From Nitrosomonas sp. (GTDB taxonomy: Bacteria > Pseudomonadota > Gammaproteobacteria > Burkholderiales > Nitrosomonadaceae): 64,000 nt of DNA. The notes under the pieces were generated by a model. That model was not told the origin of the DNA, ran no database searches, and was given only the letters and a program-made list of their open reading frames with translations. Positions 1 through 64,000 of the stretch are shown piece after piece. The position numbers and the translations under genes are program-made. Position 1 is the first letter of the stretch. Every line of letters starts with the position of its first letter. The stretch is taken from the NCBI GenBank assembly GCA_019635215.1, contig JAHBZZ010000008.1:1-64000 (forward strand), read 5' to 3'.

Positions 1-400
1 TGCCGGTGCGTACATCGGCCAGTAAATAAACCGGCGGATAGTGCAGGAAAAAGACCCAGGCCGGCAGGGCCAGCGTAACGATCAGCGCCAGCATTGCACC
101 CAGTTTTCCGGCGTGCGCAGTTCTACGTTTCTTCGTCAAGGATGCTTCCATGGCGGCGTGGGCGGAAGCGGGGTGTGCGGTGGTGCGTATCCATTTGGAT
201 TGCTCGATCACCGCCAGCATCTTGCGGGCGGCTTCGGCATGATGCGGGCTGAGTTGTTGCCATTGTTCAAACTCGGCCTGCAGCGCCGCAAGATCAGCGA
301 GTGTCAGATCATTGTCCGACAAGCGCACGATCCACTCGGCTGCCTGATTAACGACGTCATCGGATGGCGGATGAGTGTGCGCCGGTCGAGCCGATTTCAT
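1..400 (-). CDS. FecR-family anti-sigma regulator (5' part only; runs off the window)
   Basis: My translation from the ATG at 400 gives about 133 residues before the window edge. An N-terminal DUF4880-like segment (residues about 17-70, with the pattern AAEWIVRLSD) is followed by a basic stretch and one membrane helix at about residues 103-120 (LGAMLALIVTLALPAWVFF). This is the cytoplasmic and transmembrane part of a FecR protein, which relays receptor occupancy to a FecI sigma factor. The FecI-like gene ends 22 bp upstream, so the two form a unit. The periplasmic FecR domain and any receptor lie outside the window. The GGAG directly before the ATG is too close to be an ideal ribosome site. 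Confidence 0.8.
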   Translation of the reverse strand, partial: MKSARPAHTHPPSDDVVNQAAEWIVRLSDNDLTLADLAALQAEFEQWQQLSPHHAEAARKMLAVIEQSKWIRTTAHPASAHAAMEASLTKKRRTAHAGKLGAMLALIVTLALPAWVFFLHYPPVYLLADVRTG

Positions 401-422
401 CTCCGCCGTACTACAGAATCCG

Positions 423-998
423 TTAATCCGGAATGTGAAACTGGTGACAGTGCACGAGTGCCTGCACCAGATATTTGCGTACCATCCGATCCGATACGCC
501 GAGTTGCGCGGCAACAGCCGCATGCGTCAGTCCGTCAAAATAGTGTAGTAGAAAGGCCTGGCGGGGTTTTTCGGCAAGCCCGGCCAATATCTGGCTGATT
601 TTGTCCAGGATCTGGACAACCGCTGCGATATCTTCCGCAGAAGGAAATCCATCTATAGCTTCAGCAGCCCGCGTCAGTTCAGCAAGGTAAGCCTGTTCAA
701 TACGCTGTTTGCGCGTTTGATCAATCAGCAGGCGTTTCGCTGTCGTAACCAGATAAGCTCTGGGTTCCTGCAGACAGGGCAAGTGCGACAGAGAGAGGAG
801 GCGCGTAAACGTATCGTGCGCGATGTCAGCCGCCTGATGCTGACAACTCAGCTTTTTTCTGAGCCAGGCAAACAGCCAATGGTGATGATCGCGATAGAGT
901 GTATCAATCTCGACGATAAGCGCATCTGTGGATGTTCCAGCGGTACTGACCGAGGGCAGCGTAGATTCTTTATCACGATTGAAAGCAGACTGCTGCAT
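423..998 (-). CDS. FecI-like ECF sigma factor (copy 1)
   Basis: About 191 residues from the ATG at 998; a TTG 12 bp further upstream is an alternative start. Region 2 is at about residues 30-95 (LYRDHHHWLFAWLRKKL, then AADIAHDTFTRLLSL and EPRAYLVTTAKRLLID). Region 4 is near the C-terminus (KPRQAFLLHYFDGLTHAAVA followed by a helix-turn-helix ending in MVRKYLVQAL). This is the usual layout of iron-starvation ECF sigma factors that transcribe TonB-receptor genes. It precedes the fecR gene at 1-400. It is closer to the sigma factor at 8252-8788 than to the one at 5195-5746, sharing the HHxWLxxWLRKK and HDTFxRLLSL stretches. Confidence 0.88.
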   Translation of the reverse strand: MQQSAFNRDKESTLPSVSTAGTSTDALIVEIDTLYRDHHHWLFAWLRKKLSCQHQAADIAHDTFTRLLSLSHLPCLQEPRAYLVTTAKRLLIDQTRKQRIEQAYLAELTRAAEAIDGFPSAEDIAAVVQILDKISQILAGLAEKPRQAFLLHYFDGLTHAAVAAQLGVSDRMVRKYLVQALVHCHQFHIPD

Positions 999-1032
999 TG
1001 ACTCTGGCAAATGCGATTGAAATTAAAATTCA

Positions 1033-1080
1033 GCATTATCCCTGTGATATTTTTTGATTGGAATGCGGCAAATTGCCGCA
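1033..1080 (-). promoter_or_regulatory. Conserved fecI upstream element (palindrome plus GATAAT box), copy 1
   Basis: The perfect palindrome TGCGGCAAATTGCCGCA lies at 1064-1080. On the minus strand it is followed, toward the gene, by GATAAT at 1035-1040. The distance (1040 to 1064) equals that before the other two fecI genes, at 5787-5833 and 8851-8896. Conservation of sequence and spacing at three loci points to an operator or promoter. The palindrome does not match the Fur consensus. Function is inferred. Confidence 0.6.
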
Positions 1081-1292
1081 GTCGCCGGTATTCACGTTGT
1101 TTATTCCGAATGCAGGCTGGGGTGAGGCACGAATCCCAGGCAAGACAACCCATCATCGTAGTCCGCAAAACCACCCGCTATCAATAAAGGCTTACTTTAA
1201 CAATTGGGGTTCGTTGCCTCACCCCTACGCCGCACTTGACCAAGTCATACATTACAGACTAAGATTTTAAGGCGTGACTTGTGGCTGATAAA

Positions 1293-1307
1293 GTGTCAAC
1301 GTGACAC
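1293..1307. promoter_or_regulatory. Dyad GTGTCA-ACG-TGACAC, possible operator
   Basis: A perfect 6-bp inverted repeat with a 3-bp spacer lies about 48 bp before the start codon of the small lipoprotein gene. It could be a regulator binding site. I cannot assign the protein, and there is only one copy. Confidence 0.3.
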
Positions 1308-1354
1308 ATTAAATCTGTTGATCAGCACTTTTTTTAATAACAAAGGAGATTTTC

Positions 1355-1510
1355 ATGAAATATACGCTTTTAGCCGCCATCCTGTTAATTTTAACCGGTA
1401 CAGCCCTGTTATCCGGATGCGGCGAGCCTAAGCCTTATAATAGACCGCCAAGCTTATATGAGGATCCTGAATCAGGCGAAAGACTGGGCGCTCCTGCCGG
1501 TAAAGAATAG
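1355..1510 (+). CDS. Small lipoprotein (51 aa)
   Basis: ATG at 1355 has a good ribosome site (AAAGGAG, 1342-1348). The 51-residue product begins MKYTLLAAILLILTGT and carries a lipobox LLSGC with Cys22 as the expected lipidated residue. The mature part is about 30 residues, polar and proline-rich (CGEPKPYNRPPSLYEDPES). A hairpin terminator follows 16 bp after the stop. Small lipoproteins of this kind (LptM/YifL-like) are common in proteobacteria, but I do not assign it to that family with certainty. Confidence 0.75.
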   Translation: MKYTLLAAILLILTGTALLSGCGEPKPYNRPPSLYEDPESGERLGAPAGKE

Positions 1511-1525
1511 GCTGATTGATTCTCA

Positions 1526-1562
1526 GACGGCTCCTGTCAGTTTTCAGGGGCCGTTTTTTTAT
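1526..1562 (+). terminator. Rho-independent terminator of the small lipoprotein gene
   Basis: The stem ACGGCTCCTG / CAGGGGCCGT (one G-T pair) with a short loop is followed directly by a run of eight T. It ends transcription from the lipoprotein gene and shields the convergent receptor locus. Confidence 0.8.
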
Positions 1563-1594
1563 CTACTGAAGTTTCACACTTTTGTCCGATGTCG

Positions 1595-1714
1595 TTACCC
1601 GGAAGTCTTTTTTCGCCGCCAGATAACAATACCGGTTATGGAAAGCGCGGCAACGATCAGCCCCGTTATGCCGATCAGAATCTGCATCGGCAGGCCGAAA
1701 ACGCGCGCGGTAAC
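1595..1714 (-). pseudogene. C-terminal stub of a PepSY-associated membrane protein
   Basis: Directly after the stop of the receptor gene, and in the same frame, the minus strand reads TARVFGLPMQILIGITG, then LIVAALSITGIVIWRRKK and a stop. About 35 of these residues match the tail of the relic at 5907-7179 (TARVFGLPIQILICMTRLIV, then ALSITGTVIWWRKR). PepSY-TM proteins often follow siderophore receptor genes. Only the last membrane helix survives here, without a start or the main domain. It is therefore a deletion remnant rather than a gene. Confidence 0.75.
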
Positions 1715-4059
1715 TTAATATTCAATCCGGACGGATCCCAGAAACACACGCGGCGTACCCACGGCAATGCGAACGCGATTAAATCCGCCGCTGCTCGGGA
1801 AATATTCCTCATTGAACAGATTGTTGGCATTCAACTGTGCAGTCACCCGGGTTTTACCCATTTTCATTGCATAGCTGGTCATCAGGTTAAAAACCGCGTA
1901 ACCGGGCATCTGAAAATCATTTTCCTGATTGCCTTCACGTTTCCCTCTGAGCGTCACACCCCCGCCAATTTTTAACCCACGTAAGGTTTCAGTCTGAAAG
2001 GCATAAGTGGTCCAGATATTACCAGCGTGTTCGGGTACATTCGGAAAGCGATTGCCCAGCGTATTATTATTGGTTTTGGTAATTTCCGAATTGATATAGG
2101 CATAATTGGCGATGACATTCCATCCCGGTAATATTTCCCCGGAAATATCCAGTTCTATACCTTCATTGCGTGCCTCTCCGGTCAATACTGAAATTCTCTG
2201 CAGCGCCAGTTGTGGATCAGGGTGCAGGGTTGCAATGTTTTGCTTGGTGAGCTGGAACCAGGCAAGCGTTGCACTGAGACGTCCGTCAAAAAATTCTGTT
2301 TTAATCCCGGCTTCCCATTGCTGTGCTGTTTCAGCTGGAGGTGGCTGTCCATCGAGTCCTATCGCATATAAATTTGGAGCACCGAAATTCTCGACATAAT
2401 TGCCGTAAAATGAAAGGGCTGGAGTCGGTTGCCACAGTACGCCAACACGCGGTGAAATTCTATCCTGCTCGCTTTTGTTCCCGGATATGTTTTTTATCTC
2501 TGTATTGTCGTAGCGAAAACCTGCTAACACATGTACGTTATAAGGTAGTTTTATCTGATCCTGGAAATACAAACCAAACCAATTTTCTTTGGTGTCATAA
2601 GGACTATCATCTGCAGGATCGCGCACAGTCGTGCCACTATATACGGATTAAAAATGTCAATTGACGGAAAATTAAAGTTATCAATCATGAGGCCACGATT
2701 ACTAAAATTATAATAATCGCCACCCATCAGTACCGTATGTTGGATCCCGAATGTTTCAAAATTGCCCGTCAGATCCATATTTGTCGTATAGGTATCTATC
2801 TTATTGTTTCTGAATCCCGCATAAAAACGATCGAGAGTACGGTTATCTGTTCGTAATGCCGACGGCAAGGCAACATCATCGTCTTCGTCAGTGCGTTGCA
2901 GATAGAAACGGTGTTTTATCTCCCAATTGTCATTGAATGCATGAGACCAGTGGAGTCCGGCTGTAATTTCATCAAATTTAGCGCTATTAAACGACTCGCC
3001 CAACTGACGATTGATCGGCAGATTGGCTGGCCGGTTGCCAATTGCAGGAAAACCGTAATCATGCGCATATTTTCCTGTTTTATATTCCATTTCGGCAGTA
3101 ATTTGAGTGCGGTCTGAAATGCGCCACTGGATTACCGGTACAACAAAGAAATGATGATTGTCGACAAACTGCCGGAACGAGCCTTTATCTTCATAGGCAA
3201 AATTCAACCGGTACAGCAACGAATTATCCTGATTCAACCCACCCGTAGCATCCAGTGTGGTACGAAACAGGTTGTATGAGCCGAATTGTTGCTGTAATGA
3301 ATAATACGGCGTGGCCTGCGGTGTTTTCGGTACCAGATTGATCATTCCGCCCGGTTCGATCCGGCCGAACAGAATCGATGCCGGACCTTTCAATACTTCG
3401 ATTCTTTCCAGATTGGCTACTTCCCGGTTACCGGTTTGTGACAGTGCGGATTGAAACCGTACGCCGTTACGGTAATAATCCCAAGTATTAAAGCCGCGGA
3501 TATTAAATGTTTCGACTCCGTTAAATCCAAGTCCGGGAAAAACGCCGCTGACGTTGTTTAGCGATTGTTCCAGCGTAATGGCCTGCTGATCGTTGATGAC
3601 GGCCTTGGGTACTACCTGGATGGCCATCGGCGTTTCCATGATCGGCGTGTTCGTTTTGGTTGCCGTGACCGCTTCCGAAACGCTGTAGCGGGTGTTATAC
3701 GGTGAATCCGGATCAAGATCGCTGCGGACAGTTATTTCCGGCAAACGGGCCGGTACAAGATTGTTCGGTTTAAGCGCAACCATGCTGTTATCCACCAGTT
3801 CATAACTCAATTGATTGTCGGTTAATATCCGTTTCAAGGCTTCGGCCAGTGTGAAGTCGCCTTGAAGTGGTGGTGCCAGCTTACCCTGCGTGATTTCATC
3901 GGCATAAACAAGCTTGATGCCGGTTACGTCGGCCAGATTGTTCAGTGTGCTTGAAAGTGATTGTGTGGGGAGATTGAAAGAAAAAGTAGCGTTGTTCTGT
4001 GCGTTGACTGAGTTGATAAGCAATAAAAACAGCAGCAATGATCGAAGCGAAAAATTCAT
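1715..4059 (-). pseudogene. TonB-dependent siderophore receptor (FecA/FpvA type) with a single frameshift
   Basis: The start is the ATG at 4059, before a signal peptide (MNFSLRSLLLFLLLINSVNA). Then come an STN signalling domain (secretin/TonB short N-terminal domain), a plug (residues about 130-240, with ERIEVLKGPASILFG) and a barrel. The frame breaks near 2643: codons to 2644 read DIFNP, and one frame over reads VYSGTTVRDPADDSPYDTKE and continues to the C-terminal barrel end SVRIEY at 1715. Restoring one G after the CCG codon at 2646-2644 would rejoin the frames exactly, so one base has been lost (real mutation or sequencing error). The STN domain marks a transducing receptor that would signal to the FecR/FecI pair upstream. 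Its ligand is probably a ferric siderophore or citrate; which one cannot be read from sequence. Confidence 0.85.
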
Positions 4060-4231
4060 ATCAGCATATTCTCCGGAAAGGAATTTGTATTTTTTATAGC
4101 CCTTCCGGTTAAGACGTAAATAAGCTTGCGAACTGGTCACCTATTTTTATAGGCTTGATTCTTCCGGTGAATGATTGAGAATTCTTGTTTCAGGATAAAA
4201 CAGGGATTTCCGATTTATTGCCGGGAAATGT

Positions 4232-5140
4232 TCAGTGTGCCCAGTCAATGAGCAGGGATTGGCTGTCTTGCAGTCGTTTTATTCTGACCGGCATGGTTTT
4301 TTCGAGGCTGTTGAGGAAAAGTGCCAGATCGTCAACGTCGAATGTTCCACTCACGGTTTCGCGTGCAATGGCGGGATCGGCAAACATGAAATGGATCGGA
4401 TGATAGCGTTCCAATTCCGCGGCTACATCCCGCAAGGGCGCGCGGCGGAATATCAACCGCCCATGCTGCCAGGCCTCAATCCGAGCGATATCAGCCGGCT
4501 GCGGCAACATGGTGCTGGCATGTGCTGTGGCATGCAACTGATAGCCTTCATCCAGACGCATGCCGTTGATTTCTACCGCACCCTGCAACACCGTGACTGT
4601 GATTGCATCCTGTTGCCTGCGTACATTGAATCGGGTGCCGATGTCGCGGATCCGCAGTTTGTCCGCATGGACAGTGAATGAACGGAAAGTCTCGTGCCGC
4701 ACGTCAAAAGCGGCTTCCCCTGTATCCAGAGTGATTTTACGCTGCAATGGTGAAATACGGACATGCATGCGTGTGGCTGTATTCATGGCGACAGCACTGC
4801 CATCTGCGAGTACGATGTCACGTTTCTTGCCCAATCGGGTGGCGTATGTCACGGTTTCAGTGTTGTATTCCAGCCAGCCGATTCCCGTCATGGCGCATCC
4901 GAGCAGAAAACCCGCGATCCAGCCGGAAAGGTGGGGTGTCAGGCGTTTCGGACGGCGCTGTCTGGCTTCGGAAAGACCGGGGATATCGAATGCCGCTTTG
5001 AGCTGACCGGTTTCAGTCCATAAACGCTCGGCATGCGCATAAGCTGCCTGATGCGCTTCGTTTTGCCCAAGCCAGCGATTGAATTTGCGCCTGTCTTCAT
5101 GCGTGCAGTTTTCGGATTGCAACCGGAAAAACCATGTCAA
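4232..5140 (-). CDS. FecR-family anti-sigma regulator (set 2)
   Basis: About 302 residues. The first 60 are DUF4880-like (FFRLQSENCTHEDRRKFNRW). A membrane helix at about 74-92 (GWIAGFLLGCAMTGIGWL) is followed by the periplasmic FecR domain (RDIVLADGSAVAMNTATR, TGEAAFDVRHE, GTRFNVRRQQDAITVTVLQG). A C-terminal STN-like segment would bind the receptor. There is no ATG. The likely start is the TTG at 5140, since the frame meets the fecI stop upstream. It lies between fecI (5195-5746) and the frameshifted receptor (1715-4059), its presumed partner. Confidence 0.87.
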   Translation of the reverse strand: MTWFFRLQSENCTHEDRRKFNRWLGQNEAHQAAYAHAERLWTETGQLKAAFDIPGLSEARQRRPKRLTPHLSGWIAGFLLGCAMTGIGWLEYNTETVTYATRLGKKRDIVLADGSAVAMNTATRMHVRISPLQRKITLDTGEAAFDVRHETFRSFTVHADKLRIRDIGTRFNVRRQQDAITVTVLQGAVEINGMRLDEGYQLHATAHASTMLPQPADIARIEAWQHGRLIFRRAPLRDVAAELERYHPIHFMFADPAIARETVSGTFDVDDLALFLNSLEKTMPVRIKRLQDSQSLLIDWAH

Positions 5141-5194
5141 CGCCTTCTTGAGTTGCCGGTCATTAAATGGCGGGGAAGGGGGTATAAGGCGGTT

Positions 5195-5746
5195 TTAAAC
5201 AAGTAAATCATTCATGCGGCGATGACAAAACAGCATGGCCTGCACCAGGCGCCGCTGCACGGTTTTTTCGGAAATATTCAAACGAATGGAAATTTCACCG
5301 TAGCTGAGTTCATCGATTTTACGCAGCAAAAACACATCCCGGCAACCCTGTGGCATGGCGGCAATCGTATCCAGCAGAATTCGGCATTGCTGCCTGAGAC
5401 TGGCGATTTCATGCGGTTGCAGCAGTGGGCAGGGTAATGTTTCATCAAGCAGGAGGTTTTCTATCCGGTACGATGGCGCGCGTTGATGATCTATCGCCAG
5501 ATTGTGACCAATCCGGAACAAATAAGCTGACAGACTCAGAATATCCGGCAGATCATGACGGACCATCAGTCGTATATACGCTTCCTGTGTTAGTTCAGAA
5601 GCTGTTTCCCGGCAGCCGATCAAACGGGTGATGTGGTTGACCAGACTTGAACGATACTGCGCATAGAGTGCGGTGAGATTGACAGAATTACTTTGCCCAT
5701 TTGCTGCATCCTGTGCGTCATGCGTCTTGTTATTCCTGCCGCTCAT
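5195..5746 (-). CDS. FecI-like ECF sigma factor (set 2)
   Basis: 183 residues. Region 2 is at about 25-90 (LYAQYRSSLVNHITRLIGC, ELTQEAYIRLMV, LFRIGHNLAIDHQR) and region 4 at about 120-180 (GCRDVFLLRKIDELSYGEIS, then ISEKTVQRRLVQAMLFCH). It should recruit RNA polymerase to the receptor gene when FecR signals. It is more distant from the other two FecI copies here. The stop is followed after 54 bp by the TTG start of fecR. The shared upstream palindrome lies at 5817-5833. Confidence 0.88.
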   Translation of the reverse strand: MSGRNNKTHDAQDAANGQSNSVNLTALYAQYRSSLVNHITRLIGCRETASELTQEAYIRLMVRHDLPDILSLSAYLFRIGHNLAIDHQRAPSYRIENLLLDETLPCPLLQPHEIASLRQQCRILLDTIAAMPQGCRDVFLLRKIDELSYGEISIRLNISEKTVQRRLVQAMLFCHRRMNDLLV

Positions 5747-5786
5747 TAAGATTTTCGAGATGCCTGTAAGGTTATTGATCGGCAGG

Positions 5787-5833
5787 TATTATCGCAATGG
5801 GATCAAAGCTTGAGAATGCGGCAATTTGTCGCA
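5787..5833 (-). promoter_or_regulatory. Conserved fecI upstream element, copy 2
   Basis: The near-palindrome TGCGGCAATTTGTCGCA is at 5817-5833. GATAAT is at 5788-5793 on the minus strand, at the same spacing as in copies 1 and 3. It sits about 40-90 bp before the fecI start at 5746. Confidence 0.6.
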
Positions 5834-5906
5834 TCGGATCTTGCCGCGCAAGGGTATTTATGAGTATTCAAAGGGTTGCGCCAGAATTTGAGTTGCTATA
5901 AATGAT

Positions 5907-7179
5907 CTAATCGCGCTCAGGTATGACCGTCGAACTTCCGGCTTTTATGTGCTTGCCGCTCGTCCGCTGGCGCTGCCCGGAAGCTCTTTTTCTCCACCAG
6001 ATGACAGTACCAGTTATGGAGAGCGCTACGACAATCAATCTTGTCATACAGATCAGGATCTGTATCGGCAGGCCGAAAACACGTGCGGTATGCAGCCAGG
6101 TGATCCAGCGGTGGGCGATGTCGCCAATAGAATCAGTATCAGGCAAGGTAAGAGAAATGAACGCGCCAGTATCGGCATCCAGTGTCACGACTGTTGCGCC
6201 ATATTTTCCCCAGTCTTTATTGGTTTTTACACGATAATGATGAACACCGTGTATACGGTCAAGGGAAAGCACCTGCTTACGCTCGATCGTGAAACCATAC
6301 TGTGCTGCCGCGCGGCGGATGTACGCTTGCCCCTGCCAGCGGGCCTCACGCCAATCCAAGTGAGGCGTTTCCATCGGAATATTCTTGCTATGACCATATA
6401 AATTGGCTGCGGCACCTTTGACCACTTCCATGCGCTCAACATTGGCCAGCGACATATTGGTGGATGGAATACGATAACCATCACGATAACCAAAAAACCC
6501 CCGTATTAAACCCCCGTAACATAAATTGACCAAACACCGCGCCAGCCTGAAATCCCGAAAATACGCCACTCACATTCTTGATGAGATCCTCAACCATGAC
6601 TGCTTGCTGATCCTCAAATACGGCGCGTGGTATCACCTGAACAGACATGGGAGTCTGCATGATCGGCAAATTAGCCCGGGTAGCAGAAGAAGCGTTGGTA
6701 CGGGTATAACTCGGATTGCCCGGTGCATCCGGGTCTGTGAAGCCGGTGATTTTCATTTCCGGCAGTCGCACGGTTTCGCTACTGCTGCGGGTATTCGGAT
6801 GCTGCCACTAGTGTATATCGGCCGGGTGCGCTTTCAACGGCGGTAAGTCCGCTGCCCTTGAGCAGATACATGATTGCCTGCTCCGGCGTATACCGGCCGT
6901 TCAACGCCTGTACCTGTTTATTTGCAATCAGGCTCGCATCCGCGCCGATCAGAATGCTCGTCTGTGTGGTCAGCTGTGTAATTGCTTGGTCCAGCGGTTG
7001 TGCGGCGATATTGATTTCGATAGTGTGTTGTTGTGATTCCGCATATGTACCTGCTGCGAATACGGAACACGAAAACAGAATAATATCCGCAAAGCATTGC
7101 GTGACAGCCTGAGATCGCGCGTCTTAATATGTTCATGAAATCTCCGTGACGGGGTTAAAAATAATGCTTTAATAGCCAT
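5907..7179 (-). pseudogene. Decayed TonB-receptor fused by deletion to a PepSY-associated membrane protein tail
   Basis: Read on the minus strand. A signal-peptide region (either ATG at 7179 or 7136) is followed in another frame by an STN domain (ESQQHTIEINIAAQPLDQAI ... RYTLVAA), which hits a stop. After a further shift comes the plug start (SETVRLPEMKITGFTDP to FMLRGFNTG), and after a third shift GYRDGYRIPS to VERMEVVKGAAANLYG. There the plug stops and, in frame, continues as the C-terminal part of a PepSY-TM protein (DWREARWQGQAYIRRAA to TARVFGLPIQILI and a last helix). The whole barrel and the PepSY N-terminus are gone. With at least three frameshifts and one deletion it cannot make a receptor. 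The fecI/fecR pair at 7339-8788 would have served it. Confidence 0.8.
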
Positions 7180-7243
7180 GACACGTGAGATAGAAAAACG
7201 GGTAGCTTTTGCTGTGCTGTTTTAATAAAAAGCAGGGTTGCTT

Positions 7244-7286
7244 AAAAAAATACCTGACTTGCAATTCATGATCGCAAGTCAGGTAT
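7244..7286 (-). terminator. Rho-independent terminator of the fecI-fecR set 3 transcript
   Basis: A 13-bp perfect stem (7250-7262 with 7274-7286, arm ATACCTGACTTGC) is followed on the minus strand by seven T. It lies about 50 bp beyond the fecR stop, so the sigma/anti-sigma transcript ends before the receptor relic. Regulators and receptor were thus separate transcripts, as in the E. coli fec system. Confidence 0.85.
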
Positions 7287-7338
7287 GAGCGGGAGGTTAT
7301 AGCAGAGTGTTGAGTTTGATGTACAGTTGGATGGCCGC

Positions 7339-8259
7339 TTATGGCCGTTTGTTAATCCGTATGATCCATCCACCGTACCGTGTAACCTGGATCGGCAGCG
7401 CGTTTTCCAGAATACTCAGCGCCGCTTCCGGATCGTTTGTGGGCAGAACACCGGTAAAGCGGAGTTGTGCGGCCTGTGCATGAATACTCAGGTAGTTATT
7501 GCGGTAGCGTCCCAGATCATTGATGATCGTGTCGAGCGGTGTATCCTGGTAAACCAATCGCTGTTGCGCCCAGCTTGCAGCGAAAGGCGATGCTGTTTCC
7601 GGTTGCTGCAATTGCTGGCCGTCGAAGCGGATACTTTGTCCGTCCCGTACGGTCGTGTACTGGTGCGGTCTGGTGCGGCTGGCAACAGCAACTCTCGATT
7701 CGGTGACTGTGACGATGCTGCCGTTATCCGTTTGCTCTACGGTATAGCGTGTCCCCAGTGCCTCTGCGGTTCCATCGCGGGTTTCGACTGTGAAGGGCGG
7801 TTGTTTTATCAGTAAAACCGGCGCCACTTCTGCCAGCAGACGGCCGCGATGTAGGATGATACGCCGCTGCGACGAGTCGAACACAATATCCACGGCGCTG
7901 TTACCGTCGAGCGTCAAGTGACTGCCGTCGGGTAAGGTGATACGCCTGATTTCAGTCATTCCGGTGCGTTCGTCCGCCAGCCATACAGAGAACGGAAACC
8001 CATAAAGACATCCGAGGAGCAGAAAGACCGTCCCCAGAAGCACTGTAACGCTCGAACGCTTCTGATGCTTTTGCGGTGCTGTGTTTTTCCAGAGCATTTC
8101 AATTTCTTCGTAGGCTTCCCTGTGCCGAGGATCTTTGGTCAGCCATGCTTCGAATGCTGCGCGTTGTGCCGGAGTGATCTGTTCATCCGACATACAGACT
8201 ACCCATTCGGCAGCTTGCTCACTAAGCGACAGCATATTCGGGCCGGTCGTTTCAGTCAT
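7339..8259 (-). CDS. FecR-family anti-sigma regulator (set 3)
   Basis: About 306 residues from the ATG at 8259 (MTETTGPNMLSLSEQAAEWV). That ATG lies inside the last codons of fecI, so the two are probably translationally coupled. It has DUF4880 (residues 8-55), one membrane helix (VTVLLGTVFLLLGCLYGFPF) and a periplasmic FecR domain (RRITLPDGSHLTLDGNSAVD, GRLLAEVAP, EALGTRYTVEQTDNGSIVTV). A C-terminal STN-like part would contact the receptor. The only neighbouring receptor is the relic at 5907-7179, so this pair may be an orphan or may respond to a receptor elsewhere. Confidence 0.88.
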   Translation of the reverse strand: MTETTGPNMLSLSEQAAEWVVCMSDEQITPAQRAAFEAWLTKDPRHREAYEEIEMLWKNTAPQKHQKRSSVTVLLGTVFLLLGCLYGFPFSVWLADERTGMTEIRRITLPDGSHLTLDGNSAVDIVFDSSQRRIILHRGRLLAEVAPVLLIKQPPFTVETRDGTAEALGTRYTVEQTDNGSIVTVTESRVAVASRTRPHQYTTVRDGQSIRFDGQQLQQPETASPFAASWAQQRLVYQDTPLDTIINDLGRYRNNYLSIHAQAAQLRFTGVLPTNDPEAALSILENALPIQVTRYGGWIIRINKRP

Positions 8260-8788
8260 ACAATCCGGCCTTGAACTGATAAAGCCGCTGATGGCAATAC
8301 GCCAACGCTTTGACAAGATGCTGCTTGACCCGGCTTTCTGAAATATTCATGGCGTGCGCAATCTCGGCATAAGTCATGCCGTCCACGTGTGACATCAGAA
8401 AAGCGTTTCGGGACCGCTCGTCGAGCTCATCAATGAGCATATACAGTACGCGTTCAAGCAGCTGACGTACTGCGGACGCATGTGCGATATCCTGGTCGGA
8501 TAAATTGCAGGTCAGCGTTGCCACGCATTGCAGAACCTCTGTTTCAACCCGGTGCCTGCGATTCAGATTGATCATTAACCGGTTGGCGGTAACCAGCAAA
8601 TAAGCACGCGGTTCGCGCAGATTGGGTATTTCCGGCAGTGATAACAGGCGGATGAACGTGTCATGCGACAGATCGGCAGCATGGTGGGGGCAGATCATTT
8701 TTTTTCTGAGCCACGTGGTAAGCCAGCCGTGATGCGCCCGGTAGAGCGTATCGATAATTCCGGCGGTATTGTTTGCAGATGAAGCCAT
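8252..8788 (-). CDS. FecI-like ECF sigma factor (set 3)
   Basis: About 178 residues from the ATG at 8788 (MASSANNTAGIIDTLYRAHH); the frame stays open 45 bp further upstream. Region 2: HHGWLTTWLRKKMICPHHAA, LSHDTFIRLLSLPEI, EPRAYLLVTANRLMI. Region 4: ERSRNAFLMSHVDGMTYAEI and a C-terminal helix-turn-helix (ISESRVKQHLVKALAYCHQR). It overlaps the start of fecR. The palindromic upstream element at 8875-8901 is its clearest copy. Confidence 0.88.
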   Translation of the reverse strand: MASSANNTAGIIDTLYRAHHGWLTTWLRKKMICPHHAADLSHDTFIRLLSLPEIPNLREPRAYLLVTANRLMINLNRRHRVETEVLQCVATLTCNLSDQDIAHASAVRQLLERVLYMLIDELDERSRNAFLMSHVDGMTYAEIAHAMNISESRVKQHLVKALAYCHQRLYQFKAGLYD

Positions 8789-8850
8789 AAATTCCGAGTT
8801 TTGACCGGTGTAATTAAAAACAAACCGGCACAATGTATTGATAGGCTTGC

Positions 8851-8901
8851 ATTATCGCAACGAAAAGTGCTGATGAGAATGCGGCAAATTGTCACATTCT
8901 C
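8851..8901 (-). promoter_or_regulatory. Conserved fecI upstream element, copy 3 (extended 27-bp palindrome)
   Basis: GAGAATG (8875-8881) and CATTCTC (8895-8901) flank the core TGCGGCAAATTGTCACA (8880-8896), giving a 27-bp imperfect palindrome. GATAAT lies at 8851-8856 on the minus strand, with the same 8856-to-8880 distance as in copies 1 and 2. Confidence 0.62.
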
Positions 8902-9029
8902 AAATGCCGCTCCTGATCTAAGTGCGTATATCCGGGAGCAAGAAAAGGAAGATGAGCATTATGATCATGGAGCTGGATATAGACATGCCGCTTTAGCGGC
9001 TAACAACAGCCCTTTTGATGGACTCAATC

Positions 9030-9066
9030 AATAAGACTCCGGCTCTGCCGGAGGTAATTTAACTGT
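9030..9066. repeat. 37-bp hairpin repeat, copy 1
   Basis: It contains the stem CTCCGGC-TCT-GCCGGAG followed by GTAATTTAACTGT. It is repeated at 9690-9726 in the same orientation with one mismatch. Confidence 0.75.
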
Positions 9067-9250
9067 AGAGAGATGGGGATAGTGGAGTACACTCGGAAGC
9101 AAATCTGTATAAATGATTCTGTATTAACATCAGTTGAGTTTTCCAGTGTTCCCTGATTATTTTGACTAAAGGTGTTTTCTAACTAACAGACTTGTGAGAA
9201 ACATTCTATTACAGTGGCGATTTTTAACTACATCAAAGGAGAATGCTACA

Positions 9251-9613
9251 GTGAAACTGATCTCACCTCGTACTCATGGATATTTAGATTTTCTTACAGT
9301 TCTCATATTCTTATTGGCTCCAACGTTATTGAATTTAAGTAGCGTACCTGCTTTGTTGTCCTACAGTTTAGCCGGCGCTCATTTGATTGTAACGTTGATT
9401 TCTGGATTTCCGGTTGCTGCTGTTAAGCTCATCCCATTTACTGTACAAGGATGGGTTGAGCGAATTGTTGGACCAGTGTTAATTGCTGCACCATTCGTCT
9501 TTAATTTTTTCGACGAAATATTTGCAAGAAATTTTTATTTTACGATGGGTGCGATCATTATTATCGTCGGGCTGCTAACGGATTATCAAGGTAATAATCG
9601 TTCCTATCGATAA
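9251..9613 (+). CDS. Small four-helix membrane protein, SPW-repeat-like
   Basis: About 120 residues from the GTG at 9251, chosen because AAGGAG stands 10 bp upstream and conserved-looking sequence starts at VKLISPRTHGYLDFLTV. Four membrane helices: about 12-28, 33-53, 70-88 and 95-112, with GWVERIVGPVLIAAPFVFNF in the third. The HGYLDF start and the short four-helix layout recall small SPW-type membrane proteins of unknown function. It sits alone between the two copies of the 37-bp hairpin repeat, which suggests a mobile or rearranged segment. The longer frame from 9194 lacks a better start. Confidence 0.6.
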   Translation: MKLISPRTHGYLDFLTVLIFLLAPTLLNLSSVPALLSYSLAGAHLIVTLISGFPVAAVKLIPFTVQGWVERIVGPVLIAAPFVFNFFDEIFARNFYFTMGAIIIIVGLLTDYQGNNRSYR

Positions 9614-9689
9614 CATCTATGATGTGACGACGTATTGGATTATCAACTGAAAATCCCGCGTAAGCCCGATTTGAAGTGTGTTGTCAAAT

Positions 9690-9726
9690 AATAAGCCTCC
9701 GGCTCTGCCGGAGGTAATTTAACTGT
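9690..9726. repeat. 37-bp hairpin repeat, copy 2
   Basis: Same sequence as 9030-9066 apart from one base. It cuts into the C-terminus of the Crp/Fnr relic: the minus-strand frame runs from SRSVVST directly into repeat sequence. The element therefore inserted into, or recombined at, that gene. Confidence 0.75.
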
Positions 9727-10103
9727 GCTTACCACGGAACGGCTGGCGCCAACCAGGTCGGCCAATTCCTGTTGGGTCAGAAAAATTTCCCGTGAATAGC
9801 CATGTGTGCAGCGCGCCCCGAACAGCTGGGCCAGATCTAAAAGTGTAGTAACAAGCCGGTCTTCGACAGACGGGGTTAAATTCTGCATAGCTTATGCTCA
9901 ATCTGCTGTTGCCGGGCATATATCGACTGAAAAAACAGCCATGCCAAATCGATCCCGATACATGTTATATTCATAATCTTCTTCCACCTGTTGATAACTG
10001 AAATCTTTAGTGCTTTTTTCGGAGATGCTTGAAATTCCGTGCTTTCAAGCGAAATTAAGTTAAGCGACATGTTCATGGAATATCCGCTGAAACATTTTTT
10101 CAA
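9727..10103 (-). pseudogene. Relic of a Crp/Fnr-family transcription regulator
   Basis: On the minus strand the sequence reads FSGYSMNMSLNLISLESTEF, then IYARQQQIEHKL in one frame. After an extra two bases it continues as QNLTPSVEDRLVTTLLDLAQ and LTQQELADLVGASRSVVST in another. These are the end of the effector-binding domain, the dimer helix and the helix-turn-helix of a Crp/Fnr regulator. The first ~85 residues are missing, a frameshift lies near 9885, and the last ~20 residues are replaced by the hairpin repeat. It is not functional as read. Confidence 0.75.
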
Positions 10104-10131
10104 CTTGATGTTCGGGTAACTTCAAGTTGAA
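10099..10131. repeat. Inverted repeat, 10-bp arms
   Basis: TTCAACTTGA and TCAAGTTGAA are separated by 13 bp, about 150 bp before the first response-regulator gene. It could be an operator, or debris of the Crp relic; nothing else supports either reading. Confidence 0.35.
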
Positions 10132-10280
10132 TCGAGATCGGTTTAAAGCGCATAATTTAAGTTTTATAAATTAATATGCACAATATCGTACAAGTAACAA
10201 AAAAAGCTATATGCCGAGGTTCTGCTGTCGGCCTAGAGTAGGACGGTACTGCATTGATCAATACAAATGTCTGACTTAAT

Positions 10281-10952
10281 ATGTCAAATCAAAAAGCGCA
10301 GGTAATGCTGGTAGATGATCATGCCATGATGCGTGATGGCATTACATTACTTGTCAACAAGGAACCTGACATGAAAGTGTGCGCTGAGGCCGGTGACGGC
10401 AGTGAAGCCTTGGCGCTGCTAAAAAAAAATGGACGAGTGGATATCGTTCTGCTGGATATAACACTCAGGACTGTCCCCGGTTTTGAGGTTATTAAAGGCA
10501 TGCATCTTCTGTTACCTGCATTACCTGTGCTCTTTGTTTCCATGCATGATGAAGAGGTTTATGCGGAACGGGCCTTACAGGTTGGCGGGCGCGGTTATGT
10601 TTCGAAGCAGGAAACAGGCGCAGTATTGTTAACCGCGATTCGCGAAGTGCTAAAAGGTAATATTTATCTGAGTAAGAAAATGCATGTCAAACTGTTGAGA
10701 AAAATTACAACGGGATATTCTGAACCCGAACAATTGATTAACACGCTCACTGTCAGTGAATTTGAAGTTTTTCATTTGATTGGAGCAGGGCATAGCAGTC
10801 AGGAGATTGCCAGATTGCTGAACCGCAGTGTTAACACGATTGAAACACATCGCTTTAATATTCGTGCTAAATTGAATTTAAAAGATGGCGCGGACCTGAT
10901 TCGTTATGCATCGCAATGGAATTTAGCTGAACTGAGAAAAGCGATGTCTTAA
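10281..10952 (+). CDS. NarL/FixJ-type response regulator, intact receiver
   Basis: 223 residues. Receiver domain (about 6-122): acidic pair Asp12-Asp13, phospho-acceptor Asp59 in VLLDITL, Lys in VSKQE. LuxR-type helix-turn-helix at about 150-210 (LTVSEFEVFHLIGAGHSSQE, NTIETHRFNIRAKLNLK). It should bind DNA after phosphorylation by a sensor kinase, which is not next to it. It lies 420 bp before a paralogue (11374-12030) of nearly the same length. Its target is unknown. Confidence 0.9.
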   Translation: MSNQKAQVMLVDDHAMMRDGITLLVNKEPDMKVCAEAGDGSEALALLKKNGRVDIVLLDITLRTVPGFEVIKGMHLLLPALPVLFVSMHDEEVYAERALQVGGRGYVSKQETGAVLLTAIREVLKGNIYLSKKMHVKLLRKITTGYSEPEQLINTLTVSEFEVFHLIGAGHSSQEIARLLNRSVNTIETHRFNIRAKLNLKDGADLIRYASQWNLAELRKAMS

Positions 10953-11373
10953 GAATCCGCATCTCAACCGGTTAAATCAGTCCGATTCATTCAAGTATAT
11001 GTCTGGCTGATGGATGCGCCGGCGTCTTTCCGAAACGGTTTGCTGTTTTCTTTCTTACTGCCTGTCCGGGATGTACCGTGGAAGTTTTTTTCCGGATCCA
11101 TTATTCCGCTTTACCAATCTGCTGTTATTAATTGTTGTGCAATCGGGTAAAATCTGGAAATTACGCCTGCCGAACAAAGTCTCGTATTCACAAAGGGATT
11201 CGGTGAGTTTTCAGGTCTGTTCGGTTTCCACCGTCTGATGAACATCGGGTTAGGCGGAATATTGAGGGTCATAATTCTGGCCAGCCCTGAAGGATGCTGA
11301 CATTAGATAATCTGCGTCTTGCACTGGATGCTACTGATTTCGTATCAATATACTAATAATAATTTATTTAATT
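10953..11373. other. Intergenic region between the paired response regulators
   Basis: I see no gene, terminator or recognisable repeat. The frames on both strands look like non-coding noise. Confidence 0.5.
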
Positions 11374-12030
11374 ATGTCAACCTCAAAAGCACAAGTAATG
11401 TTGGTGGATGGCCATGCCATGATGCGGCAAAGCATCGCGATACTCATCAACGTGGAGCCTGATATGGAAGTATGTGCTGAAGCTAAAGATGGTTGCGAAG
11501 CATTGGCAGCATTAAAGCAAAACAGTCATGTGGATATCGTGTTGTTAGCAGTGACTTTCAGAACAGTGTCAGGGCTTGAAATCATAAAAGATATACAATT
11601 TCTATATCCTGAACTGCCCGTACTTTTTGTTTCCATGAACGACGAAGAGATTTATGCTGAACGCGCCTTGCAGGCAGGTGCGCGTGGCTATGTTATGAAG
11701 CGGGAATCCGGCAAAGTACTGGTCAGAGCTATTCGTGAGGTACTCAAGGGTAACATTTTTTTGAGTAAGAAAATGTATGTAAAACTCTTGAATAAAATAA
11801 CAATAAAACGTTCCGACACTGAACAGCTGATCAATACGTTAACCCCGAGTGAATTAGGCGTACTGAATTTAATCGGACAAGGATACAACAGCCAGGAAAT
11901 TGCCAAGCTACTTGAACGGAGTGTAAAAACAATCGAGACGCATCGCTCCAATATTCGTGCCAAATTGAATTTGAAAGACAGTACCGAGTTGATACGTTAT
12001 GCAACGCGATGGGTCAGTGGGCAACAATAA
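11374..12030 (+). CDS. NarL/FixJ-type response regulator with a degenerate receiver (no phospho-acceptor)
   Basis: 218 residues, aligning without gaps to the protein at 10281-10952 through most of its length. Two phosphorylation residues are changed: Asp13 is Gly (VDGHAMMRQ) and the acceptor Asp59 is Ala (VLLAVTF, codon GCA). The Lys in VMKRE and the LuxR-type helix-turn-helix (LTPSELGVLNLIGQGYNSQE, KTIETHRSNIRAKLNLK) are kept. The reading frame and DNA-binding domain are intact, so this looks like an atypical regulator that acts without phosphorylation, perhaps alongside its twin. It could also be an early stage of decay. Confidence 0.88.
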   Translation: MSTSKAQVMLVDGHAMMRQSIAILINVEPDMEVCAEAKDGCEALAALKQNSHVDIVLLAVTFRTVSGLEIIKDIQFLYPELPVLFVSMNDEEIYAERALQAGARGYVMKRESGKVLVRAIREVLKGNIFLSKKMYVKLLNKITIKRSDTEQLINTLTPSELGVLNLIGQGYNSQEIAKLLERSVKTIETHRSNIRAKLNLKDSTELIRYATRWVSGQQ

Positions 12031-12070
12031 ATCCGCGGATACTAAAGTTGGTTGTTATAAAATTCATGGT

Positions 12071-12994
12071 TTAGCATTTCTTGTCATTTTTAGTTTCATC
12101 CGTGTGATCATGATGTTCGTTGTCGGCCGGATGCGAATGAATCAGATTGCCGTGACGATGCAGATTGGTTCGCAGGGTGATTTTTTCCCGGATATGTCTG
12201 ATCATGACGGAAAAGCAAAATATAAAAGCACCGAACAAAACTATGGTTGCGCCGGAAGCGACGTTAAAAAAATAACTTAAATACATACCGCCGGCCCCGA
12301 TCACAACACCGATTGCAATAGAATAGAGCTGCATGACGCTGAAACGATCGGTCAGCATGCGTGCCGTCATTGCAGGCATAATTAATGCCGCTGCAATCAT
12401 CGTCACGCCAACGATGTTCATGGCAACTATTACGGACAGCGTGAGCAGCAAGGCAAACAATAACTGCAAGATTTCCGTTTTAATACCGAAAATCTGAGCC
12501 GCTTCCTGATCAAAAGTCGCGAACAGCAACGGTCGGTATGTCAAAAACATGATGATCATTGTGACCGTTGTAACCCATCCGATGATCATCAAATCGCTGT
12601 CCGTTATACCCAGAATATTGCCAAATAATGCGGATTCGAGGCTTTTGTTTAAATTACGCTGCTGGCTGATGACTGCCACGCCAAGCGCAAAAATAGCGGT
12701 TGTGACAATACCGATGGCGGCATCTGATTTGATTTTTCTGTTTTTTGTCAGTTGATTGATCAATATTGCGGCAAACAGCCCCATAACGCCGGCGCCAATG
12801 TAAAAATTGAAGTTGAGCACGAATCCGATCACAGCACCGCCAAATGCGGCATGCGATAAACCATGCCCGACATAACTCATTCCGCGCAGCACAACATGCA
12901 CGCCGACCAATCCACATAAAGCGCCGACCAGCACAGCGGCGATCAAACCATGCCGGAAGAATTCGTAATGAAGCGGTTCGAGAAGAATCTGCAT
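12071..12994 (-). CDS. Metal ABC transporter permease (ZnuB/TroC/MntB family)
   Basis: 307 residues with about eight membrane helices. It starts MQILLEPLHYEFFRHGLIAA and keeps family stretches such as GMSYVGHGLSHAAFGG and VGVTMIAAALIMPAMTARML. The C-terminal tail is rich in His (HRHGNLIHSHPADNEHHDHT), which could bind the transported metal at the cytoplasmic face. It is the last gene of a minus-strand unit uspA-ureE-binding protein-ATPase-permease, 7 bp after the ATPase. Family members carry zinc or manganese; nickel for urease is possible from the context but not shown. Confidence 0.88.
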   Translation of the reverse strand: MQILLEPLHYEFFRHGLIAAVLVGALCGLVGVHVVLRGMSYVGHGLSHAAFGGAVIGFVLNFNFYIGAGVMGLFAAILINQLTKNRKIKSDAAIGIVTTAIFALGVAVISQQRNLNKSLESALFGNILGITDSDLMIIGWVTTVTMIIMFLTYRPLLFATFDQEAAQIFGIKTEILQLLFALLLTLSVIVAMNIVGVTMIAAALIMPAMTARMLTDRFSVMQLYSIAIGVVIGAGGMYLSYFFNVASGATIVLFGAFIFCFSVMIRHIREKITLRTNLHRHGNLIHSHPADNEHHDHTDETKNDKKC

Positions 12995-13001
12995 GGCTGC
13001 G

Positions 13002-13787
13002 TTACGTATTATGATTGAATTTTAAGGGTGTGCTGTTGGCGATCAGATGATAGTCTCCATGTTCAATAATGATAATGTCGCTGCCATAAGTTTTGGTGAG
13101 AATATCGTTGGTAAAAATGTCGCGCGGGCGGCCTTCAGCAACGATTCCATTGTTAAAACAAATCACCCAGGGCAGGTGAGAAGCGACAGCATTTAAATCA
13201 TGTGTTGTCAATAGGATGGTCATACCCTGGCTGTTGATATCGCTCAGCAAATGGAGAATTTCGTGTTGTGTTTTAATATCCACGCCGGAGGTGGGTTCAT
13301 CAAGCACTAAAAGCTTAGGGTGACTGATTAAAGCACGCGCAAGAAACGCGCGCTGACGTTGCCCGCCGGATGTATGCGCAATATGCTGGTGCAGGCAGTT
13401 ATAAATTCCCAATTTCCCGGCCAGATCCTCAACACGTTCATGCTCTTCTTTACTCTGCCATGGCAGGAAGCGTTTGCCGGTATAAAGCCCCATCATAATG
13501 ACATCTTCCACCGTAACCGGAAAACTCCAGTCAACACTTTCCAATTGGGGAATGTAACCGATTTGCTTATTGCGGATACGGTCAACCGGCTGGCCGTTCA
13601 ACAAGACCTGACCGCAAAATACCTTTTGCGCGCCCAAAATCGTTTTAAGCAGCGTGGTTTTGCCGCAACCGGTCGGACCGACTATACCGACAAATTGCCC
13701 TGCCTCTATTTCAAGGGACAAACGCGTAAAAACAACATTATTTTCATAGCTGGTCGTAACATCAATCAACTGAATGGCAGGGTTCAT
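13002..13787 (-). CDS. Metal ABC transporter ATP-binding protein (ZnuC/TroB family)
   Basis: About 261 residues from the ATG at 13787; a TTG at 13799 is an alternative. Walker A GPTGCGKTT (about 36-44), ABC signature TSGGQRQR, Walker B LLVLDEPTSG and the switch His in LTTHDLN are all present, so it should hydrolyse ATP. It overlaps or abuts the binding-protein gene (stop at 13796) and lies 7 bp before the permease, so the three are co-transcribed. Confidence 0.9.
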   Translation of the reverse strand: MNPAIQLIDVTTSYENNVVFTRLSLEIEAGQFVGIVGPTGCGKTTLLKTILGAQKVFCGQVLLNGQPVDRIRNKQIGYIPQLESVDWSFPVTVEDVIMMGLYTGKRFLPWQSKEEHERVEDLAGKLGIYNCLHQHIAHTSGGQRQRAFLARALISHPKLLVLDEPTSGVDIKTQHEILHLLSDINSQGMTILLTTHDLNAVASHLPWVICFNNGIVAEGRPRDIFTNDILTKTYGSDIIIIEHGDYHLIANSTPLKFNHNT

Positions 13788-13795
13788 CCTGCAAA

Positions 13796-14764
13796 TCAAT
13801 CAGACAGGTTACTGGTGTCTACATGACTGGCACAGGCCGGATTGCCGCCTAACGCCTCTGTAATAATTCTGATGTTGTTGACCATCATGCCTATGAATGA
13901 ATGATCGGGTTTTTCCGGTAACTCATCATCTGAAAGCGCATCAACAAATGCGGCGCCCGATTCACGGGCAATTTGTTCCATAATTTTGCTGGGAAAAACT
14001 TCGGATCCGAAAATCGCCAGAATTTTCTCGCGTTTGATTTGCTCGATGATACGCACAATGTCACGGGGGCCAGGTTCCGTAAAACTTGCCGGTTGTATTG
14101 CCGCGATAACTTCCATGCCGTAACGCGGTGCAAAATAGGCAAACGAATCATGATAAGTGACCAGCTTGCGATTGCTTTCAGGAATGGTCTCGACGCAGGC
14201 GAAAATCGCCTGATCAAGCCGGGTCAGTTTGGCAATATACGTCGATGCATGGGCGGCATATGAATCCGCATGACGGGGATCATATTCAGCCAGCCGGTCG
14301 CGCACGATTTCCGCATACCGTATTGTCAGCGCAATGTTGGGCCAGAGATGCGGATTGGGATTACCTTGTTCTTTAGGAAAACTGAAATCATATTGCCATT
14401 CTTCCTCGGGCAACGTTTCGTTGGCCAAGCGCACAATCGGTGTATCGGTTTTTTTTACCTTTTCAGCCAGCTTGATTGTCGGTACTTCGAGATTCAAACC
14501 GTTGACAATGATCATATCTGCGTTAGCCAGCGTTTTGGCGTCCGTCGGAACAGGTTCGAATGTGTGTGAATCCATTCCGTTTGGAACAATGCCGGTTACC
14601 GTAATCAATGAACCACCGATATTTTCTACAATATTGGTTATTGGCGGTACCGTTGTCACAACGTGCAGGTTTTTGTTCGTTTTTTCAGCATGTACCGGAT
14701 ACAGAATCAGGCACAGTACCGCAAACATCAATCGGCGCAGTAATTGTAGCGATGGTTTTTTCAT
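13796..14764 (-). CDS. Periplasmic metal-binding protein of the ABC transporter (ZnuA/TroA family)
   Basis: About 322 residues from the ATG at 14764, chosen because a clear signal peptide follows (RRLMFAVLCLILYPVHA); the frame is open 207 bp upstream but overlaps ureE. Likely metal ligands are His in DSHTFEP, His in NPHLWPN, His in TYHDSFAYF and the Asp in PDHSFIG or SDDELPE. His in the third place resembles zinc-type proteins; manganese-type members have Glu there. The usual His-rich loop of ZnuA is absent. Metal choice stays open: zinc by residues, nickel by its position next to ureE. Confidence 0.87.
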   Translation of the reverse strand: MKKPSLQLLRRLMFAVLCLILYPVHAEKTNKNLHVVTTVPPITNIVENIGGSLITVTGIVPNGMDSHTFEPVPTDAKTLANADMIIVNGLNLEVPTIKLAEKVKKTDTPIVRLANETLPEEEWQYDFSFPKEQGNPNPHLWPNIALTIRYAEIVRDRLAEYDPRHADSYAAHASTYIAKLTRLDQAIFACVETIPESNRKLVTYHDSFAYFAPRYGMEVIAAIQPASFTEPGPRDIVRIIEQIKREKILAIFGSEVFPSKIMEQIARESGAAFVDALSDDELPEKPDHSFIGMMVNNIRIITEALGGNPACASHVDTSNLSD

Positions 14765-14795
14765 TCGAGTGTATTGGAATTTCTTGAACAGATTC

Positions 14796-15344
14796 TCAGG
14801 ACGATTGAGCGTCGGTTGCACGGTGTATCTTCTGGCGTGCCGGAATTGGTGCCAACGGGCCGTGACCATGACTATGATGATGGTGGTCATGATCGTGCGT
14901 ATGTCCGCCGTGATGATGTTCGCCTGTACTGTAAGCGCCTGATTCCGGCTCGAATTGTGCTTTTTCTTCAATTACTGTTGCACCGAGCCCTTCCAGCATT
15001 TCCTTCAATACACTATCCTGATAGATTCGTAGATAGCCATCCGCTACCTGGGTAACTGTATGACGGTTGCCTAAATGAAAAGCGCAACGCAGCAGATTGT
15101 GTGCTGAATTACACGTAATGCGGTACGTCGGTTCCTCAGCGGAAATAATTTGAACGACTTTACCGTCATCGCTGCTTAGCAAGTCGTTATTACGTAAAAT
15201 GGTGCCGCGTTGTGTAATAATGGCAACTTCCTCACCTGAAGCCAGTGCAGTTCGCAGGCGACTGTTCACACGTAACTCATAGGGTAAAACTAGCCACGCA
15301 TAGATTGAATCTGTGTGCGATACTTTCGCATTCAATATCAGCAT
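14796..15344 (-). CDS. ureE: Urease accessory protein UreE (nickel metallochaperone)
   Basis: 182 residues. UreE binds nickel and hands it to the UreG/UreF/UreD complex for the urease centre. The N-terminal domain (about 1-75) is followed by the peptide-binding-like metal domain with LLRCAFHLGNRHT, holding the conserved metal His, and a C-terminal His-rich tail (HHHGGHTHDHDHHHHSHGHG) that would store several nickel ions. AAAGGAAT precedes the start. It is split from ureDABCFG: it lies on the opposite strand, inside the metal-transporter operon, which supports a nickel role for that operon. Confidence 0.92.
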   Translation of the reverse strand: MLILNAKVSHTDSIYAWLVLPYELRVNSRLRTALASGEEVAIITQRGTILRNNDLLSSDDGKVVQIISAEEPTYRITCNSAHNLLRCAFHLGNRHTVTQVADGYLRIYQDSVLKEMLEGLGATVIEEKAQFEPESGAYSTGEHHHGGHTHDHDHHHHSHGHGPLAPIPARQKIHRATDAQSS

Positions 15345-15367
15345 TGATATTCCTTTATTTCATTGAG

Positions 15368-15817
15368 TCACTCGGCTGCTTTCGGAATGACCAGAACCGG
15401 GATCTTGGCCATTCGTAAGACTTTTTGTACAGTACTGCCTACAAACAAACTACCCAGCGCACCTTTGCCCTGACCGGTCATGACGATGGTATCGATAGCA
15501 TTATCGTCCGCATATCTGCATATTTCCGCTGCAACATCTTCTTCGCATACCACAACGTCGGTATGCACATTTGCATCGGAAAAATACTGGCTGACAATAG
15601 CGTCGAGTTTGTCTTTCGTTTGTTCCAGAACTTGCTTGCGATATTCCTGAACAGCATCCGGGTTGGGCATTTGCTGTAATAGGCCGGGCGGTACAACACC
15701 GGTTTGCAGGATACTTAAGAGTGTAACTTGGTTTCCTTTCGTTTTCGCTGCATAAGTGACTGCGGCAAGTGACACATCGGAGAAATCTGTAGTGACTAAT
15801 AATTTTTTGGAATCCAT
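15368..15817 (-). CDS. Universal stress protein, UspA family
   Basis: 149 residues, one Usp domain. It starts KKLLVTTDFSDVSLAAVTYA and ends with the ATP-binding loop GQGKGALGSLFVGSTVQKVL, as in nucleotide-binding members. It is the first gene of the minus-strand unit, 23 bp before ureE. Its own function is unknown; linkage suggests co-expression with metal uptake. Confidence 0.88.
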   Translation of the reverse strand: MDSKKLLVTTDFSDVSLAAVTYAAKTKGNQVTLLSILQTGVVPPGLLQQMPNPDAVQEYRKQVLEQTKDKLDAIVSQYFSDANVHTDVVVCEEDVAAEICRYADDNAIDTIVMTGQGKGALGSLFVGSTVQKVLRMAKIPVLVIPKAAE

Positions 15818-16353
15818 ATCGGGCAGATCCTCTTCATTAATTAAGAATACTTATTGGTTTTTGTCTGAAACTTATGATAATGCCGATGCATCTACATACT
15901 GACTTTCCTGGTATGGCGGCCTGAAAAGGTAATATGTGCCCATGTTACGGCGTTCGCTGGTATCAGAGTTCTAAATCTGATGCTAGTAGACTTCAACTCC
16001 TATAAAACTGTCAATACTTTCCGATTGCGCCTAAAAGCGGTGATAAATGCCATTTTTTATCTTTCAAACTTTCAGTATTGATGGATTTCAACTGAATTGC
16101 CTGTGTTTAGCCGACATTGGCACTGTCATCTAATACTTTGCCTTAGAGAAAAATAAAAGTTACCCTGATTCAAAAATAACAATTCTCCTGAACCAGAAAT
16201 AACAGTTTTCCTGAGCAGAAAACAAAAGATTCCCTCATGACAGAGGATCGTTAGTTGACTTAATATCTTCAACCATTGAGTGTTTTGTATTTAATTTTCT
16301 GAAAAAATACGAATTTACAATCACATGTAGAAGTCAAGAAATGGGGGAGATGA
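15818..16353. other. Divergent intergenic region between uspA and the urea-porin gene
   Basis: No gene. It should hold the promoters of the two large divergent units. The only clear structure is the run of four 23-bp repeats at 16149-16240. Confidence 0.55.
16149..16240. repeat. Four degenerate 23-bp tandem repeats (possible insertion-sequence end)
   Basis: Units at 16149-16171, 16172-16194, 16195-16217 and 16218-16240 share the pattern AAATAAnAgttnncCTGAnn with an exact 23-bp period. The minus-strand reading of 62801-62844 shows two more such units with the same period. Repeats of this type are seen at the ends of some large insertion sequences; I infer an IS terminus relic, perhaps IS21-like, but no transposase is near. 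Confidence 0.5.
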
Positions 16354-17841
16354 ATGAAGTTGAGTTCCTTATGGATGTTCCCGGTATCCGGTATAAGCAA
16401 GCGTTGGTCAGAAAATATACAACGAGGGCACCCGTACCTAAGCGATGTATGTAAAAAACAACGGGAATTTCTTGGATGTCTTGTTTTATCTGCGACCGTA
16501 ATGCTTACGGGAACAGTTTACTCATCAGATACCCATGCGGAAATTTTTGGCGACAACGGCTTTAAAGCGGCTCCCGGCCATGATGAAACCGGGGGCGTCG
16601 GTGACCGGGAAAAACAGGATTGGTGGCTTCGTGGCAATGATTTCCAAACTAATCATTCCAAAATTGGCGATGTCAAAGTCGGGTTCGACAAATTTAAATT
16701 CCGAATGGAGTACGATGATTATCGGTGGTTAACCATTGGCGCCGGTTATCGAGGTTCCGGTGTGTGGGCGCAAAATGCACAGAACAATTACCGGGACCGT
16801 TACAGTAATGACAATGCCCGTATCTATGTCAATGGCCAGATTCATCGCTATATCAAGTTTGAGTTCAATACGGAATGTTTCTGGTGTAATAACACCGATA
16901 AAGGTGATAATCCGAAAATTCTTTTTACTGTACTCGATGCGGTTGGCAAGTTTGAATACAACCGCTATTTTAATGTCTGGGGCGGGCGTATGCTTGTTCC
17001 AACGGAACGGGGGGAATTGAGCGGTCCCTTCTATCAGGCTACGCACGACCCGTTCAAAACGCCTTTTTTCTCCAGCGATTTTAGTACGCATTTCGGCGCA
17101 GGCGGCGCAGGCCGCTACGGCCGTGACGACGGCGCTACATTCTGGGGTAGTTTGGAGCCCGGCTTTATTCCGGGAACCCTCGGTTATGCGGGCGGTATTT
17201 ACCGCGGATTGAGTTCCAAAAATAATCTTGGGCCCAATCAAACGGACGATGTCATGTGGGCGGGCCGTTTGACTTATAATTTTTTAAATCCCGAACAAAA
17301 TCCCGGTTACTACACAAGCCAGACTTATTACGGTAAAGCCGGCGATATTCTGGCGCTTGCATTCGGTTTCTCGTATCAAAAAAATGGCGCTGGTTCGTAC
17401 CTGCATAGCAGTGATTTTCTGGGTTGGGTGACGGATGCGGTCTTTGAGAAAGTGCTTCCCGATAATCTGGGTGTTCTTACCTTTAATGGGGAATATAAGA
17501 AATTTTATGCGAACTATGACAGGGCCGCATTTTCAGAGGGAAATTGTTTCTGCATATTTGACGGACAATCATGGACGGTCACCGGGCTCTATTTATTTCC
17601 AGTCAAAATTGGAATCGGTCAATTTCAACCCTACGGCCGGTTTACCAGCGTACAGCCCGACAACAGCAGTAACCGTGAAGAAATTGAAGGGGGGCTGAAT
17701 TATATTATTGATGGCTTTAATGCCCGGGTTTCAGCCTATTATCAATATGGCGATTTATTTACGAAAGGCTTGAATTATGCACCGGATGCCTTGGGAGAAA
17801 AGGTCAATGTGTTTAAACTGTCTTTCCAGATACAAATCTAG
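16354..17841 (+). CDS. Outer-membrane beta-barrel porin at the head of the urease locus
   Basis: 495 residues. A long basic N-terminal stretch precedes a hydrophobic signal segment (FLGCLVLSATVMLTGTVYSS, about 39-58). The rest alternates polar and aromatic residues as in barrels and ends with the typical C-terminal strand FKLSFQIQI. An ATG closer to the signal segment is not available in frame, so the n-region is unusually long. It is 64 bp before ureD. I suggest it passes urea or small amides across the outer membrane, similar in role to amide porins such as FmdC; this rests on position only. Confidence 0.75.
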   Translation: MKLSSLWMFPVSGISKRWSENIQRGHPYLSDVCKKQREFLGCLVLSATVMLTGTVYSSDTHAEIFGDNGFKAAPGHDETGGVGDREKQDWWLRGNDFQTNHSKIGDVKVGFDKFKFRMEYDDYRWLTIGAGYRGSGVWAQNAQNNYRDRYSNDNARIYVNGQIHRYIKFEFNTECFWCNNTDKGDNPKILFTVLDAVGKFEYNRYFNVWGGRMLVPTERGELSGPFYQATHDPFKTPFFSSDFSTHFGAGGAGRYGRDDGATFWGSLEPGFIPGTLGYAGGIYRGLSSKNNLGPNQTDDVMWAGRLTYNFLNPEQNPGYYTSQTYYGKAGDILALAFGFSYQKNGAGSYLHSSDFLGWVTDAVFEKVLPDNLGVLTFNGEYKKFYANYDRAAFSEGNCFCIFDGQSWTVTGLYLFPVKIGIGQFQPYGRFTSVQPDNSSNREEIEGGLNYIIDGFNARVSAYYQYGDLFTKGLNYAPDALGEKVNVFKLSFQIQI

Positions 17842-17905
17842 TCTTCGAAAAATGAATAGCATAGAAGGCGGCATGGAAGCTGATGCGATGAAGCACGTAT
17901 AAAAA

Positions 17906-18880
17906 ATGGCTATTTATCCAAATTTACAACACATTCCAGAAACAGAGGCTTTCGTTATTGACAAAATAAATAGCAGCAATCCCCCGGGTATCAGTGCGTC
18001 GTGGACAACCGGACAGGCACAACTCAAACCGGTGCAGAAAAACGCGGATATGAAACCGGATGCGAGCATATTTCTGGCGTTTGACAAAGATGCGGAAAAA
18101 TCCAGACTGGCTTTACGTCAGCATTTTGGACAACTTTATGTGCAGAAACCCTTTTATCCCGAGGGACCGGAAGTTTGTCATGTTGTATTGGTTCATCCAC
18201 CGGGTGGCGTTGTCGGCGGTGACAGGCTGGAAATTGCCCATCATGTCGGTGCCGATGCCAATGTGCAGGTAACGACACCGGGCGCTGCAAAATGGTATCG
18301 CTCCAATGGCCACATTTCGTATCAGCATGTCACACTTGACGTAAAAACAGGCGGCGTAATGGAATGGCTGCCGCAGGAAACCATTTTTTTTGACGACGCG
18401 CAGGTTGAATTGGTCCAGAATGTTAATCTGGAGAAACAATCAACCTATATCGGGTGTGAAATTTTTTGCTTTGGCCGCACCGCTCATGGTGAATCGTTTA
18501 ATTCGGGGCGGATCCGGCAAAGATTCAGCATACGCCGTGACGATAAATTAATCTGGTATGAACAACTTAATTTGCCTGGTGGCGGTAAAGCAATGCGTAG
18601 TCCGCTCATTCTGGCCAATAAAACGGTTTGCGCCACGCTGCTGGCCGTGAGCGATTCAATTCATTCCGGTGATTTAATCAATGCGCTGCGTAGCCAGGTG
18701 GCTGACGTCGACAATGGCGCCGGATTGCTGGGCGTTTCCCAGGTAAAGTCAGTGATTGTGGCGCGTTATTTAGGCACTTCCAGTGAAGTTGCGCGGGCAG
18801 TGATGTTAAAACTCTGGGGCGTTCTGCGTCCGGCTTTACTCGGGCGCGCAGCAATAGTGCCGCGCATGTGGAATACCTGA
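17906..18880 (+). CDS. ureD: Urease accessory protein UreD
   Basis: 324 residues. UreD binds apo-urease with UreF and UreG for nickel insertion. The family core starts near residue 75 (GQLYVQKPFYPEGPEVCHVV), followed by HPPGGVVGGDRLEI and TPGAAKWYRS. The N-terminal ~70 residues are longer than in many members. It leads the plus-strand order ureD-A-B-C-F-G. Confidence 0.93.
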   Translation: MAIYPNLQHIPETEAFVIDKINSSNPPGISASWTTGQAQLKPVQKNADMKPDASIFLAFDKDAEKSRLALRQHFGQLYVQKPFYPEGPEVCHVVLVHPPGGVVGGDRLEIAHHVGADANVQVTTPGAAKWYRSNGHISYQHVTLDVKTGGVMEWLPQETIFFDDAQVELVQNVNLEKQSTYIGCEIFCFGRTAHGESFNSGRIRQRFSIRRDDKLIWYEQLNLPGGGKAMRSPLILANKTVCATLLAVSDSIHSGDLINALRSQVADVDNGAGLLGVSQVKSVIVARYLGTSSEVARAVMLKLWGVLRPALLGRAAIVPRMWNT

Positions 18881-18939
18881 GTATCGGTATCACCACTTAG
18901 TTTATACAAATTCAGTAACCCAAATACAAGGAGGCAATC

Positions 18940-19242
18940 ATGGATCTAACCCCAAGAGAGAAAGATAAGCTGCAAATATTTACGGCGGGGCTGCTTGCGG
19001 AAAGGCGTAAAGCGCGCGGCGTGAAGCTGAATTATCCGGAAGCGGTTGCATTGATCACATGCGCTGTGCTGGAAGGGGCGCGTGACGGACGCACCGTCGC
19101 CGAACTCATGTCCGAAGGCGCGCGCATATTAACACGCGCGGATGTCATGGAAGGTGTACCTGAAATGATCCATGACATTCAGGTTGAAGCAACGTTTCCG
19201 GATGGCACCAAGTTGGTCACCGTTCATAACCCGATATCCTAA
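18940..19242 (+). CDS. ureA: Urease gamma subunit
   Basis: 100 residues, full length. Start [20 protein letters not shown] with a strong ribosome site AAGGAGG at 18929-18935. Conserved NYPEAVALI and [13 protein letters not shown] are present. It is the smallest of the three structural subunits; the alpha3 beta3 gamma3 enzyme hydrolyses urea to ammonia and carbamate. The ammonia would feed ammonia oxidation. Confidence 0.96.
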
Positions 19243-19267
19243 TCTTTTACAGCAGGAGAATATAACC

Positions 19268-19576
19268 ATGATCCCCGGAGAAACCATTATTGAGCCCGGT
19301 GAAATTGAACTGAATGCCGGCCGCAGAACCAAAACGATCCGTGTCGCCAATACGGGTGACCGGCCCGTGCAGGTGGGTTCGCATTTTCATTTTTTTGAAG
19401 TGAATTCCGCACTGAATTTTGACCGACAGGAAGCCTACGGTATGCGATTAAATATTATGGCAGGCACTGCGATCCGCTTTGAACCGGGACAGGAACGCAC
19501 TGTCGAGCTCGTTGATCTGGCAGGGAGCAGAATAGTCTATGGATTCAACCAAAAAGTTATGGGCCCGCTTGTTTAA
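19268..19576 (+). CDS. ureB: Urease beta subunit
   Basis: 102 residues from the ATG at 19268 ([20 protein letters not shown]), behind CAGGAGAA; an in-frame upstream ATG at 19172 lies inside ureA and is less likely. Conserved [17 protein letters not shown] and AYGMRLNI are present. It lies 25 bp after ureA, with ureC 55 bp on. Confidence 0.96.
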
Positions 19577-19631
19577 TCGCTCTGGCGATAAGCAACAACC
19601 ACAGGATAAACAATCAGAGGGAGCAGAGAAA

Positions 19632-21338
19632 ATGAGCTTTAAGATTTCGCGTCAGGCATACGCTGAAATGATGGGACCAACAACCGGGGACAGAGTTCGC
19701 TTGGCGGATACTGAGCTGTTCATCGAAATTGAAAACGATTACACCATTTACGGCGAGGAAGTCAAATTCGGTGGCGGCAAGGTCATTCGCGACGGTATGG
19801 GGCAATCGCAGCGCAATCACGCGGATGTCATGGACACCGTCATTACTAATGCCATTATCATCGATCACTGGGGTATTGTGAAAGCAGACGTCGGTCTGAA
19901 AAACGGCAGAATCGCCGCTATCGGCAAATCCGGGAATCCTGACATACAACCGGGCGTCACGATGGCGATCGGCGCCGCCACAGAAATCATTGCCGGTGAA
20001 GGTCAGATTCTGACGGCAGGTGGACTGGACGCGCATATTCACTTTATCTGTCCGCAGCAGGGAGAAGATGCCCTGATGAACGGCATCACCACAATGCTGG
20101 GCGGCGGCACCGGCCCGGCTGTTGGTACGCTGGCGACAACCTGTACACCAGGTCCGTGGCATATACATTCAATGCTGCGCGCTTCCGACGGCATGGTCAT
20201 GAATACTGGTTTTTTTGGTAAGGGAAATGTCAGTTTGCCGATCCCGAACGAAGAGCAGGTTTTAGCCGGCGCTTGCGGTTTGAAACTGCATGAAGACTGG
20301 GGTACGACCTATGCGGCAATTGATAATTGCCTGACTGTCGCCGACAAACTGGATGTGCAGGTTGCGATTCATACCGACACGATTAACGAAGGCGGCTACC
20401 TGGAAAATACCATCAAAGCCATGAAGGATAGAACAATCCATACCTTCCATACGGAAGGTGCGGGTGGCGGGCACGCGCCGGATATCATGAAAGTCGTTGA
20501 ACTGGATAATGTATTGCCTTCGTCGACTAACCCGACACGTCCCTATACGCGTAATACACTCGACGAACATCTGGATATGCTCATGGTTTGTCATCATTTA
20601 AGCCCGTCTATTCCTGAGGATGTCGCCTTTGCCGAGTCCCGGATACGCAAGGAAACCATTGCAGCCGAGGACATCTTGCACGACATTGGCGCCATTTCCA
20701 TGATGTCATCAGACTCACAGGCGATGGGGCGTATCGGCGAAGTGGTGACCCGGACATGGCAGACGGCGCATAAGATGAAGGTGCAACGTGGTGCACTCAA
20801 AGAAGATTCGGCAAGAAACGATAATTTTAGGGTTAAACGTTATATCGCGAAATATACGATTAACCCGGCGATATGCCATGGCATTTCTCACGCGGTGGGA
20901 TCGGTCGAGGTCGGAAAATATGCCGATCTGGTACTGTGGCGGCCTGCGCATTTCGGCGCTAAACCCTCAATGGTGTTGAAGGGTGGCATGATCGCCGCTG
21001 CGCTGATGGGCGATCCGAATGCATCGATTCCGACACCGCAGCCCGTTCACTATCGGTATATGTTTGGGGCATACGGCACTGCGCTCCGGAATACCTGTTA
21101 CACGTTTGTATCGGCAGCGTCTTTGGCGGCTGGTCTGGCTGACCATCTTAAAGCCGACAAACCATTGATCGCGGTTAAAAACACGCGCGGTCTGCGTAAA
21201 AAGGACATGATTCATAACGGCGCAACGCCAAAAATGGAAATCAATCCTGAAACCTATGAAGTGCGCGCTGACGGCGAACTGTTGGTCTGTGAACCGGCGG
21301 ATACGCTTCCATTGGCGCAGCGTTACTTTTTATTCTGA
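19632..21338 (+). CDS. ureC: Urease alpha subunit (catalytic)
   Basis: 568 residues from the ATG at 19632, where the family start [20 protein letters not shown] begins; a longer frame from 19539 overlaps ureB. The nickel site is complete: His135 and His137 (DAHIHFI), the Lys to be carbamylated in [12 protein letters not shown], His in IHTDTINEG and [11 protein letters not shown], Asp in SSDSQAMGR, and the flap Cys-His in MVCHHLSPS. All residues needed for activity are visible, so this is a working urease by sequence. Confidence 0.97.
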
Positions 21339-21361
21339 AGACAAGTCGCCAGCGCTTTGCA

Positions 21362-21394
21362 GTAAAAGGAAGATTGTATAAGTCTTCCTTTTAC
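21362..21394 (+). other. Perfect 12-bp hairpin between ureC and ureF
   Basis: GTAAAAGGAAGA and TCTTCCTTTTAC flank a 9-base loop, 24 bp after the ureC stop. No T-run follows, so it is probably not a strong terminator. It may stabilise the ureDABC messenger or weaken read-through into ureFG, which would fit less need for accessory proteins. Confidence 0.5.
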
Positions 21395-21530
21395 GGGGAG
21401 TACGTTAGAAGTAGCGTCTTTAACCATATGAGAAAGTTGAAAAAATAATTTTAACGCAGGGGATTCGATGCTTTCGCCATCAGTATAAAGAAGCACCGGT
21501 GAATCATGTCCGCTTATTGCCCGTGAAAAA

Positions 21531-22220
21531 ATGACTGGTATACAACAAATCACTGAGTTATTACGTTTGCTTCATCTGGCCAGTCCATCGCTGCCGATCG
21601 GTGCTTATACTTATTCGCAGGGACTGGAAGCGGCAATAGAAACCGGTAATGTTACAAACGAAGAGTCTGCGCAGGCTTGGATTAAAGAATCCTTATCCGT
21701 TATTGCCGATTTTGAAGCGCCAATTTTCTGGCGCCTGCTGCAAGCCCTTTCAAATCATAATGAGCCGGATGTGACGTATTGGACGGAACTGTTTCTGGCA
21801 GCCCGCGACACGCATGAATTCCGTGCCGAAACGATTCAGATGGGTTATTCACTCAATAAACTGATACTCGATTTGAATATCGCGGATGAGTCATTGCGGA
21901 TGATCATGGCAAATCAGGCGGAGATTCCTCTGCCGACTGCATTTGCCTGTGCGGCTGTGGCATTGAAGATTTCCCCTGATGCCGCTTTATCAGGGTTTTT
22001 GTTTTCAATCGTCGAAAATCAGGTGCTCGTGTGCGTAAAATCCGTGCCCCTTGGGCAAGTTTCAGGACAACGTTTACTACTTTCTCTGCATCCGGATATA
22101 GAGACAACGGTCAATCATGCCAAGCAGCTTGAAGATGATGCGCTTTCCAATTGGTCACCGGGTTTATCGATTTTGTCAATGATGCATGAAATACAATACA
22201 GTCGGATTTATCGATCTTAA
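21531..22220 (+). CDS. ureF: Urease accessory protein UreF
   Basis: 229 residues, usual length, mostly helical. Family start LLRLLHLASPSLPIGAYTYS followed by QGLEAAIE, and a C-terminal half with the conserved PLGQVSGQRLL. It works with UreD and UreG on apo-urease. It lies 25 bp before ureG. Confidence 0.94.
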   Translation: MTGIQQITELLRLLHLASPSLPIGAYTYSQGLEAAIETGNVTNEESAQAWIKESLSVIADFEAPIFWRLLQALSNHNEPDVTYWTELFLAARDTHEFRAETIQMGYSLNKLILDLNIADESLRMIMANQAEIPLPTAFACAAVALKISPDAALSGFLFSIVENQVLVCVKSVPLGQVSGQRLLLSLHPDIETTVNHAKQLEDDALSNWSPGLSILSMMHEIQYSRIYRS

Positions 22221-22245
22221 TTAAAACAATTACACGGGATATAAC

Positions 22246-22875
22246 ATGACACATCAATCAAATCCACTCCGTGTCGGCATAGGTGGGCCGGTTGGTTCCG
22301 GCAAAACCGCGCTATGTGAAGCACTGAGCAAAAAAATGCGCGACCGTTACGAAATGGCGGTGATCACCAACGATATATATACCAAGGAAGATCTGGAAAT
22401 ATTACTGCGCGCGGAGGCTTTGCCGGCAGAACGGTTGGTTGGTGTTGAAACCGGCGGTTGCCCGCATACTGCCATCAGAGAGGATGCATCCATTAATCTT
22501 GAGGCCATTGCCCGCATTACCCAGGAATTTCCCAATCTCGATCTGGTGCTGGTTGAATCCGGTGGTGACAATCTGGCTTCAACATTCAGTCCGGAATTAT
22601 CCGATCTGACTATATACGTTATTGATGTTGCCGCTGGAGAAAAAATACCCCGGAAGGGTGGACCGGGAATTACACGATCCGCTTTACTGGTAGTTAATAA
22701 AATTGATCTGGCGCCGTATGTCGGCGCCGATCTGGAGGTAATGGCGCGCGATGCCAAGCGGATGCGCGGTGACCGGCCATTCGTTTTTACCAATTTGCGT
22801 ACCGGCCAGGGCGTACAGGAAATTATCGATTTTATTGTCAAGCAAGGATTGCTTGAAGAAATGAAAGCGCATTAA
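22246..22875 (+). CDS. ureG: Urease accessory GTPase UreG
   Basis: 209 residues. P-loop [11 protein letters not shown] (about 13-23), [15 protein letters not shown], the nickel-binding Cys-Pro-His in [15 protein letters not shown], and the guanine motif [13 protein letters not shown] hydrolysis drives nickel insertion. All motifs are intact. Confidence 0.96.
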
Positions 22876-22932
22876 TTCTTGACAGAAAACTGGGGTAAAA
22901 GAATTTAATCGAACATGATCCGGAGATAAAAA

Positions 22933-23913
22933 ATGCAATGGGCAATAAAACTAGACATGGCTATTCCACGGCCAATTCGAGTAATCCTGCGAGGTGTGGG
23001 TCAAGTATTTTTTTGCGGTAATGCCATTACAGGATTGATTTTTTTAATTGCGCTTTATGTCGGCGGCATAACCGCCGGACTTGCGGCCACCGTTGGTGTT
23101 GTAGCCAGTACCATTACAGCGTATGTACTGGGGTTCTCAGAAGATGACATTGATGCAGGGCTCTATGGTTTTAACGGAACACTGGTGGGTCCCTGTCTGT
23201 TTCTATTTCTCGAAAATACGCCTTTGCTGTGGGTATACGTCGTATTCGCTTCCATACTGTCAAGTGTGGTCCTGGCAGCCCTGATACGGATTCTGATACC
23301 CTATAAGATACCCGCTTCGACATCACCCTTTGTTCTGACTTGCTGGATGTTCATGATTGCCGTGTATTCATTTGACAGTCTTACGCGCGGCCCCGTGCTG
23401 CCCGCGCCCGGCATCCCCGAAGCGATTGCGGGTACTGATCTACCGGCGACAGCCTGGCTGTCCATGGCAAATGAAACGACTGAACTGTGGTATGTGGCGC
23501 TGACAAAGGGCATTGCTGAAGTCATGTTTGCGGATAATGTCCTGGTCGGCATTTTATTTCTGACCGGCATCGCGATCACCTCATGGCGAGGCGCTGTTAT
23601 GGCGCTTTGCGGTACATTTGTCGGTGTGACGGTACCTGTACTGCTCGGTGCAAGTCAGAATCTAATAGAAATGGGGTTATACGCATTTAATCCCGTATTA
23701 ACCATGATGGCCATTGGCTGGGTTTTTCTCAAACCTTCCGCCGGTACAGCCCTTCTGGCGCTGCTGGCAGGCATTCTGACCGTGATTTGCCAGGCCGGTT
23801 TGGCCAATTTCTTAGCGCCAGCCGGTCTACCCACGCTGACATTTCCATTCGTATTGACGATGTGGATGTTTTTATTTGCAGCAAGTATGTCAAAACACTG
23901 GTCATCGCAATAA
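22933..23913 (+). CDS. Urea channel, UT family (inner membrane)
   Basis: 326 residues, about ten membrane helices in two similar halves: each starts with a related stretch (GQVFFCGNAITGLIFLIALY near residue 26 and EVMFADNVLVGILFLTGIAI near residue 199), and each has a T-x-PF motif (TSPFVLTCWMF, LTFPFVLTMWMF). This duplicated fold is that of UT-type urea channels. It follows ureG by 57 bp, so urea entry and hydrolysis are encoded together. Confidence 0.9.
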   Translation: MQWAIKLDMAIPRPIRVILRGVGQVFFCGNAITGLIFLIALYVGGITAGLAATVGVVASTITAYVLGFSEDDIDAGLYGFNGTLVGPCLFLFLENTPLLWVYVVFASILSSVVLAALIRILIPYKIPASTSPFVLTCWMFMIAVYSFDSLTRGPVLPAPGIPEAIAGTDLPATAWLSMANETTELWYVALTKGIAEVMFADNVLVGILFLTGIAITSWRGAVMALCGTFVGVTVPVLLGASQNLIEMGLYAFNPVLTMMAIGWVFLKPSAGTALLALLAGILTVICQAGLANFLAPAGLPTLTFPFVLTMWMFLFAASMSKHWSSQ

Positions 23914-23916
23914 ATC

Positions 23917-24699
23917 ATGGAGTCACAAGGGATGATGCAAAATACTGAAAAGATGATAAAGGCAGGAACCTATAAGACTCAGCAAAGGCGCTTATTGCTG
24001 AAAATGCTGGCAGCGTTTCCGCTTGGCCTGGCTTTGCCGGCTGTAAGCGCGGCAAACACAATGTCCGGCATGGTCAAAATTCCGCCCATTCCGGAGAATA
24101 TATTGAGTCCGGAAGCAGCGCTTGAACGTCTCATGAAAGGGAATGAGCGTTATGTCACCAACCAATCAACACCGCTGAATTTTAAGGATGAACGCCTGGA
24201 TTTGGTCAGGGGACAAAATCCCTTTGCCTGCATTCTCAGTTGTTCGGATTCCCGGGTGAGTCCGGAATTCTGTTTTGATGAGCAACGCGGCGACTTGTTT
24301 GTAGCGCGCGTTGCGGGCAACTATATTACAACGGATTTTATCGCGACACTGGAATACGCTGCCGCTGTTTTACATGTCCCATTGATCATGGTTCTGGGGC
24401 ATGAGGGTTGCGGTGCGATTCAGGCGGCGATTGACGCAACCGATAATTATGAACAATTTCCGGGGCATATTCAGACAATCGCCACAGCTTTGACCCCGGC
24501 GGTCAGGGCCGTTCGCAGGACGCCGGATTATGTGGCGAGTAACCGGTATTTTGAGGTTGTTGAAAAGAATGTCATTCTTAATGTCGAAGAACTCAGGAAA
24601 CAACCCCCTATTTTAAGCCGGTTGGTGGACAACAAAAAACTCATGATTGTCGGTGGGGTATATCATTTAAAAACCGGGAAAGTTGAATTGATTTCATAG
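23917..24699 (+). CDS. Beta-class carbonic anhydrase, probably exported by Tat
   Basis: 260 residues. Zinc ligands Cys109 (in LSCSDSRV), His162 and Cys165 (GHEGCG) and the Asp111-Arg113 dyad are in place. Ahead of the domain is a signal with twin Arg (QQRRLLLKMLAAFPLGLALP, then AVSAAN), so it is likely periplasmic. It begins 3 bp after the urea channel. It may interconvert CO2 and bicarbonate beside the channel, using CO2 from urea or supplying carbon for fixation; the role is inferred. Confidence 0.9.
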   Translation: MESQGMMQNTEKMIKAGTYKTQQRRLLLKMLAAFPLGLALPAVSAANTMSGMVKIPPIPENILSPEAALERLMKGNERYVTNQSTPLNFKDERLDLVRGQNPFACILSCSDSRVSPEFCFDEQRGDLFVARVAGNYITTDFIATLEYAAAVLHVPLIMVLGHEGCGAIQAAIDATDNYEQFPGHIQTIATALTPAVRAVRRTPDYVASNRYFEVVEKNVILNVEELRKQPPILSRLVDNKKLMIVGGVYHLKTGKVELIS

Positions 24700-24768
24700 G
24701 GGATGCCGCAAAAGATCAATTCTTTCATCGCAGATTCATATTTTACTAACTGACTTGCCAAACCGAAA

Positions 24769-27477
24769 ATGCTGATTCGATATATTCCAACAAAGCGTTC
24801 CATATTCTTTTTGCTGACTACGCTGTTTGCGCTGGGTCTGTTTGTGACGCTTTTGTCTCCCGTCATTTCACCACTTTCATTCAATTTTCATTTTAATGAA
24901 GACTGGAGTGAAGGGTTTCAGCATCCATTAACAGGTTGGGATCATATTCTCGTCATGGTGGCAGTCGGTATCTGGGCGGCTCAGATACGCGGGCAGGCGC
25001 TGTGGATATTGCCTATTGTCTTTGTCGGCGTCATGAGTGTTGGCGGCCTGGTCGGTGCTGCGAGTTTTATTATTCCAGGCGCAGAAGTCGTGATTCTTTT
25101 GTCGTGTCTCGTAATCAGCGCCTTGATTGTGCGCGGACTACGGTTCAGCACACCGGTCAATATCATCATTATTTCACTGTTTGCTTTTTTTCATGGCTAC
25201 GTACATGGGCAGGAAATATCCGCATCCGCCAGCCTTGCTTCTTATACTGCCGGTTTTATGTTGGCCACGTTACTTCTGCACGGCACTGGTATATTGATTT
25301 CCAGGCTTACTGTGCTGGCGGTTACCTTCTTTATCAGCACAAGCATTCATGCCCAGGAAAAAACCCAGCATACAAATACCACTAAACCCGATTTAAAAAT
25401 TGACCAATTGGCGCATGTTGTCCTGGATGAGGTGAAGGTTACCGGGCGCGCGGACAAATTAACCGGCATAGCCGATAGCGCCTCACAAGGCAAGGTGGGG
25501 CAGGACCAGATCCAATATCGGCCGATGATCCGGCCCGGCGAAATACTTGAAACGGTACCCGGTTTGATCGCCACCCAGCATAGTGGTGAAGGCAAGGCGA
25601 ACCAGTTTTTCTTGCGCGGTTTCAACCTGGATCATGGCACCGATTTCCTGACCCAGATTGAGGGCGTACCGATTAATCAGCTTTCGCATGCGCACGGCCA
25701 GGGGTGGACGGATGCCAATTTTCTGATTCCTGAACTTGTCGAATCGATTGATTTCCGGAAGGGTAATTATTTTGCCGATACAGGTGATTTTTCCAGCGCC
25801 GGATCAGCCAATATCCGCTATGTTAACCGCCTACCTGAAAATCTGTTCCGATTTACCGGCGGCAGTTTTGATTACTATCGCGGGTTGGTAGCCGGATCGA
25901 GTCAGCTATTGAAAGGCGATGTTTTATATGCCGGAGAGGTTGTGCATAATGACGGCCCCTGGGATGTCGGCAACAATTATCTGAAATTCAACGGCCTGCT
26001 TCGCTACAACCGTGAATATGGCAATCACAGCTGGCGTATTACGGCCATGGCGACACATTCCGACTGGCGGGCGACCGATCAAATTCCAAGACGTGCGCTG
26101 CAGCAAGGTCTTGTCGGCCGGTTCGGCGCACTGGACCCGACCGATGGCGGGAACAGTCATCGTTACAGTCTGACCGCCGACTGGCGTATGCGCGGTGAAA
26201 ACAGCATAACGTCTGTCATGGCGTACGGTATTTATTCCAAGCTGGATCTTTTTTCAAATTTTTCTTTTTTTCTGGATGATAACGAGATGACCAACCCTGC
26301 AGGATGCGCAGGATTACGCGGATTATCGTCCGGAAACCGGGTTTCTCCAGCATTATTCCGAACCTGTGGCGATCAGTTCGGTCAGCCGGATGAACGCTGG
26401 ACGACCGGTTTTACAGCCAGCCATACGCTGTTTCACAAAATCGGCGCATTCGATGCTGAAACGACATTGGGGGTTCAGCTGCGCAACGATAATATTCAAA
26501 ACGCGCTGACTAAAACCCATGCGCAAAAAACGGCTGGCATTACCCGCCAGGATACGGTCTGGGTGACCAGCATCAGCCCCTATCTTGAAAACAGGATACA
26601 TTGGCAGAAATGGCTGCGCACAACCCTGGGCGTACGTTTTGACGGCTTCCGTTTTGATAACAGCCGCAGCAATATTCAGCAAAACAATGGTACGCGTTAC
26701 GACGGTTTGGTCAGCCCGAAACTGAGTATCGTTTTTGGTCCCTGGGCGGATACCGAGCTTTATTTGAACGGCGGGCTCGGTTTCCACAGCAATGATGCCC
26801 GCGGGATCAATACCCGCATCGATCCGGCAAGCGGAGATGCCGTCGATCGTGCCGATCCGCTTGCGCGCACATACAGTGCTGAAACCGGTATCCGCTCGAC
26901 CTGGGTTCCGGGGCTGCAAAGCACGTTAACCGTCTGGTGGATGGATCTTGAATCCGAACTGGTCTTTGTGGGGGATGCGGGTACTACCGAAGCAAGCCGG
27001 CCCAGCCGGCGGTACGGACTCGAATTCACCAACTATTACCAGCCGGTGCACTGGCTGACATTTGACGCCGATTTCAGTTTTTCTCACTCGCGTTTTCGCG
27101 ATACGGTTGCCGGCGAAGGCGATCATGTGCCCAACGCTGTAGAAGCAGTCATTGCAACGGGTGCGACATTTCATGATGTTTTTGGTGGTTTCTATGGCGG
27201 CCCCAGGTTGCGGTATCTCGGGCCGCGTGCACTGAATGAGGACAATTCCAGCCGGTCGAATGGCACCATTCTGCTGTCGGCAATGCTGGGATATGAGATC
27301 AGCAAATCGTTACGTATCCAAGGCGAAGTGTTCAATATTCTGAACCGCAAGGATGATGCGATCACGTATTTTTATACCTCACGCCTGCCGGGAGAATCTT
27401 TGGCGGGCATGGATGATTATCATTTTCATCCGGTCGAACCGGTAAGTTTCCGGATAGGATTTATTCTTAATTACTAA
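24769..27477 (+). CDS. HupE/UreJ nickel permease fused in frame to a TonB-dependent receptor
   Basis: 902 residues without a stop. Residues 1-180 are HupE/UreJ-like: several membrane helices with HPLTGWDHILVMVAVG (52-67) and HGYVHGQE (142-149), the family's metal motifs. Residues 180-195 (RLTVLAVTFFISTSIHA) look like the signal peptide of a receptor, with cleavage expected after Ala195. From about 200 on it is a TonB-dependent receptor: TonB-box-like LDEVKVTGRA, plug with PGEILETVPGLIATQHSGEG and FFLRGFNLDHGTDF, and a barrel ending VSFRIGFILNY. Inner-membrane and outer-membrane proteins cannot stay as one chain in the usual way, so cleavage by signal peptidase (a polyprotein) or an internal start is likely. 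Next to urease, nickel is the probable substrate. It could be a recent deletion fusion. Confidence 0.85.
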   Translation: MLIRYIPTKRSIFFLLTTLFALGLFVTLLSPVISPLSFNFHFNEDWSEGFQHPLTGWDHILVMVAVGIWAAQIRGQALWILPIVFVGVMSVGGLVGAASFIIPGAEVVILLSCLVISALIVRGLRFSTPVNIIIISLFAFFHGYVHGQEISASASLASYTAGFMLATLLLHGTGILISRLTVLAVTFFISTSIHAQEKTQHTNTTKPDLKIDQLAHVVLDEVKVTGRADKLTGIADSASQGKVGQDQIQYRPMIRPGEILETVPGLIATQHSGEGKANQFFLRGFNLDHGTDFLTQIEGVPINQLSHAHGQGWTDANFLIPELVESIDFRKGNYFADTGDFSSAGSANIRYVNRLPENLFRFTGGSFDYYRGLVAGSSQLLKGDVLYAGEVVHNDGPWDVGNNYLKFNGLLRYNREYGNHSWRITAMATHSDWRATDQIPRRALQQGLVGRFGALDPTDGGNSHRYSLTADWRMRGENSITSVMAYGIYSKLDLFSNFSFFLDDNEMTNPAGCAGLRGLSSGNRVSPALFRTCGDQFGQPDERWTTGFTASHTLFHKIGAFDAETTLGVQLRNDNIQNALTKTHAQKTAGITRQDTVWVTSISPYLENRIHWQKWLRTTLGVRFDGFRFDNSRSNIQQNNGTRYDGLVSPKLSIVFGPWADTELYLNGGLGFHSNDARGINTRIDPASGDAVDRADPLARTYSAETGIRSTWVPGLQSTLTVWWMDLESELVFVGDAGTTEASRPSRRYGLEFTNYYQPVHWLTFDADFSFSHSRFRDTVAGEGDHVPNAVEAVIATGATFHDVFGGFYGGPRLRYLGPRALNEDNSSRSNGTILLSAMLGYEISKSLRIQGEVFNILNRKDDAITYFYTSRLPGESLAGMDDYHFHPVEPVSFRIGFILNY

Positions 27478-27507
27478 TTGGTTGAAATCCATTGGCTTTA
27501 TTATCGT

Positions 27508-27594
27508 TTAACTGATTGGGTATATCGGTAGATGCCGTTCTAGCAATTCCCTAACCTTGTATGATATGTCATGTCTGCGATGTGCTCGTGTCAT
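27508..27594 (-). mobile_element. N-terminal relic of an IS5-type transposase
   Basis: An ATG at 27594 with ribosome site AAAGGAGGA reads MTRAHRRHDISYKVRELLER and stops after 28 residues. This resembles the N-terminus of IS5-group transposases (RRHDISDKVWELLEPHLP). The rest of the transposase is missing. It is debris within the gap after the receptor gene; the gap (27478-27797) holds nothing else I recognise. Confidence 0.6.
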
Positions 27595-27797
27595 ATGAAA
27601 TCCTCCTTTCTTATAAGGATCTCGTATTTCTTGTCTCGTGACTACATTGTCGAGATGATTGAAAGACGGGTTAAGCAATTCCAGGTTTAATCCGTTAGTG
27701 CTGGGAACCACATGGTAAATTTATCTTTAAAGGTAAAACTGAACAATGAGCACATTAATGACAGATCCGGCACTATTTGCCGGACGGGTTGCTGAAG

Positions 27798-28916
27798 ATG
27801 AGCAGCGGAAAAAAATTTATCAACATTCTGGTCACGAATCGAATTACTTATGATGGCCAAATAAGACAAGTCTATAAGATCTGGTTACTCAATATACTGA
27901 TGAATATCATTACATTGGGTATTTACAGTTTCTGGGGAAAAACACGGATGCGTCAATATGTCGTAGGTGCATTTGTGCTGCATAAAGACCGATTTGAATA
28001 TACCGGAACGGGTAAAGAGCTATTTTTTGGATTTCTGAAAGCTATACCCGTCTTTCTTGCACTTTATCTTCCTTTTATGATTGCATCGTTTGTCGATCCC
28101 GAGGCGGTTTGGCCGATGGTGTTTTTGATTCCATTTCTCTATGTATTTCCCGTTGCGTTATATTCCGCATTCCGTTATCGGATAAGCCGTACACAATGGC
28201 GGAGTATTCGTTTTGGTCTCGAGGGGTCAGTCATGAAATATGCCAATCTTTATCTCTGGAGATGGCTGATCAATATTGTGTCATTGGGTGTTTTAATTCC
28301 ATATTCTGATATCAGAAGATATCGCTATATTGCCGATAACGCCTATTTTGGCGATATTTTGTTTCGTTTCGAAGGACGCGGCAAAGATCTTATGACGACT
28401 CATCTGGCAACTTATTCGATGGGGATTGGTTTTCTCATGATCGCTTTTTATGGCCTGCAACTTATGGCTACATTCTTTTCGATGATACAAGTGACCATGG
28501 AGGAACAGGCACTGTCAACGGAAGAAGCTTTACTAATTTTTGGCGATTCGTCGTTTATTGTTGCATTGGCTTGTGTCATTCTTCCATTTATCATGGTTCC
28601 CATAGTCCGGTTGATTTATAAAACGGCCTTAATCCATGAGATGACCAATCACTTATATGCTGGTGAAATTGGTTTCAGAAGTACTGTTACGACTTTAGCA
28701 CTGATGAGACTCAAACTGGTCAATGTTTTGATTATGATCTGTACGCTCGGTCTGGGTTTGCCTTATATCATGCAGCGAAATGTGCGTTTCTTCGCGCAGC
28801 ATACGCAAGTGAGGGGTGATCTGGAAACTATCGGTATCAAGCAAGCCACTGGTCGTAAGCCTACCGATGCTGAAGGCCTGCATGAAGTAATGGGTCTGGA
28901 ATCGGGATTGATTTAG
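27798..28916 (+). CDS. DUF898 (YjgN-family) membrane protein
   Basis: About 372 residues from the ATG at 27798; a TTG at 27777 is possible. Two repeated halves, each with YxG-x-FKIW-like and TLGIYSFWGKTRMRQY / SLGVLIPYSDIRRYRY stretches, typical of DUF898, plus TGTGKELFFGFLKA. About six to eight helices. Function unknown. It overlaps the M48 protease gene by one base (TAGTG), and this pair occurs together in other proteobacteria, suggesting a shared envelope role. Confidence 0.85.
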   Translation: MSSGKKFINILVTNRITYDGQIRQVYKIWLLNILMNIITLGIYSFWGKTRMRQYVVGAFVLHKDRFEYTGTGKELFFGFLKAIPVFLALYLPFMIASFVDPEAVWPMVFLIPFLYVFPVALYSAFRYRISRTQWRSIRFGLEGSVMKYANLYLWRWLINIVSLGVLIPYSDIRRYRYIADNAYFGDILFRFEGRGKDLMTTHLATYSMGIGFLMIAFYGLQLMATFFSMIQVTMEEQALSTEEALLIFGDSSFIVALACVILPFIMVPIVRLIYKTALIHEMTNHLYAGEIGFRSTVTTLALMRLKLVNVLIMICTLGLGLPYIMQRNVRFFAQHTQVRGDLETIGIKQATGRKPTDAEGLHEVMGLESGLI

Positions 28917-30028
28917 TGTCATTCATTTCTTTCGAGGCCAGGTTTTTTGATGGTGAAACGGCAAAACCGCATCAGGTCGATGTCGAGTTATATGCGGCAT
29001 GTTTGCGTATCAGAACAGCGGATAATTCGTTTACAAAAGACTGGCTGTATAAGGAAATAAAAGTCCTGGAACAGCCTGTTCCGCCGCAGCCAGCCAGACT
29101 GACTGTCCATAGAAATACGGGCATGCGGTTATATGTCGAACCCAAATACTGGCCTGTACTTAAATCAAAGCTTCCCAGAACAGCTTTTCGAAAAATAACA
29201 CTTTCTATGCACTGGAAGTTTTTATCGGGTTATGCTGGATTGGCTATGGTTTTTATTTTTGGCGTTGTATTTATCGGACCCAAATTGTTTGAGCAAGTAA
29301 GTGGCCTGATACCGCAAAGCGTTGAAACAAAAATGGGTAAAATGGTGCTTGAATCGTCCATCAGTAATCCGATTTGTACTGCGCCAAAAGGACAGGCTGC
29401 ACTGGAAAAAATGGCGCATAACCTGAAACAAGGTATGACACGCGATATTCCATTGAATGTGCGTATTGTTTCAGATGATGAGACGCTTAATGCCCTGGCT
29501 GCGCCAGGCGGATATCTTGTTATTTTCAGCGGTATCTTGAAGCATGCAGATGCTGCAGAAGAAGTGGCTGGTGTGCTGGCCCATGAAATGGCGCATATTG
29601 AGATGAATCACCCGATGAAATCGTTAATGCGTAATCTGGGCGTTACTTTTATGTTGCAAATGATGTTCGGTGACGCGGGTGCCATCAGTAATACGGCACA
29701 ATTCGCCGGGATAATCAATCAACTCCATTATAGTCGTGAGGATGAATTGGAGGCTGATAGTGTTGGCCATACTTTGCTCGAAAAAGCCAATATCGACCCT
29801 TCAGGTCTGACGGTTTTTTTCGAACGGCTTAAACAGATGGAAGCAAAAATTAACGGTCACTCTAACACTCAGTGGGCCAATTTCAGTAAATATTTTTCAA
29901 CACACCCTCTTATAGAGCAACGTATCAATAAGCTAAGAAAAAATGAATCAAATTCAATAGCCTATCCAAAAGCATTGGATGCCGCGGAATGGCAGGCACT
30001 CAAAAATATCTGTTCTGAATCAGATTAG
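28916..30028 (+). CDS. M48-family membrane metalloprotease
   Basis: 370 residues from a GTG that overlaps the previous stop. One membrane helix at about 102-122 (FLSGYAGLAMVFIFGVVFIG). The peptidase domain has the zinc motif HEMAH (in VLAHEMAHIEMNHP) and the third ligand Glu in SREDELEADSVG. It should cleave membrane or periplasmic proteins, like BepA/HtpX relatives. The N-terminal ~90 residues are a domain I do not recognise. Coupled to the DUF898 gene. Confidence 0.88.
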   Translation: MSFISFEARFFDGETAKPHQVDVELYAACLRIRTADNSFTKDWLYKEIKVLEQPVPPQPARLTVHRNTGMRLYVEPKYWPVLKSKLPRTAFRKITLSMHWKFLSGYAGLAMVFIFGVVFIGPKLFEQVSGLIPQSVETKMGKMVLESSISNPICTAPKGQAALEKMAHNLKQGMTRDIPLNVRIVSDDETLNALAAPGGYLVIFSGILKHADAAEEVAGVLAHEMAHIEMNHPMKSLMRNLGVTFMLQMMFGDAGAISNTAQFAGIINQLHYSREDELEADSVGHTLLEKANIDPSGLTVFFERLKQMEAKINGHSNTQWANFSKYFSTHPLIEQRINKLRKNESNSIAYPKALDAAEWQALKNICSESD

Positions 30029-30200
30029 TATATGCGATCTTATTGCAGCATGAGTATACGATCATAGCTTCGCCGGGAACGGTTCTGATTCAATCGATAA
30101 ACATCAATTTTTCAAATATCTGTTTCTCAGGCTTTTGCAACGCGACTGTCGATTTTTGTTACAGGATAAAATAAAAACTTGCATTCTGATAAGCGTCAAG

Positions 30201-30219
30201 TATAATAAGAATCATTCTC
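30201..30219 (+). promoter_or_regulatory. Fur box upstream of hemP
   Basis: TATAATAAGAATCATTCTC matches 15 of 19 positions of the E. coli Fur consensus, 24 bp before the hemP start. It implies repression by Fur with iron. Confidence 0.7.
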
Positions 30220-30242
30220 ATTTATGTTTTTAGGATATCGAT

Positions 30243-30440
30243 ATGCGCCATTTTGTTACTAAGATACAAGCATCTACGGTTCATTGTCTCGAAAAACGCT
30301 TACCTGTAGCGTCTGATCAGAGTTCGGTGTTGGATAGTGATGCTCTGTTTACGAATAATGCAGTGGTGTTCATAATGCATCATGGTGAACGTTATCTGCT
30401 GCGCCGCACACGCAATGATAAGCTGATATTGACCAAATAA
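30243..30440 (+). CDS. hemP: Hemin uptake protein HemP/HmuP
   Basis: 65 residues. The C-terminal half has the family pattern (LFTNNAVVFIMHHGERYLLR, then RTRNDKLILTK). HemP/HmuP proteins are small and act as activators or accessories of heme uptake, usually before a heme receptor gene. Here no receptor follows; the next gene runs the other way. Control by Fur is likely from the box at 30201-30219. Confidence 0.87.
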   Translation: MRHFVTKIQASTVHCLEKRLPVASDQSSVLDSDALFTNNAVVFIMHHGERYLLRRTRNDKLILTK

Positions 30441-30665
30441 GCAGAATTTGATTTTGTTGCCGTTGGTTTTACTCTCTTTTGTCCACGGCATTATTGCCAG
30501 CCAGCCTGATCCTCCCCAGGCAAGCCAGCGCTTTTTTTAATAGTCATTAGAAATGATTGATGGATAAATCCTTTCAGGTATTTACCTTTAATCTAGAACA
30601 TTGCTCGAAGTTCGGGCAAATTGTATTCTCCATATTCAAACCATTCTTACCAGGATTTTGGTGCA

Positions 30666-31172
30666 TCAGATTATTCTACTGTCATAAGCCCAGTTTAATA
30701 ACGCTTGCCGTTGCCGTTTCCGGCAGTTGAGATCACCGTTCAGGCAGTTTTTCCTGATTTGCGCCGCATGGCGTTTTATGGCTTTCCAGCGCTTGATTTG
30801 CCGTGTATCGTCGGAACATCTTCGACCCATATAGTAGCGGCAATACCATTGAAACCAACCTCTCGGATCATCCGCATAGATCCAGCCTTTTTCGCGCCAC
30901 GCGGACAGAGACTGGGAAGCATTGACACCGAAGAAATTCAAAGCGGGGTCATGAATTTCATGGCATAACCGTGCATGGGTAAACCAGTCTTCAGGAAATT
31001 CATTGATGCAATCTGTCATGTATTTTCCGCCAAAGACACCCATGCGCAGCATTTGTTTCGGTGTCAATGCAGGTGTAAATTCCGCATGAAAATTTTTTCC
31101 CATCGGTTCAGTCAGATGATAACTATAATCATGTTGCATGAGATCATTCACGACGATTTTCTTTTTTATCAT
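30666..31172 (-). CDS. Conserved hypothetical protein
   Basis: 168 residues, soluble, no signal. It is rich in Trp and Arg, with WREKGWIYADDPRGWFQWYC and RRCSDDTRQIKRW, and five Cys. I have an impression of similar proteins in other proteobacteria and fungi but know no function. A fair candidate for a nucleic-acid-binding protein from its basic C-terminus; that is a guess. Confidence 0.75.
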   Translation of the reverse strand: MIKKKIVVNDLMQHDYSYHLTEPMGKNFHAEFTPALTPKQMLRMGVFGGKYMTDCINEFPEDWFTHARLCHEIHDPALNFFGVNASQSLSAWREKGWIYADDPRGWFQWYCRYYMGRRCSDDTRQIKRWKAIKRHAAQIRKNCLNGDLNCRKRQRQALLNWAYDSRII

Positions 31173-31591
31173 GATTTACGTGTTAAATAACGACTACTAA
31201 CAATCAAAGACTTCAATATGCCGAAGCATATTAATGTCCGGTTCAAAAGCTTTTTTTGTCACAACGGATTTTTCTTTAGAGCCTGCTTATAATCTCGATC
31301 AAGAGGTGCAGCGTAAGGCAAAATGAAACGACGCAAGCAAGGCGCCTGTGCCGAGTAAAAAGCGGGGCATATGAAGTATGTGCGCATTTTGAGTTCGATT
31401 TTAACGCAGCAATATGCCCTTCAGTGAGATCATGAACAGTTCTTAAAAAACACCGGATATGGCAGTATAGCGATTTTTCACCAGTGACAATGTCATAGCC
31501 ACGTTTTTTCAGGTATCACGAATTTGAATGGAATCAAACGCTCAGTCTTTAATCGTTATAAACAGAAGAGAATAATAAGGATATTCCCAAT
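31173..31591. other. Intergenic region before exbB
   Basis: No gene found. The stretch about 31280-31440 is less AT-rich than its flanks and may be a repeat relic; I could not find a second copy in the window. Confidence 0.45.
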
Positions 31592-32251
31592 ATGGAGTCA
31601 TTTATGGAACATCTCAACCAAGCCTGGATCATGTTAAAACTGGGTGGAGTCATTATCATCCCGCTGTCGCTGCTCGGTATTATCGCGCTTGCAATTATGC
31701 TTGAGAAAGCGTTTATTTACTGGCGGTTTGCCCGCCTTTCGCGCGATTTGTCCAATCTGATCGAGACTTACGGTTTCAAATGGGAGGATCTGGAGAAAAT
31801 ACTGTCCGGACTGGACGATCGTCATTATTACAAGCGTTTCTTTGAAGTGGTGATTGCCAATCGGAATCAACCGTCCTGGTGGACGGAATCGCGTGCTGCG
31901 GATGAGGCCCAGTTGATCGAAGAGTCGTTGGCGCGCAGACTCTGGGCGTTGGAAACCATCGTTACCGCTGCGCCGCTACTTGGGTTGGTGGGGACGGTTA
32001 TCGGTATGATGCGCGCCTTTCAGGTGATCGGCAGCGAAGGCATTGTTAATCCAACCGCGGTAACCGGCGGGGTAGCCGAAGCACTCATTGCAACGGTGAT
32101 CGGATTAATCATCGCACTGGTAGCGCTGTTCGGATTCAATTATTTTTCCCGCCTGCAATCACAGACTATGGATGAAATGGAACGACTGGGCACGCGCCTG
32201 ATTGATCATATCCGTCTGGATCAAAAGGAAGCAATTCATGAAACTGCGTAA
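31592..32251 (+). CDS. exbB: ExbB/TolQ-family proton channel subunit
   Basis: 219 residues, three membrane helices (about 17-36, 122-145, 168-187). The MotA/TolQ/ExbB signature is APLLGLVGTVIGMMRAFQVI followed by GGVAEALIATVIGLIIAL. With ExbD and TonB it turns proton flow into energy for outer-membrane receptors, such as the receptor at 24769-27477. The stop overlaps the exbD start by 14 bp. Confidence 0.93.
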   Translation: MESFMEHLNQAWIMLKLGGVIIIPLSLLGIIALAIMLEKAFIYWRFARLSRDLSNLIETYGFKWEDLEKILSGLDDRHYYKRFFEVVIANRNQPSWWTESRAADEAQLIEESLARRLWALETIVTAAPLLGLVGTVIGMMRAFQVIGSEGIVNPTAVTGGVAEALIATVIGLIIALVALFGFNYFSRLQSQTMDEMERLGTRLIDHIRLDQKEAIHETA

Positions 32252-32639
32252 ATCCAGAATGCCGCGTAAAGGTAATATCCAGATTATACCTATGATCGAT
32301 GTCATGTTTTTTCTGTTGGCCACCTTTATGCTGGCGTCTTTGTCCATGCAGAATCTGGATTCGCTGCAGGTTAATCTGCCTGAAGGTCAGGCTGAAAAAC
32401 TCAGTACTGAAGAACCGGTTACGTTAACGCTTACCAAAGACAGCGAAATTTTCATCAACAAGGAGCGCGTTACGCTCGATACGCTGGCAACTACGCTTAA
32501 GCCGCTGTTGCAGGGTGCGCAGCAAAAGCTGATTGTTTCTGCTGACAGTGAGGCGCCGCAGGGTATTGTTGTTCAAGCGATGCTGCGTGCAAGGCATGCC
32601 GGGGTACAGCAGTTCCTGATCGCGGTTAAGCATAAGTAG
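32238..32639 (+). CDS. exbD: ExbD/TolR-family protein
   Basis: 133 residues from the ATG at 32238 (AAAAGGAA before it). One helix after IQIIPMIDVMFFLLATFMLA, where the Asp of MIDVMF is the conserved proton-carrying residue; the rest is periplasmic. Partner of ExbB. Confidence 0.93.
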   Translation: MKLRKSRMPRKGNIQIIPMIDVMFFLLATFMLASLSMQNLDSLQVNLPEGQAEKLSTEEPVTLTLTKDSEIFINKERVTLDTLATTLKPLLQGAQQKLIVSADSEAPQGIVVQAMLRARHAGVQQFLIAVKHK

Positions 32640-32660
32640 ACAGGTATATCTGTAGTCGTC

Positions 32661-33533
32661 ATGGCAATAATCCATTCAAGGCCCATGGAAGTCCGGCTCT
32701 GGTGGCCGCTGCCGTTGGCGGTGCTGCTTTGGCTGCTCATGATCTGGATGTTCGGTTTTTTTATTTCTGAGCCTGAAGTCGACAGTGCCATTTCAATTCC
32801 GGATGCCATAGAAGCGGAATTCCTGGAGCTTCCTGAAATTCCGCAGCAGGAATCCGCTCCGGCACCGCAACAGGCTCAGATAGAACCGGCAGTAAAAATA
32901 CCACCGAAAATACCGCCACTGCCGCCGCAAACCCGACCTCCTGTTTCGACGACGCCACCTTCTGTCAGAAAGGATGCCATTGAACAAGCTAAGATTCAGC
33001 CGCCGAAAGAAAAAACCAGGGTCGACACCCCGCAAAAAAAGGATACGGACGCGCCGGCTGATTTGTCGGAGTATATCAAACGTCAAAGAGGGCAGAATCC
33101 TGCAGCGGGTATTTTTGATGGCTCCGGAAATAATAAAAATATCAATCCGGAACCACAACCTTCAGCAGATGAAGTCAGGATGGCACGCGTTAAACGCAAC
33201 CTGCAGATGCCCGGAACAAGCGGTATTTTTCAGATCACCCAAATAGGGCCCCGCTATGCGCAGTTTTCCTTCCGTGCATGGACAACCGACGTCAGTAATC
33301 CGCGGCGTGAATTGATTGACGTGCAAGCAGGGGCGGATGGCGATATCGAACGCGCTATTATTAGAAGAATGATTCAGCTCATCCGTCAATATCATCAGGA
33401 AGACTTCAATTGGGAATCACACCGACTCAACCGCGTCATTGTTTTGTCTGCACGCCCAAGAGATAATGAAGGACTTGAAAATTTTCTGATGCGCGAGTTT
33501 TTTGGGGAGCCGTTGCCGCCTTATATGCGCTGA
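32661..33533 (+). CDS. tonB: TonB-like energy transducer with an unusual C-terminal domain
   Basis: 290 residues. One N-terminal helix (WWPLPLAVLLWLLMIWMFGF), a Pro-rich linker (about 60-110, KIPPKIPPLPPQTRPPV) and a C-terminal domain of about 110 residues. The domain order and place after exbBD say TonB. The C-terminal part (FQITQIGPRYAQFSFRAWTT, then NPRRELIDVQAG) does not show the usual TonB YP-x(2)-A..-G-x-V pattern, so it may be a divergent or TonB-like protein for special receptors. Confidence 0.75.
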   Translation: MAIIHSRPMEVRLWWPLPLAVLLWLLMIWMFGFFISEPEVDSAISIPDAIEAEFLELPEIPQQESAPAPQQAQIEPAVKIPPKIPPLPPQTRPPVSTTPPSVRKDAIEQAKIQPPKEKTRVDTPQKKDTDAPADLSEYIKRQRGQNPAAGIFDGSGNNKNINPEPQPSADEVRMARVKRNLQMPGTSGIFQITQIGPRYAQFSFRAWTTDVSNPRRELIDVQAGADGDIERAIIRRMIQLIRQYHQEDFNWESHRLNRVIVLSARPRDNEGLENFLMREFFGEPLPPYMR

Positions 33534-33644
33534 TTGAATGACAAAATCAGAAGCATACAGCTGGGCCACGCGCATAAATACTGAATGTAATAATTCATTC
33601 CGGAGTGTCTGTGTGTCAAGAAATCCGTAATGATTGATCAATCA

Positions 33645-36551
33645 TCATAATGAATTGATCTCATGGAAGAATTCCTTGTAGGGTGCCGGTTTTCCTATAT
33701 GGTACCCTTGTGCATAATCGATATTCATTTTCCTGAGTTGGTTGAGGATTTTTTCATTTTCAACAAATTCAGCGGTAATTTGTTTTCCGAAACCGGAAGC
33801 AACACTGCATAAGGCATTGACCAGAATCTGGTCATCGGGATTTTCACCGAGATTGCGTATAAAGGACCCATCGATTTTGACAGCGTCCACTGGCAGCTCT
33901 CTGAGATAATAAAACGAAGAGAATCCCACACCAAAGTCATCCAGCACGAAGCCGCAGCCCAATTCTCTTATTTCTTTCATCAATGTACGTGCGCCTGGCA
34001 GATTCTCAAGTGCGGCGGTTTCGGTGATTTCGAACAACAGTAGTGCCGGGTTGATTTTATACGTATTCAGTTCGTGAAACAGTATAGAGAGTAACTCAGG
34101 ATCATTGAATGCATGCGCGGACAAATTGATCGACAGGCTGATGAAATCCTGTGTTCTGTTGCGATTGATGGCCGCGGCCAGAGCAATAGATTTCCGCAGC
34201 ACGAGATGATCAATAACATGTATTAAACCAGTCTGCTCTGCAGCATAGATAAAACCGGCAGGCGGCAGAATCGACTCATCGCCGTTACGCATGCGTAGCA
34301 ATACTTCATAATGCATGATCCGATGGGTGCGAATATTCATAATCGGTTGGAGGAAAAGAATAAAGTTATCATTCGCTTGCGCAAATTCTATTTTTTCCTT
34401 CCAGTAAACAAGCGTTTGTACGCGTTCGCGACTTCGATCCTCGATAGAAAACAAGTGCCATGTATTTCTTCCGGTATCTTTGGCATGGTACATGGCAAGA
34501 TCGGCAGCGGCCAGCAAGTCATGTACGTTATTACCGTGTTCAGGGAACAGGGCGATTCCGATACTGGCTGACACTCTGTGATTGCGGTTGTCATATGTTA
34601 GATTCAGACTGCTGATATTATTGAGTATTTTTTTTGCGACTTCAATGGCGCCATCGGTATTGATTTCGGGCAGAATAACTGCAAACTCGTCGCCGCCAAG
34701 GCGCGCGGTAATGTCACCGGAGCGGATTGTCTGCGATAGCATTTTGGCGACTAGTTTGAGAAATGTATCGCCTGCCTGATGTCCGCTGGTGTCGTTAATA
34801 TATTTGAAACGATCCAGATCAAAAAACAGTAACGCACCCGGATGATGATAGCGGTCCGATCGGCTGAGTATTTGTTCAAGCTCTTCGCTAAAGCGGCGCC
34901 GGTTATGCAGATCGGTCAAAGGGTCATGCGTTGCCAGCCAGGTCAAACGTTCCTGTGCAAGTTTGTATTCTGTGACATCAAGACCAACGGACAGAATGGT
35001 GGGGTCGTATTTGCTGTTTCTGGAAAGAAGACGGGAGTGAAGCCAGGCGATATCGCGCGTGGAGCCATCTTTACAGCGGATTGTGGTTTCATGCCTGAAT
35101 TGATCCCGCGTACCAAGATTAATTTCTTCCAGGAGTGCCGATAGATACTGATGATCATAATTCGATGCCAACAATTGGAGAAAGTGCGTATCATGCAGTT
35201 CTTTTTCGGAATAGTGGGTCAGCATTTCACCATAAGCATTCATCGAATTGATCCTGCCCAGCGCGTTTTGGGTCAATACAATCACCTGTGCGGTATCAAG
35301 CAGATTGGCAATAAAATCTCTCTCCTTACTCAATTCGTCTTTTTGCTCAATGAGCTGTGTTGCGCGAGTAGATGCTTTTTGTTCGAGCTCCTCGAGCTGC
35401 ATGGATAATTGGACTGCAGCCACATTAAGCATGTCTATCTCATCACTGTATTTCTGTACGTGTTTTAATGCGATGAGCGATTGCCGGAAGCTTTCAAACT
35501 GACCGCTTGCCAGAAGCGGCAGGGTATAGGATATGTCTTTTAAGCGGGAGAGTAACCGCGTAAAAATTCCAAACATGAGAATTCCGGAGAAAACAAGGCC
35601 TAACAGTCCGATTGTAGCAATTTTCCAAATGGAATCATGAATATTATTTATCGCAGCAGTGATATTGGTAATGACGGCCAGACTTGCTTTGTTACTGCCC
35701 ACAGCATTGAGTGCGTACAGTTTTATTTGGTAGTGGTTATCCGATAAATCGATTTGTATGCCTTTCCGCAAACTGTCTATGGATGGGAATTTTGCTGCAG
35801 CAGTTTTTAGAATTTGATAATTTTCATTTTTTCTGGTTAACGCGGCGATATGTGCGTTCCAGGGTACCATATAGGAAACATTATCAACTGAATGCGCATC
35901 ATTGCCATGTATCAGTAAGCCAATATCCGCGCCTGAAACACGATTGAATGCGAGCATTGCATCGGTCAATGTTATTCCGATAACAACTGTTCCGCCCGCT
36001 TTACCATCAATTAATAATGGCGCTACGGTATGCTGAATACATCTTTTTTTACACAACAAGGGATGAATCGGCTTTTCCTGACGATTGACGCGTTGAACCC
36101 ATTCAAGAATATATTGCTCATCTTCCGGGTGACTTTCCAGACTGCTCCAGTCTGCAATCAATTGATTGGATGTATTGTATAACCGTACGGTTTCAATGCC
36201 GCTATTGATATGTATCAGTGGCCAATGCCGGTTGAAAACCTGTTTAATTTTGCTTTTATCGTTGGATAATAGCGCTTTGGGCATACCGTCCAGAAAAGGA
36301 ATGGCTTCTGCCTGTTGACGTAATCCTGACGATAATCGTTCAATCAGGCTATCTATTTCCCTGCCATAACGCTCAAATTCAGTTTCGCGCTGGCTATCAA
36401 AATTGGTAACCAGACCCCAATAGCTGACAATGCAGAATAATAAAACGACAGCAAGCAGTATAAGACTGCTTAATGAGGTAATTTTCCATCTGAAACTAAG
36501 AAATTTACGTATCTGTGTTTCATTTATTGGCGTTTTAACAACCTGTGACAT
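33645..36551 (-). CDS. Membrane sensor with PAS, GGDEF and EAL domains (c-di-GMP turnover)
   Basis: 968 residues. Helices at about 25-47 and 309-330 enclose a periplasmic sensor domain; then a coiled coil (about 380-410), PAS (about 415-530), GGDEF (about 535-700) and EAL (about 715-965). GGDEF at 619-623 is intact and has the RxxD inhibitory site (RSGD, 610-613). The EAL domain reads YEVLLRM, with NLSAHAF, ITETAAL, LDDFGVGFSS, KIDGSF and AQGYHIGKP, so phosphodiesterase residues are present. It could make or break c-di-GMP. It lies 18 bp after a porin gene and downstream of a small binding protein, suggesting a sensory unit, next to polysaccharide genes. Confidence 0.92.
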   Translation of the reverse strand: MSQVVKTPINETQIRKFLSFRWKITSLSSLILLAVVLLFCIVSYWGLVTNFDSQRETEFERYGREIDSLIERLSSGLRQQAEAIPFLDGMPKALLSNDKSKIKQVFNRHWPLIHINSGIETVRLYNTSNQLIADWSSLESHPEDEQYILEWVQRVNRQEKPIHPLLCKKRCIQHTVAPLLIDGKAGGTVVIGITLTDAMLAFNRVSGADIGLLIHGNDAHSVDNVSYMVPWNAHIAALTRKNENYQILKTAAAKFPSIDSLRKGIQIDLSDNHYQIKLYALNAVGSNKASLAVITNITAAINNIHDSIWKIATIGLLGLVFSGILMFGIFTRLLSRLKDISYTLPLLASGQFESFRQSLIALKHVQKYSDEIDMLNVAAVQLSMQLEELEQKASTRATQLIEQKDELSKERDFIANLLDTAQVIVLTQNALGRINSMNAYGEMLTHYSEKELHDTHFLQLLASNYDHQYLSALLEEINLGTRDQFRHETTIRCKDGSTRDIAWLHSRLLSRNSKYDPTILSVGLDVTEYKLAQERLTWLATHDPLTDLHNRRRFSEELEQILSRSDRYHHPGALLFFDLDRFKYINDTSGHQAGDTFLKLVAKMLSQTIRSGDITARLGGDEFAVILPEINTDGAIEVAKKILNNISSLNLTYDNRNHRVSASIGIALFPEHGNNVHDLLAAADLAMYHAKDTGRNTWHLFSIEDRSRERVQTLVYWKEKIEFAQANDNFILFLQPIMNIRTHRIMHYEVLLRMRNGDESILPPAGFIYAAEQTGLIHVIDHLVLRKSIALAAAINRNRTQDFISLSINLSAHAFNDPELLSILFHELNTYKINPALLLFEITETAALENLPGARTLMKEIRELGCGFVLDDFGVGFSSFYYLRELPVDAVKIDGSFIRNLGENPDDQILVNALCSVASGFGKQITAEFVENEKILNQLRKMNIDYAQGYHIGKPAPYKEFFHEINSL

Positions 36552-36569
36552 AAGAAGTCATGTTTGCGC

Positions 36570-37913
36570 TTAGAAGCGGAACGACAATTGTGCCGCAAAA
36601 AGGTCCCATTCCTTAACAGTTGATGCAATATCCGGATTGTCTAATCCTGAAATCCAGCCTGTTCCATGGATGTGATGATACTCGAAACGCGCCATGATTT
36701 GGGGCGTAATATTCCACCGCAGGCCAACGGTTAAATCTTTGGCATAACGTGAATGAGCAGGAGGAGCAGAACGATTATGATCTATCCGCCACTGAACAAA
36801 CTTTTTCCCATCACGATCACTTCGGTCCGCAAAATAGACATCATAACGTAAAAGCGCTTCCCATTTCGGATGAAAGCGATAAACACCTTGCACATAAAAG
36901 CTTTCGCCAGTTGTGTTGTTGGCCTGTTCATCCAAGGTTGGTGTGCCAAAATTTGCAAAATCCAGACGGCGTAGCGCGTACTCGGCAGTCAGGCTCCATT
37001 TTTCGGCATTATACTGAGCGGATAGAAAAAGTGGAGAAAAGGAAAAAGATCCACGCGTCAAAGTATCGTCGGGTCCACCGGGATTGTAATGTGTATTCAG
37101 CCAGATACCGCTGATCGCAAGACGTAGTCGTGCATCGTGTGTTTCGTAAATCCCTCGGCCTATGAACGATGTCTCGGGCGATAATTCACCGATTCGTGAA
37201 CTATGGAAAATGGCATATTCCGTTTCCCTATCTTTCACTAGGGAGCGCATCACACCAAATTGTACTGAGAAATTACCAATGGTCGGATGCGATGTTTCAC
37301 CGTAAAGCTGTACCGAATCCGACGACATACCCAAGTTGCGTGTGCGGTCAAAATAGATGGATTGCGGCAATAGAATGCTCGGACGTGTGAAGGCTACATC
37401 GCGTGTATCATTGTAAAATCCGAATGGATTTTTTAGCCGACCGACTCTGATGCCAAATTGATGCACTTCATGTGAGTACAGCAGGTAATCAACAAAACCG
37501 AAATCCAGACGTGGTACACCTGCATTGCCACCTTCACCGGCGCGACGGGACAGCATTTGTGCTGATAGTTGGAGTCGGGGTAACGGGCGGAACAATGCGT
37601 TGAGCCCAATTTCGGTGAATCCAAAGCCACCGCCATGATCGGTTTTACCGAAAACATTATTATCCGATGTTGCGATGAATGCCTGGCTTGCAAAGCCTTG
37701 AAATTTCAGATTATCCAGGAAGTTTGTTTCTGAAAACCATTGAGAAGATGAATTTGTATTTTTTAATGTTTTTGCTTGATCAGATTTTTCCAGCTCGGAT
37801 GCGTTAGCGATGCAGGCACTTAACAGGAATGAATACATAGCGAGCTTGCATATCAAGCTGCAAGTTTCATAGGAGAAACTATTATTTGATCTGTAAAACT
37901 TTAACATCGTCAT
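36570..37913 (-). CDS. Outer-membrane porin-like beta-barrel protein
   Basis: About 447 residues; an ATG at 37907 is an alternative start. Signal segment LAMYSFLLSACIANA (about 24-38), then a barrel with many alternating aromatic residues, ending in KEWDLFAAQLSFRF with C-terminal Phe. Substrate unknown. The start overlaps the upstream binding-protein gene by about 32 bp and the stop is 18 bp before the GGDEF/EAL gene, so the three are one unit. Confidence 0.8.
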   Translation of the reverse strand: MTMLKFYRSNNSFSYETCSLICKLAMYSFLLSACIANASELEKSDQAKTLKNTNSSSQWFSETNFLDNLKFQGFASQAFIATSDNNVFGKTDHGGGFGFTEIGLNALFRPLPRLQLSAQMLSRRAGEGGNAGVPRLDFGFVDYLLYSHEVHQFGIRVGRLKNPFGFYNDTRDVAFTRPSILLPQSIYFDRTRNLGMSSDSVQLYGETSHPTIGNFSVQFGVMRSLVKDRETEYAIFHSSRIGELSPETSFIGRGIYETHDARLRLAISGIWLNTHYNPGGPDDTLTRGSFSFSPLFLSAQYNAEKWSLTAEYALRRLDFANFGTPTLDEQANNTTGESFYVQGVYRFHPKWEALLRYDVYFADRSDRDGKKFVQWRIDHNRSAPPAHSRYAKDLTVGLRWNITPQIMARFEYHHIHGTGWISGLDNPDIASTVKEWDLFAAQLSFRF

Positions 37914-38322
37914 TGAGATATATCGTTTCCAAATAACCGATTGAGCCGGGCGTGTTTGCTATTTTCTGCAGCATTTCTTCATTGGAAGATACTGTTGTCG
38001 GTGCTTGGCCTGTACCGGAAAATACTAAACGATCCCAGGTGGAGCGCAGTTGGTAAGGGAAAACATTCAATGTTTCTTTTGAGAACGTCTGGTGCAGTTC
38101 ATGGTCGTCCGGCAGAACATAAACTCTAATCAATTTACCATCCTGCCAGGTTTTCATGCGCATGCTGAAGATTGCACGCAATACGTTGGCCGTAACGGAT
38201 TCCAGTCCTACATCGGAATTAACAATGACTTTATAATGTTCTGAAGCATGCGTTTTACCAATCATTAGAAAAAAAAGTATCAGGCATAGGAATGCTTTGA
38301 TTTTGAACATAGCGCTATGCAA
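37882..38322 (-). CDS. Small periplasmic binding protein (PstS-like domain)
   Basis: 146 residues with a signal peptide (FKIKAFLCLILFFLMIGKTH, then AS). The mature part resembles a fragment of phosphate-binding PBP-like proteins: VIVNSDVGLESVTANVLRAI at the start and NTPGSIGYLETIYL near the end, where PstS-like proteins have TPGAIGYV. Shorter than PstS (about 300). With the porin and the sensor it may detect a ligand. An ATG at 38310 is also possible. Confidence 0.75.
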   Translation of the reverse strand: MHSAMFKIKAFLCLILFFLMIGKTHASEHYKVIVNSDVGLESVTANVLRAIFSMRMKTWQDGKLIRVYVLPDDHELHQTFSKETLNVFPYQLRSTWDRLVFSGTGQAPTTVSSNEEMLQKIANTPGSIGYLETIYLNDDVKVLQIK

Positions 38323-38363
38323 TGTACTTCATTCTGGAAAAAGTGAAATTTTGTGCACTCGCT

Positions 38364-39131
38364 CTAGCAGGTACGTGTTTTAGCAGGTAAATATTTGCCT
38401 TGATCAGTCAATATCTCCCAGACATCCTGATATTCCGAATGCGTTTTATCCAGGATATCTGTCATTTTTGCAAAATAGGGGCGGCGAATACCATGACATT
38501 CAACAAGCGGTCCAATCGGCGTAAATTCCATACCTGAATAGCTGAGTAATCGATTGAGTGCTGGATTTATAAAAGAAAGCCAGTTTTCGGCATTACTTTT
38601 TACGCTCATCTGTACAACGGCTGCCATGAGAATCAAAGAAATATTAGCTGTAACACGCCGGTCATTTTGTTTAGTGGAAGATTTGTCTTCACTACTAGTT
38701 TCACCTTCGTCGGTTTCTTGATAAAGCAGATCGCCTTTGCGCCTTTGAAATTCCTTGATGACAAGTGCTCTTGATATCTCAGCTGTCTGCAGACGGGAAA
38801 CATTCTGATTTTTGAGGTATTCAGTATCAAGATGCGTATAGGATTCGACTGGAAATGGCTTATCCAGAGCACTGGGATCAGGTAGAACTATTCGTATAGT
38901 ACCGATATAATTACCGGATGATCGATGTTTTAGCAATGCATGCATGGCACGATCATCAAAATCGTCTTTTTCCAGTTTTTCCGGGTAGCTGGATTGATCG
39001 AACCCGGGTATGCGCTGCTCCTGGCACAAGACATGGTAACGTATCTGGTAGGCTATTTCCCTTTGCTCCGGTGTTTCAGCAATGATAATTTCGAAATATT
39101 TCTGGTAAGCATCATATAATTCACTCATCAT
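38364..39131 (-). CDS. PEP-CTERM/exosortase-associated acyltransferase
   Basis: 255 residues. The N-acyltransferase fold starts QREIAYQIRYHVLCQEQRIP, as in autoinducer-synthase-like acyltransferases linked to exosortase loci, with GTIRIVLPDP in the middle and EISRALVIKEFQRRKGD. It probably moves an acyl group in polysaccharide or precursor assembly. It ends the polysaccharide gene set, 34 bp after the amidotransferase. Confidence 0.85.
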   Translation of the reverse strand: MMSELYDAYQKYFEIIIAETPEQREIAYQIRYHVLCQEQRIPGFDQSSYPEKLEKDDFDDRAMHALLKHRSSGNYIGTIRIVLPDPSALDKPFPVESYTHLDTEYLKNQNVSRLQTAEISRALVIKEFQRRKGDLLYQETDEGETSSEDKSSTKQNDRRVTANISLILMAAVVQMSVKSNAENWLSFINPALNRLLSYSGMEFTPIGPLVECHGIRRPYFAKMTDILDKTHSEYQDVWEILTDQGKYLPAKTRTC

Positions 39132-39165
39132 AAAGCAACTCCTATTGTTTTTTATTTACATTACT

Positions 39166-41004
39166 TTATCTGGATTTGAACCAGCATTCCAGCATTATTA
39201 AAATCCAGATCATGGTGCCATGATAACTGGCGTGCTCTTTTAAATGCTGGTCGAGCAACGTATCGATGTAATCCGTACGTATGAGGCGGCGGGATTTCAG
39301 GTCACTCAGGCTGTCGGCAGCTAACGCTTTAAGTTGTGCATGTTCTTGTAGCCATACACCGAATGGTAATCCGAAGCCATGTTTTTGCTTGACAATAATC
39401 TCCCTGGGCAGAAAATCCTTGAGGGCTTCTTTAAAAAAATAGCGCAGCTTCGTACCTTTGACTTTGTAATCCGGTCTCAGTTGTAATGAGAATGCGGTAA
39501 TCTCATCGCTGATTAACGGAAATGCGACATCAATTTGAGCCAGCTCGCAGGCTTTTACAACTTTGGGTAAATCATTGTCTGTGAGTGTAATTTTCCAGTC
39601 ATATGCCAGCATACGGTTGATCAGGCTTTTTGCATGTGTTTGGTGATAGGTCTGATTCAAAAGTAGCCCGGGATATTTTGAGTCCACAGTTTCCAGGAAT
39701 TCAGCTGTAAAAATTGAATGAGCGCCATGCAGCAGCAGCAGATTATAGGTTTCCATACGTGCCGGCATGGGGGTGGATGCCTGCTCGATATAGCGGTACA
39801 TTTTACGAAGCAAGGGTTGCTGTGTCTTTCCAGATATACGTTTTGCCCAAGGTTCAAAAATTTTTTTTCGAATAATGGCAGGCAAGCGTTCATATAACGA
39901 GAATATATATTGTTTGGCGTATCGTTCATTACCGCCGAACAATTCGTCACCACCATCGCCACCGAGGATTCTGGTCAGACCGTCTTCTTTTGCCATGCGT
40001 GCGCAATAATAAGCAGGTATAGCTGAGGCATTTCCAAAAGGTTGATCAAAAATAGCCGCAATTTGTGGAATTGCCGTTACGACATCATCCGGTGTTACAT
40101 AGTATTCATGGTGGCGGGTAGAGAAATGGCGCGCCGCAATTCGTGCGTATTCCATTTCATCATAACCATGTGCAGCGAAGCCGATCGAATAAGTTTGCGC
40201 CGGTTCTCCGGTAACTTCGCCGAGTATGCCCGCTAGTGTTGAACTGTCTGTACCGCCGCTGAGAAAGGTGCCGACAGATGCATTGCCGATTGCATCGCGC
40301 ACACTTGACCGGAGTAGCTGTCGTAATTCAGATTTAAGTTCTTTAAACGGGCGTCTGGAAGTTTCAATAAATACTGGTTTCCAGTACGGGTGTTTTTTTA
40401 TTTCGCGGTTCCGGAAAGTCAAGCATTCACCAGGTAATAGCCGGTATTGATCTTTATAGATGGTATCCGGACCGGGTATCATATGAAAATAAATATAATT
40501 GTAGATACTTTGTGAATTAATTTGCGCCGTGGCCAGAGGATGTTTAATGAGGGCATCCTGTGATGTAGAAAAAATCAGGCCATCGTCTATGGCTTGATAG
40601 GCCATGGAGCGGGTACCCAGTCGATCTATGGCGAGCATAAGCTGACCTTGATGATCATCTGCAATACAGACGATAAATTCACCGGCAATATTTGACAGCG
40701 CTTCTTCGCTGTTGTCGAGCCAATGCTCAAGAAAATATTCAGCGGGATTCTGAATTGTATCCGGTTGACTGTGTCGGATGTTTTTAAACCTTACCTGCCC
40801 CCATAAAACTACTGTGTAGCCGTTACTTTGGAAAGTATGTACATTTTCGGGATGACCTATGATTGCGAAGGCTGATGCATCGTTCAGTAAAATGTTTACC
40901 GAACTACTGTCATATTGCACAATTGGTTGAATCATATTTTCAAGCACCTTGCGGCGCTCATTCACTGGTATCTTGCAGCCAGTCCAGCCACAAATTCCAC
41001 CCAT
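39166..41004 (-). CDS. Asparagine-synthase-like amidotransferase of the XrtA locus, glutaminase Cys missing
   Basis: 612 residues. The N-terminal domain is GATase-II-like, but it starts MGGICGWTG where active members have MCGI; the catalytic Cys2 is Gly and the next Cys (residue 5) is offset by three residues. The synthase domain is intact with the PPi loop FLSGGTDSST and GGDGGDELFGGNERY. It may use free ammonia or another amine rather than glutamine. Exosortase loci carry such amidotransferases with an acyl-CoA ligase and a PLP decarboxylase, and these two lie directly upstream. Confidence 0.85.
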   Translation of the reverse strand: MGGICGWTGCKIPVNERRKVLENMIQPIVQYDSSSVNILLNDASAFAIIGHPENVHTFQSNGYTVVLWGQVRFKNIRHSQPDTIQNPAEYFLEHWLDNSEEALSNIAGEFIVCIADDHQGQLMLAIDRLGTRSMAYQAIDDGLIFSTSQDALIKHPLATAQINSQSIYNYIYFHMIPGPDTIYKDQYRLLPGECLTFRNREIKKHPYWKPVFIETSRRPFKELKSELRQLLRSSVRDAIGNASVGTFLSGGTDSSTLAGILGEVTGEPAQTYSIGFAAHGYDEMEYARIAARHFSTRHHEYYVTPDDVVTAIPQIAAIFDQPFGNASAIPAYYCARMAKEDGLTRILGGDGGDELFGGNERYAKQYIFSLYERLPAIIRKKIFEPWAKRISGKTQQPLLRKMYRYIEQASTPMPARMETYNLLLLHGAHSIFTAEFLETVDSKYPGLLLNQTYHQTHAKSLINRMLAYDWKITLTDNDLPKVVKACELAQIDVAFPLISDEITAFSLQLRPDYKVKGTKLRYFFKEALKDFLPREIIVKQKHGFGLPFGVWLQEHAQLKALAADSLSDLKSRRLIRTDYIDTLLDQHLKEHASYHGTMIWILIMLECWFKSR

Positions 41005-41138
41005 ACTGTTCTCCAGAAAAATTAGACTGTATTGACTGTTGCGCTATACAGCCGGATAGTCGTTTTATAGTTAATCTTGATGCATGGATTTATAGCAGGA
41101 ATAATTTTTTCTGCTACCAAGCTATGTTCAAAAAATTT

Positions 41139-42374
41139 CTAAACCAGTATTTCTAACGGTTTGGGATGACTGAGGAAAAAAGTGGGACTGGCTGTCAGAC
41201 CATACGCACCTGATTGTAAAACAACAACCAAGTCATTCTCATCAGCTTGAGCCATTTCCAATTGATCAGCCAATAAATCCAGTGGTGTGCATAATGGACC
41301 AACCACTGAAACGGTTTCCCTTATGTTGCTTGCTACCTTATTACCGATAATGACCGGATAATTTTTTCGGATGACTTGACCGAAATTACCTGAAGCAGCG
41401 AGATGATGATGCAGTCCGCCATCCGTTATTAAGAAAGTTTTTCCTCTTGATTTTTTGCGTTCCAGAATGCGGCAGACGTAAATACCTGCCTCGGCGACGA
41501 TATAACGGCCAAGCTCAATGACGACATCAGCCGTAGGCAAATGCCGTTTGATGACTGGCAGCAGGCGATCCAGATTTTCGCCGACAGCATGAATATTAAG
41601 CGCTTTTTCACCAGGGAAATAGGGGATGCCGAATCCCCCGCCGATATTTAATATACGAATGGGGGTAGGTGCTTTCTCAGCAAGTTGTAGGCTGAGCTGT
41701 ATTGTTTTTTCGTGTGCTTCCAATAGGGCTTCTACTTTTAAATTTTGTGATCCGCTAAAAATATGAAATCCTAAAAAATTTAGATCCAGTTTACCCAAGC
41801 GACCCAACAAAGCAGGTACACGTTCAGCATCGATACCAAATTGTTTGGGACCACCACTCATTTTCATTCCAGCCGCTTTTAATTCAAAATCCGGATTAAC
41901 ACGAACGGCTACATTCGGTTGAATTCCCAGATGTTCTCCAATTTCAGCAATGCGTTGCATTTCCTGTTCGGATTCCATATTCAGAACGATTCCAGCTGAA
42001 ATTGCACAAGACAATTCGTGATCTGTTTTTCCGGGACCTGCAAAACTGATGCGCTCAGCGGGCATGGTGGTATCAAGTGCAACGTGCATTTCGCCAACAG
42101 AAGCAACATCAATACCATCCACCAGACCAGCCAAATGTTGTACTACGGCGGGCATGGGATTGGCTTTCATCGCATAGTGCAGATGAATGTCGCCGGGTAG
42201 TGCGTTGCGTAGCAATGTGATCCGGTCTGTGATTTTTTGCCGATCATATGCATAAAAAGGAGTCTGGCCGACGCGCTGAGCCAGGCGGGTAAGTGGAACT
42301 CCACCTATTATTAAGCAATCGTCATGAATCGGAAATTGATTGAGTGCAGTATGTTTAGGTGAGTCGCTGATCAT
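41139..42374 (-). CDS. PLP-dependent decarboxylase, exosortase A-associated
   Basis: 411 residues from the ATG at 42374, which overlaps the ligase stop (ATGA); the frame is open further upstream but inside the ligase. Ornithine/diaminopimelate decarboxylase fold: PLP Lys in HYAMKANP, phosphate-binding NIGGGFGIPYF, Cys in GPLCTPLD and ending with SGAYG. It would act on an amino-acid-like precursor; the substrate is not known. Confidence 0.9.
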   Translation of the reverse strand: MISDSPKHTALNQFPIHDDCLIIGGVPLTRLAQRVGQTPFYAYDRQKITDRITLLRNALPGDIHLHYAMKANPMPAVVQHLAGLVDGIDVASVGEMHVALDTTMPAERISFAGPGKTDHELSCAISAGIVLNMESEQEMQRIAEIGEHLGIQPNVAVRVNPDFELKAAGMKMSGGPKQFGIDAERVPALLGRLGKLDLNFLGFHIFSGSQNLKVEALLEAHEKTIQLSLQLAEKAPTPIRILNIGGGFGIPYFPGEKALNIHAVGENLDRLLPVIKRHLPTADVVIELGRYIVAEAGIYVCRILERKKSRGKTFLITDGGLHHHLAASGNFGQVIRKNYPVIIGNKVASNIRETVSVVGPLCTPLDLLADQLEMAQADENDLVVVLQSGAYGLTASPTFFLSHPKPLEILV

Positions 42375-43957
42375 GCGTAATTTTCTGTAAAGATATGTTG
42401 CATTTCTTGAAAAAGCATTTTTCTGTCTATTTTGCCATTCGGGCTTCGCGGTAAATGACCTGGACGTATATCGATATGATTGGGCAACATGAAAGCTGGC
42501 AAGTGACGTTTGCATGCTGTTAACAGGTCTTCTGCCTTGAGTTTTTCATCCTTGCGCGGTGTGGCAATGACCAATATGGCTTGACCGAGCACCGGGTGAG
42601 GCACACCTATTGCGGCGGCTTCACTAACCATTCCAGTGGCATAAACAACTTCTTCGATTTCTGTCGGACTGACTCGATATCCTGAAGTCTTGATCATTTC
42701 GTCACGCCGTCCGATAAAGTATAGAAAACCTTCTTCGTCCATGCGCACGGTGTCGCCGGACCATACAGCAAGTTCGGGAATAGTCAGGCCATGTTGTTTT
42801 GAAATAATCGGTCTGAAACAGGCGGCGGTTTTTTCCGTATCATTCCAATATCCGAGGGATACCAGTGCGCCACGATGCACCAATTCTCCGGGTTCACCCG
42901 GTGCGCACGGCGAACCATCCTCGCGCAGAACCAGAATCTCGGCGTTTGGAATTGCCTTTCCAATGGAATCCGGACGTTTATCAATTTCACCGGGCGGCAA
43001 ATAGGTCGATCGGAATGCTTCTGTCAGTCCATACATCAGAAATATCTGCGTGGCGGGCAAAGCACTACGGAGCTGATCAAGTGTGGCGCGCGGCATTGCG
43101 CCACCAGAGTTGGTGATATATCTTAGGGATTGGGCGTTACTCCAATTCAACTGAGCCAATTGAATCCAGAGCGGTGGTACGGCTGCAAGCCCGGTGATAT
43201 TTTCCTTTTCGATAATACGGATAATATCTCTGGGCAACAAATAATTCATGAGAACATTGGTGGCACCGACATGAAACGCCGTGGTTAATTGGCTAAGGCC
43301 ATAATCAAAACTGAGTGGCAGTACCGAAAGAATACGATCTTCAGGCTGGTTGCACAGGTATTCCGAAACACTTTTCGCGCCTGTAACAACATTGCGGTGG
43401 GAGAGTACAACTCCTTTGGGTTTTCCGGTACTGCCGGAGGTATACAGGATAGCGGCCATGTCACTATCGATAACCCGAAATGGCTTTTGGCTGGATTCAA
43501 TTGTAAGACAATCATCCCAGGAGAGCAGGTTAAGTCCTGGAATCTGAGGAGTATTCTCAGTAGAGTCGACTATAATGACCGAATGAAGATCATGACAGGC
43601 TGGCAGCGCATCAGCAAGGAGTTTGAAACGTTCTGCTGAAGTTACTAAAATCCTGACATTGCAGTCTGTCATGATATACCTGACCTGATCCGGTTTCAGC
43701 AGCGGGTTTATGGGTACAAAAACACCGCCGGCAGCATTCGCAGCAAATAGAGTAATGACAGTTTCTATACGTTTCTCAAGGTATACCGCTACGCGTTCAT
43801 GATGCGATAACCCTGCGACCAGCAGACCCTTTGAGCAACGTTCGATTGCATGAGCAATTTCGCCGTAGTTTTTTATTTGGCCCTGATAGGAAAGTGCATC
43901 CGTTTGAGACGATCGGTTTGCAGAATGATAAATCAAGTCATGTACTAAACTAACCAT
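42371..43957 (-). CDS. Acyl-CoA ligase (AMP-forming), exosortase A-associated
   Basis: 528 residues, ANL superfamily. AMP motif ILYTSGSTGKPKGVVLSHRN (about 170-189), YGLTEAF, GDTVRMDEEGFLYFIGRRDE and the C-terminal Lys in RSPNGKIDRKML. It activates a carboxylic acid as adenylate, then to a thiol. It is coupled to the decarboxylase by a 4-bp overlap. The acyl-carrier gene often found with this set is not seen here. Confidence 0.9.
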   Translation of the reverse strand: MVSLVHDLIYHSANRSSQTDALSYQGQIKNYGEIAHAIERCSKGLLVAGLSHHERVAVYLEKRIETVITLFAANAAGGVFVPINPLLKPDQVRYIMTDCNVRILVTSAERFKLLADALPACHDLHSVIIVDSTENTPQIPGLNLLSWDDCLTIESSQKPFRVIDSDMAAILYTSGSTGKPKGVVLSHRNVVTGAKSVSEYLCNQPEDRILSVLPLSFDYGLSQLTTAFHVGATNVLMNYLLPRDIIRIIEKENITGLAAVPPLWIQLAQLNWSNAQSLRYITNSGGAMPRATLDQLRSALPATQIFLMYGLTEAFRSTYLPPGEIDKRPDSIGKAIPNAEILVLREDGSPCAPGEPGELVHRGALVSLGYWNDTEKTAACFRPIISKQHGLTIPELAVWSGDTVRMDEEGFLYFIGRRDEMIKTSGYRVSPTEIEEVVYATGMVSEAAAIGVPHPVLGQAILVIATPRKDEKLKAEDLLTACKRHLPAFMLPNHIDIRPGHLPRSPNGKIDRKMLFQEMQHIFTENYA

Positions 43958-44032
43958 CTGTTTTGCCTATTTTGAGAAAAACATAATAAATCTGTATCCT
44001 AACGCTTTAACGGTTTAGAGTCTATGACAAGC

Positions 44033-45391
44033 TTACTTCAATCCACACCGGTTCATTAAATCGTAAAGTGTGGGACGACTAATGCCGAGCAGTTTTGCTG
44101 CGTGTGCGACATTACCATCAACCCTTGACAATGCTTTAATGACTGCTTTGCATTCCTCTTGTTCGCGTAGGGTTTTTAAGTTTAGCGATTCCATATCGTT
44201 ATTTTCCGTCTGCAACCCCAAATCCTGAGGTGTGATGATGGTGTCCTCGGCCATAATAACGGCACGTTTGATGCAATTTTCTATTTCACGCACGTTTCCG
44301 GCCCATTGATTTTTTTCGATGGCCGTCAATGCTTCCTGACTGAAATTTAAGGTTCCTTTTCCTTCTTTTGCACAAAATTTGTTTTTGAAGTGATGTGCCA
44401 GTAGAATCGCATCGCCGATCCGTTTTCTGAGTGGTGGAATTGAAATGACAATTTCACTGAGTCGATAGTAGAGATCTTCACGGAATTGTCCTTGTTTTAT
44501 CAGCTCATCGAGATTCTGATGTGTCGCGCAGACAATACGCACATCAATCGGAATTTCCTCCCGCCCGCCAATGCGTTCAATGACTCTCTCCTGCAGAAAT
44601 CGAAGCAATTTCGCTTGTAACTGAAAAGGCAAATCACCCACTTCATCAAGAAAGAAAGTGCCGCCGTCAGCCAGTTCTATTTTTCCGGGAGTTTGTTTTG
44701 CAGCGCCTGTAAAAGCGCCTTTTTCATATCCAAATAATTCGCTTTCTAATAATGTTTCAGGGATTGCCGCGCAATTGATAGCGACAAAACGTTTATTTTT
44801 ACGATTGCTTAGATTGTGCAGTGCTCTTGCCAAAACCTCTTTTCCTGTTCCGCTTTCACCTAAGAGCAGGACTGTAGCATTGGACGGCGCGACTTTTTCT
44901 ATACTGCGGCATGCTTTCAGCAATTCAGTGTCGCGTGTTATCAATCCATCGATAGGCGAATTGCTTTGTGTCAAATTCAGTCGTCTGTTTTCCTGTTGAA
45001 TGGCGTGTAAATAAAATGCTCTTTGGACGACGAGCTTTAACATTTCGGGATCGAAAGGTTTTTGTTGGAAATCATAGGCGCCTATTTCAATGGCTTTTAA
45101 CGCATTGGCGTGATCCTGATTGCCTGTCAGTACAATGATTTTTGTATCGGAAGCCAGCGCAAGAATCTGCTGTAATGTTGCAAGTCCTTCAGATGAGCCA
45201 TCCTGGTCGGGTGGCAAGCCAAGATCCATGGTAATTACAGCAGGTTGGTGGCGTCTTACCATAGCCAGCGCACTTTCACGATCAGATGCGACTGAGACAA
45301 CATATTGATCGAAAGTCCAGCGTAATTGCTTTTGTAAACCCAGATCATCTTCAATAATCAGTAATCTTTTTTTTTCCCGACTTTCCGTCAT
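44033..45391 (-). CDS. prsR: PrsR-type sigma-54-dependent response regulator
   Basis: 452 residues. Receiver (about 10-125) with the acceptor Asp in VITMDLGLPP, AAA+ domain with GESGTGKEVLARALH, GAFTGA (in GYEKGAFTGAAKQ, contacts sigma-54), Walker B GGTFFLDEVGDL, and a C-terminal Fis-type helix-turn-helix (VAHAAKLLGISRPTLYDLMN). It matches the PEP-CTERM-system regulator PrsR in architecture and place. It should switch on sigma-54 promoters of polysaccharide or PEP-CTERM genes. PrsK, its likely kinase, is 181 bp upstream. Confidence 0.9.
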   Translation of the reverse strand: MTESREKKRLLIIEDDLGLQKQLRWTFDQYVVSVASDRESALAMVRRHQPAVITMDLGLPPDQDGSSEGLATLQQILALASDTKIIVLTGNQDHANALKAIEIGAYDFQQKPFDPEMLKLVVQRAFYLHAIQQENRRLNLTQSNSPIDGLITRDTELLKACRSIEKVAPSNATVLLLGESGTGKEVLARALHNLSNRKNKRFVAINCAAIPETLLESELFGYEKGAFTGAAKQTPGKIELADGGTFFLDEVGDLPFQLQAKLLRFLQERVIERIGGREEIPIDVRIVCATHQNLDELIKQGQFREDLYYRLSEIVISIPPLRKRIGDAILLAHHFKNKFCAKEGKGTLNFSQEALTAIEKNQWAGNVREIENCIKRAVIMAEDTIITPQDLGLQTENNDMESLNLKTLREQEECKAVIKALSRVDGNVAHAAKLLGISRPTLYDLMNRCGLK

Positions 45392-45572
45392 GATGTGGAC
45401 CTATACGTATACTTAAATCGATATGCGGCATATTTTGTATTATACATACGCCGATCTTGTTAAAAAAACAATGTAGTATATTAACGATCTCGGTTGTTTT
45501 TTCTTGAATTCAGTTCAAAAAAGACTGATGGATGAATACCGTAAAGTGTGGGGTATCATGCATCCTAAGTGG

Positions 45573-47663
45573 TTAAGCGGACAATACGGCAGCGTTTGTA
45601 TGGGTTGGAATATGCTGTTTTAAATGAATAAAAAAAGTAGTTCCGACTGATTCTTGGGTAATTACTTCCAATTTACCGCCAAGTGCCTGGATATATTCCA
45701 TGCTTTCAAAAACGCCGATACCCATACCTGCTGATTTTGTAGATTCAAAAGGTTTGAAAAGCCTTTTCTGAACAAATTCTTCGCTCATGCCATGCCCGGT
45801 ATCCTGTACTTCAATAACAGCCTGAGAATGTTTGGAATATAAACGGATCCTGACTGATCCATCTTTAGGTGTGGCTTCAATGGCATTTTGAACGATGTGG
45901 CTTATGACGCGGCTCAACCGTATTTTATCGGCTGAGACGAATATTGCATTATGATATTGTTCAAGAGCAGGTCTGGGTTCAAAAATGGATTTACTTTCAA
46001 TAATTTTTTCTAGAAGTTGATTTAAGGAGATGAGATCAGTTTTATCCAATGTATTGCCTTTACTGAGTTTTTCCAGCAGGCGTTTCATTTTTCCTACTGA
46101 AAGATTAACGGTTTGGATCATGTCTTCCTGAAATTCGGGATTATGCTTGTGTTTATCAGCATTCGACAATAACAGGGAAAGCTGGAAAATCAGATTCTTT
46201 AGATCATGAACGACAAAGGTGGACATGCGGTTGAACGATTCAAATTGTCTTGCAATCATCAATGCCTGGGATGCTTCTTCCTGTGCGAGATAGCTCACGG
46301 CCTGCTTGCCGGCAATCTTTAACAGATCACGTATTTCCCAGTTAAGTTTTATGGTACTTCTGGGTTTGAGCAGAATCACAAAACCGAATAATCTGCCATG
46401 CAGAATCAGCGGTACAACAAATCGGATTTCGGAGGTATTTTGTAACCAATCCGGAATAATCAAGGGTGTATAAAGCCTGGGATTTTTCTGATATTCTTTG
46501 AGATCAATAACCCATTCTTTTTTATCCAGAAAATGACAAAGTGGGCTATCGGCTTCTATTGTTTCTTTGATAGGAGGCATGTTCAAGTGGTGCACGAGAG
46601 TATAATGGCCAGTCTCATGCCTGATCCACAAACTGCCCCCCGGGCTTTCGACCAATTGTGCCAGAGATTGGATGACGCGCCCTTTTAACTCACCTTTATC
46701 TTCTGACAAAGTAGCGGTAAAACGTAACCATTCTTCACGATAATCATAGTTGTAGCTGTAAAAATGCTTGCTGATAAAGACTTTCAACCAAGAACGAATG
46801 GTACCCGAGAATAAAATCCCGATAAGTAATAAAATAGCGCCAAACAAAAAACTCATTTGTAATACGATGCCCCAGCTTTCCCCGGAAAAACGCAGGTAAT
46901 AGCCAACACCGGCCATAATAAGCAGATAAGCAGCTGTGCCAAACAAGGCCGCGCTGTAGAAAATAATCTGCCGTGAAACTGAAATGCCTACGGCCCAATG
47001 TGGGTTGCGCGCTGCTGAAATGGCGATGAATGGGACAACTAGCGCGTTAATAATGCCTCTGGCATTCCAGAGTTCGATATTGATGTTTCTGAATAGCAGT
47101 GCGTCACTATATAAATAAAAGTCATAGATAAATATCGCGCCAATGCCTAAACAAATAAACTTGATTCCCCAGCGTTTCTCAACGGGCGAATTGCGATAGA
47201 ATTGTTCCACAAGTGTGATACCGATAATTGCAATAATGACGTTGCCAACAATACCAGTCAGCGCCGTTGTCGGCGAGCCTGGAAACAGAGTATCGCTGTG
47301 ATGTACAAAGAGTGTGTAAAAAATCAGCAAAAAATAAACAGATGTGATTGCGAGAACTGAAATTCTGATTTTTGGAATCAGCGTGCTGTTTTGCTTTTGT
47401 TGAAAGGGGCCGATGAGTGCAATGAGAAATGCCGACCATCCTGCACTGCGCAGGATTTCAAGCAGGCTTGTTAAGGCGATAAATGAGGGATTCCAGCTGA
47501 TACTTATGACAATAGTAAAAGCCCATACGGATGATAGCAAACATGCAACTGCTAATATCATGCCATAGAGACGACCGCGCCAGCTGGTAATTAAAAGAAC
47601 AAATAGAAAAAAGAAAGCCAGGGCCGCTATTGAATAGCTTATCGCTGCTATGTCGGTCCACAT
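45573..47663 (-). CDS. prsK: PrsK-type membrane histidine kinase
   Basis: 696 residues. The N-terminal ~290 hold eight or more helices, then a GAF-like domain (about 310-460), the phospho-accepting His in FVVHDLKNLIFQLS (about residue 490), and a HATPase domain with VISHIVQNAIEATP, DTGHGMSEE and SAGMGIGVFE. It is paired with PrsR. The membrane part may sense an envelope or lipid-linked signal. Confidence 0.9.
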   Translation of the reverse strand: MWTDIAAISYSIAALAFFFLFVLLITSWRGRLYGMILAVACLLSSVWAFTIVISISWNPSFIALTSLLEILRSAGWSAFLIALIGPFQQKQNSTLIPKIRISVLAITSVYFLLIFYTLFVHHSDTLFPGSPTTALTGIVGNVIIAIIGITLVEQFYRNSPVEKRWGIKFICLGIGAIFIYDFYLYSDALLFRNINIELWNARGIINALVVPFIAISAARNPHWAVGISVSRQIIFYSAALFGTAAYLLIMAGVGYYLRFSGESWGIVLQMSFLFGAILLLIGILFSGTIRSWLKVFISKHFYSYNYDYREEWLRFTATLSEDKGELKGRVIQSLAQLVESPGGSLWIRHETGHYTLVHHLNMPPIKETIEADSPLCHFLDKKEWVIDLKEYQKNPRLYTPLIIPDWLQNTSEIRFVVPLILHGRLFGFVILLKPRSTIKLNWEIRDLLKIAGKQAVSYLAQEEASQALMIARQFESFNRMSTFVVHDLKNLIFQLSLLLSNADKHKHNPEFQEDMIQTVNLSVGKMKRLLEKLSKGNTLDKTDLISLNQLLEKIIESKSIFEPRPALEQYHNAIFVSADKIRLSRVISHIVQNAIEATPKDGSVRIRLYSKHSQAVIEVQDTGHGMSEEFVQKRLFKPFESTKSAGMGIGVFESMEYIQALGGKLEVITQESVGTTFFIHLKQHIPTHTNAAVLSA

Positions 47664-47692
47664 CGTTATTTTATGCGCTTCTAATAGAGTTA

Positions 47693-49087
47693 TTATCTGC
47701 TGCCTTTTCGCAGCAATACAACTTCAACAGTCAGAATGAGAATAACTAAATCAAGAAATAAACTGTGATTTCTGACGTAATATAAATCGTACTGTAATTT
47801 CTCGATCGCATCTTCAATGGAAGACCCATAGGGATAGCGTACTTGTGCCCATCCGGTTATACCGGGTTTAAGACTGTGCCTGACGTTGTAGTAAGGCACT
47901 TGTGCGGTGAGCATGTCAACAAAATAAGGGCGCTCCGGACGAGGGCCGACAAAACTCATTTCGTTTTTTAAAACATTGACAATTTGGGGCAACTCATCAA
48001 TGCGCAGCTTACGTATGAAATTTCCAATTTTTGTAATACGCGGATCATCGGAAGCTGCCCATTGCGGTTTTTTATCCTTCTCGGCATTTTTAAACATGCT
48101 CCGGAATTTAAGAACCATAAATGTTTCCCCATTTTTTCCGACTCTTTCTTGCCGGTAAAAAATGGGGAAGCCGTCTTCCAGTAAAATCAGCAGTGCTGTA
48201 ATCAACATCACCGGTAGTGTCGCTAACAGCAGGATGATACTCGCCAGAACATCAAAACCACGTTTTATCAGTGACCGCAAAAGACTTTGGTCAAATCCAC
48301 CACCAAAAACCAGCCAGCTTGGATAAAGTGAATCCATGCGTATATACCCGCGCTCTCTTTCAAAAAATGTGGCAATGTCGATGACACGTATACCGTGCAT
48401 TTTGCATTCCAATAATTCCTGAATTGGAAAATAACCGCCTCTTCTTTCTTGAGGTGCAATAATTATCTCATCGGCCTTGTATTTCTGTGCGAGTGAATAC
48501 AGGGATTGTTTTTCTGTTATAACCAATGAAACAGGAACATGGCGGTCTTCACCGGGGTATTGAATAAAACCGACAATGCGGGGCTGCTGATATTCCGAAT
48601 GGTGATCATTTGGGTAGAAAAGCTCATTGGCGTTTTTTCCGGCGCCTAATACCAATGTGCGCGGTTTCAGTATAGAGGAATTGAACCATGTATACAGGAT
48701 GAATCTGAAAGCCAGAATTTCAAAAAAAGCCAGCGTCATAATGATGAGGAGCGAGCCGCGACCAAGATAAGTCTGCGGGAAAAGATAAAAAATCAGTATC
48801 AATAATCCAAAACACAATGCTGAAGATGGCATGAGGCGGAATAACGTTATATTGATACTACGGCTCAGATTGGAGAGGTACATGCCCATGACTGCCATAC
48901 TGAACATCATAGTCAGAGCAAAGATTAAAGCGCCGGTAGAATTTTCTAAGAAATCAGGTGATAGCACCTGAAAATCAGCAAATCGCAGTTGGATACCGAT
49001 GAAATAAGCGAACAATAACAGCAGAAAATCTGTGCTGACAACTAAAATGGAGAACTTCGAAATGTGATGATTATGAATTTTGAGCAA
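47693..49087 (-). CDS. PEP-CTERM/XrtA-system sugar transferase (initiating glycosyltransferase)
   Basis: 464 residues. Four N-terminal helices, a CoA-binding-like middle domain (TLVLGAGKNANELFY), then the bacterial sugar-transferase domain: KRGFDVLASIILLLATLPVM, FYRQERVGKNGETFMVLKFR, IRKLRIDELPQIVNVLKNEM, SFVGPRPERPYF. It attaches the first sugar to the lipid carrier. It is the first gene of the minus-strand set, 29 bp before prsK. Confidence 0.9.
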   Translation of the reverse strand: MLKIHNHHISKFSILVVSTDFLLLLFAYFIGIQLRFADFQVLSPDFLENSTGALIFALTMMFSMAVMGMYLSNLSRSINITLFRLMPSSALCFGLLILIFYLFPQTYLGRGSLLIIMTLAFFEILAFRFILYTWFNSSILKPRTLVLGAGKNANELFYPNDHHSEYQQPRIVGFIQYPGEDRHVPVSLVITEKQSLYSLAQKYKADEIIIAPQERRGGYFPIQELLECKMHGIRVIDIATFFERERGYIRMDSLYPSWLVFGGGFDQSLLRSLIKRGFDVLASIILLLATLPVMLITALLILLEDGFPIFYRQERVGKNGETFMVLKFRSMFKNAEKDKKPQWAASDDPRITKIGNFIRKLRIDELPQIVNVLKNEMSFVGPRPERPYFVDMLTAQVPYYNVRHSLKPGITGWAQVRYPYGSSIEDAIEKLQYDLYYVRNHSLFLDLVILILTVEVVLLRKGSR

Positions 49088-49701
49088 TTTTCCTCTCCAG
49101 ATTCTATAAAAATTTGAGGGATATCCTAAATGGAAATGATCTTTTTTACATCAATCAATGTATCAGCTTGTGTGATCTGAAATTTCACAATTCAAAATGA
49201 ATGAAGCAGTTTTTTGCTGACGTTAAAAGCATATTTGTACAGAAACATGTAAGTTCAATGGCAAATGATCAATATGGTAGCGAATATCAGTATTTGCATT
49301 CCAGATGGAGCAGCATTTCTACTAGATAGTTTTCTGTACACCTCTTTTCAAAAACAATCATACAGAAAATAACGCTTTAACGCTGACTCTCTGGTGTTCA
49401 AATATCCAAATCCACTTTTCTCAGATTACTCGGATAACGCTTTTTTCGCTTTTTGTTGATTCATGGTATCGCCTGTTTATCACAAAAATGCTACATTAAT
49501 TTTCATATCCAGAATTTCCAGATAACTTCTAAGAATTGGTTCTTCGCCCAATCATAAAAGACGACAACACAGCATTGGGATATACTTTCTGCTGGACAGC
49601 ATAGACTAACCGGTCCTTGCGGTGCTGCGCGAGATGACTGTATGCATTGCTGTTCTGTAACGTTTTAATCCTGTCATTAGATTTTGAATTGGATCAGTCA
49701 A
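49088..49701. other. Intergenic region between the polysaccharide locus and the cupin gene
   Basis: About 614 bp, AT-rich. I see no gene, no clear sigma-54 -24/-12 site and no repeat. It should hold the promoter of the minus-strand locus. Confidence 0.5.
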
Positions 49702-50043
49702 ATGAAAGCAACCTTAACCGAATTGTTGGAACGAATACCAGGTAAAGTTACCGAAGAATGGCCGATGGGCGAGCCATTTGTGGAAGCGTTCCGGCATGGT
49801 TCGATGTCGGTTGAAGTCTATGCGCCTAAAGACACGGATATACAGACGCCACATGCTCAGGATGAACTCTACTTCATTCATTCCGGTCAGGGTGAATTGG
49901 TGATTGCCGGTGAACGGCATCGGTTTGAACCCGGTATGGTGTTCTTTGTGGCAGCGCATGTTGAGCATCGATTCGAGCATTTCTCATCCGATTTTGTGAG
50001 TTGGGTGGTATTCTGGGGCCCAAAGGGTGGTGAATGCGCATAA
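49702..50043 (+). CDS. Cupin-domain protein
   Basis: 113 residues from the ATG at 49702; a TTG 18 bp upstream is also possible. Single small barrel with metal-type residues in HAQDELYFIHSGQGELVIAG (His, Glu) and GMVFFVAAHVEHRFEHF. It may bind a metal and a small ligand; substrate unknown. It is followed after 42 bp by the aspartic-protease gene. Confidence 0.85.
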   Translation: MKATLTELLERIPGKVTEEWPMGEPFVEAFRHGSMSVEVYAPKDTDIQTPHAQDELYFIHSGQGELVIAGERHRFEPGMVFFVAAHVEHRFEHFSSDFVSWVVFWGPKGGECA

Positions 50044-50085
50044 ACCTGAAAAATGATCAATCGATTGAAATAATCTGTTGAACTT

Positions 50086-50565
50086 ATGCACCGCAGTTTT
50101 ATTCATGTACTGATTATCTGGATTACTATCTTCACAGCGGTTTATCTGTATTTCAATACCCAGTTGGAGCCCAGAATTTCGATAGCCAAACAAGGCTTGG
50201 TATCGGGTGAGGTGATCATTCCACGTTCATGGGACGGCCACTATTATATCCAGGGATCAATCAACGGCCATCCCATTATCTTCATGGTGGACACGGGCGC
50301 AACGGTTGTTTCGGTTGGTTCCGAGTTCGCCCGCAGCGCGCAGTTACCCAAAGGCAGACCCGCGAATTTTACAACTGCTGGCGGTATCGTGCAGGGTGAA
50401 ATGGTCTATGACCAGACCATAGAAGCTGGCGGCATTGTGGCCAGCGGTTTGCAGATTTCAGTTGGTTTGCCGGGCGACATGGCATTATTGGGACAAAATT
50501 TCTTACGTAATATTGATGTCATTCAGTCCAATGACACCATGACATTGCGTCTCAGGCAACAATAG
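50086..50565 (+). CDS. Retropepsin-like aspartic protease (clan AA, TIGR02281 type)
   Basis: 159 residues with an N-terminal helix (FIHVLIIWITIFTAVYLYFN). The active motif is FMVDTGATVVSVG (about 66-78), and LLGQNFLRNIDV follows, as in single-domain retropepsins that dimerise. It is likely anchored in the inner membrane facing the periplasm. Targets unknown. Confidence 0.88.
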   Translation: MHRSFIHVLIIWITIFTAVYLYFNTQLEPRISIAKQGLVSGEVIIPRSWDGHYYIQGSINGHPIIFMVDTGATVVSVGSEFARSAQLPKGRPANFTTAGGIVQGEMVYDQTIEAGGIVASGLQISVGLPGDMALLGQNFLRNIDVIQSNDTMTLRLRQQ

Positions 50566-50687
50566 TCGCGCAGGCTAGCTTTTTACTTCGGTGAGTACGC
50601 CATCAATCCAGGATTCAGCTGGATCAACGGGTTATAATGACACGCCCCTCTTTTACATGTATAAATTGACTATTTTCAGGAGATGTA

Positions 50688-51938
50688 ATGTATCAGCATA
50701 TAAAAATACCGCATGATGGTGAAAAGATTATTGTAAATCAGGATTTAGCACTGAAGGTGCCTGACCACCCTATTATTCCGTTCATAGAAGGCGATGGCAT
50801 CGGTGTCGATATCACGCCGGTCATGCAGAATGTCGTGAATGCAGCTGTATCAAAGGCCTATAGTAATCAACGTAGAATCGCCTGGATGGAAATGTATGCG
50901 GGCGAAAAATCGACACGAATCTACGGTAAGGATGTCTGGTTACCCGATGAAACTTTAACAGCGGCGCAAGAATTTGTCGTTTCGATTAAGGGACCGCTAA
51001 CTACGCCCGTAGGCGGCGGAATCAGATCGATTAATGTCGCATTACGCCAGGAACTGGATCTTTACGTTTGTCTGCGCCCGGTACGATATTTCAAAGGTGT
51101 GCCCAGTCCACTGAAAAACCCTGAAAAAACGGATATGGTCATTTTCCGTGAAAATTCGGAAGATATTTATGCGGGTGTTGAGTGGGAAGCAGGATCACCC
51201 GAGTCCAGGAAAGTGATCGATTTCCTTATGCAGGAAATGAACGTCAAAAAGATCCGCTTTCCGGCAACATCCGGTATCGGTATCAAGCCGATCTCCAGGG
51301 AAGGTACGGAACGTCTTGTGCGCAGGGCAATTCAGTACGCAATTGACAACAAGCGGAGAAGCGTCACGCTGGTCCATAAAGGCAATATCATGAAATTCAC
51401 CGAAGGTGCTTTCAAAAATTGGGGCTATGCGCTTGCCGCCAAGGAATTCGGCGCAACATTGTTGGATAACGGTCCATGGATGAAGCTGCCGGAAGACAAA
51501 GGTGGCATCATCATCAAGGATGTAATCGCCGATGCATTTTTACAGCAAATCCTGTTACGCCCGGAAGAATATGATGTCGTCACTACGATGAACCTCAACG
51601 GAGACTATATCTCTGATGCTCTGGCCGCCCAGGTTGGTGGCATCGGTATTGCTCCGGGCGCCAATTTAAGCGATTCCGTTGCCATTTTTGAGGCTACACA
51701 TGGCACAGCACCCAAATATGCCGGGAAAGATCAGGTCAATCCGGGTTCGATCATTCTGTCCGCAGAAATGATGCTGCGGCATTTGGGCTGGATTGAAGCA
51801 GCGGACATGATCATCCGTGCCATGGAAACTACGATTCAAGACAAAATTGTCACTTATGATTTCGCCCGGTTAATGCCGGGCGCACAGGAAGTATCGTGTT
51901 CCAGATTTGGCGAAGCGTTAATCGCCCGGATGAATTAA
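50688..51938 (+). CDS. icd: NADP-type isocitrate dehydrogenase
   Basis: 416 residues, full length. Oxidises isocitrate to 2-oxoglutarate in the TCA cycle. [14 protein letters not shown] at the start, the substrate site [53 protein letters not shown] and [13 protein letters not shown]. It has AGGAG before the ATG and is followed by a strong hairpin. Confidence 0.96.
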
Positions 51939-52019
51939 TCAATTGTCACGGTGCAAATCATGAAATGCACTTTTCGGTAAACAGTAAGTTTGTAATACAC
52001 CAGCACCTGACTGTTTTCG

Positions 52020-52061
52020 AATAATTTGATCCTCGCCTGATCAGGCGAGGATCGAATTATT
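52020..52061. terminator. Long hairpin, bidirectional terminator between icd and csp
   Basis: Two 21-bp arms (52020-52040, 52041-52061) meet with no loop spacer and one G-T pair; the core is GATCCTCGCCTGATCAGGCG. AT-rich ends (AATAATT/AATTATT) give T-runs on both strands. It lies between the convergent icd and csp. Confidence 0.8.
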
Positions 52062-52150
52062 ATCATGCTTGGAATTTCAACCGAAAACTTGGTAATGCCG
52101 CTGAGTTTTTACCAGATTTTCCTGATGAAAAAAACGGATATAGTTTTTGG

Positions 52151-52354
52151 TTATGCGGATTGAATGTTTGAGGCTTGCTTCCCTTTAGGACCCTGGGTAA
52201 CGTCAAAACTTACCTTTTGACCTTCTTTAAGGGTTTTAAATCCGGACATATTGATTGCAGAAAAGTGCGCGAATAAATCTTCACTGCCATCATCGGGGGT
52301 AATAAAACCAAAACCTTTCGCATCGTTAAACCATTTTACTGTACCTGTTGCCAT
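52151..52354 (-). CDS. Cold-shock protein, CspA family
   Basis: 67 residues, one cold-shock domain. RNP1 KGFGFITP and RNP2 DLFAHFSAI are intact, so it binds single-stranded [20 protein letters not shown] at the start and ending [12 protein letters not shown] are typical. The paralogue's specific role is unknown. Confidence 0.95.
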
Positions 52355-52662
52355 TTCTACTTCCTATAATTTAAAACCGGGCCGGACACCCTAATACTAT
52401 TTGAATTTCAAGGACATAAACGGCTAACACTGGTACCGCAGAGAACTTGAAGCCAAACGCCACATGAAGTTTTACGCAAATCCAGGGTCAAAGTCAAGCA
52501 GTTACAATAGGATTCGCAAATAAACAAAAGAAGAATTGTTGGTTTATTACCTATTAATCCAATTAAGAGACTTGAAAAAATTGTCGTAATCGTCAACTAT
52601 GTCAGGTGTGTTTCAATTTATAAAATATTGGCTATTTTACTTTTACTGACTAGAATTGTTGG
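52355..52662. other. Divergent intergenic region of csp and clpS
   Basis: 308 bp. It should hold the csp 5' leader and the clpS promoter. I see no gene. An RNA structure in the csp leader is likely from the family but not shown. Confidence 0.5.
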
Positions 52663-52980
52663 ATGTGTATTATGGCGGAAAAAGACTTAGACACTATTAT
52701 TCTTATCAATGAAAAGAATGAGCTGAAAGTCCCTCCATTGTATAAAATACTACTGTTAAACGATGATTTTACTCCCATGGATTTTGTGGTCGACGTATTA
52801 AAAATGTTTTTTGCAATGAATCAGGAACAGGCAATTGAGGTCATGTTAAAAGTTCATACCGAAGGCGCTGCTGTGTGCGGCGTATATCCCAGCGATATTG
52901 CCAGCACCAAAGTTCATCAGGTTGTTGAATTTGCCAGAAGTAATCAACATCCATTAAGATGCGTAATGGAGGAAAATTAA
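52663..52980 (+). CDS. clpS: ClpS adaptor of the ClpAP protease
   Basis: 105 residues; an ATG at 52672 is the alternative start. N-degron adaptor with [20 protein letters not shown] and the second-half stretch [20 protein letters not shown]. It brings N-end-rule substrates to ClpA, encoded 2 bp further on. Confidence 0.95.
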
Positions 52981-52982
52981 AA

Positions 52983-55259
52983 ATGATTGCTCCGGATTTG
53001 GAAGTAAGCCTGCATATGGCTTTTGTTGAATCCAGGCAGAAACGCCATGAATTTATCACTGTTGAGCACTTGCTGTTGGCCATGCTTGACAATGCCAGTG
53101 CAGCAGAAGTATTGAATGCCTGTCTGATCGACCTGGAAGATTTGCGCGCAACGCTTCTGGATCATATTTCCCGTCACACACCGATTATTAGCAGCGATTC
53201 CGAAGTGGATACGCAACCGACACTTGGATTCCAGCGCGTTATCCAACGCGCTATCCTGCATGTGCAATCGTCCGGCAAAAAAGAAGTAACCGGCGCAAAT
53301 ATCCTGGTGGCCATTTTCGGTGAAAAAGACTCGCACGCCGTTTATTTCCTTCAGCAGAAAGGTGTAACGCGACTCGATGTAGTGAATTACATATCGCATA
53401 ACATCCGCAAGGTATCGCCGGACAGCGAAGCCAAATCAAGTCACGATCACGAGCAGGAGCAAAGCCAGGGACAACAGGAACAGAGCTCACCGGGCAGCAA
53501 TACCCTTGAAAATTATACGGTCAATCTGAATGTGCTGGCATTGACCAATAAAATTGATCCGTTGATCGGCCGCGAAGAGGAGATTGAGCGAGTCATCCAG
53601 ACATTATGCCGCAGACGAAAAAACAATCCGTTACTGGTTGGCGAAGCTGGTGTCGGCAAAACCGCAATCGCTGAAGGCCTGGCAAAACGCATTGTTGACG
53701 GTCAAGTGCCTGACATACTTTTAAATCACCAGGTTTATGCACTCGATATGGGCGCATTGCTTGCCGGCACAAAATACCGTGGTGATTTTGAGCAGCGTCT
53801 GAAAGCAGTGCTCAAGCAATTGACGGATAGTCACGAAACAATCCTGTTTATCGATGAAATACACACTTTGATCGGCGCAGGCGCAGCTTCCGGCGGTGTA
53901 TTGGATGCCTCCAATCTACTGAAACCGGTACTCAGTTCCGGTCAATTACGCTGTATCGGTGCAACAACCTATGCCGAATATCGCGGTATATTCGAGAAAG
54001 ATCATGCGCTGTCACGACGGTTTCAGCAAATCGATGTACATGAACCCAGTGTGAACGAAACCATCGCTATTCTGCAGGGTCTGAAGTCACGCTATGAGGC
54101 GCATCACAAGGTCAAATACACAGTGGCTGCACTGCATTCCGCCGCTGAACTGGCTGATCGTTTTATCAACGACAGGCATTTGCCGGACAAGGCAATCGAC
54201 GTCATTGACGAGGCCGGTGCGGCACAGCGCATTTTGCCCAAATCCAGAAAACGGAAAATAATCGGAAAAACAGAAATCGAAACCATTGTTGCCAAAATCG
54301 CGCGTATTCCGCCACAGAACATTACGAGTAGCGATAGGAATCGCCTGAAGACACTGGAACGCGATATGAAAGCGGTGGTGTTCGGTCAGGACAAAGCCAT
54401 CAGCGCTTTATGCGCGGCGATCAAAATGTCCAGGAGCGGTTTGGGCAATCCGCGCAAACCGGTGGGCTCATTTTTGTTTTCAGGCCCGACGGGCGTTGGC
54501 AAAACAGAAGTTGCCCGCCAGCTCGCTTATGCGCTCGGCATTCAATTGCATCGCTTTGATATGTCCGAATACATGGAACGGCACGCGGTTTCCCGTCTTA
54601 TCGGTGCGCCGCCCGGCTATGTCGGTTTTGATCAGGGCGGGTTATTGACGGAAACCATTGTTAAACACCCCTACTCAGTATTACTGCTGGACGAAATCGA
54701 AAAAGCGCATACCGACATTTTCAACATTCTGCTGCAAGTCATGGATTACGGCACGCTAACAGATAACAACGGGCGCAAAGCCGATTTTCGCAATGTCATT
54801 ATCATCATGACGACCAATGCAGGCGCCGAGTCGTTGACAAAATCAACCATCGGCTTTACCAAATCGAATCAAGCCGGTGATGAAATGACAGATATCAAGC
54901 GGTTGTTCACACCAGAATTCAGAAATCGCCTGGATGCCATCATTTCATTCTCAATGCTCGATAAAGAAGTGATTTTACGTGTTACCGACAAATTCCTGAT
55001 GCAGCTTGAAGCACAATTGCAGGAAAGAAAAGTGGAAGCGGTTTTCACTGAGAATTTACGCAAATATCTTGCCAAAAATGGCTTTGATCCGCTGATGGGC
55101 GCACGTCCCATGGAACGTCTTATTCAAGATACGATCCGCTGCGCACTGGCTGATGAACTCTTGTTCGGCCGTTTGGTCAATGGTGGCAAGGTGACTGTCG
55201 ATATCGACGACCATGATAAAGTGCAGCTCACTTTTGCAGAAGAAGCTGTCGTCACTTAA
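52983..55259 (+). CDS. clpA: ClpA ATPase subunit of the Clp protease
   Basis: 758 residues from the ATG at 52983, right after the clpS stop. Clp N-domain (about 1-145), a Gln/Ser-rich linker ([20 protein letters not shown]), AAA1 with [15 protein letters not shown] and AAA2 with [15 protein letters not shown]. It unfolds proteins for ClpP (not in the window). Walker B sites FIDEIHTL and LLDEIEKAH are intact. Confidence 0.95.
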
Positions 55260-55481
55260 ACAGCAGCATTAAACAGTATAGCTGCACCGTACAAAACAAT
55301 GCGATTGTACAGAAATAAAGATTCGGTGTAGCACTGACCAAGTCATCACGTTTGTTCCTGTTCTTTCTTTGCTTATTCCATCACTCTGGTTCGCCCGGAA
55401 TCATAGATGCTTTATGCAAAGGTAATAATGGTAATATATGCAATTTTTCGGTTTTTTAAATTTTAAAGGTCTGATAACACC

Positions 55482-56729
55482 ATGTTTTCGCAGAATCATA
55501 CGGTAGAAAATGTTGATCCGGATTTGTGGCAAGCCATGAAAGGCGAGCTCCAGCGGCAGGAAGAATACATTGAACTCATCGCATCAGAGAACTATGCCAG
55601 TCCTGCGGTCATGCAGGCACAGGGATCGGTACTTACCAATAAATACGCCGAAGGCTATCCCGGTAAACGCTATTATGGCGGCTGTAATTTTGTCGATACC
55701 GTGGAACAACTGGCCATCGATCGCCTGAAATCCCTGTTCAACGCAGAATATGTCAACGTACAACCACACTCCGGTTCACAGGCCAATGCTGCTGTCTATC
55801 TTTCTGTCTTAAAACCGGGAGACACTCTGCTGGGTATGTCTCTCGCGCATGGCGGGCATTTGACGCATGGCGCGACAGTGAGCATGAGCGGCAAAATCTT
55901 CCATTCGGTTTCCTATGGACTGCATCCGGAAACAGAAGAACTGGATTATGATCAGGTCGAGAAACTGGCGCATGAACATAAACCCAAAATGATTGTTGCC
56001 GGCGCATCGGCGTATGCGCGCATCATCGATTGGAAACGTTTTCGTAAAATTGCCGATTCGGTCGATGCTTACCTATTTGTTGATATAGCACATTATGCGG
56101 GCCTGATTGCCGCGGGCTTCTATCCGAATCCGGTCGGCATCGCCGACTTTGTCACCAGCACGACGCATAAGACCCTGCGCGGACCGCGCGGTGGCATTAT
56201 TATGGCCAAACCCGAGCATGAAAAAGCGCTGAACTCAGCCATTTTTCCGCAAACCCAGGGAGGGCCACTGATGCATGTCATTGCCGCAAAAGCCGTTGCT
56301 TTCAAGGAAGCGTCAACCAGCGAATTCAAAAAATATCAGGAACAGGTCATTGAAAATGCTCGAGTCATGGCAAAAGTACTGCAACAGCGCGGATTACGTA
56401 TCGTATCCGGAAAAACCGACTGCCATATGTTTCTCGTCGACCTGCAGGCCATTAACCTGACCGGCAAGGCCGCTGAAGCCGCACTAGAGCATGCCCATAT
56501 CACTGTGAATAAAAACGCCATTCCGAATGATCCGCAAAAACCGTTTGTCACCAGCGGCATTCGCATCGGCTCCCCGGCGATGACGACACGCGGATTTAAA
56601 GAACTTGAATCCGAACGGCTTGCGAACATGATTGCGGATGTACTTGAAGCACCGGAAGATTCAGCCGTCATTTCACGGGTCGCCGATGAAGCGAAAGCAC
56701 TGTGCAAAAAATTTCCGGTATACGGATAA
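55482..56729 (+). CDS. glyA: Serine hydroxymethyltransferase
   Basis: 415 residues, full length. Interconverts serine and glycine with tetrahydrofolate. The PLP Lys is in [14 protein letters not shown], with [12 protein letters not shown] near the start. Head of the glyA-nrdR-ribD set common in proteobacteria; nrdR follows after 60 bp. Confidence 0.96.
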
Positions 56730-56789
56730 ACCTTACACCGATGCTTTCATCCGGTTGAACAAACTGACACGTACGCGCGGCCATTGCCT

Positions 56790-57296
56790 ATGAAATGTCC
56801 ATTCTGTAATGCGGAAGACACCAATGTCATCGATTCGCGCGTGAGTGAAGAAAGCAACCGGATACGCCGCAGACGGCGCTGTCCGTCGTGTGACAAGCGT
56901 TTCACCACCTATGAAACCGTGGAACTGCGGTTGCCCCAGATCGTCAAGCATGACGGTACACGCGCCGAATTTGACCGCAATAAACTGCTGACCGGGTTTA
57001 AACGTGCGCTGCACAAGCGCCCGGTATCAGCGGATGATGTCGAAGCGGCGATAGATCGTATCGTACAGCAACTGCTCAGTCTCGGAGAACGGGAAATCTC
57101 CTCGCGGAGTATCGGTGAAAGCGTAATGAACGAATTGTATAAGCTCGACAAAGTGGCCTACATCCGATTCGCATCGGTTTATAAAAGCTTCCAGGATGTC
57201 GACGATTTCCGTGACGCGATACGCGAAGTTAATAAAGTCAATGAAGCCGGCGAAATGCAGGCAAACAAAGAAGCGGATATATCCCGAGAATCATAA
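56790..57296 (+). CDS. nrdR: NrdR repressor of ribonucleotide reductase genes
   Basis: 168 residues from the ATG at 56790. Zinc ribbon [18 protein letters not shown] with [12 protein letters not shown], then an ATP-cone ([20 protein letters not shown]). It represses nrd operons according to dATP/ATP. About 10-15 residues longer than many family members at the C-terminus. Confidence 0.95.
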
Positions 57297-57335
57297 TCCT
57301 GATCAGTAACCCAAGCGCATTACTTTTTTGAATAA

Positions 57336-58439
57336 ATGCCACCGACTTCAATGTTCACACCGGCTGATCATACTTTCATGTCCCGAGCCTTGCAACTGGC
57401 AGAAAAGGGACTCTACACCACAACACCCAATCCACGCGTCGGCTGCGTCATTACGCAAAATAACGAAATAGTCGGCAGCGGCTGGCACGAAAAAGCCGGA
57501 CAGCCGCACGCGGAAATCAACGCATTGGCCACAGCCGGTGAAGCAGCGCGTGGCGCAACCGCCTATATCACGCTGGAACCCTGCAGTCATCATGGCCGCA
57601 CCCCTCCTTGCACGGATGCGCTGATTCAGGCAGGTATCGTCCGCGCCGTGATCGCCATGAAAGACCCTAATCCACGAGTGCTGGGCAACGGCATTGCAGC
57701 TTTGAAACAGGTTGGTATTTCAGTTCAGATCGGATTAATGCAGGATCAGGCGGAAACGCTAAATACCGGCTTCATCAAACGCATGCAGCAGAAAAAACCG
57801 TGGGTAAGACTGAAAATGGCCATCAGCCTCGACGGCAAAACGGCGTTGAACAATGGCCGGAGCCAATGGATCACCAGTGAAGCCGCACGCCGTGACGGCC
57901 ACCACTGGCGCGCGCGCTCCTGCGCCATCATGACCGGCATCGGCACCATCCGCGCGGATAATCCGCGCCTGACCGTACGCCATATTCCGGTATCCCGTCA
58001 GCCCAGAAAAGTGATTATCGATAATCACTTGGCTATCCCCATTGACGCTGATATCTTAAAAGAAGGCGATACCTGTATTTTTACTACCTCAGCCGGAAAT
58101 ACCGCAAAAATCGCCAGCCTGGAGAAAATGGGCGTACACGTGATTCCTACCGAACGAACCGGTCAGAGGCAGGTTGATTTGGTCAGTGTCATGACTACAC
58201 TGGCGAAACTGGAGTGTAATGAAATATTGGTCGAAGCAGGCGGTGCACTGAGTGGCGCACTGATCCACGCCGGACTGGTCGATGAACTGATCATCTACAT
58301 GGCGCCCAGTCTTCTGGGCGGCAACGCCAGAGACATGTTCCAATGGCCCGAATTCACCAGCCTGGATCAGAAAATCACATCTCAGATAACCGACCTGCGC
58401 ATGATCGGACAAGACATACGCATGATTGCGCGTCTGTGA
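57336..58439 (+). CDS. ribD: Bifunctional riboflavin biosynthesis protein RibD
   Basis: 367 residues. Deaminase domain (about 1-145) with zinc motif PHAEINAL and TLEPCSHHGRTPPC; reductase domain (about 150-365) with SLDGKTALNNGRSQWIT and EAGGALSGALI. It performs the second and third steps of riboflavin synthesis. ribD ends 17 bp before the convergent barrel gene. Confidence 0.95.
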   Translation: MPPTSMFTPADHTFMSRALQLAEKGLYTTTPNPRVGCVITQNNEIVGSGWHEKAGQPHAEINALATAGEAARGATAYITLEPCSHHGRTPPCTDALIQAGIVRAVIAMKDPNPRVLGNGIAALKQVGISVQIGLMQDQAETLNTGFIKRMQQKKPWVRLKMAISLDGKTALNNGRSQWITSEAARRDGHHWRARSCAIMTGIGTIRADNPRLTVRHIPVSRQPRKVIIDNHLAIPIDADILKEGDTCIFTTSAGNTAKIASLEKMGVHVIPTERTGQRQVDLVSVMTTLAKLECNEILVEAGGALSGALIHAGLVDELIIYMAPSLLGGNARDMFQWPEFTSLDQKITSQITDLRMIGQDIRMIARL

Positions 58440-58456
58440 CCGGTAGATCGGCCTAC

Positions 58457-60472
58457 TTACTGCCAGGTATAATACGCAGACAACCCGATAAAATTGACAA
58501 TTTGGTTGGTATCCTGTGTCAACTGCGAACCGTCGAGATAAGTCCAATTGCTCCACGTCCACTCATTGGTTTTGAATCGATTAAGGATGTAATCTAGTTG
58601 CAAACTCAGGTCTCTCCGTACGGTATATCTTGCGAATAATTTCATATTACTCAATTGATGGGAAATGTTGGGCACTGAATAAGTTTCCGGTTCGCTCGTG
58701 CTTTGCTTGAATTTATCCTGAATAAAAGAGTGCGCTAAACTCGCGCCTACTTCCAGCTTTTCAGTGGGCTGGCTGTTGATATCAATGCCGAACGAAGTAC
58801 CAATATTTTCAAGATTGGCTGACCAGATTTCGCGCGCGCTACCATTGGGCTGCCAATTTCGGGAAGCATGATCAATATGGGTTTCATTCCGTGAGAACCA
58901 TGCGACAGCCTGCAAGTGCTCAGAAAAAGTATACGCGGCATCCAGTGAATAATTGCGTGCGGATCCTTTCTGTAATCCCAGATTTGAACCGGTACGGTGG
59001 CCGTAATTATCGAATGATTCATCCATCATGATTTGCAGGGACAGCGGCTCTATCGGCTCCCAGTTGATCGACAAGCGGACTTTATTGCGGTTACGGTCGG
59101 CCAGGTTGAAAGGTGCGATCAGATTGACGAAGGGTTCTCCGCTGGTTGTCATACTGGGTAGAAAATGAGAACCCCACCGGTTGCTATGGATATAGGAAAT
59201 TGTTCCTGTAATGGTTTCAGCCAGGGAACGCCTTAATTCTGCACGATAGGAAATTTCATCCGTATTCCTTCGATTGGTCACATAAGTGGCTGATCCGTTC
59301 CGGTCCCAGTGTTCATAGTCGATTCCGCCAATCAGGTGAAACTGTTTCGGTAAAGCGTAATTCGCTTCAAATTTACCGGTTAAGGTTCTGAACGACCGGG
59401 GATTGACGCCACGATTCGCATTTAAGTCAAGCTGCTCCGGCAAGACATGATAAAAGGATAAAGCGGTTCTATCGTCACGGTCTTCAAATCTGAAATTTGT
59501 GAGTAACGTGAGCTTAGGCAATGATCGACTGGTGATCCCGGCCTGTAATAGGGTCGTGTCGATACGGCCGTCAAGGTGATTGCCAATTCCGGGCGCCAAT
59601 GACTGGGTAGAAAAGAAAGTATCCGTCTGTGTGGCTCTGGTATAGGCTGCTCTGAATGTACTGCGTATCGTTGGGCTGAAACTGTAACCGCCTGTCAAGA
59701 AAATCTGATGGGATTGGTTATCCGGTGGCAGAGCGAGCGGCACTGTATGGCCACCCGTGGGATACAGCGCATCGTATTTATTGAGAAACATCGTGCCATA
59801 ATACCCGCCGGATAATTGTAATTGCTTGCTGTTATAATCAACGGTGGCGCCAAATATACGGGTGGTATAGTTAATGGGTTCCGGAATCAAGCGGCTGGCC
59901 CGCCCGAATAGTCTCTCTCCGTCTTTATCTTCAGTGCGGAAATGCAGTTGCACCGCAAAATTGCCTGGAAACAATTTATTCAATCCGAATGCAAGCGTCT
60001 GACGCTCGGTCTTGAGGTGAACCGGGTCTCCGGCTGTGGATGAAGACGGAATAACAGGAAGATTGCTTCCGATTCCCGTTACGGCCGTGTTGACCGTAAA
60101 TGGCTCATAGCGCGGTGTCTGGCTGAAGTCGATAAAGTAACCCCAGTTACCCTGCTTGCTATGTTCAAACCGGACATCACGATTTTCGAACCCGAGGTTA
60201 CGCCCCATGAGCTTAAACCAGGTACCCGTGTCATCATTGCGCTTGATGATGTTGATATTGCCGATGCCATAAGCACCCTCATCGCGTACCCCACTGTATT
60301 GGCCAAAGCGGGCGTTATCATTAAACAGGTAGCCCGCACCGAAATGGATTACGCTGTGTGGTTTGGACAACTGTTTGATCGTTTCATCTTCTGTCGCCAC
60401 AGCTGGATTCGAAATCAAGAGTAATGAAATCAGCGGTATGGATTGAAAGTTTTTTCTTATGAATTCATGCAT
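58457..60472 (-). CDS. MtrB/PioB-family outer-membrane barrel of a decaheme electron conduit
   Basis: 671 residues. Signal peptide (SIPLISLLLISNPAVAT), then a long barrel of alternating strands, ending AYYTWQ. MtrB-type proteins hold a decaheme cytochrome through the outer membrane. The protein has no Cys at all, so it lacks the N-terminal CxxC of Shewanella MtrB, as do PioB-type members. It follows the decaheme gene by 15 bp. The partner outer cytochrome (MtrC) is not seen. Confidence 0.82.
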   Translation of the reverse strand: MHEFIRKNFQSIPLISLLLISNPAVATEDETIKQLSKPHSVIHFGAGYLFNDNARFGQYSGVRDEGAYGIGNINIIKRNDDTGTWFKLMGRNLGFENRDVRFEHSKQGNWGYFIDFSQTPRYEPFTVNTAVTGIGSNLPVIPSSSTAGDPVHLKTERQTLAFGLNKLFPGNFAVQLHFRTEDKDGERLFGRASRLIPEPINYTTRIFGATVDYNSKQLQLSGGYYGTMFLNKYDALYPTGGHTVPLALPPDNQSHQIFLTGGYSFSPTIRSTFRAAYTRATQTDTFFSTQSLAPGIGNHLDGRIDTTLLQAGITSRSLPKLTLLTNFRFEDRDDRTALSFYHVLPEQLDLNANRGVNPRSFRTLTGKFEANYALPKQFHLIGGIDYEHWDRNGSATYVTNRRNTDEISYRAELRRSLAETITGTISYIHSNRWGSHFLPSMTTSGEPFVNLIAPFNLADRNRNKVRLSINWEPIEPLSLQIMMDESFDNYGHRTGSNLGLQKGSARNYSLDAAYTFSEHLQAVAWFSRNETHIDHASRNWQPNGSAREIWSANLENIGTSFGIDINSQPTEKLEVGASLAHSFIQDKFKQSTSEPETYSVPNISHQLSNMKLFARYTVRRDLSLQLDYILNRFKTNEWTWSNWTYLDGSQLTQDTNQIVNFIGLSAYYTWQ

Positions 60473-60487
60473 TTTTCATCCCTCCAA

Positions 60488-61711
60488 TCATCGCTGAAAA
60501 CGTATTTCATTATGAATATTCTCAGGATTATTGCTGCCATGGATCTGTGTATGGCAATTCAGACAGCCTCTTGCCAAGGTATTTCTACTATAGGTTCCCT
60601 CGAGCATGCCAGGAATACCTTGATGCGTATTCGGTTCATGGCATTCCTGGCACAGAAAGGGATAACGTACCTTGAGCAGGTTGGGTGCGGTTGTACCGTG
60701 GGGATTGTGGCAAATGGCGCAGTTTTCCTGCACCGGTGGATGATTACGGACAAATGGTCCGCGCTTTTCCATATGGCATGTATAGCAGGTATCGTTAATA
60801 CTGTCCCTGACCGTCATGCTGGGCCCGGCTGATCCATGGGGGTTATGGCAATCCGAACAGACCACCTTCCCTTCCCGGATGGGGTGGCGGGAGGGGCGGT
60901 TGATTTGTGCGCGCTGTTCTTTGTGACACAGAAAACATACTTCCGTCTGCGTGATCCGGTTGCGGACTTTGTCATGATCGGTATGGATTTGATGACAAGT
61001 AGTACACGTGATATCGCGGTTCGCATGCGTACTCCCCGCCCAGTGTATTCTTTGCCCGCCTTGATGACAGGCTTGACAGACCTGATTCCTGTCTTCGGTG
61101 GCATTGGTCGAATACTTTCCAAACGTGCGGTTCGGTGCTTTTTCAGGTCTGTCGATATGAGAATTACTCTCACCATGGCAGCTGGTACAAGTCGGTGTAC
61201 GGTGATCAGCGATCGTTCCATGTTTTGTTTTACCGATAGCAAATACAGGATAATCGCTGCTCTCATCATGGCAGCTTGTGCATGTTTTATCGCCTTTAAG
61301 AACGATATCCTGATACACCTCATCGTCGTCAACATCGCCTTCAAATGCCTGTGCATTCGATGCGACCACGAATATAAAAAACAGAATCGATACCCAGGCC
61401 AGTAAATTTTGCGGATGGCTTGAGGCCCGTTTGTTGAGTAAATGGATTGTGTTGCCTGATGGTATAGCGGTTTCGCCAGAAAAAAGCTGGATAAACCATT
61501 TGTTCAGACCTGTCCGGGGTATGGGCAGTATTTGAAAGAATTGTTTATTTCCTGATGTTACAGCATGCTGAATTCCATTCGCTGAAATAGTTTGAATTGT
61601 TCTGAAAATACGTTTACATCTAAATGTGAACCTGATGAATTGAATAACTTGCTTCACAGCGCCAAAAGCTCCTGCCATCTTGTTGTAAGTATATAAATAG
61701 CTGGCTAACAA
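60488..61711 (-). CDS. MtrA/DmsE-family decaheme c-type cytochrome with a long N-terminal extension
   Basis: 407 residues with ten CxxCH heme motifs: CTSCH twice, CQACH, CTTCH, CFLCH, CSDCH, CYTCH, CAICH, CQECH and CLNCH. A signal segment (LLAWVSILFFIFVVASNAQA) lies only at about residues 103-122; ahead of it are ~100 basic and mixed residues with no nearer ATG, GTG or TTG. The extension may be spurious or real. The mature part fits MtrA/PioA. With the barrel at 58457-60472 it could pass electrons across the outer membrane. Confidence 0.87.
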   Translation of the reverse strand: MLASYLYTYNKMAGAFGAVKQVIQFIRFTFRCKRIFRTIQTISANGIQHAVTSGNKQFFQILPIPRTGLNKWFIQLFSGETAIPSGNTIHLLNKRASSHPQNLLAWVSILFFIFVVASNAQAFEGDVDDDEVYQDIVLKGDKTCTSCHDESSDYPVFAIGKTKHGTIADHRTPTCTSCHGESNSHIDRPEKAPNRTFGKYSTNATEDRNQVCQACHQGGQRIHWAGSTHANRDITCTTCHQIHTDHDKVRNRITQTEVCFLCHKEQRAQINRPSRHPIREGKVVCSDCHNPHGSAGPSMTVRDSINDTCYTCHMEKRGPFVRNHPPVQENCAICHNPHGTTAPNLLKVRYPFLCQECHEPNTHQGIPGMLEGTYSRNTLARGCLNCHTQIHGSNNPENIHNEIRFQR

Positions 61712-62122
61712 GCGGCAATCGCATTCTGGCTGGCTCTATTCTTTATAAAAAATATATTTCCTTCGCAATTCTTATAATCTGGATAAATTTAATGTTTCAT
61801 CCGAGGGAACAAAGGTTAATCGAAAAATCAGCGAATTGAAGAAGATGATTAGTTTTTCGTAGCTTTTGCTACAAAAAATTTTATTCCTTAAAATTCGTAA
61901 ATCAAAGGATTAAGCTATGCATTTATTACGAATACGAATCATTATTAATATTATTTACTTTTTATGGTAAATGCAAACTTTTTATGATTCTATGTGGAAT
62001 GTCAACGGGCCTCAGGGAAAGTATCGGGAAATCAGAGGCATGCAAGTTTTCAACAAAGCACATTATAATTATTATAATGAGAATAGTAATCATTTACAAA
62101 TATAATAATACGATATATACTG
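61712..62122. other. AT-rich intergenic region upstream of the decaheme gene
   Basis: About 410 bp, strongly AT-rich, with no gene. It should contain the decaheme-barrel promoter and it includes a Fur-like box at 62079-62097. Confidence 0.5.
62079..62097. promoter_or_regulatory. Fur-like box
   Basis: GAGAATAGTAATCATTTAC matches 14 of 19 positions of the E. coli Fur consensus. It is about 370 bp before the decaheme gene start, with no plus-strand gene following, so the controlled gene is unclear. The surroundings are AT-rich, so a chance match is possible. Confidence 0.35.
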
Positions 62123-62251
62123 TTATCGCATTCGTCGATCATTGAGCCCGTATTTGACGAGTGTTACCGCGCCAATCAGCGTGTAGGCTATATACGTAGT
62201 CGGATGATTGGGATAGTTTAGTTTTAAATCATTTAACGCACTACCCGGCAC
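62123..62251 (-). CDS. Possible 42-residue membrane peptide (doubtful)
   Basis: From a GTG at 62251 the frame reads VPGSALNDLKLNYPNHPTTY, then IAYTLIGAVTLVKYGLNDRR and MR. One possible helix and a basic end give it a protein-like look. A ribosome site GAAGGA lies 13 bp upstream, too far to be convincing. It may be a relic of a longer gene. Confidence 0.3.
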   Translation of the reverse strand: MPGSALNDLKLNYPNHPTTYIAYTLIGAVTLVKYGLNDRRMR

Positions 62252-62332
62252 ATCGCTACTTTCATCCTTCTCTCCGTATGGTTATTCTTGATGTGCCGGT
62301 TTTTTTATGACTTCTTGTTCGCTGAGATAGCT

Positions 62333-62740
62333 TTAGGTGAGATATGAAAGTGGTAGTCTGATTATTATTAAGCCTACCGCTAAGCAACAAAAAATATCCT
62401 TTTGTTTTGTAGCTAATGCGTGGTGATAAGCAGCTCTATCTGAATATTCCGTTACTGTTTTTTCGAAACTCTGAATTTTATTCAAAACATAATTTTTGAT
62501 ATTTTGCTCGTTTTTTTCGAAGAAACTAAAATGCAGTTTATGATTTAGGACTTCTAAAACTTTTATCTGCTCATGTATTTTGTCTTGCATTTCTTTGGCT
62601 AAATTTTCATATTGACGGGCCAATATCTCATGGCTAAGTCCATTCTCATTATGGCGCAAGAATATTGAAGAATTCATGACAAGGTATGAGATCAAGAGAG
62701 CAGAAATAGATGAAATTGCAATAAAATCCCCTGTTTTCAT
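62333..62740 (-). CDS. Hypothetical two-helix membrane protein
   Basis: 135 residues. N-terminal helix (FIAISSISALLISYLVM), a long charged coiled-coil-like middle (about 35-110), and a C-terminal helix (IFCCLAVGLIIIRLPLSYL). AGGAAC stands before the start. No family recognised. Confidence 0.6.
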   Translation of the reverse strand: MKTGDFIAISSISALLISYLVMNSSIFLRHNENGLSHEILARQYENLAKEMQDKIHEQIKVLEVLNHKLHFSFFEKNEQNIKNYVLNKIQSFEKTVTEYSDRAAYHHALATKQKDIFCCLAVGLIIIRLPLSYLT

Positions 62741-63102
62741 GACATGTTGTTCCTGACAGATTAATCAGCATTTATCTTAGTTAGTCATTCCTGAAAAATA
62801 TATGAGGGAAACCATTGTATTTTTCTGAGGAAAACCATTATTGGCCAGATCAACTCAATATCGCATGAAGTGATAACGGATGGACAAGGTTAAAGCTGTT
62901 CATGATATATGACCGTACCGAACACCATGCTGATGGTGCAAATTCTAAGCGATATCATATATAAAACGCTGGTTTGTGGAAAAAACATAGCTCGGTGGTG
63001 ACGACAGGCGGACGATTAGATGTTGGGGGTGGTTCATGAATTCACCCCCAATGTGTTGTGTTATCAGGCCAGTATCATTTATGCGATATGATCCGCTGTG
63101 TA
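62741..63102. other. Intergenic region with 23-bp-period repeats
   Basis: No gene. It contains a degenerate pair of the repeats also found at 16149-16240. Confidence 0.5.
62801..62844. repeat. Two degenerate 23-bp repeats, related to those at 16149-16240
   Basis: On the minus strand the pattern AATGGTTTCCCTCA and its neighbour AATGGTTTTCCTCA lie exactly 23 bp apart, as in units at 16195-16240. Same family of sequence, opposite orientation. Confidence 0.5.
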
Positions 63103-63984
63103 TCAGAAGCCGGAACCTGCTGCGTTCGGAATGGGTACAAAGTTGCCATTGACGTTCGTCCACGATTCGCCAGTGTATATATCGGTGATAAACGCCGCGT
63201 TGGTGGCAAAGCAATCAGCAACACGTTGATTAACGCTCGACGTGACGGTTGTAACGGTGACCGGCGGGTTAATCGTTATACCCGGGAGGCCGGACAGCGA
63301 TGAGTATTGATCAGTCATGTCGAAACAGATGTTGCTGTTTACGACTAGATTGGTTAATTCCTCCTGAGCGTTAATAATACAACTCGAGCTGTTTTGTGCA
63401 AAAACGCTCAATGGATCCGGGACACCTGGGGGAAGACTGAGTGTAATGCCAGTGGTCTGGAATGAATTGACATTGTTGGTGCTCAGAATGGAAATGCCGG
63501 TAGCTTGCAAGGAGGCGGGCGGTTCGCAGAAATTGGTGTTTTCGGGATCGGGAATCTTGATGCATCCGTTTGTCGTGATATTGACCACATCACCGCTCTG
63601 GGTGACGACCATGCCCTGAGGAATTGTTGACGTGTCGTTGCATGCCGGAACGCTGCCGTTGCCGCCGGTTCCTTCTATCTGGGTAAGCAGATTGGGCAAT
63701 GCATCGATAAATGTGGGATTATCCGTTCCCCATGGGCCACCCAGCACGAAGACCTCATCATTCTTTACACCTGCATAAATACCTGTGGCGGGATAGTACC
63801 GGAATGCCCAGGGATCGATCATCTGGGTGATCTGATGATCTGGAAACAGCTCTGGAAAAGTATTTTCCGCCCAGTTGAATAGCGTTTCAATTTGACTGGT
63901 TGTCGCTGAGATTGCAGGATTGGAACTGAGCAACAGGCCCAGAAAACCTGCTGTTGAAATAAAGGATTTCATACATTTATTCAT
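63103..63984 (-). CDS. Secreted protein of unknown function
   Basis: 293 residues. Ribosome site GGGAGGT and signal peptide (TAGFLGLLLSSNPAISA). Residues about 30-85 form a short domain (IETLFNWAENTFPELFPDHQ, then FRYYPATGIYAGVKNDEVFV) that recurs in secreted betaproteobacterial proteins. The rest is Thr/Ser/Asn-rich with six Cys. The C-terminus has no PEP-CTERM sorting signal. Function unknown. Confidence 0.75.
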   Translation of the reverse strand: MNKCMKSFISTAGFLGLLLSSNPAISATTSQIETLFNWAENTFPELFPDHQITQMIDPWAFRYYPATGIYAGVKNDEVFVLGGPWGTDNPTFIDALPNLLTQIEGTGGNGSVPACNDTSTIPQGMVVTQSGDVVNITTNGCIKIPDPENTNFCEPPASLQATGISILSTNNVNSFQTTGITLSLPPGVPDPLSVFAQNSSSCIINAQEELTNLVVNSNICFDMTDQYSSLSGLPGITINPPVTVTTVTSSVNQRVADCFATNAAFITDIYTGESWTNVNGNFVPIPNAAGSGF

Positions 63985-64000
63985 AATACCTCCCTTGAAT

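Follow-up and report, generated by a model that had tools for sequence, protein, structure and literature searches.

The window, which is the whole stretch of 64,000 nucleotides of Nitrosomonas sp. DNA that was analysed, contains a urease operon on its forward strand. The genes ureD, ureA, ureB, ureC, ureF and ureG lie at 17906..22875. UreA, UreB, UreC and UreF are assigned by Pfam, and the two other genes, which we take to be ureD and ureG, stand in the conserved gene order. They are followed on the same strand by a gene for a Yut-type urea transporter (22933..23913; TIGR03441 above cut-off) and a gene for a beta-carbonic anhydrase (23917..24699; Pfam Pro_CA) whose sequence has an N-terminal signal-like stretch. 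After this order of urease genes, urea transporter and carbonic anhydrase comes a fused gene, which is the last gene of the urease operon in four genomes (the window's genome, G100, G078 and one of the two copies in G079). A contig end in G002 carries ureG, yut, the carbonic anhydrase gene and then the first residues of HupE, and is left out of the fusion count. Rfam gives no clue to a metal riboswitch: at the gathering score there is no match in the 16 loci scanned (of the 79 described below), and the sole match within positions 17000-32000 of the window lies inside the urease genes.

The fused gene occupies 24769..27477 on the forward strand. Its translation is free of stops from ATG to TAA and has 902 codons. 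Residues 45-181 match the Pfam family HupE_UreJ (PF04955) with 139.4 bits against a cut-off of 23, and this match covers profile positions 21-157 of 179. Residues 242-345 match the Plug domain (47.4 bits, cut-off 23.9), and residues 430-857 match the TonB-dependent barrel (86.5 bits, cut-off 27). Plug and barrel are both above their cut-offs, so the fusion contains a complete TonB-dependent receptor. This receptor has no N-terminal signal peptide of its own; the signal-like segment is internal and lies behind 178 permease residues. The sequence-only reading had placed a permease, a signal-peptide-like segment and a complete receptor in one frame, and the open reading frame, the Pfam matches and the relatives described below agree that the fusion is real. 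The motifs HPLTGWDH and HGYVHGQE and the residue Ala195, as named in that reading, are correct in the translation.

Six parts can be recognised along the chain, all on the forward strand. A hydrophobic helix at residues 10-33 (24796..24867), present in the AlphaFold2 model and in the hydropathy profile, may serve the HupE half as a membrane or signal segment. The permease core at residues 45-181 (24901..25311) contains H52, D58, H59, H142, H146 and E149, which are invariant in 24 fusions and also in 72 HupE rows; we take these residues to be the metal-ligand motifs of HupE. The joint at residues 179-195 (25303..25353) is predicted, from the columns of 28 aligned fusions and from comparison with standalone HupE, to combine the last helix of the permease with an internal signal peptide that is cut after Ala195. 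Residues 196-226 (25354..25446) form a putative exported linker, with weak constraint over residues 196-220, pLDDT below 50 over residues 181-224 and a stretch that is presumably a TonB box. The receptor plug follows at residues 242-345 (25492..25803). The beta-barrel extends over residues 346-902 (25804..27474), on the evidence of the Pfam barrel match, the strands of the AlphaFold2 model and Foldseek matches to PqqU, FecA and OprC.

Distribution and history of the fusion

The sequence-only reading had suggested a search for the same fusion in other ammonia oxidisers, and it is present in 14 of 85 Nitrosomonas genomes, the window's own included. In 12 of the 85 genomes, the HupE match lies within a frame of 769-960 aa, and G079 has two copies. 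In two further genomes (G084 and G086), the frame enters the receptor and then leaves the contig end. The G028 fusion starts within a run of N and its receptor is cut short, and the frame of the G010 fusion starts at a contig end. G016 contains a decayed copy of both halves.

In a contig scan with the fusion as query, the best 80 matches correspond to 79 loci. Both parts are in one frame in at least 21 of these loci. Eight of them are named Nitrosomonas and are omitted as repeats, and at least 13 additional contigs are counted. Among the matches listed, at least eight of these additional contigs are from Methylococcales (two Methyloglobulus, Ca. Methylobacter oryzae, Methylomicrobium RS1 and four other Methylococcales). 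The remaining contigs among the matches listed are from two gammaproteobacterial MAGs, one unclassified bacterium and MAGs filed under Verrucomicrobiia and Marinimicrobia. Binning errors are possible for the latter two, and the Marinimicrobia sequence (L100) is a piece of 241 aa. Methanotrophs thus also carry the fusion, a point absent from the sequence-only reading. The fusion is also present in a named strain, N. oligotropha Nm75 (L087), whose copy is linked to the copper-type module. In total, 23 other full-length or nearly full-length copies have 44-87% identity to the window fusion.

The fusion is rare in evenly drawn samples of the phylum and the class. Among the matches listed from 397 genomes of the phylum sample, the window's is the sole strong HupE match that ends near profile position 157 in a long frame. 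Seven of the listed long HupE frames of this sample (448-871 aa) were searched with tblastn and contain no such receptor. In the class sample of 369 genomes, two genomes match over both halves, one of which is the window's own, and a third matches over the HupE half only.

Both halves of the fusion are under purifying selection. Finite dN/dS values from 11 pairwise comparisons of Nitrosomonas fusions are 0.06-0.13 for the HupE core, 0.02-0.10 for the plug and 0.03-0.10 for the barrel. For the linker (residues 196-220), seven of the pairs give 0.20-0.81 and one gives zero, and no ratio could be computed for the other three.

In the HupE tree, which is a quick tree from few columns with 44 of 94 inner branches open, the fused HupE sequences group with long-tailed methanotroph HupE in one starred clade of 74 rows and are separate from ordinary Nitrosomonas HupE. 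In the receptor tree, also a quick one, a single starred clade of 41 rows unites 22 of 25 fusions with 19 standalone receptors. The other three fusions (L094, L095 and L121) carry another receptor subfamily. Because the receptor subfamilies differ among fusions, fusion, splitting or receptor exchange has occurred more than once.

The two copies in G079, one in the urease operon and the other beside the copper-type module described below, are identical at 921 of 921 bases over residues 196-500. Over residues 1-30, only 32 of 90 bases are identical. Such identity behind differing 5' ends indicates that the urease and module copies have recently undergone gene conversion or duplication. In G026, the HupE half is lost, the genome contains no HupE match and the receptor is nested within the fusion clade. 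That this genome shows a natural split, with a functional receptor on its own, is ruled out, because the 692 aa receptor stretch and the signal-like stretch in front of it are in different frames. There is no start codon ahead of residue 32 of the receptor stretch. The gene is therefore broken or misread and lends no support to any of the readings discussed here.

Gene neighbourhoods and the metal cargo

Nickel, the metal named in the sequence-only reading, stands as the best-supported cargo, since standalone kin of the receptor are often neighbours of nikR, hoxN or urease genes and the fusions in urease operons occur only in genomes without NikR. A receptor search of plasmids matched 288 records, and five of the best were examined. 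In three of these five, nikR adjoins the receptor gene, and one of the three also has hoxN. In a fourth, hoxN is 4.4 kb from the receptor gene and beside a nickel hydrogenase. In the fifth, cobalamin genes lie at a distance of about 3 kb from the receptor gene. Over 80% of the query, identity to the nikR-hoxN-linked receptor of P. acidisoli is 42%. NikR is also present in 14 of the 16 fetched loci of standalone Nitrosomonas receptors, and it lies beside tailed HupE in six methanotroph loci, with Pfam confirmation in L124 only.

Within the genus, NikR is found in 43 of 50 urease-positive genomes and in 2 of 35 urease-negative genomes. A fusion in the urease operon is found in four of seven urease-positive genomes without NikR and in none of 43 urease-positive genomes with NikR (p=1.5e-4, with kinship ignored). 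The four cases look like close kin in the receptor tree. Two of the three other NikR-negative genomes, G004 and G094, are 75% and 90% complete. We read this distribution as a displacement: in genomes that lost NikR and its receptor, the fusion took over the supply of nickel. At the urease locus, where many other Nitrosomonas retain a NikR-linked nickel receptor, the fusion would then stand in for that receptor and would supply nickel to the urease encoded directly upstream. The exclusion between NikR and the urease-operon fusion is computed from the genomes, and the metal is what we infer; that it is nickel in the case of the window gene is likely.

The window genome has no NikR, so no nikR adjoins its receptor. 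It also lacks NicO and CbiM permeases and any second HupE. This lack of other permeases adds little weight, because urease-positive relatives, among them G035 and G006, also have neither HupE nor NicO. Two fusion genomes, G015 (87% complete) and G097, have no ureC that was found. Searches by structure are not informative about the cargo. A phmmer search of the receptor against solved structures at E up to 0.001 yields no match and thus no cargo clue. The Foldseek matches of the receptor are distributed among receptors for iron, PQQ, cobalamin and copper, and its likeness to PqqU, FecA and OprC reflects the general fold only. A fold search with the HupE half at E up to 0.001 also yields no match.

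The fusion often lies outside urease operons and beside a copper-type module, which the sequence-only reading did not mention. By setting, the 28 fusions comprise four in urease operons, 11 next to the module, two at contig ends and 11 with neither neighbour in the stretch fetched, some of these stretches being short. In the 11 module loci (eight Nitrosomonas and three methanotroph), the fusion is followed by genes for a thioredoxin-like protein, a BNR propeller with a CSCC motif, CopC and a PmoD-like protein; the contig of L089 ends after CopC. In G010, the BNR gene is split over two frames. The profile match of the PmoD-like gene has E=1.8e-6, and PmoD is described in PMC6189053 as a copper protein that is specific to organisms that oxidise methane or ammonia. 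Of the 14 fusion genomes, 10 contain a close BNR relative (E <1e-90) and 12 contain ureC; among the 71 others, the counts are 5 and 38, respectively (Fisher p 7e-7 for BNR and 0.036 for ureC, with kinship ignored in both tests). The BNR gene thus tracks the fusion more tightly than ureC does.

The CopC/PmoD-like module after 11 of 28 fusions suggests copper. Under this alternative, the chain would be processed in the same way and its cargo would be copper or several metals. The fusion would be part of a copper-supply set that ammonia and methane oxidisers have, and the urease operon would merely have borrowed the fusion from it. The near-identical copies of G079 in both the urease and the module settings also favour copper. 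Against it, the relatives of the receptor are linked to NikR and the HupE family is known for nickel and cobalt, as stated in PMC2667541. Furthermore, the module is present without the fusion in four genomes, the window genome has no BNR gene, and TIGR01778 (copper receptor, OprC-type) is not among the six NCBIfam matches of the fusion at E up to 0.001. We regard copper or a mixed cargo as unlikely.

The joint and the processing of the chain

The joint was compared in an alignment of 28 fusion rows, several of which are near-copies and hence not independent. Relative to the predicted site after Ala195, Ala occupies position -1 in every row except L097, which has Gly (27 of 28); position -3 is restricted to Val, Ile, Ala and Leu, and Gln stands at position +1 in 23 rows. 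The site therefore fits the -3/-1 rule for cleavage by signal peptidase I, which agrees with the cut after Ala195 proposed from the sequence alone. Residue 179, ahead of the joint helix, is Arg in 22 rows, Lys in one, Trp in four and Gln in one, so Arg is not universal at this position. The linker between the cut and the plug has 27-54 residues across the fusions.

The HupE family has six helices (PMC4284471). In the fusions, the Pfam HupE match stops near position 157 of 179, whereas it extends to 176-179 in the 19 standalone HupE of the genus that match most strongly. The joint replaces the sixth helix of HupE, because standalone HupE has a longer loop and a different last helix at this position in the alignment. 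The family's own last helix is missing in the fusion and a segment of another type stands in its place. This replacement is a point that the sequence-only reading did not contain.

Lys and Arg number 103 in the 12 columns predicted to be inside and 13 in the 36 columns predicted to be outside, counted over 26 of 28 fusions (L067 and L100 are left out). With this bias toward the predicted cytoplasmic side, the receptor would lie in the periplasm, beyond the inner membrane. Modelled by AlphaFold2 on its own (mean pLDDT 84), the HupE half has residues 156-201 as one long helix of good confidence, without the expected hairpin at the joint. In the full-length model, the joint has pLDDT below 50 and confidence is mainly in the receptor. 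Nine standalone kin of the receptor that were examined have their own signal-like stretch at the start.

Our reading is that the fused gene encodes a conserved precursor, or polyprotein, for both membrane steps of metal uptake. The HupE permease would be translated first, and its last helix would also serve the receptor as a signal peptide, which signal peptidase I would cut after Ala195. The signal segment would stay with the permease as the sixth transmembrane helix. The released receptor would fold into the outer membrane and take up a metal chelate with TonB energy. Because one chain carries both parts, the inner- and outer-membrane steps would be made one to one. Frame, conservation, selection and joint motif are computed, and cleavage and topology are what we infer from sequence. 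Cleavage by signal peptidase I is likely on these grounds. That the window gene encodes a precursor that is both cleaved and directed to nickel is somewhat better than an even prospect.

The chain may instead be uncut, with receptor and permease joined as one trans-envelope importer. The AlphaFold2 helix that runs past Ala195 is consistent with this. However, the cleavage site is conserved at its positions, whereas the linker that follows differs among fusions in both sequence and length, and the shortest linkers are short for a periplasm of about 20 nm. It is improbable that the chain remains uncut even part of the time, with an outer-membrane TonB receptor tied covalently through its N-terminus to an inner-membrane permease.

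Two proteins could also be produced from one frame by an internal translation start, an alternative that the sequence-only reading had raised. In most of the 15 Nitrosomonas fusions scanned, there is an in-frame GTG or TTG in or near the joint, and one fusion (L075) has an in-frame ATG there. However, these candidate positions are not conserved, and in the 15 fusions a Shine-Dalgarno-like motif accompanies none of the start codons at the joint; the lone GTG with such a motif (L063) lies downstream of the cleavage site. The scan is a simple motif scan, which could miss unusual starts. An internal start is accordingly quite improbable.

In a further alternative, the HupE half has lost its permease function and serves solely to direct the receptor into the export path. 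The replaced last helix is in line with such a role, but dN/dS is about 0.1 over the HupE core and its six putative ligand residues are invariant, which makes the loss of permease function very improbable.

A recent deletion fusion or a frameshift or other sequencing error, for which the single strong match among those listed from the 397 phylum genomes could be cited, has next to no probability and is refuted by conservation across genomes, as the same frame recurs under purifying selection in 27 other rows and identity of 44-87% is kept across 23 other copies; recurrence in so many genomes rules out assembly error or chance.

If cleavage of the precursor is confirmed, one gene supplies the outer- and inner-membrane steps of metal import in a fixed ratio, and one helix of the transporter is both a structural element and a signal peptide. 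The fusion would then be a clean system for the study of internal signal sequences in multi-spanning proteins. It would also suggest a nickel route for some urease-bearing nitrifiers without NikR, and would mark a metal-supply trait shared by ammonia and methane oxidisers. As N. oligotropha Nm75 carries the fusion, these points are testable in a named strain.

Comparison with known systems

In the literature searched, which left most subscription papers outside, no report was found of a HupE-TonB receptor fusion or of an inner-to-outer-membrane precursor of this kind. To our knowledge, the closest precedent for the proposed processing is FbcH of Bradyrhizobium, the cytochrome b-c1 precursor, in which one chain is cut at an internal signal sequence. 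Like the fusion, FbcH combines an inner-membrane protein and an exported protein in one chain. Its function is different, and both of its products stay at the inner membrane, whereas the receptor of the fusion would go to the outer membrane.

Among transporters, the fusion resembles the HupE/UreJ secondary nickel/cobalt permeases (PF04955), to which its Pfam match is far above the cut-off. The H-x5-DH and FHGxxHGxE motifs, on the predicted periplasmic side, are common to both. Unlike these permeases, the fusion has a signal-peptide-like segment in place of the sixth helix and the preceding loop, and its C-terminus continues into the receptor. The receptor half resembles the NikR-linked TonB-dependent nickel receptors of the Paraburkholderia acidisoli nikR-hoxN locus and the Nitrosomonas urease loci, with about 42-51% identity over the matched stretches. 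Plug, barrel and nickel-gene neighbours are common to both. In the NikR-linked systems, however, the receptor is encoded separately, and each gene has a start and a signal-like stretch of its own. A further difference is that the window genome is without NikR.

The CrtA copper receptors with a CruR leader (PMC12914433, PMC9426467) are also TonB receptors for a chelated transition metal with an adjoining gene for an inner-membrane partner. Their partner is PepSY_TM, encoded by a separate gene, whereas the partner in the fusion is HupE in the same chain; HupE is not mentioned in the available part of PMC12914433.

The long-tailed HupE proteins with a separate receptor in Methylococcales (within L102-L160) belong to the same HupE clade as the fusion. 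No Pfam family matches above its cut-off in the five tails scanned. These proteins share the shortened TM5-TM6 loop with the fusion and have the receptor gene downstream, with nikR upstream in six loci. They differ in that HupE and receptor are two genes with a tail of about 100-300 aa between them, whereas in the fusion they are one gene.

Genes beside the fusion in the urease operon

In the urease operon of the window, the beta-carbonic anhydrase is encoded at 23917-24699 and contains RRLLLKMLAAFPLGLALPAVSAA close to its N-terminus. This stretch resembles a twin-arginine signal and, because of this likeness, the enzyme may act in the periplasm. The match to UreE, the urease nickel chaperone, lies upstream on the opposite strand (14877-15134, minus), whereas in locus L172 an open frame with a His-rich tail, which we take to be of the UreE type, is located between ureC and ureF. 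The Rfam 5' ureB small RNA is matched at 19784-20070 on the minus strand, antisense to ureC, with 115.9 bits against a gathering score of 40. Conserved coding sequence alone could account for this match.

The module and broken relatives of the fused gene

Some fusions outside urease operons are followed on their 3' side by a module with the order thioredoxin-like gene, BNR propeller gene with a CSCC motif, CopC gene and PmoD-like gene. The module is conserved in ammonia and methane oxidisers. It occupies 4969-8003 of locus L062 and is present at matching places in L063, L064, L065, L068, L069, L071, L073, L086, L089 and L092. In three of these module-linked copies (L065, L068 and L069), a perfect inverted repeat, GTGACAAATTGCC / GGCAATTTGTCAC, is found directly upstream of the fusion; no such repeat is seen in the 69 bases 5' of the fused gene of the window. 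Four Nitrosomonas genomes (G013, G081, G095 and G102) contain the BNR, CopC and PmoD-like genes without the fusion.

The fused gene is degraded in genome G016 (locus L077): both halves are left but are interrupted by internal stops, and the genome contains no ureC match. In the relative of the fused gene in genome G026 (locus L066, around base 6636, reverse strand), the HupE half is lost, the receptor is in a different frame from the signal-like stretch, and BNR, CopC and PmoD-like genes lie 3' of the broken receptor.

Tailed HupE proteins of the Methylococcales

In some Methylococcales loci (L102:7427-8899 and others within L103-L160), HupE carries a C-terminal tail of approximately 100-300 amino acids and is followed by the receptor as a separate gene. 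The exact motif GVGLTSPP occurs in 18 of 44 frames, which were picked by a simple pattern and include three cut fusions. Five tails were scanned against Pfam and none has a match above the cut-off. Our guess is that the tail may serve as a CutF/CruR-like nascent-chain sensor.
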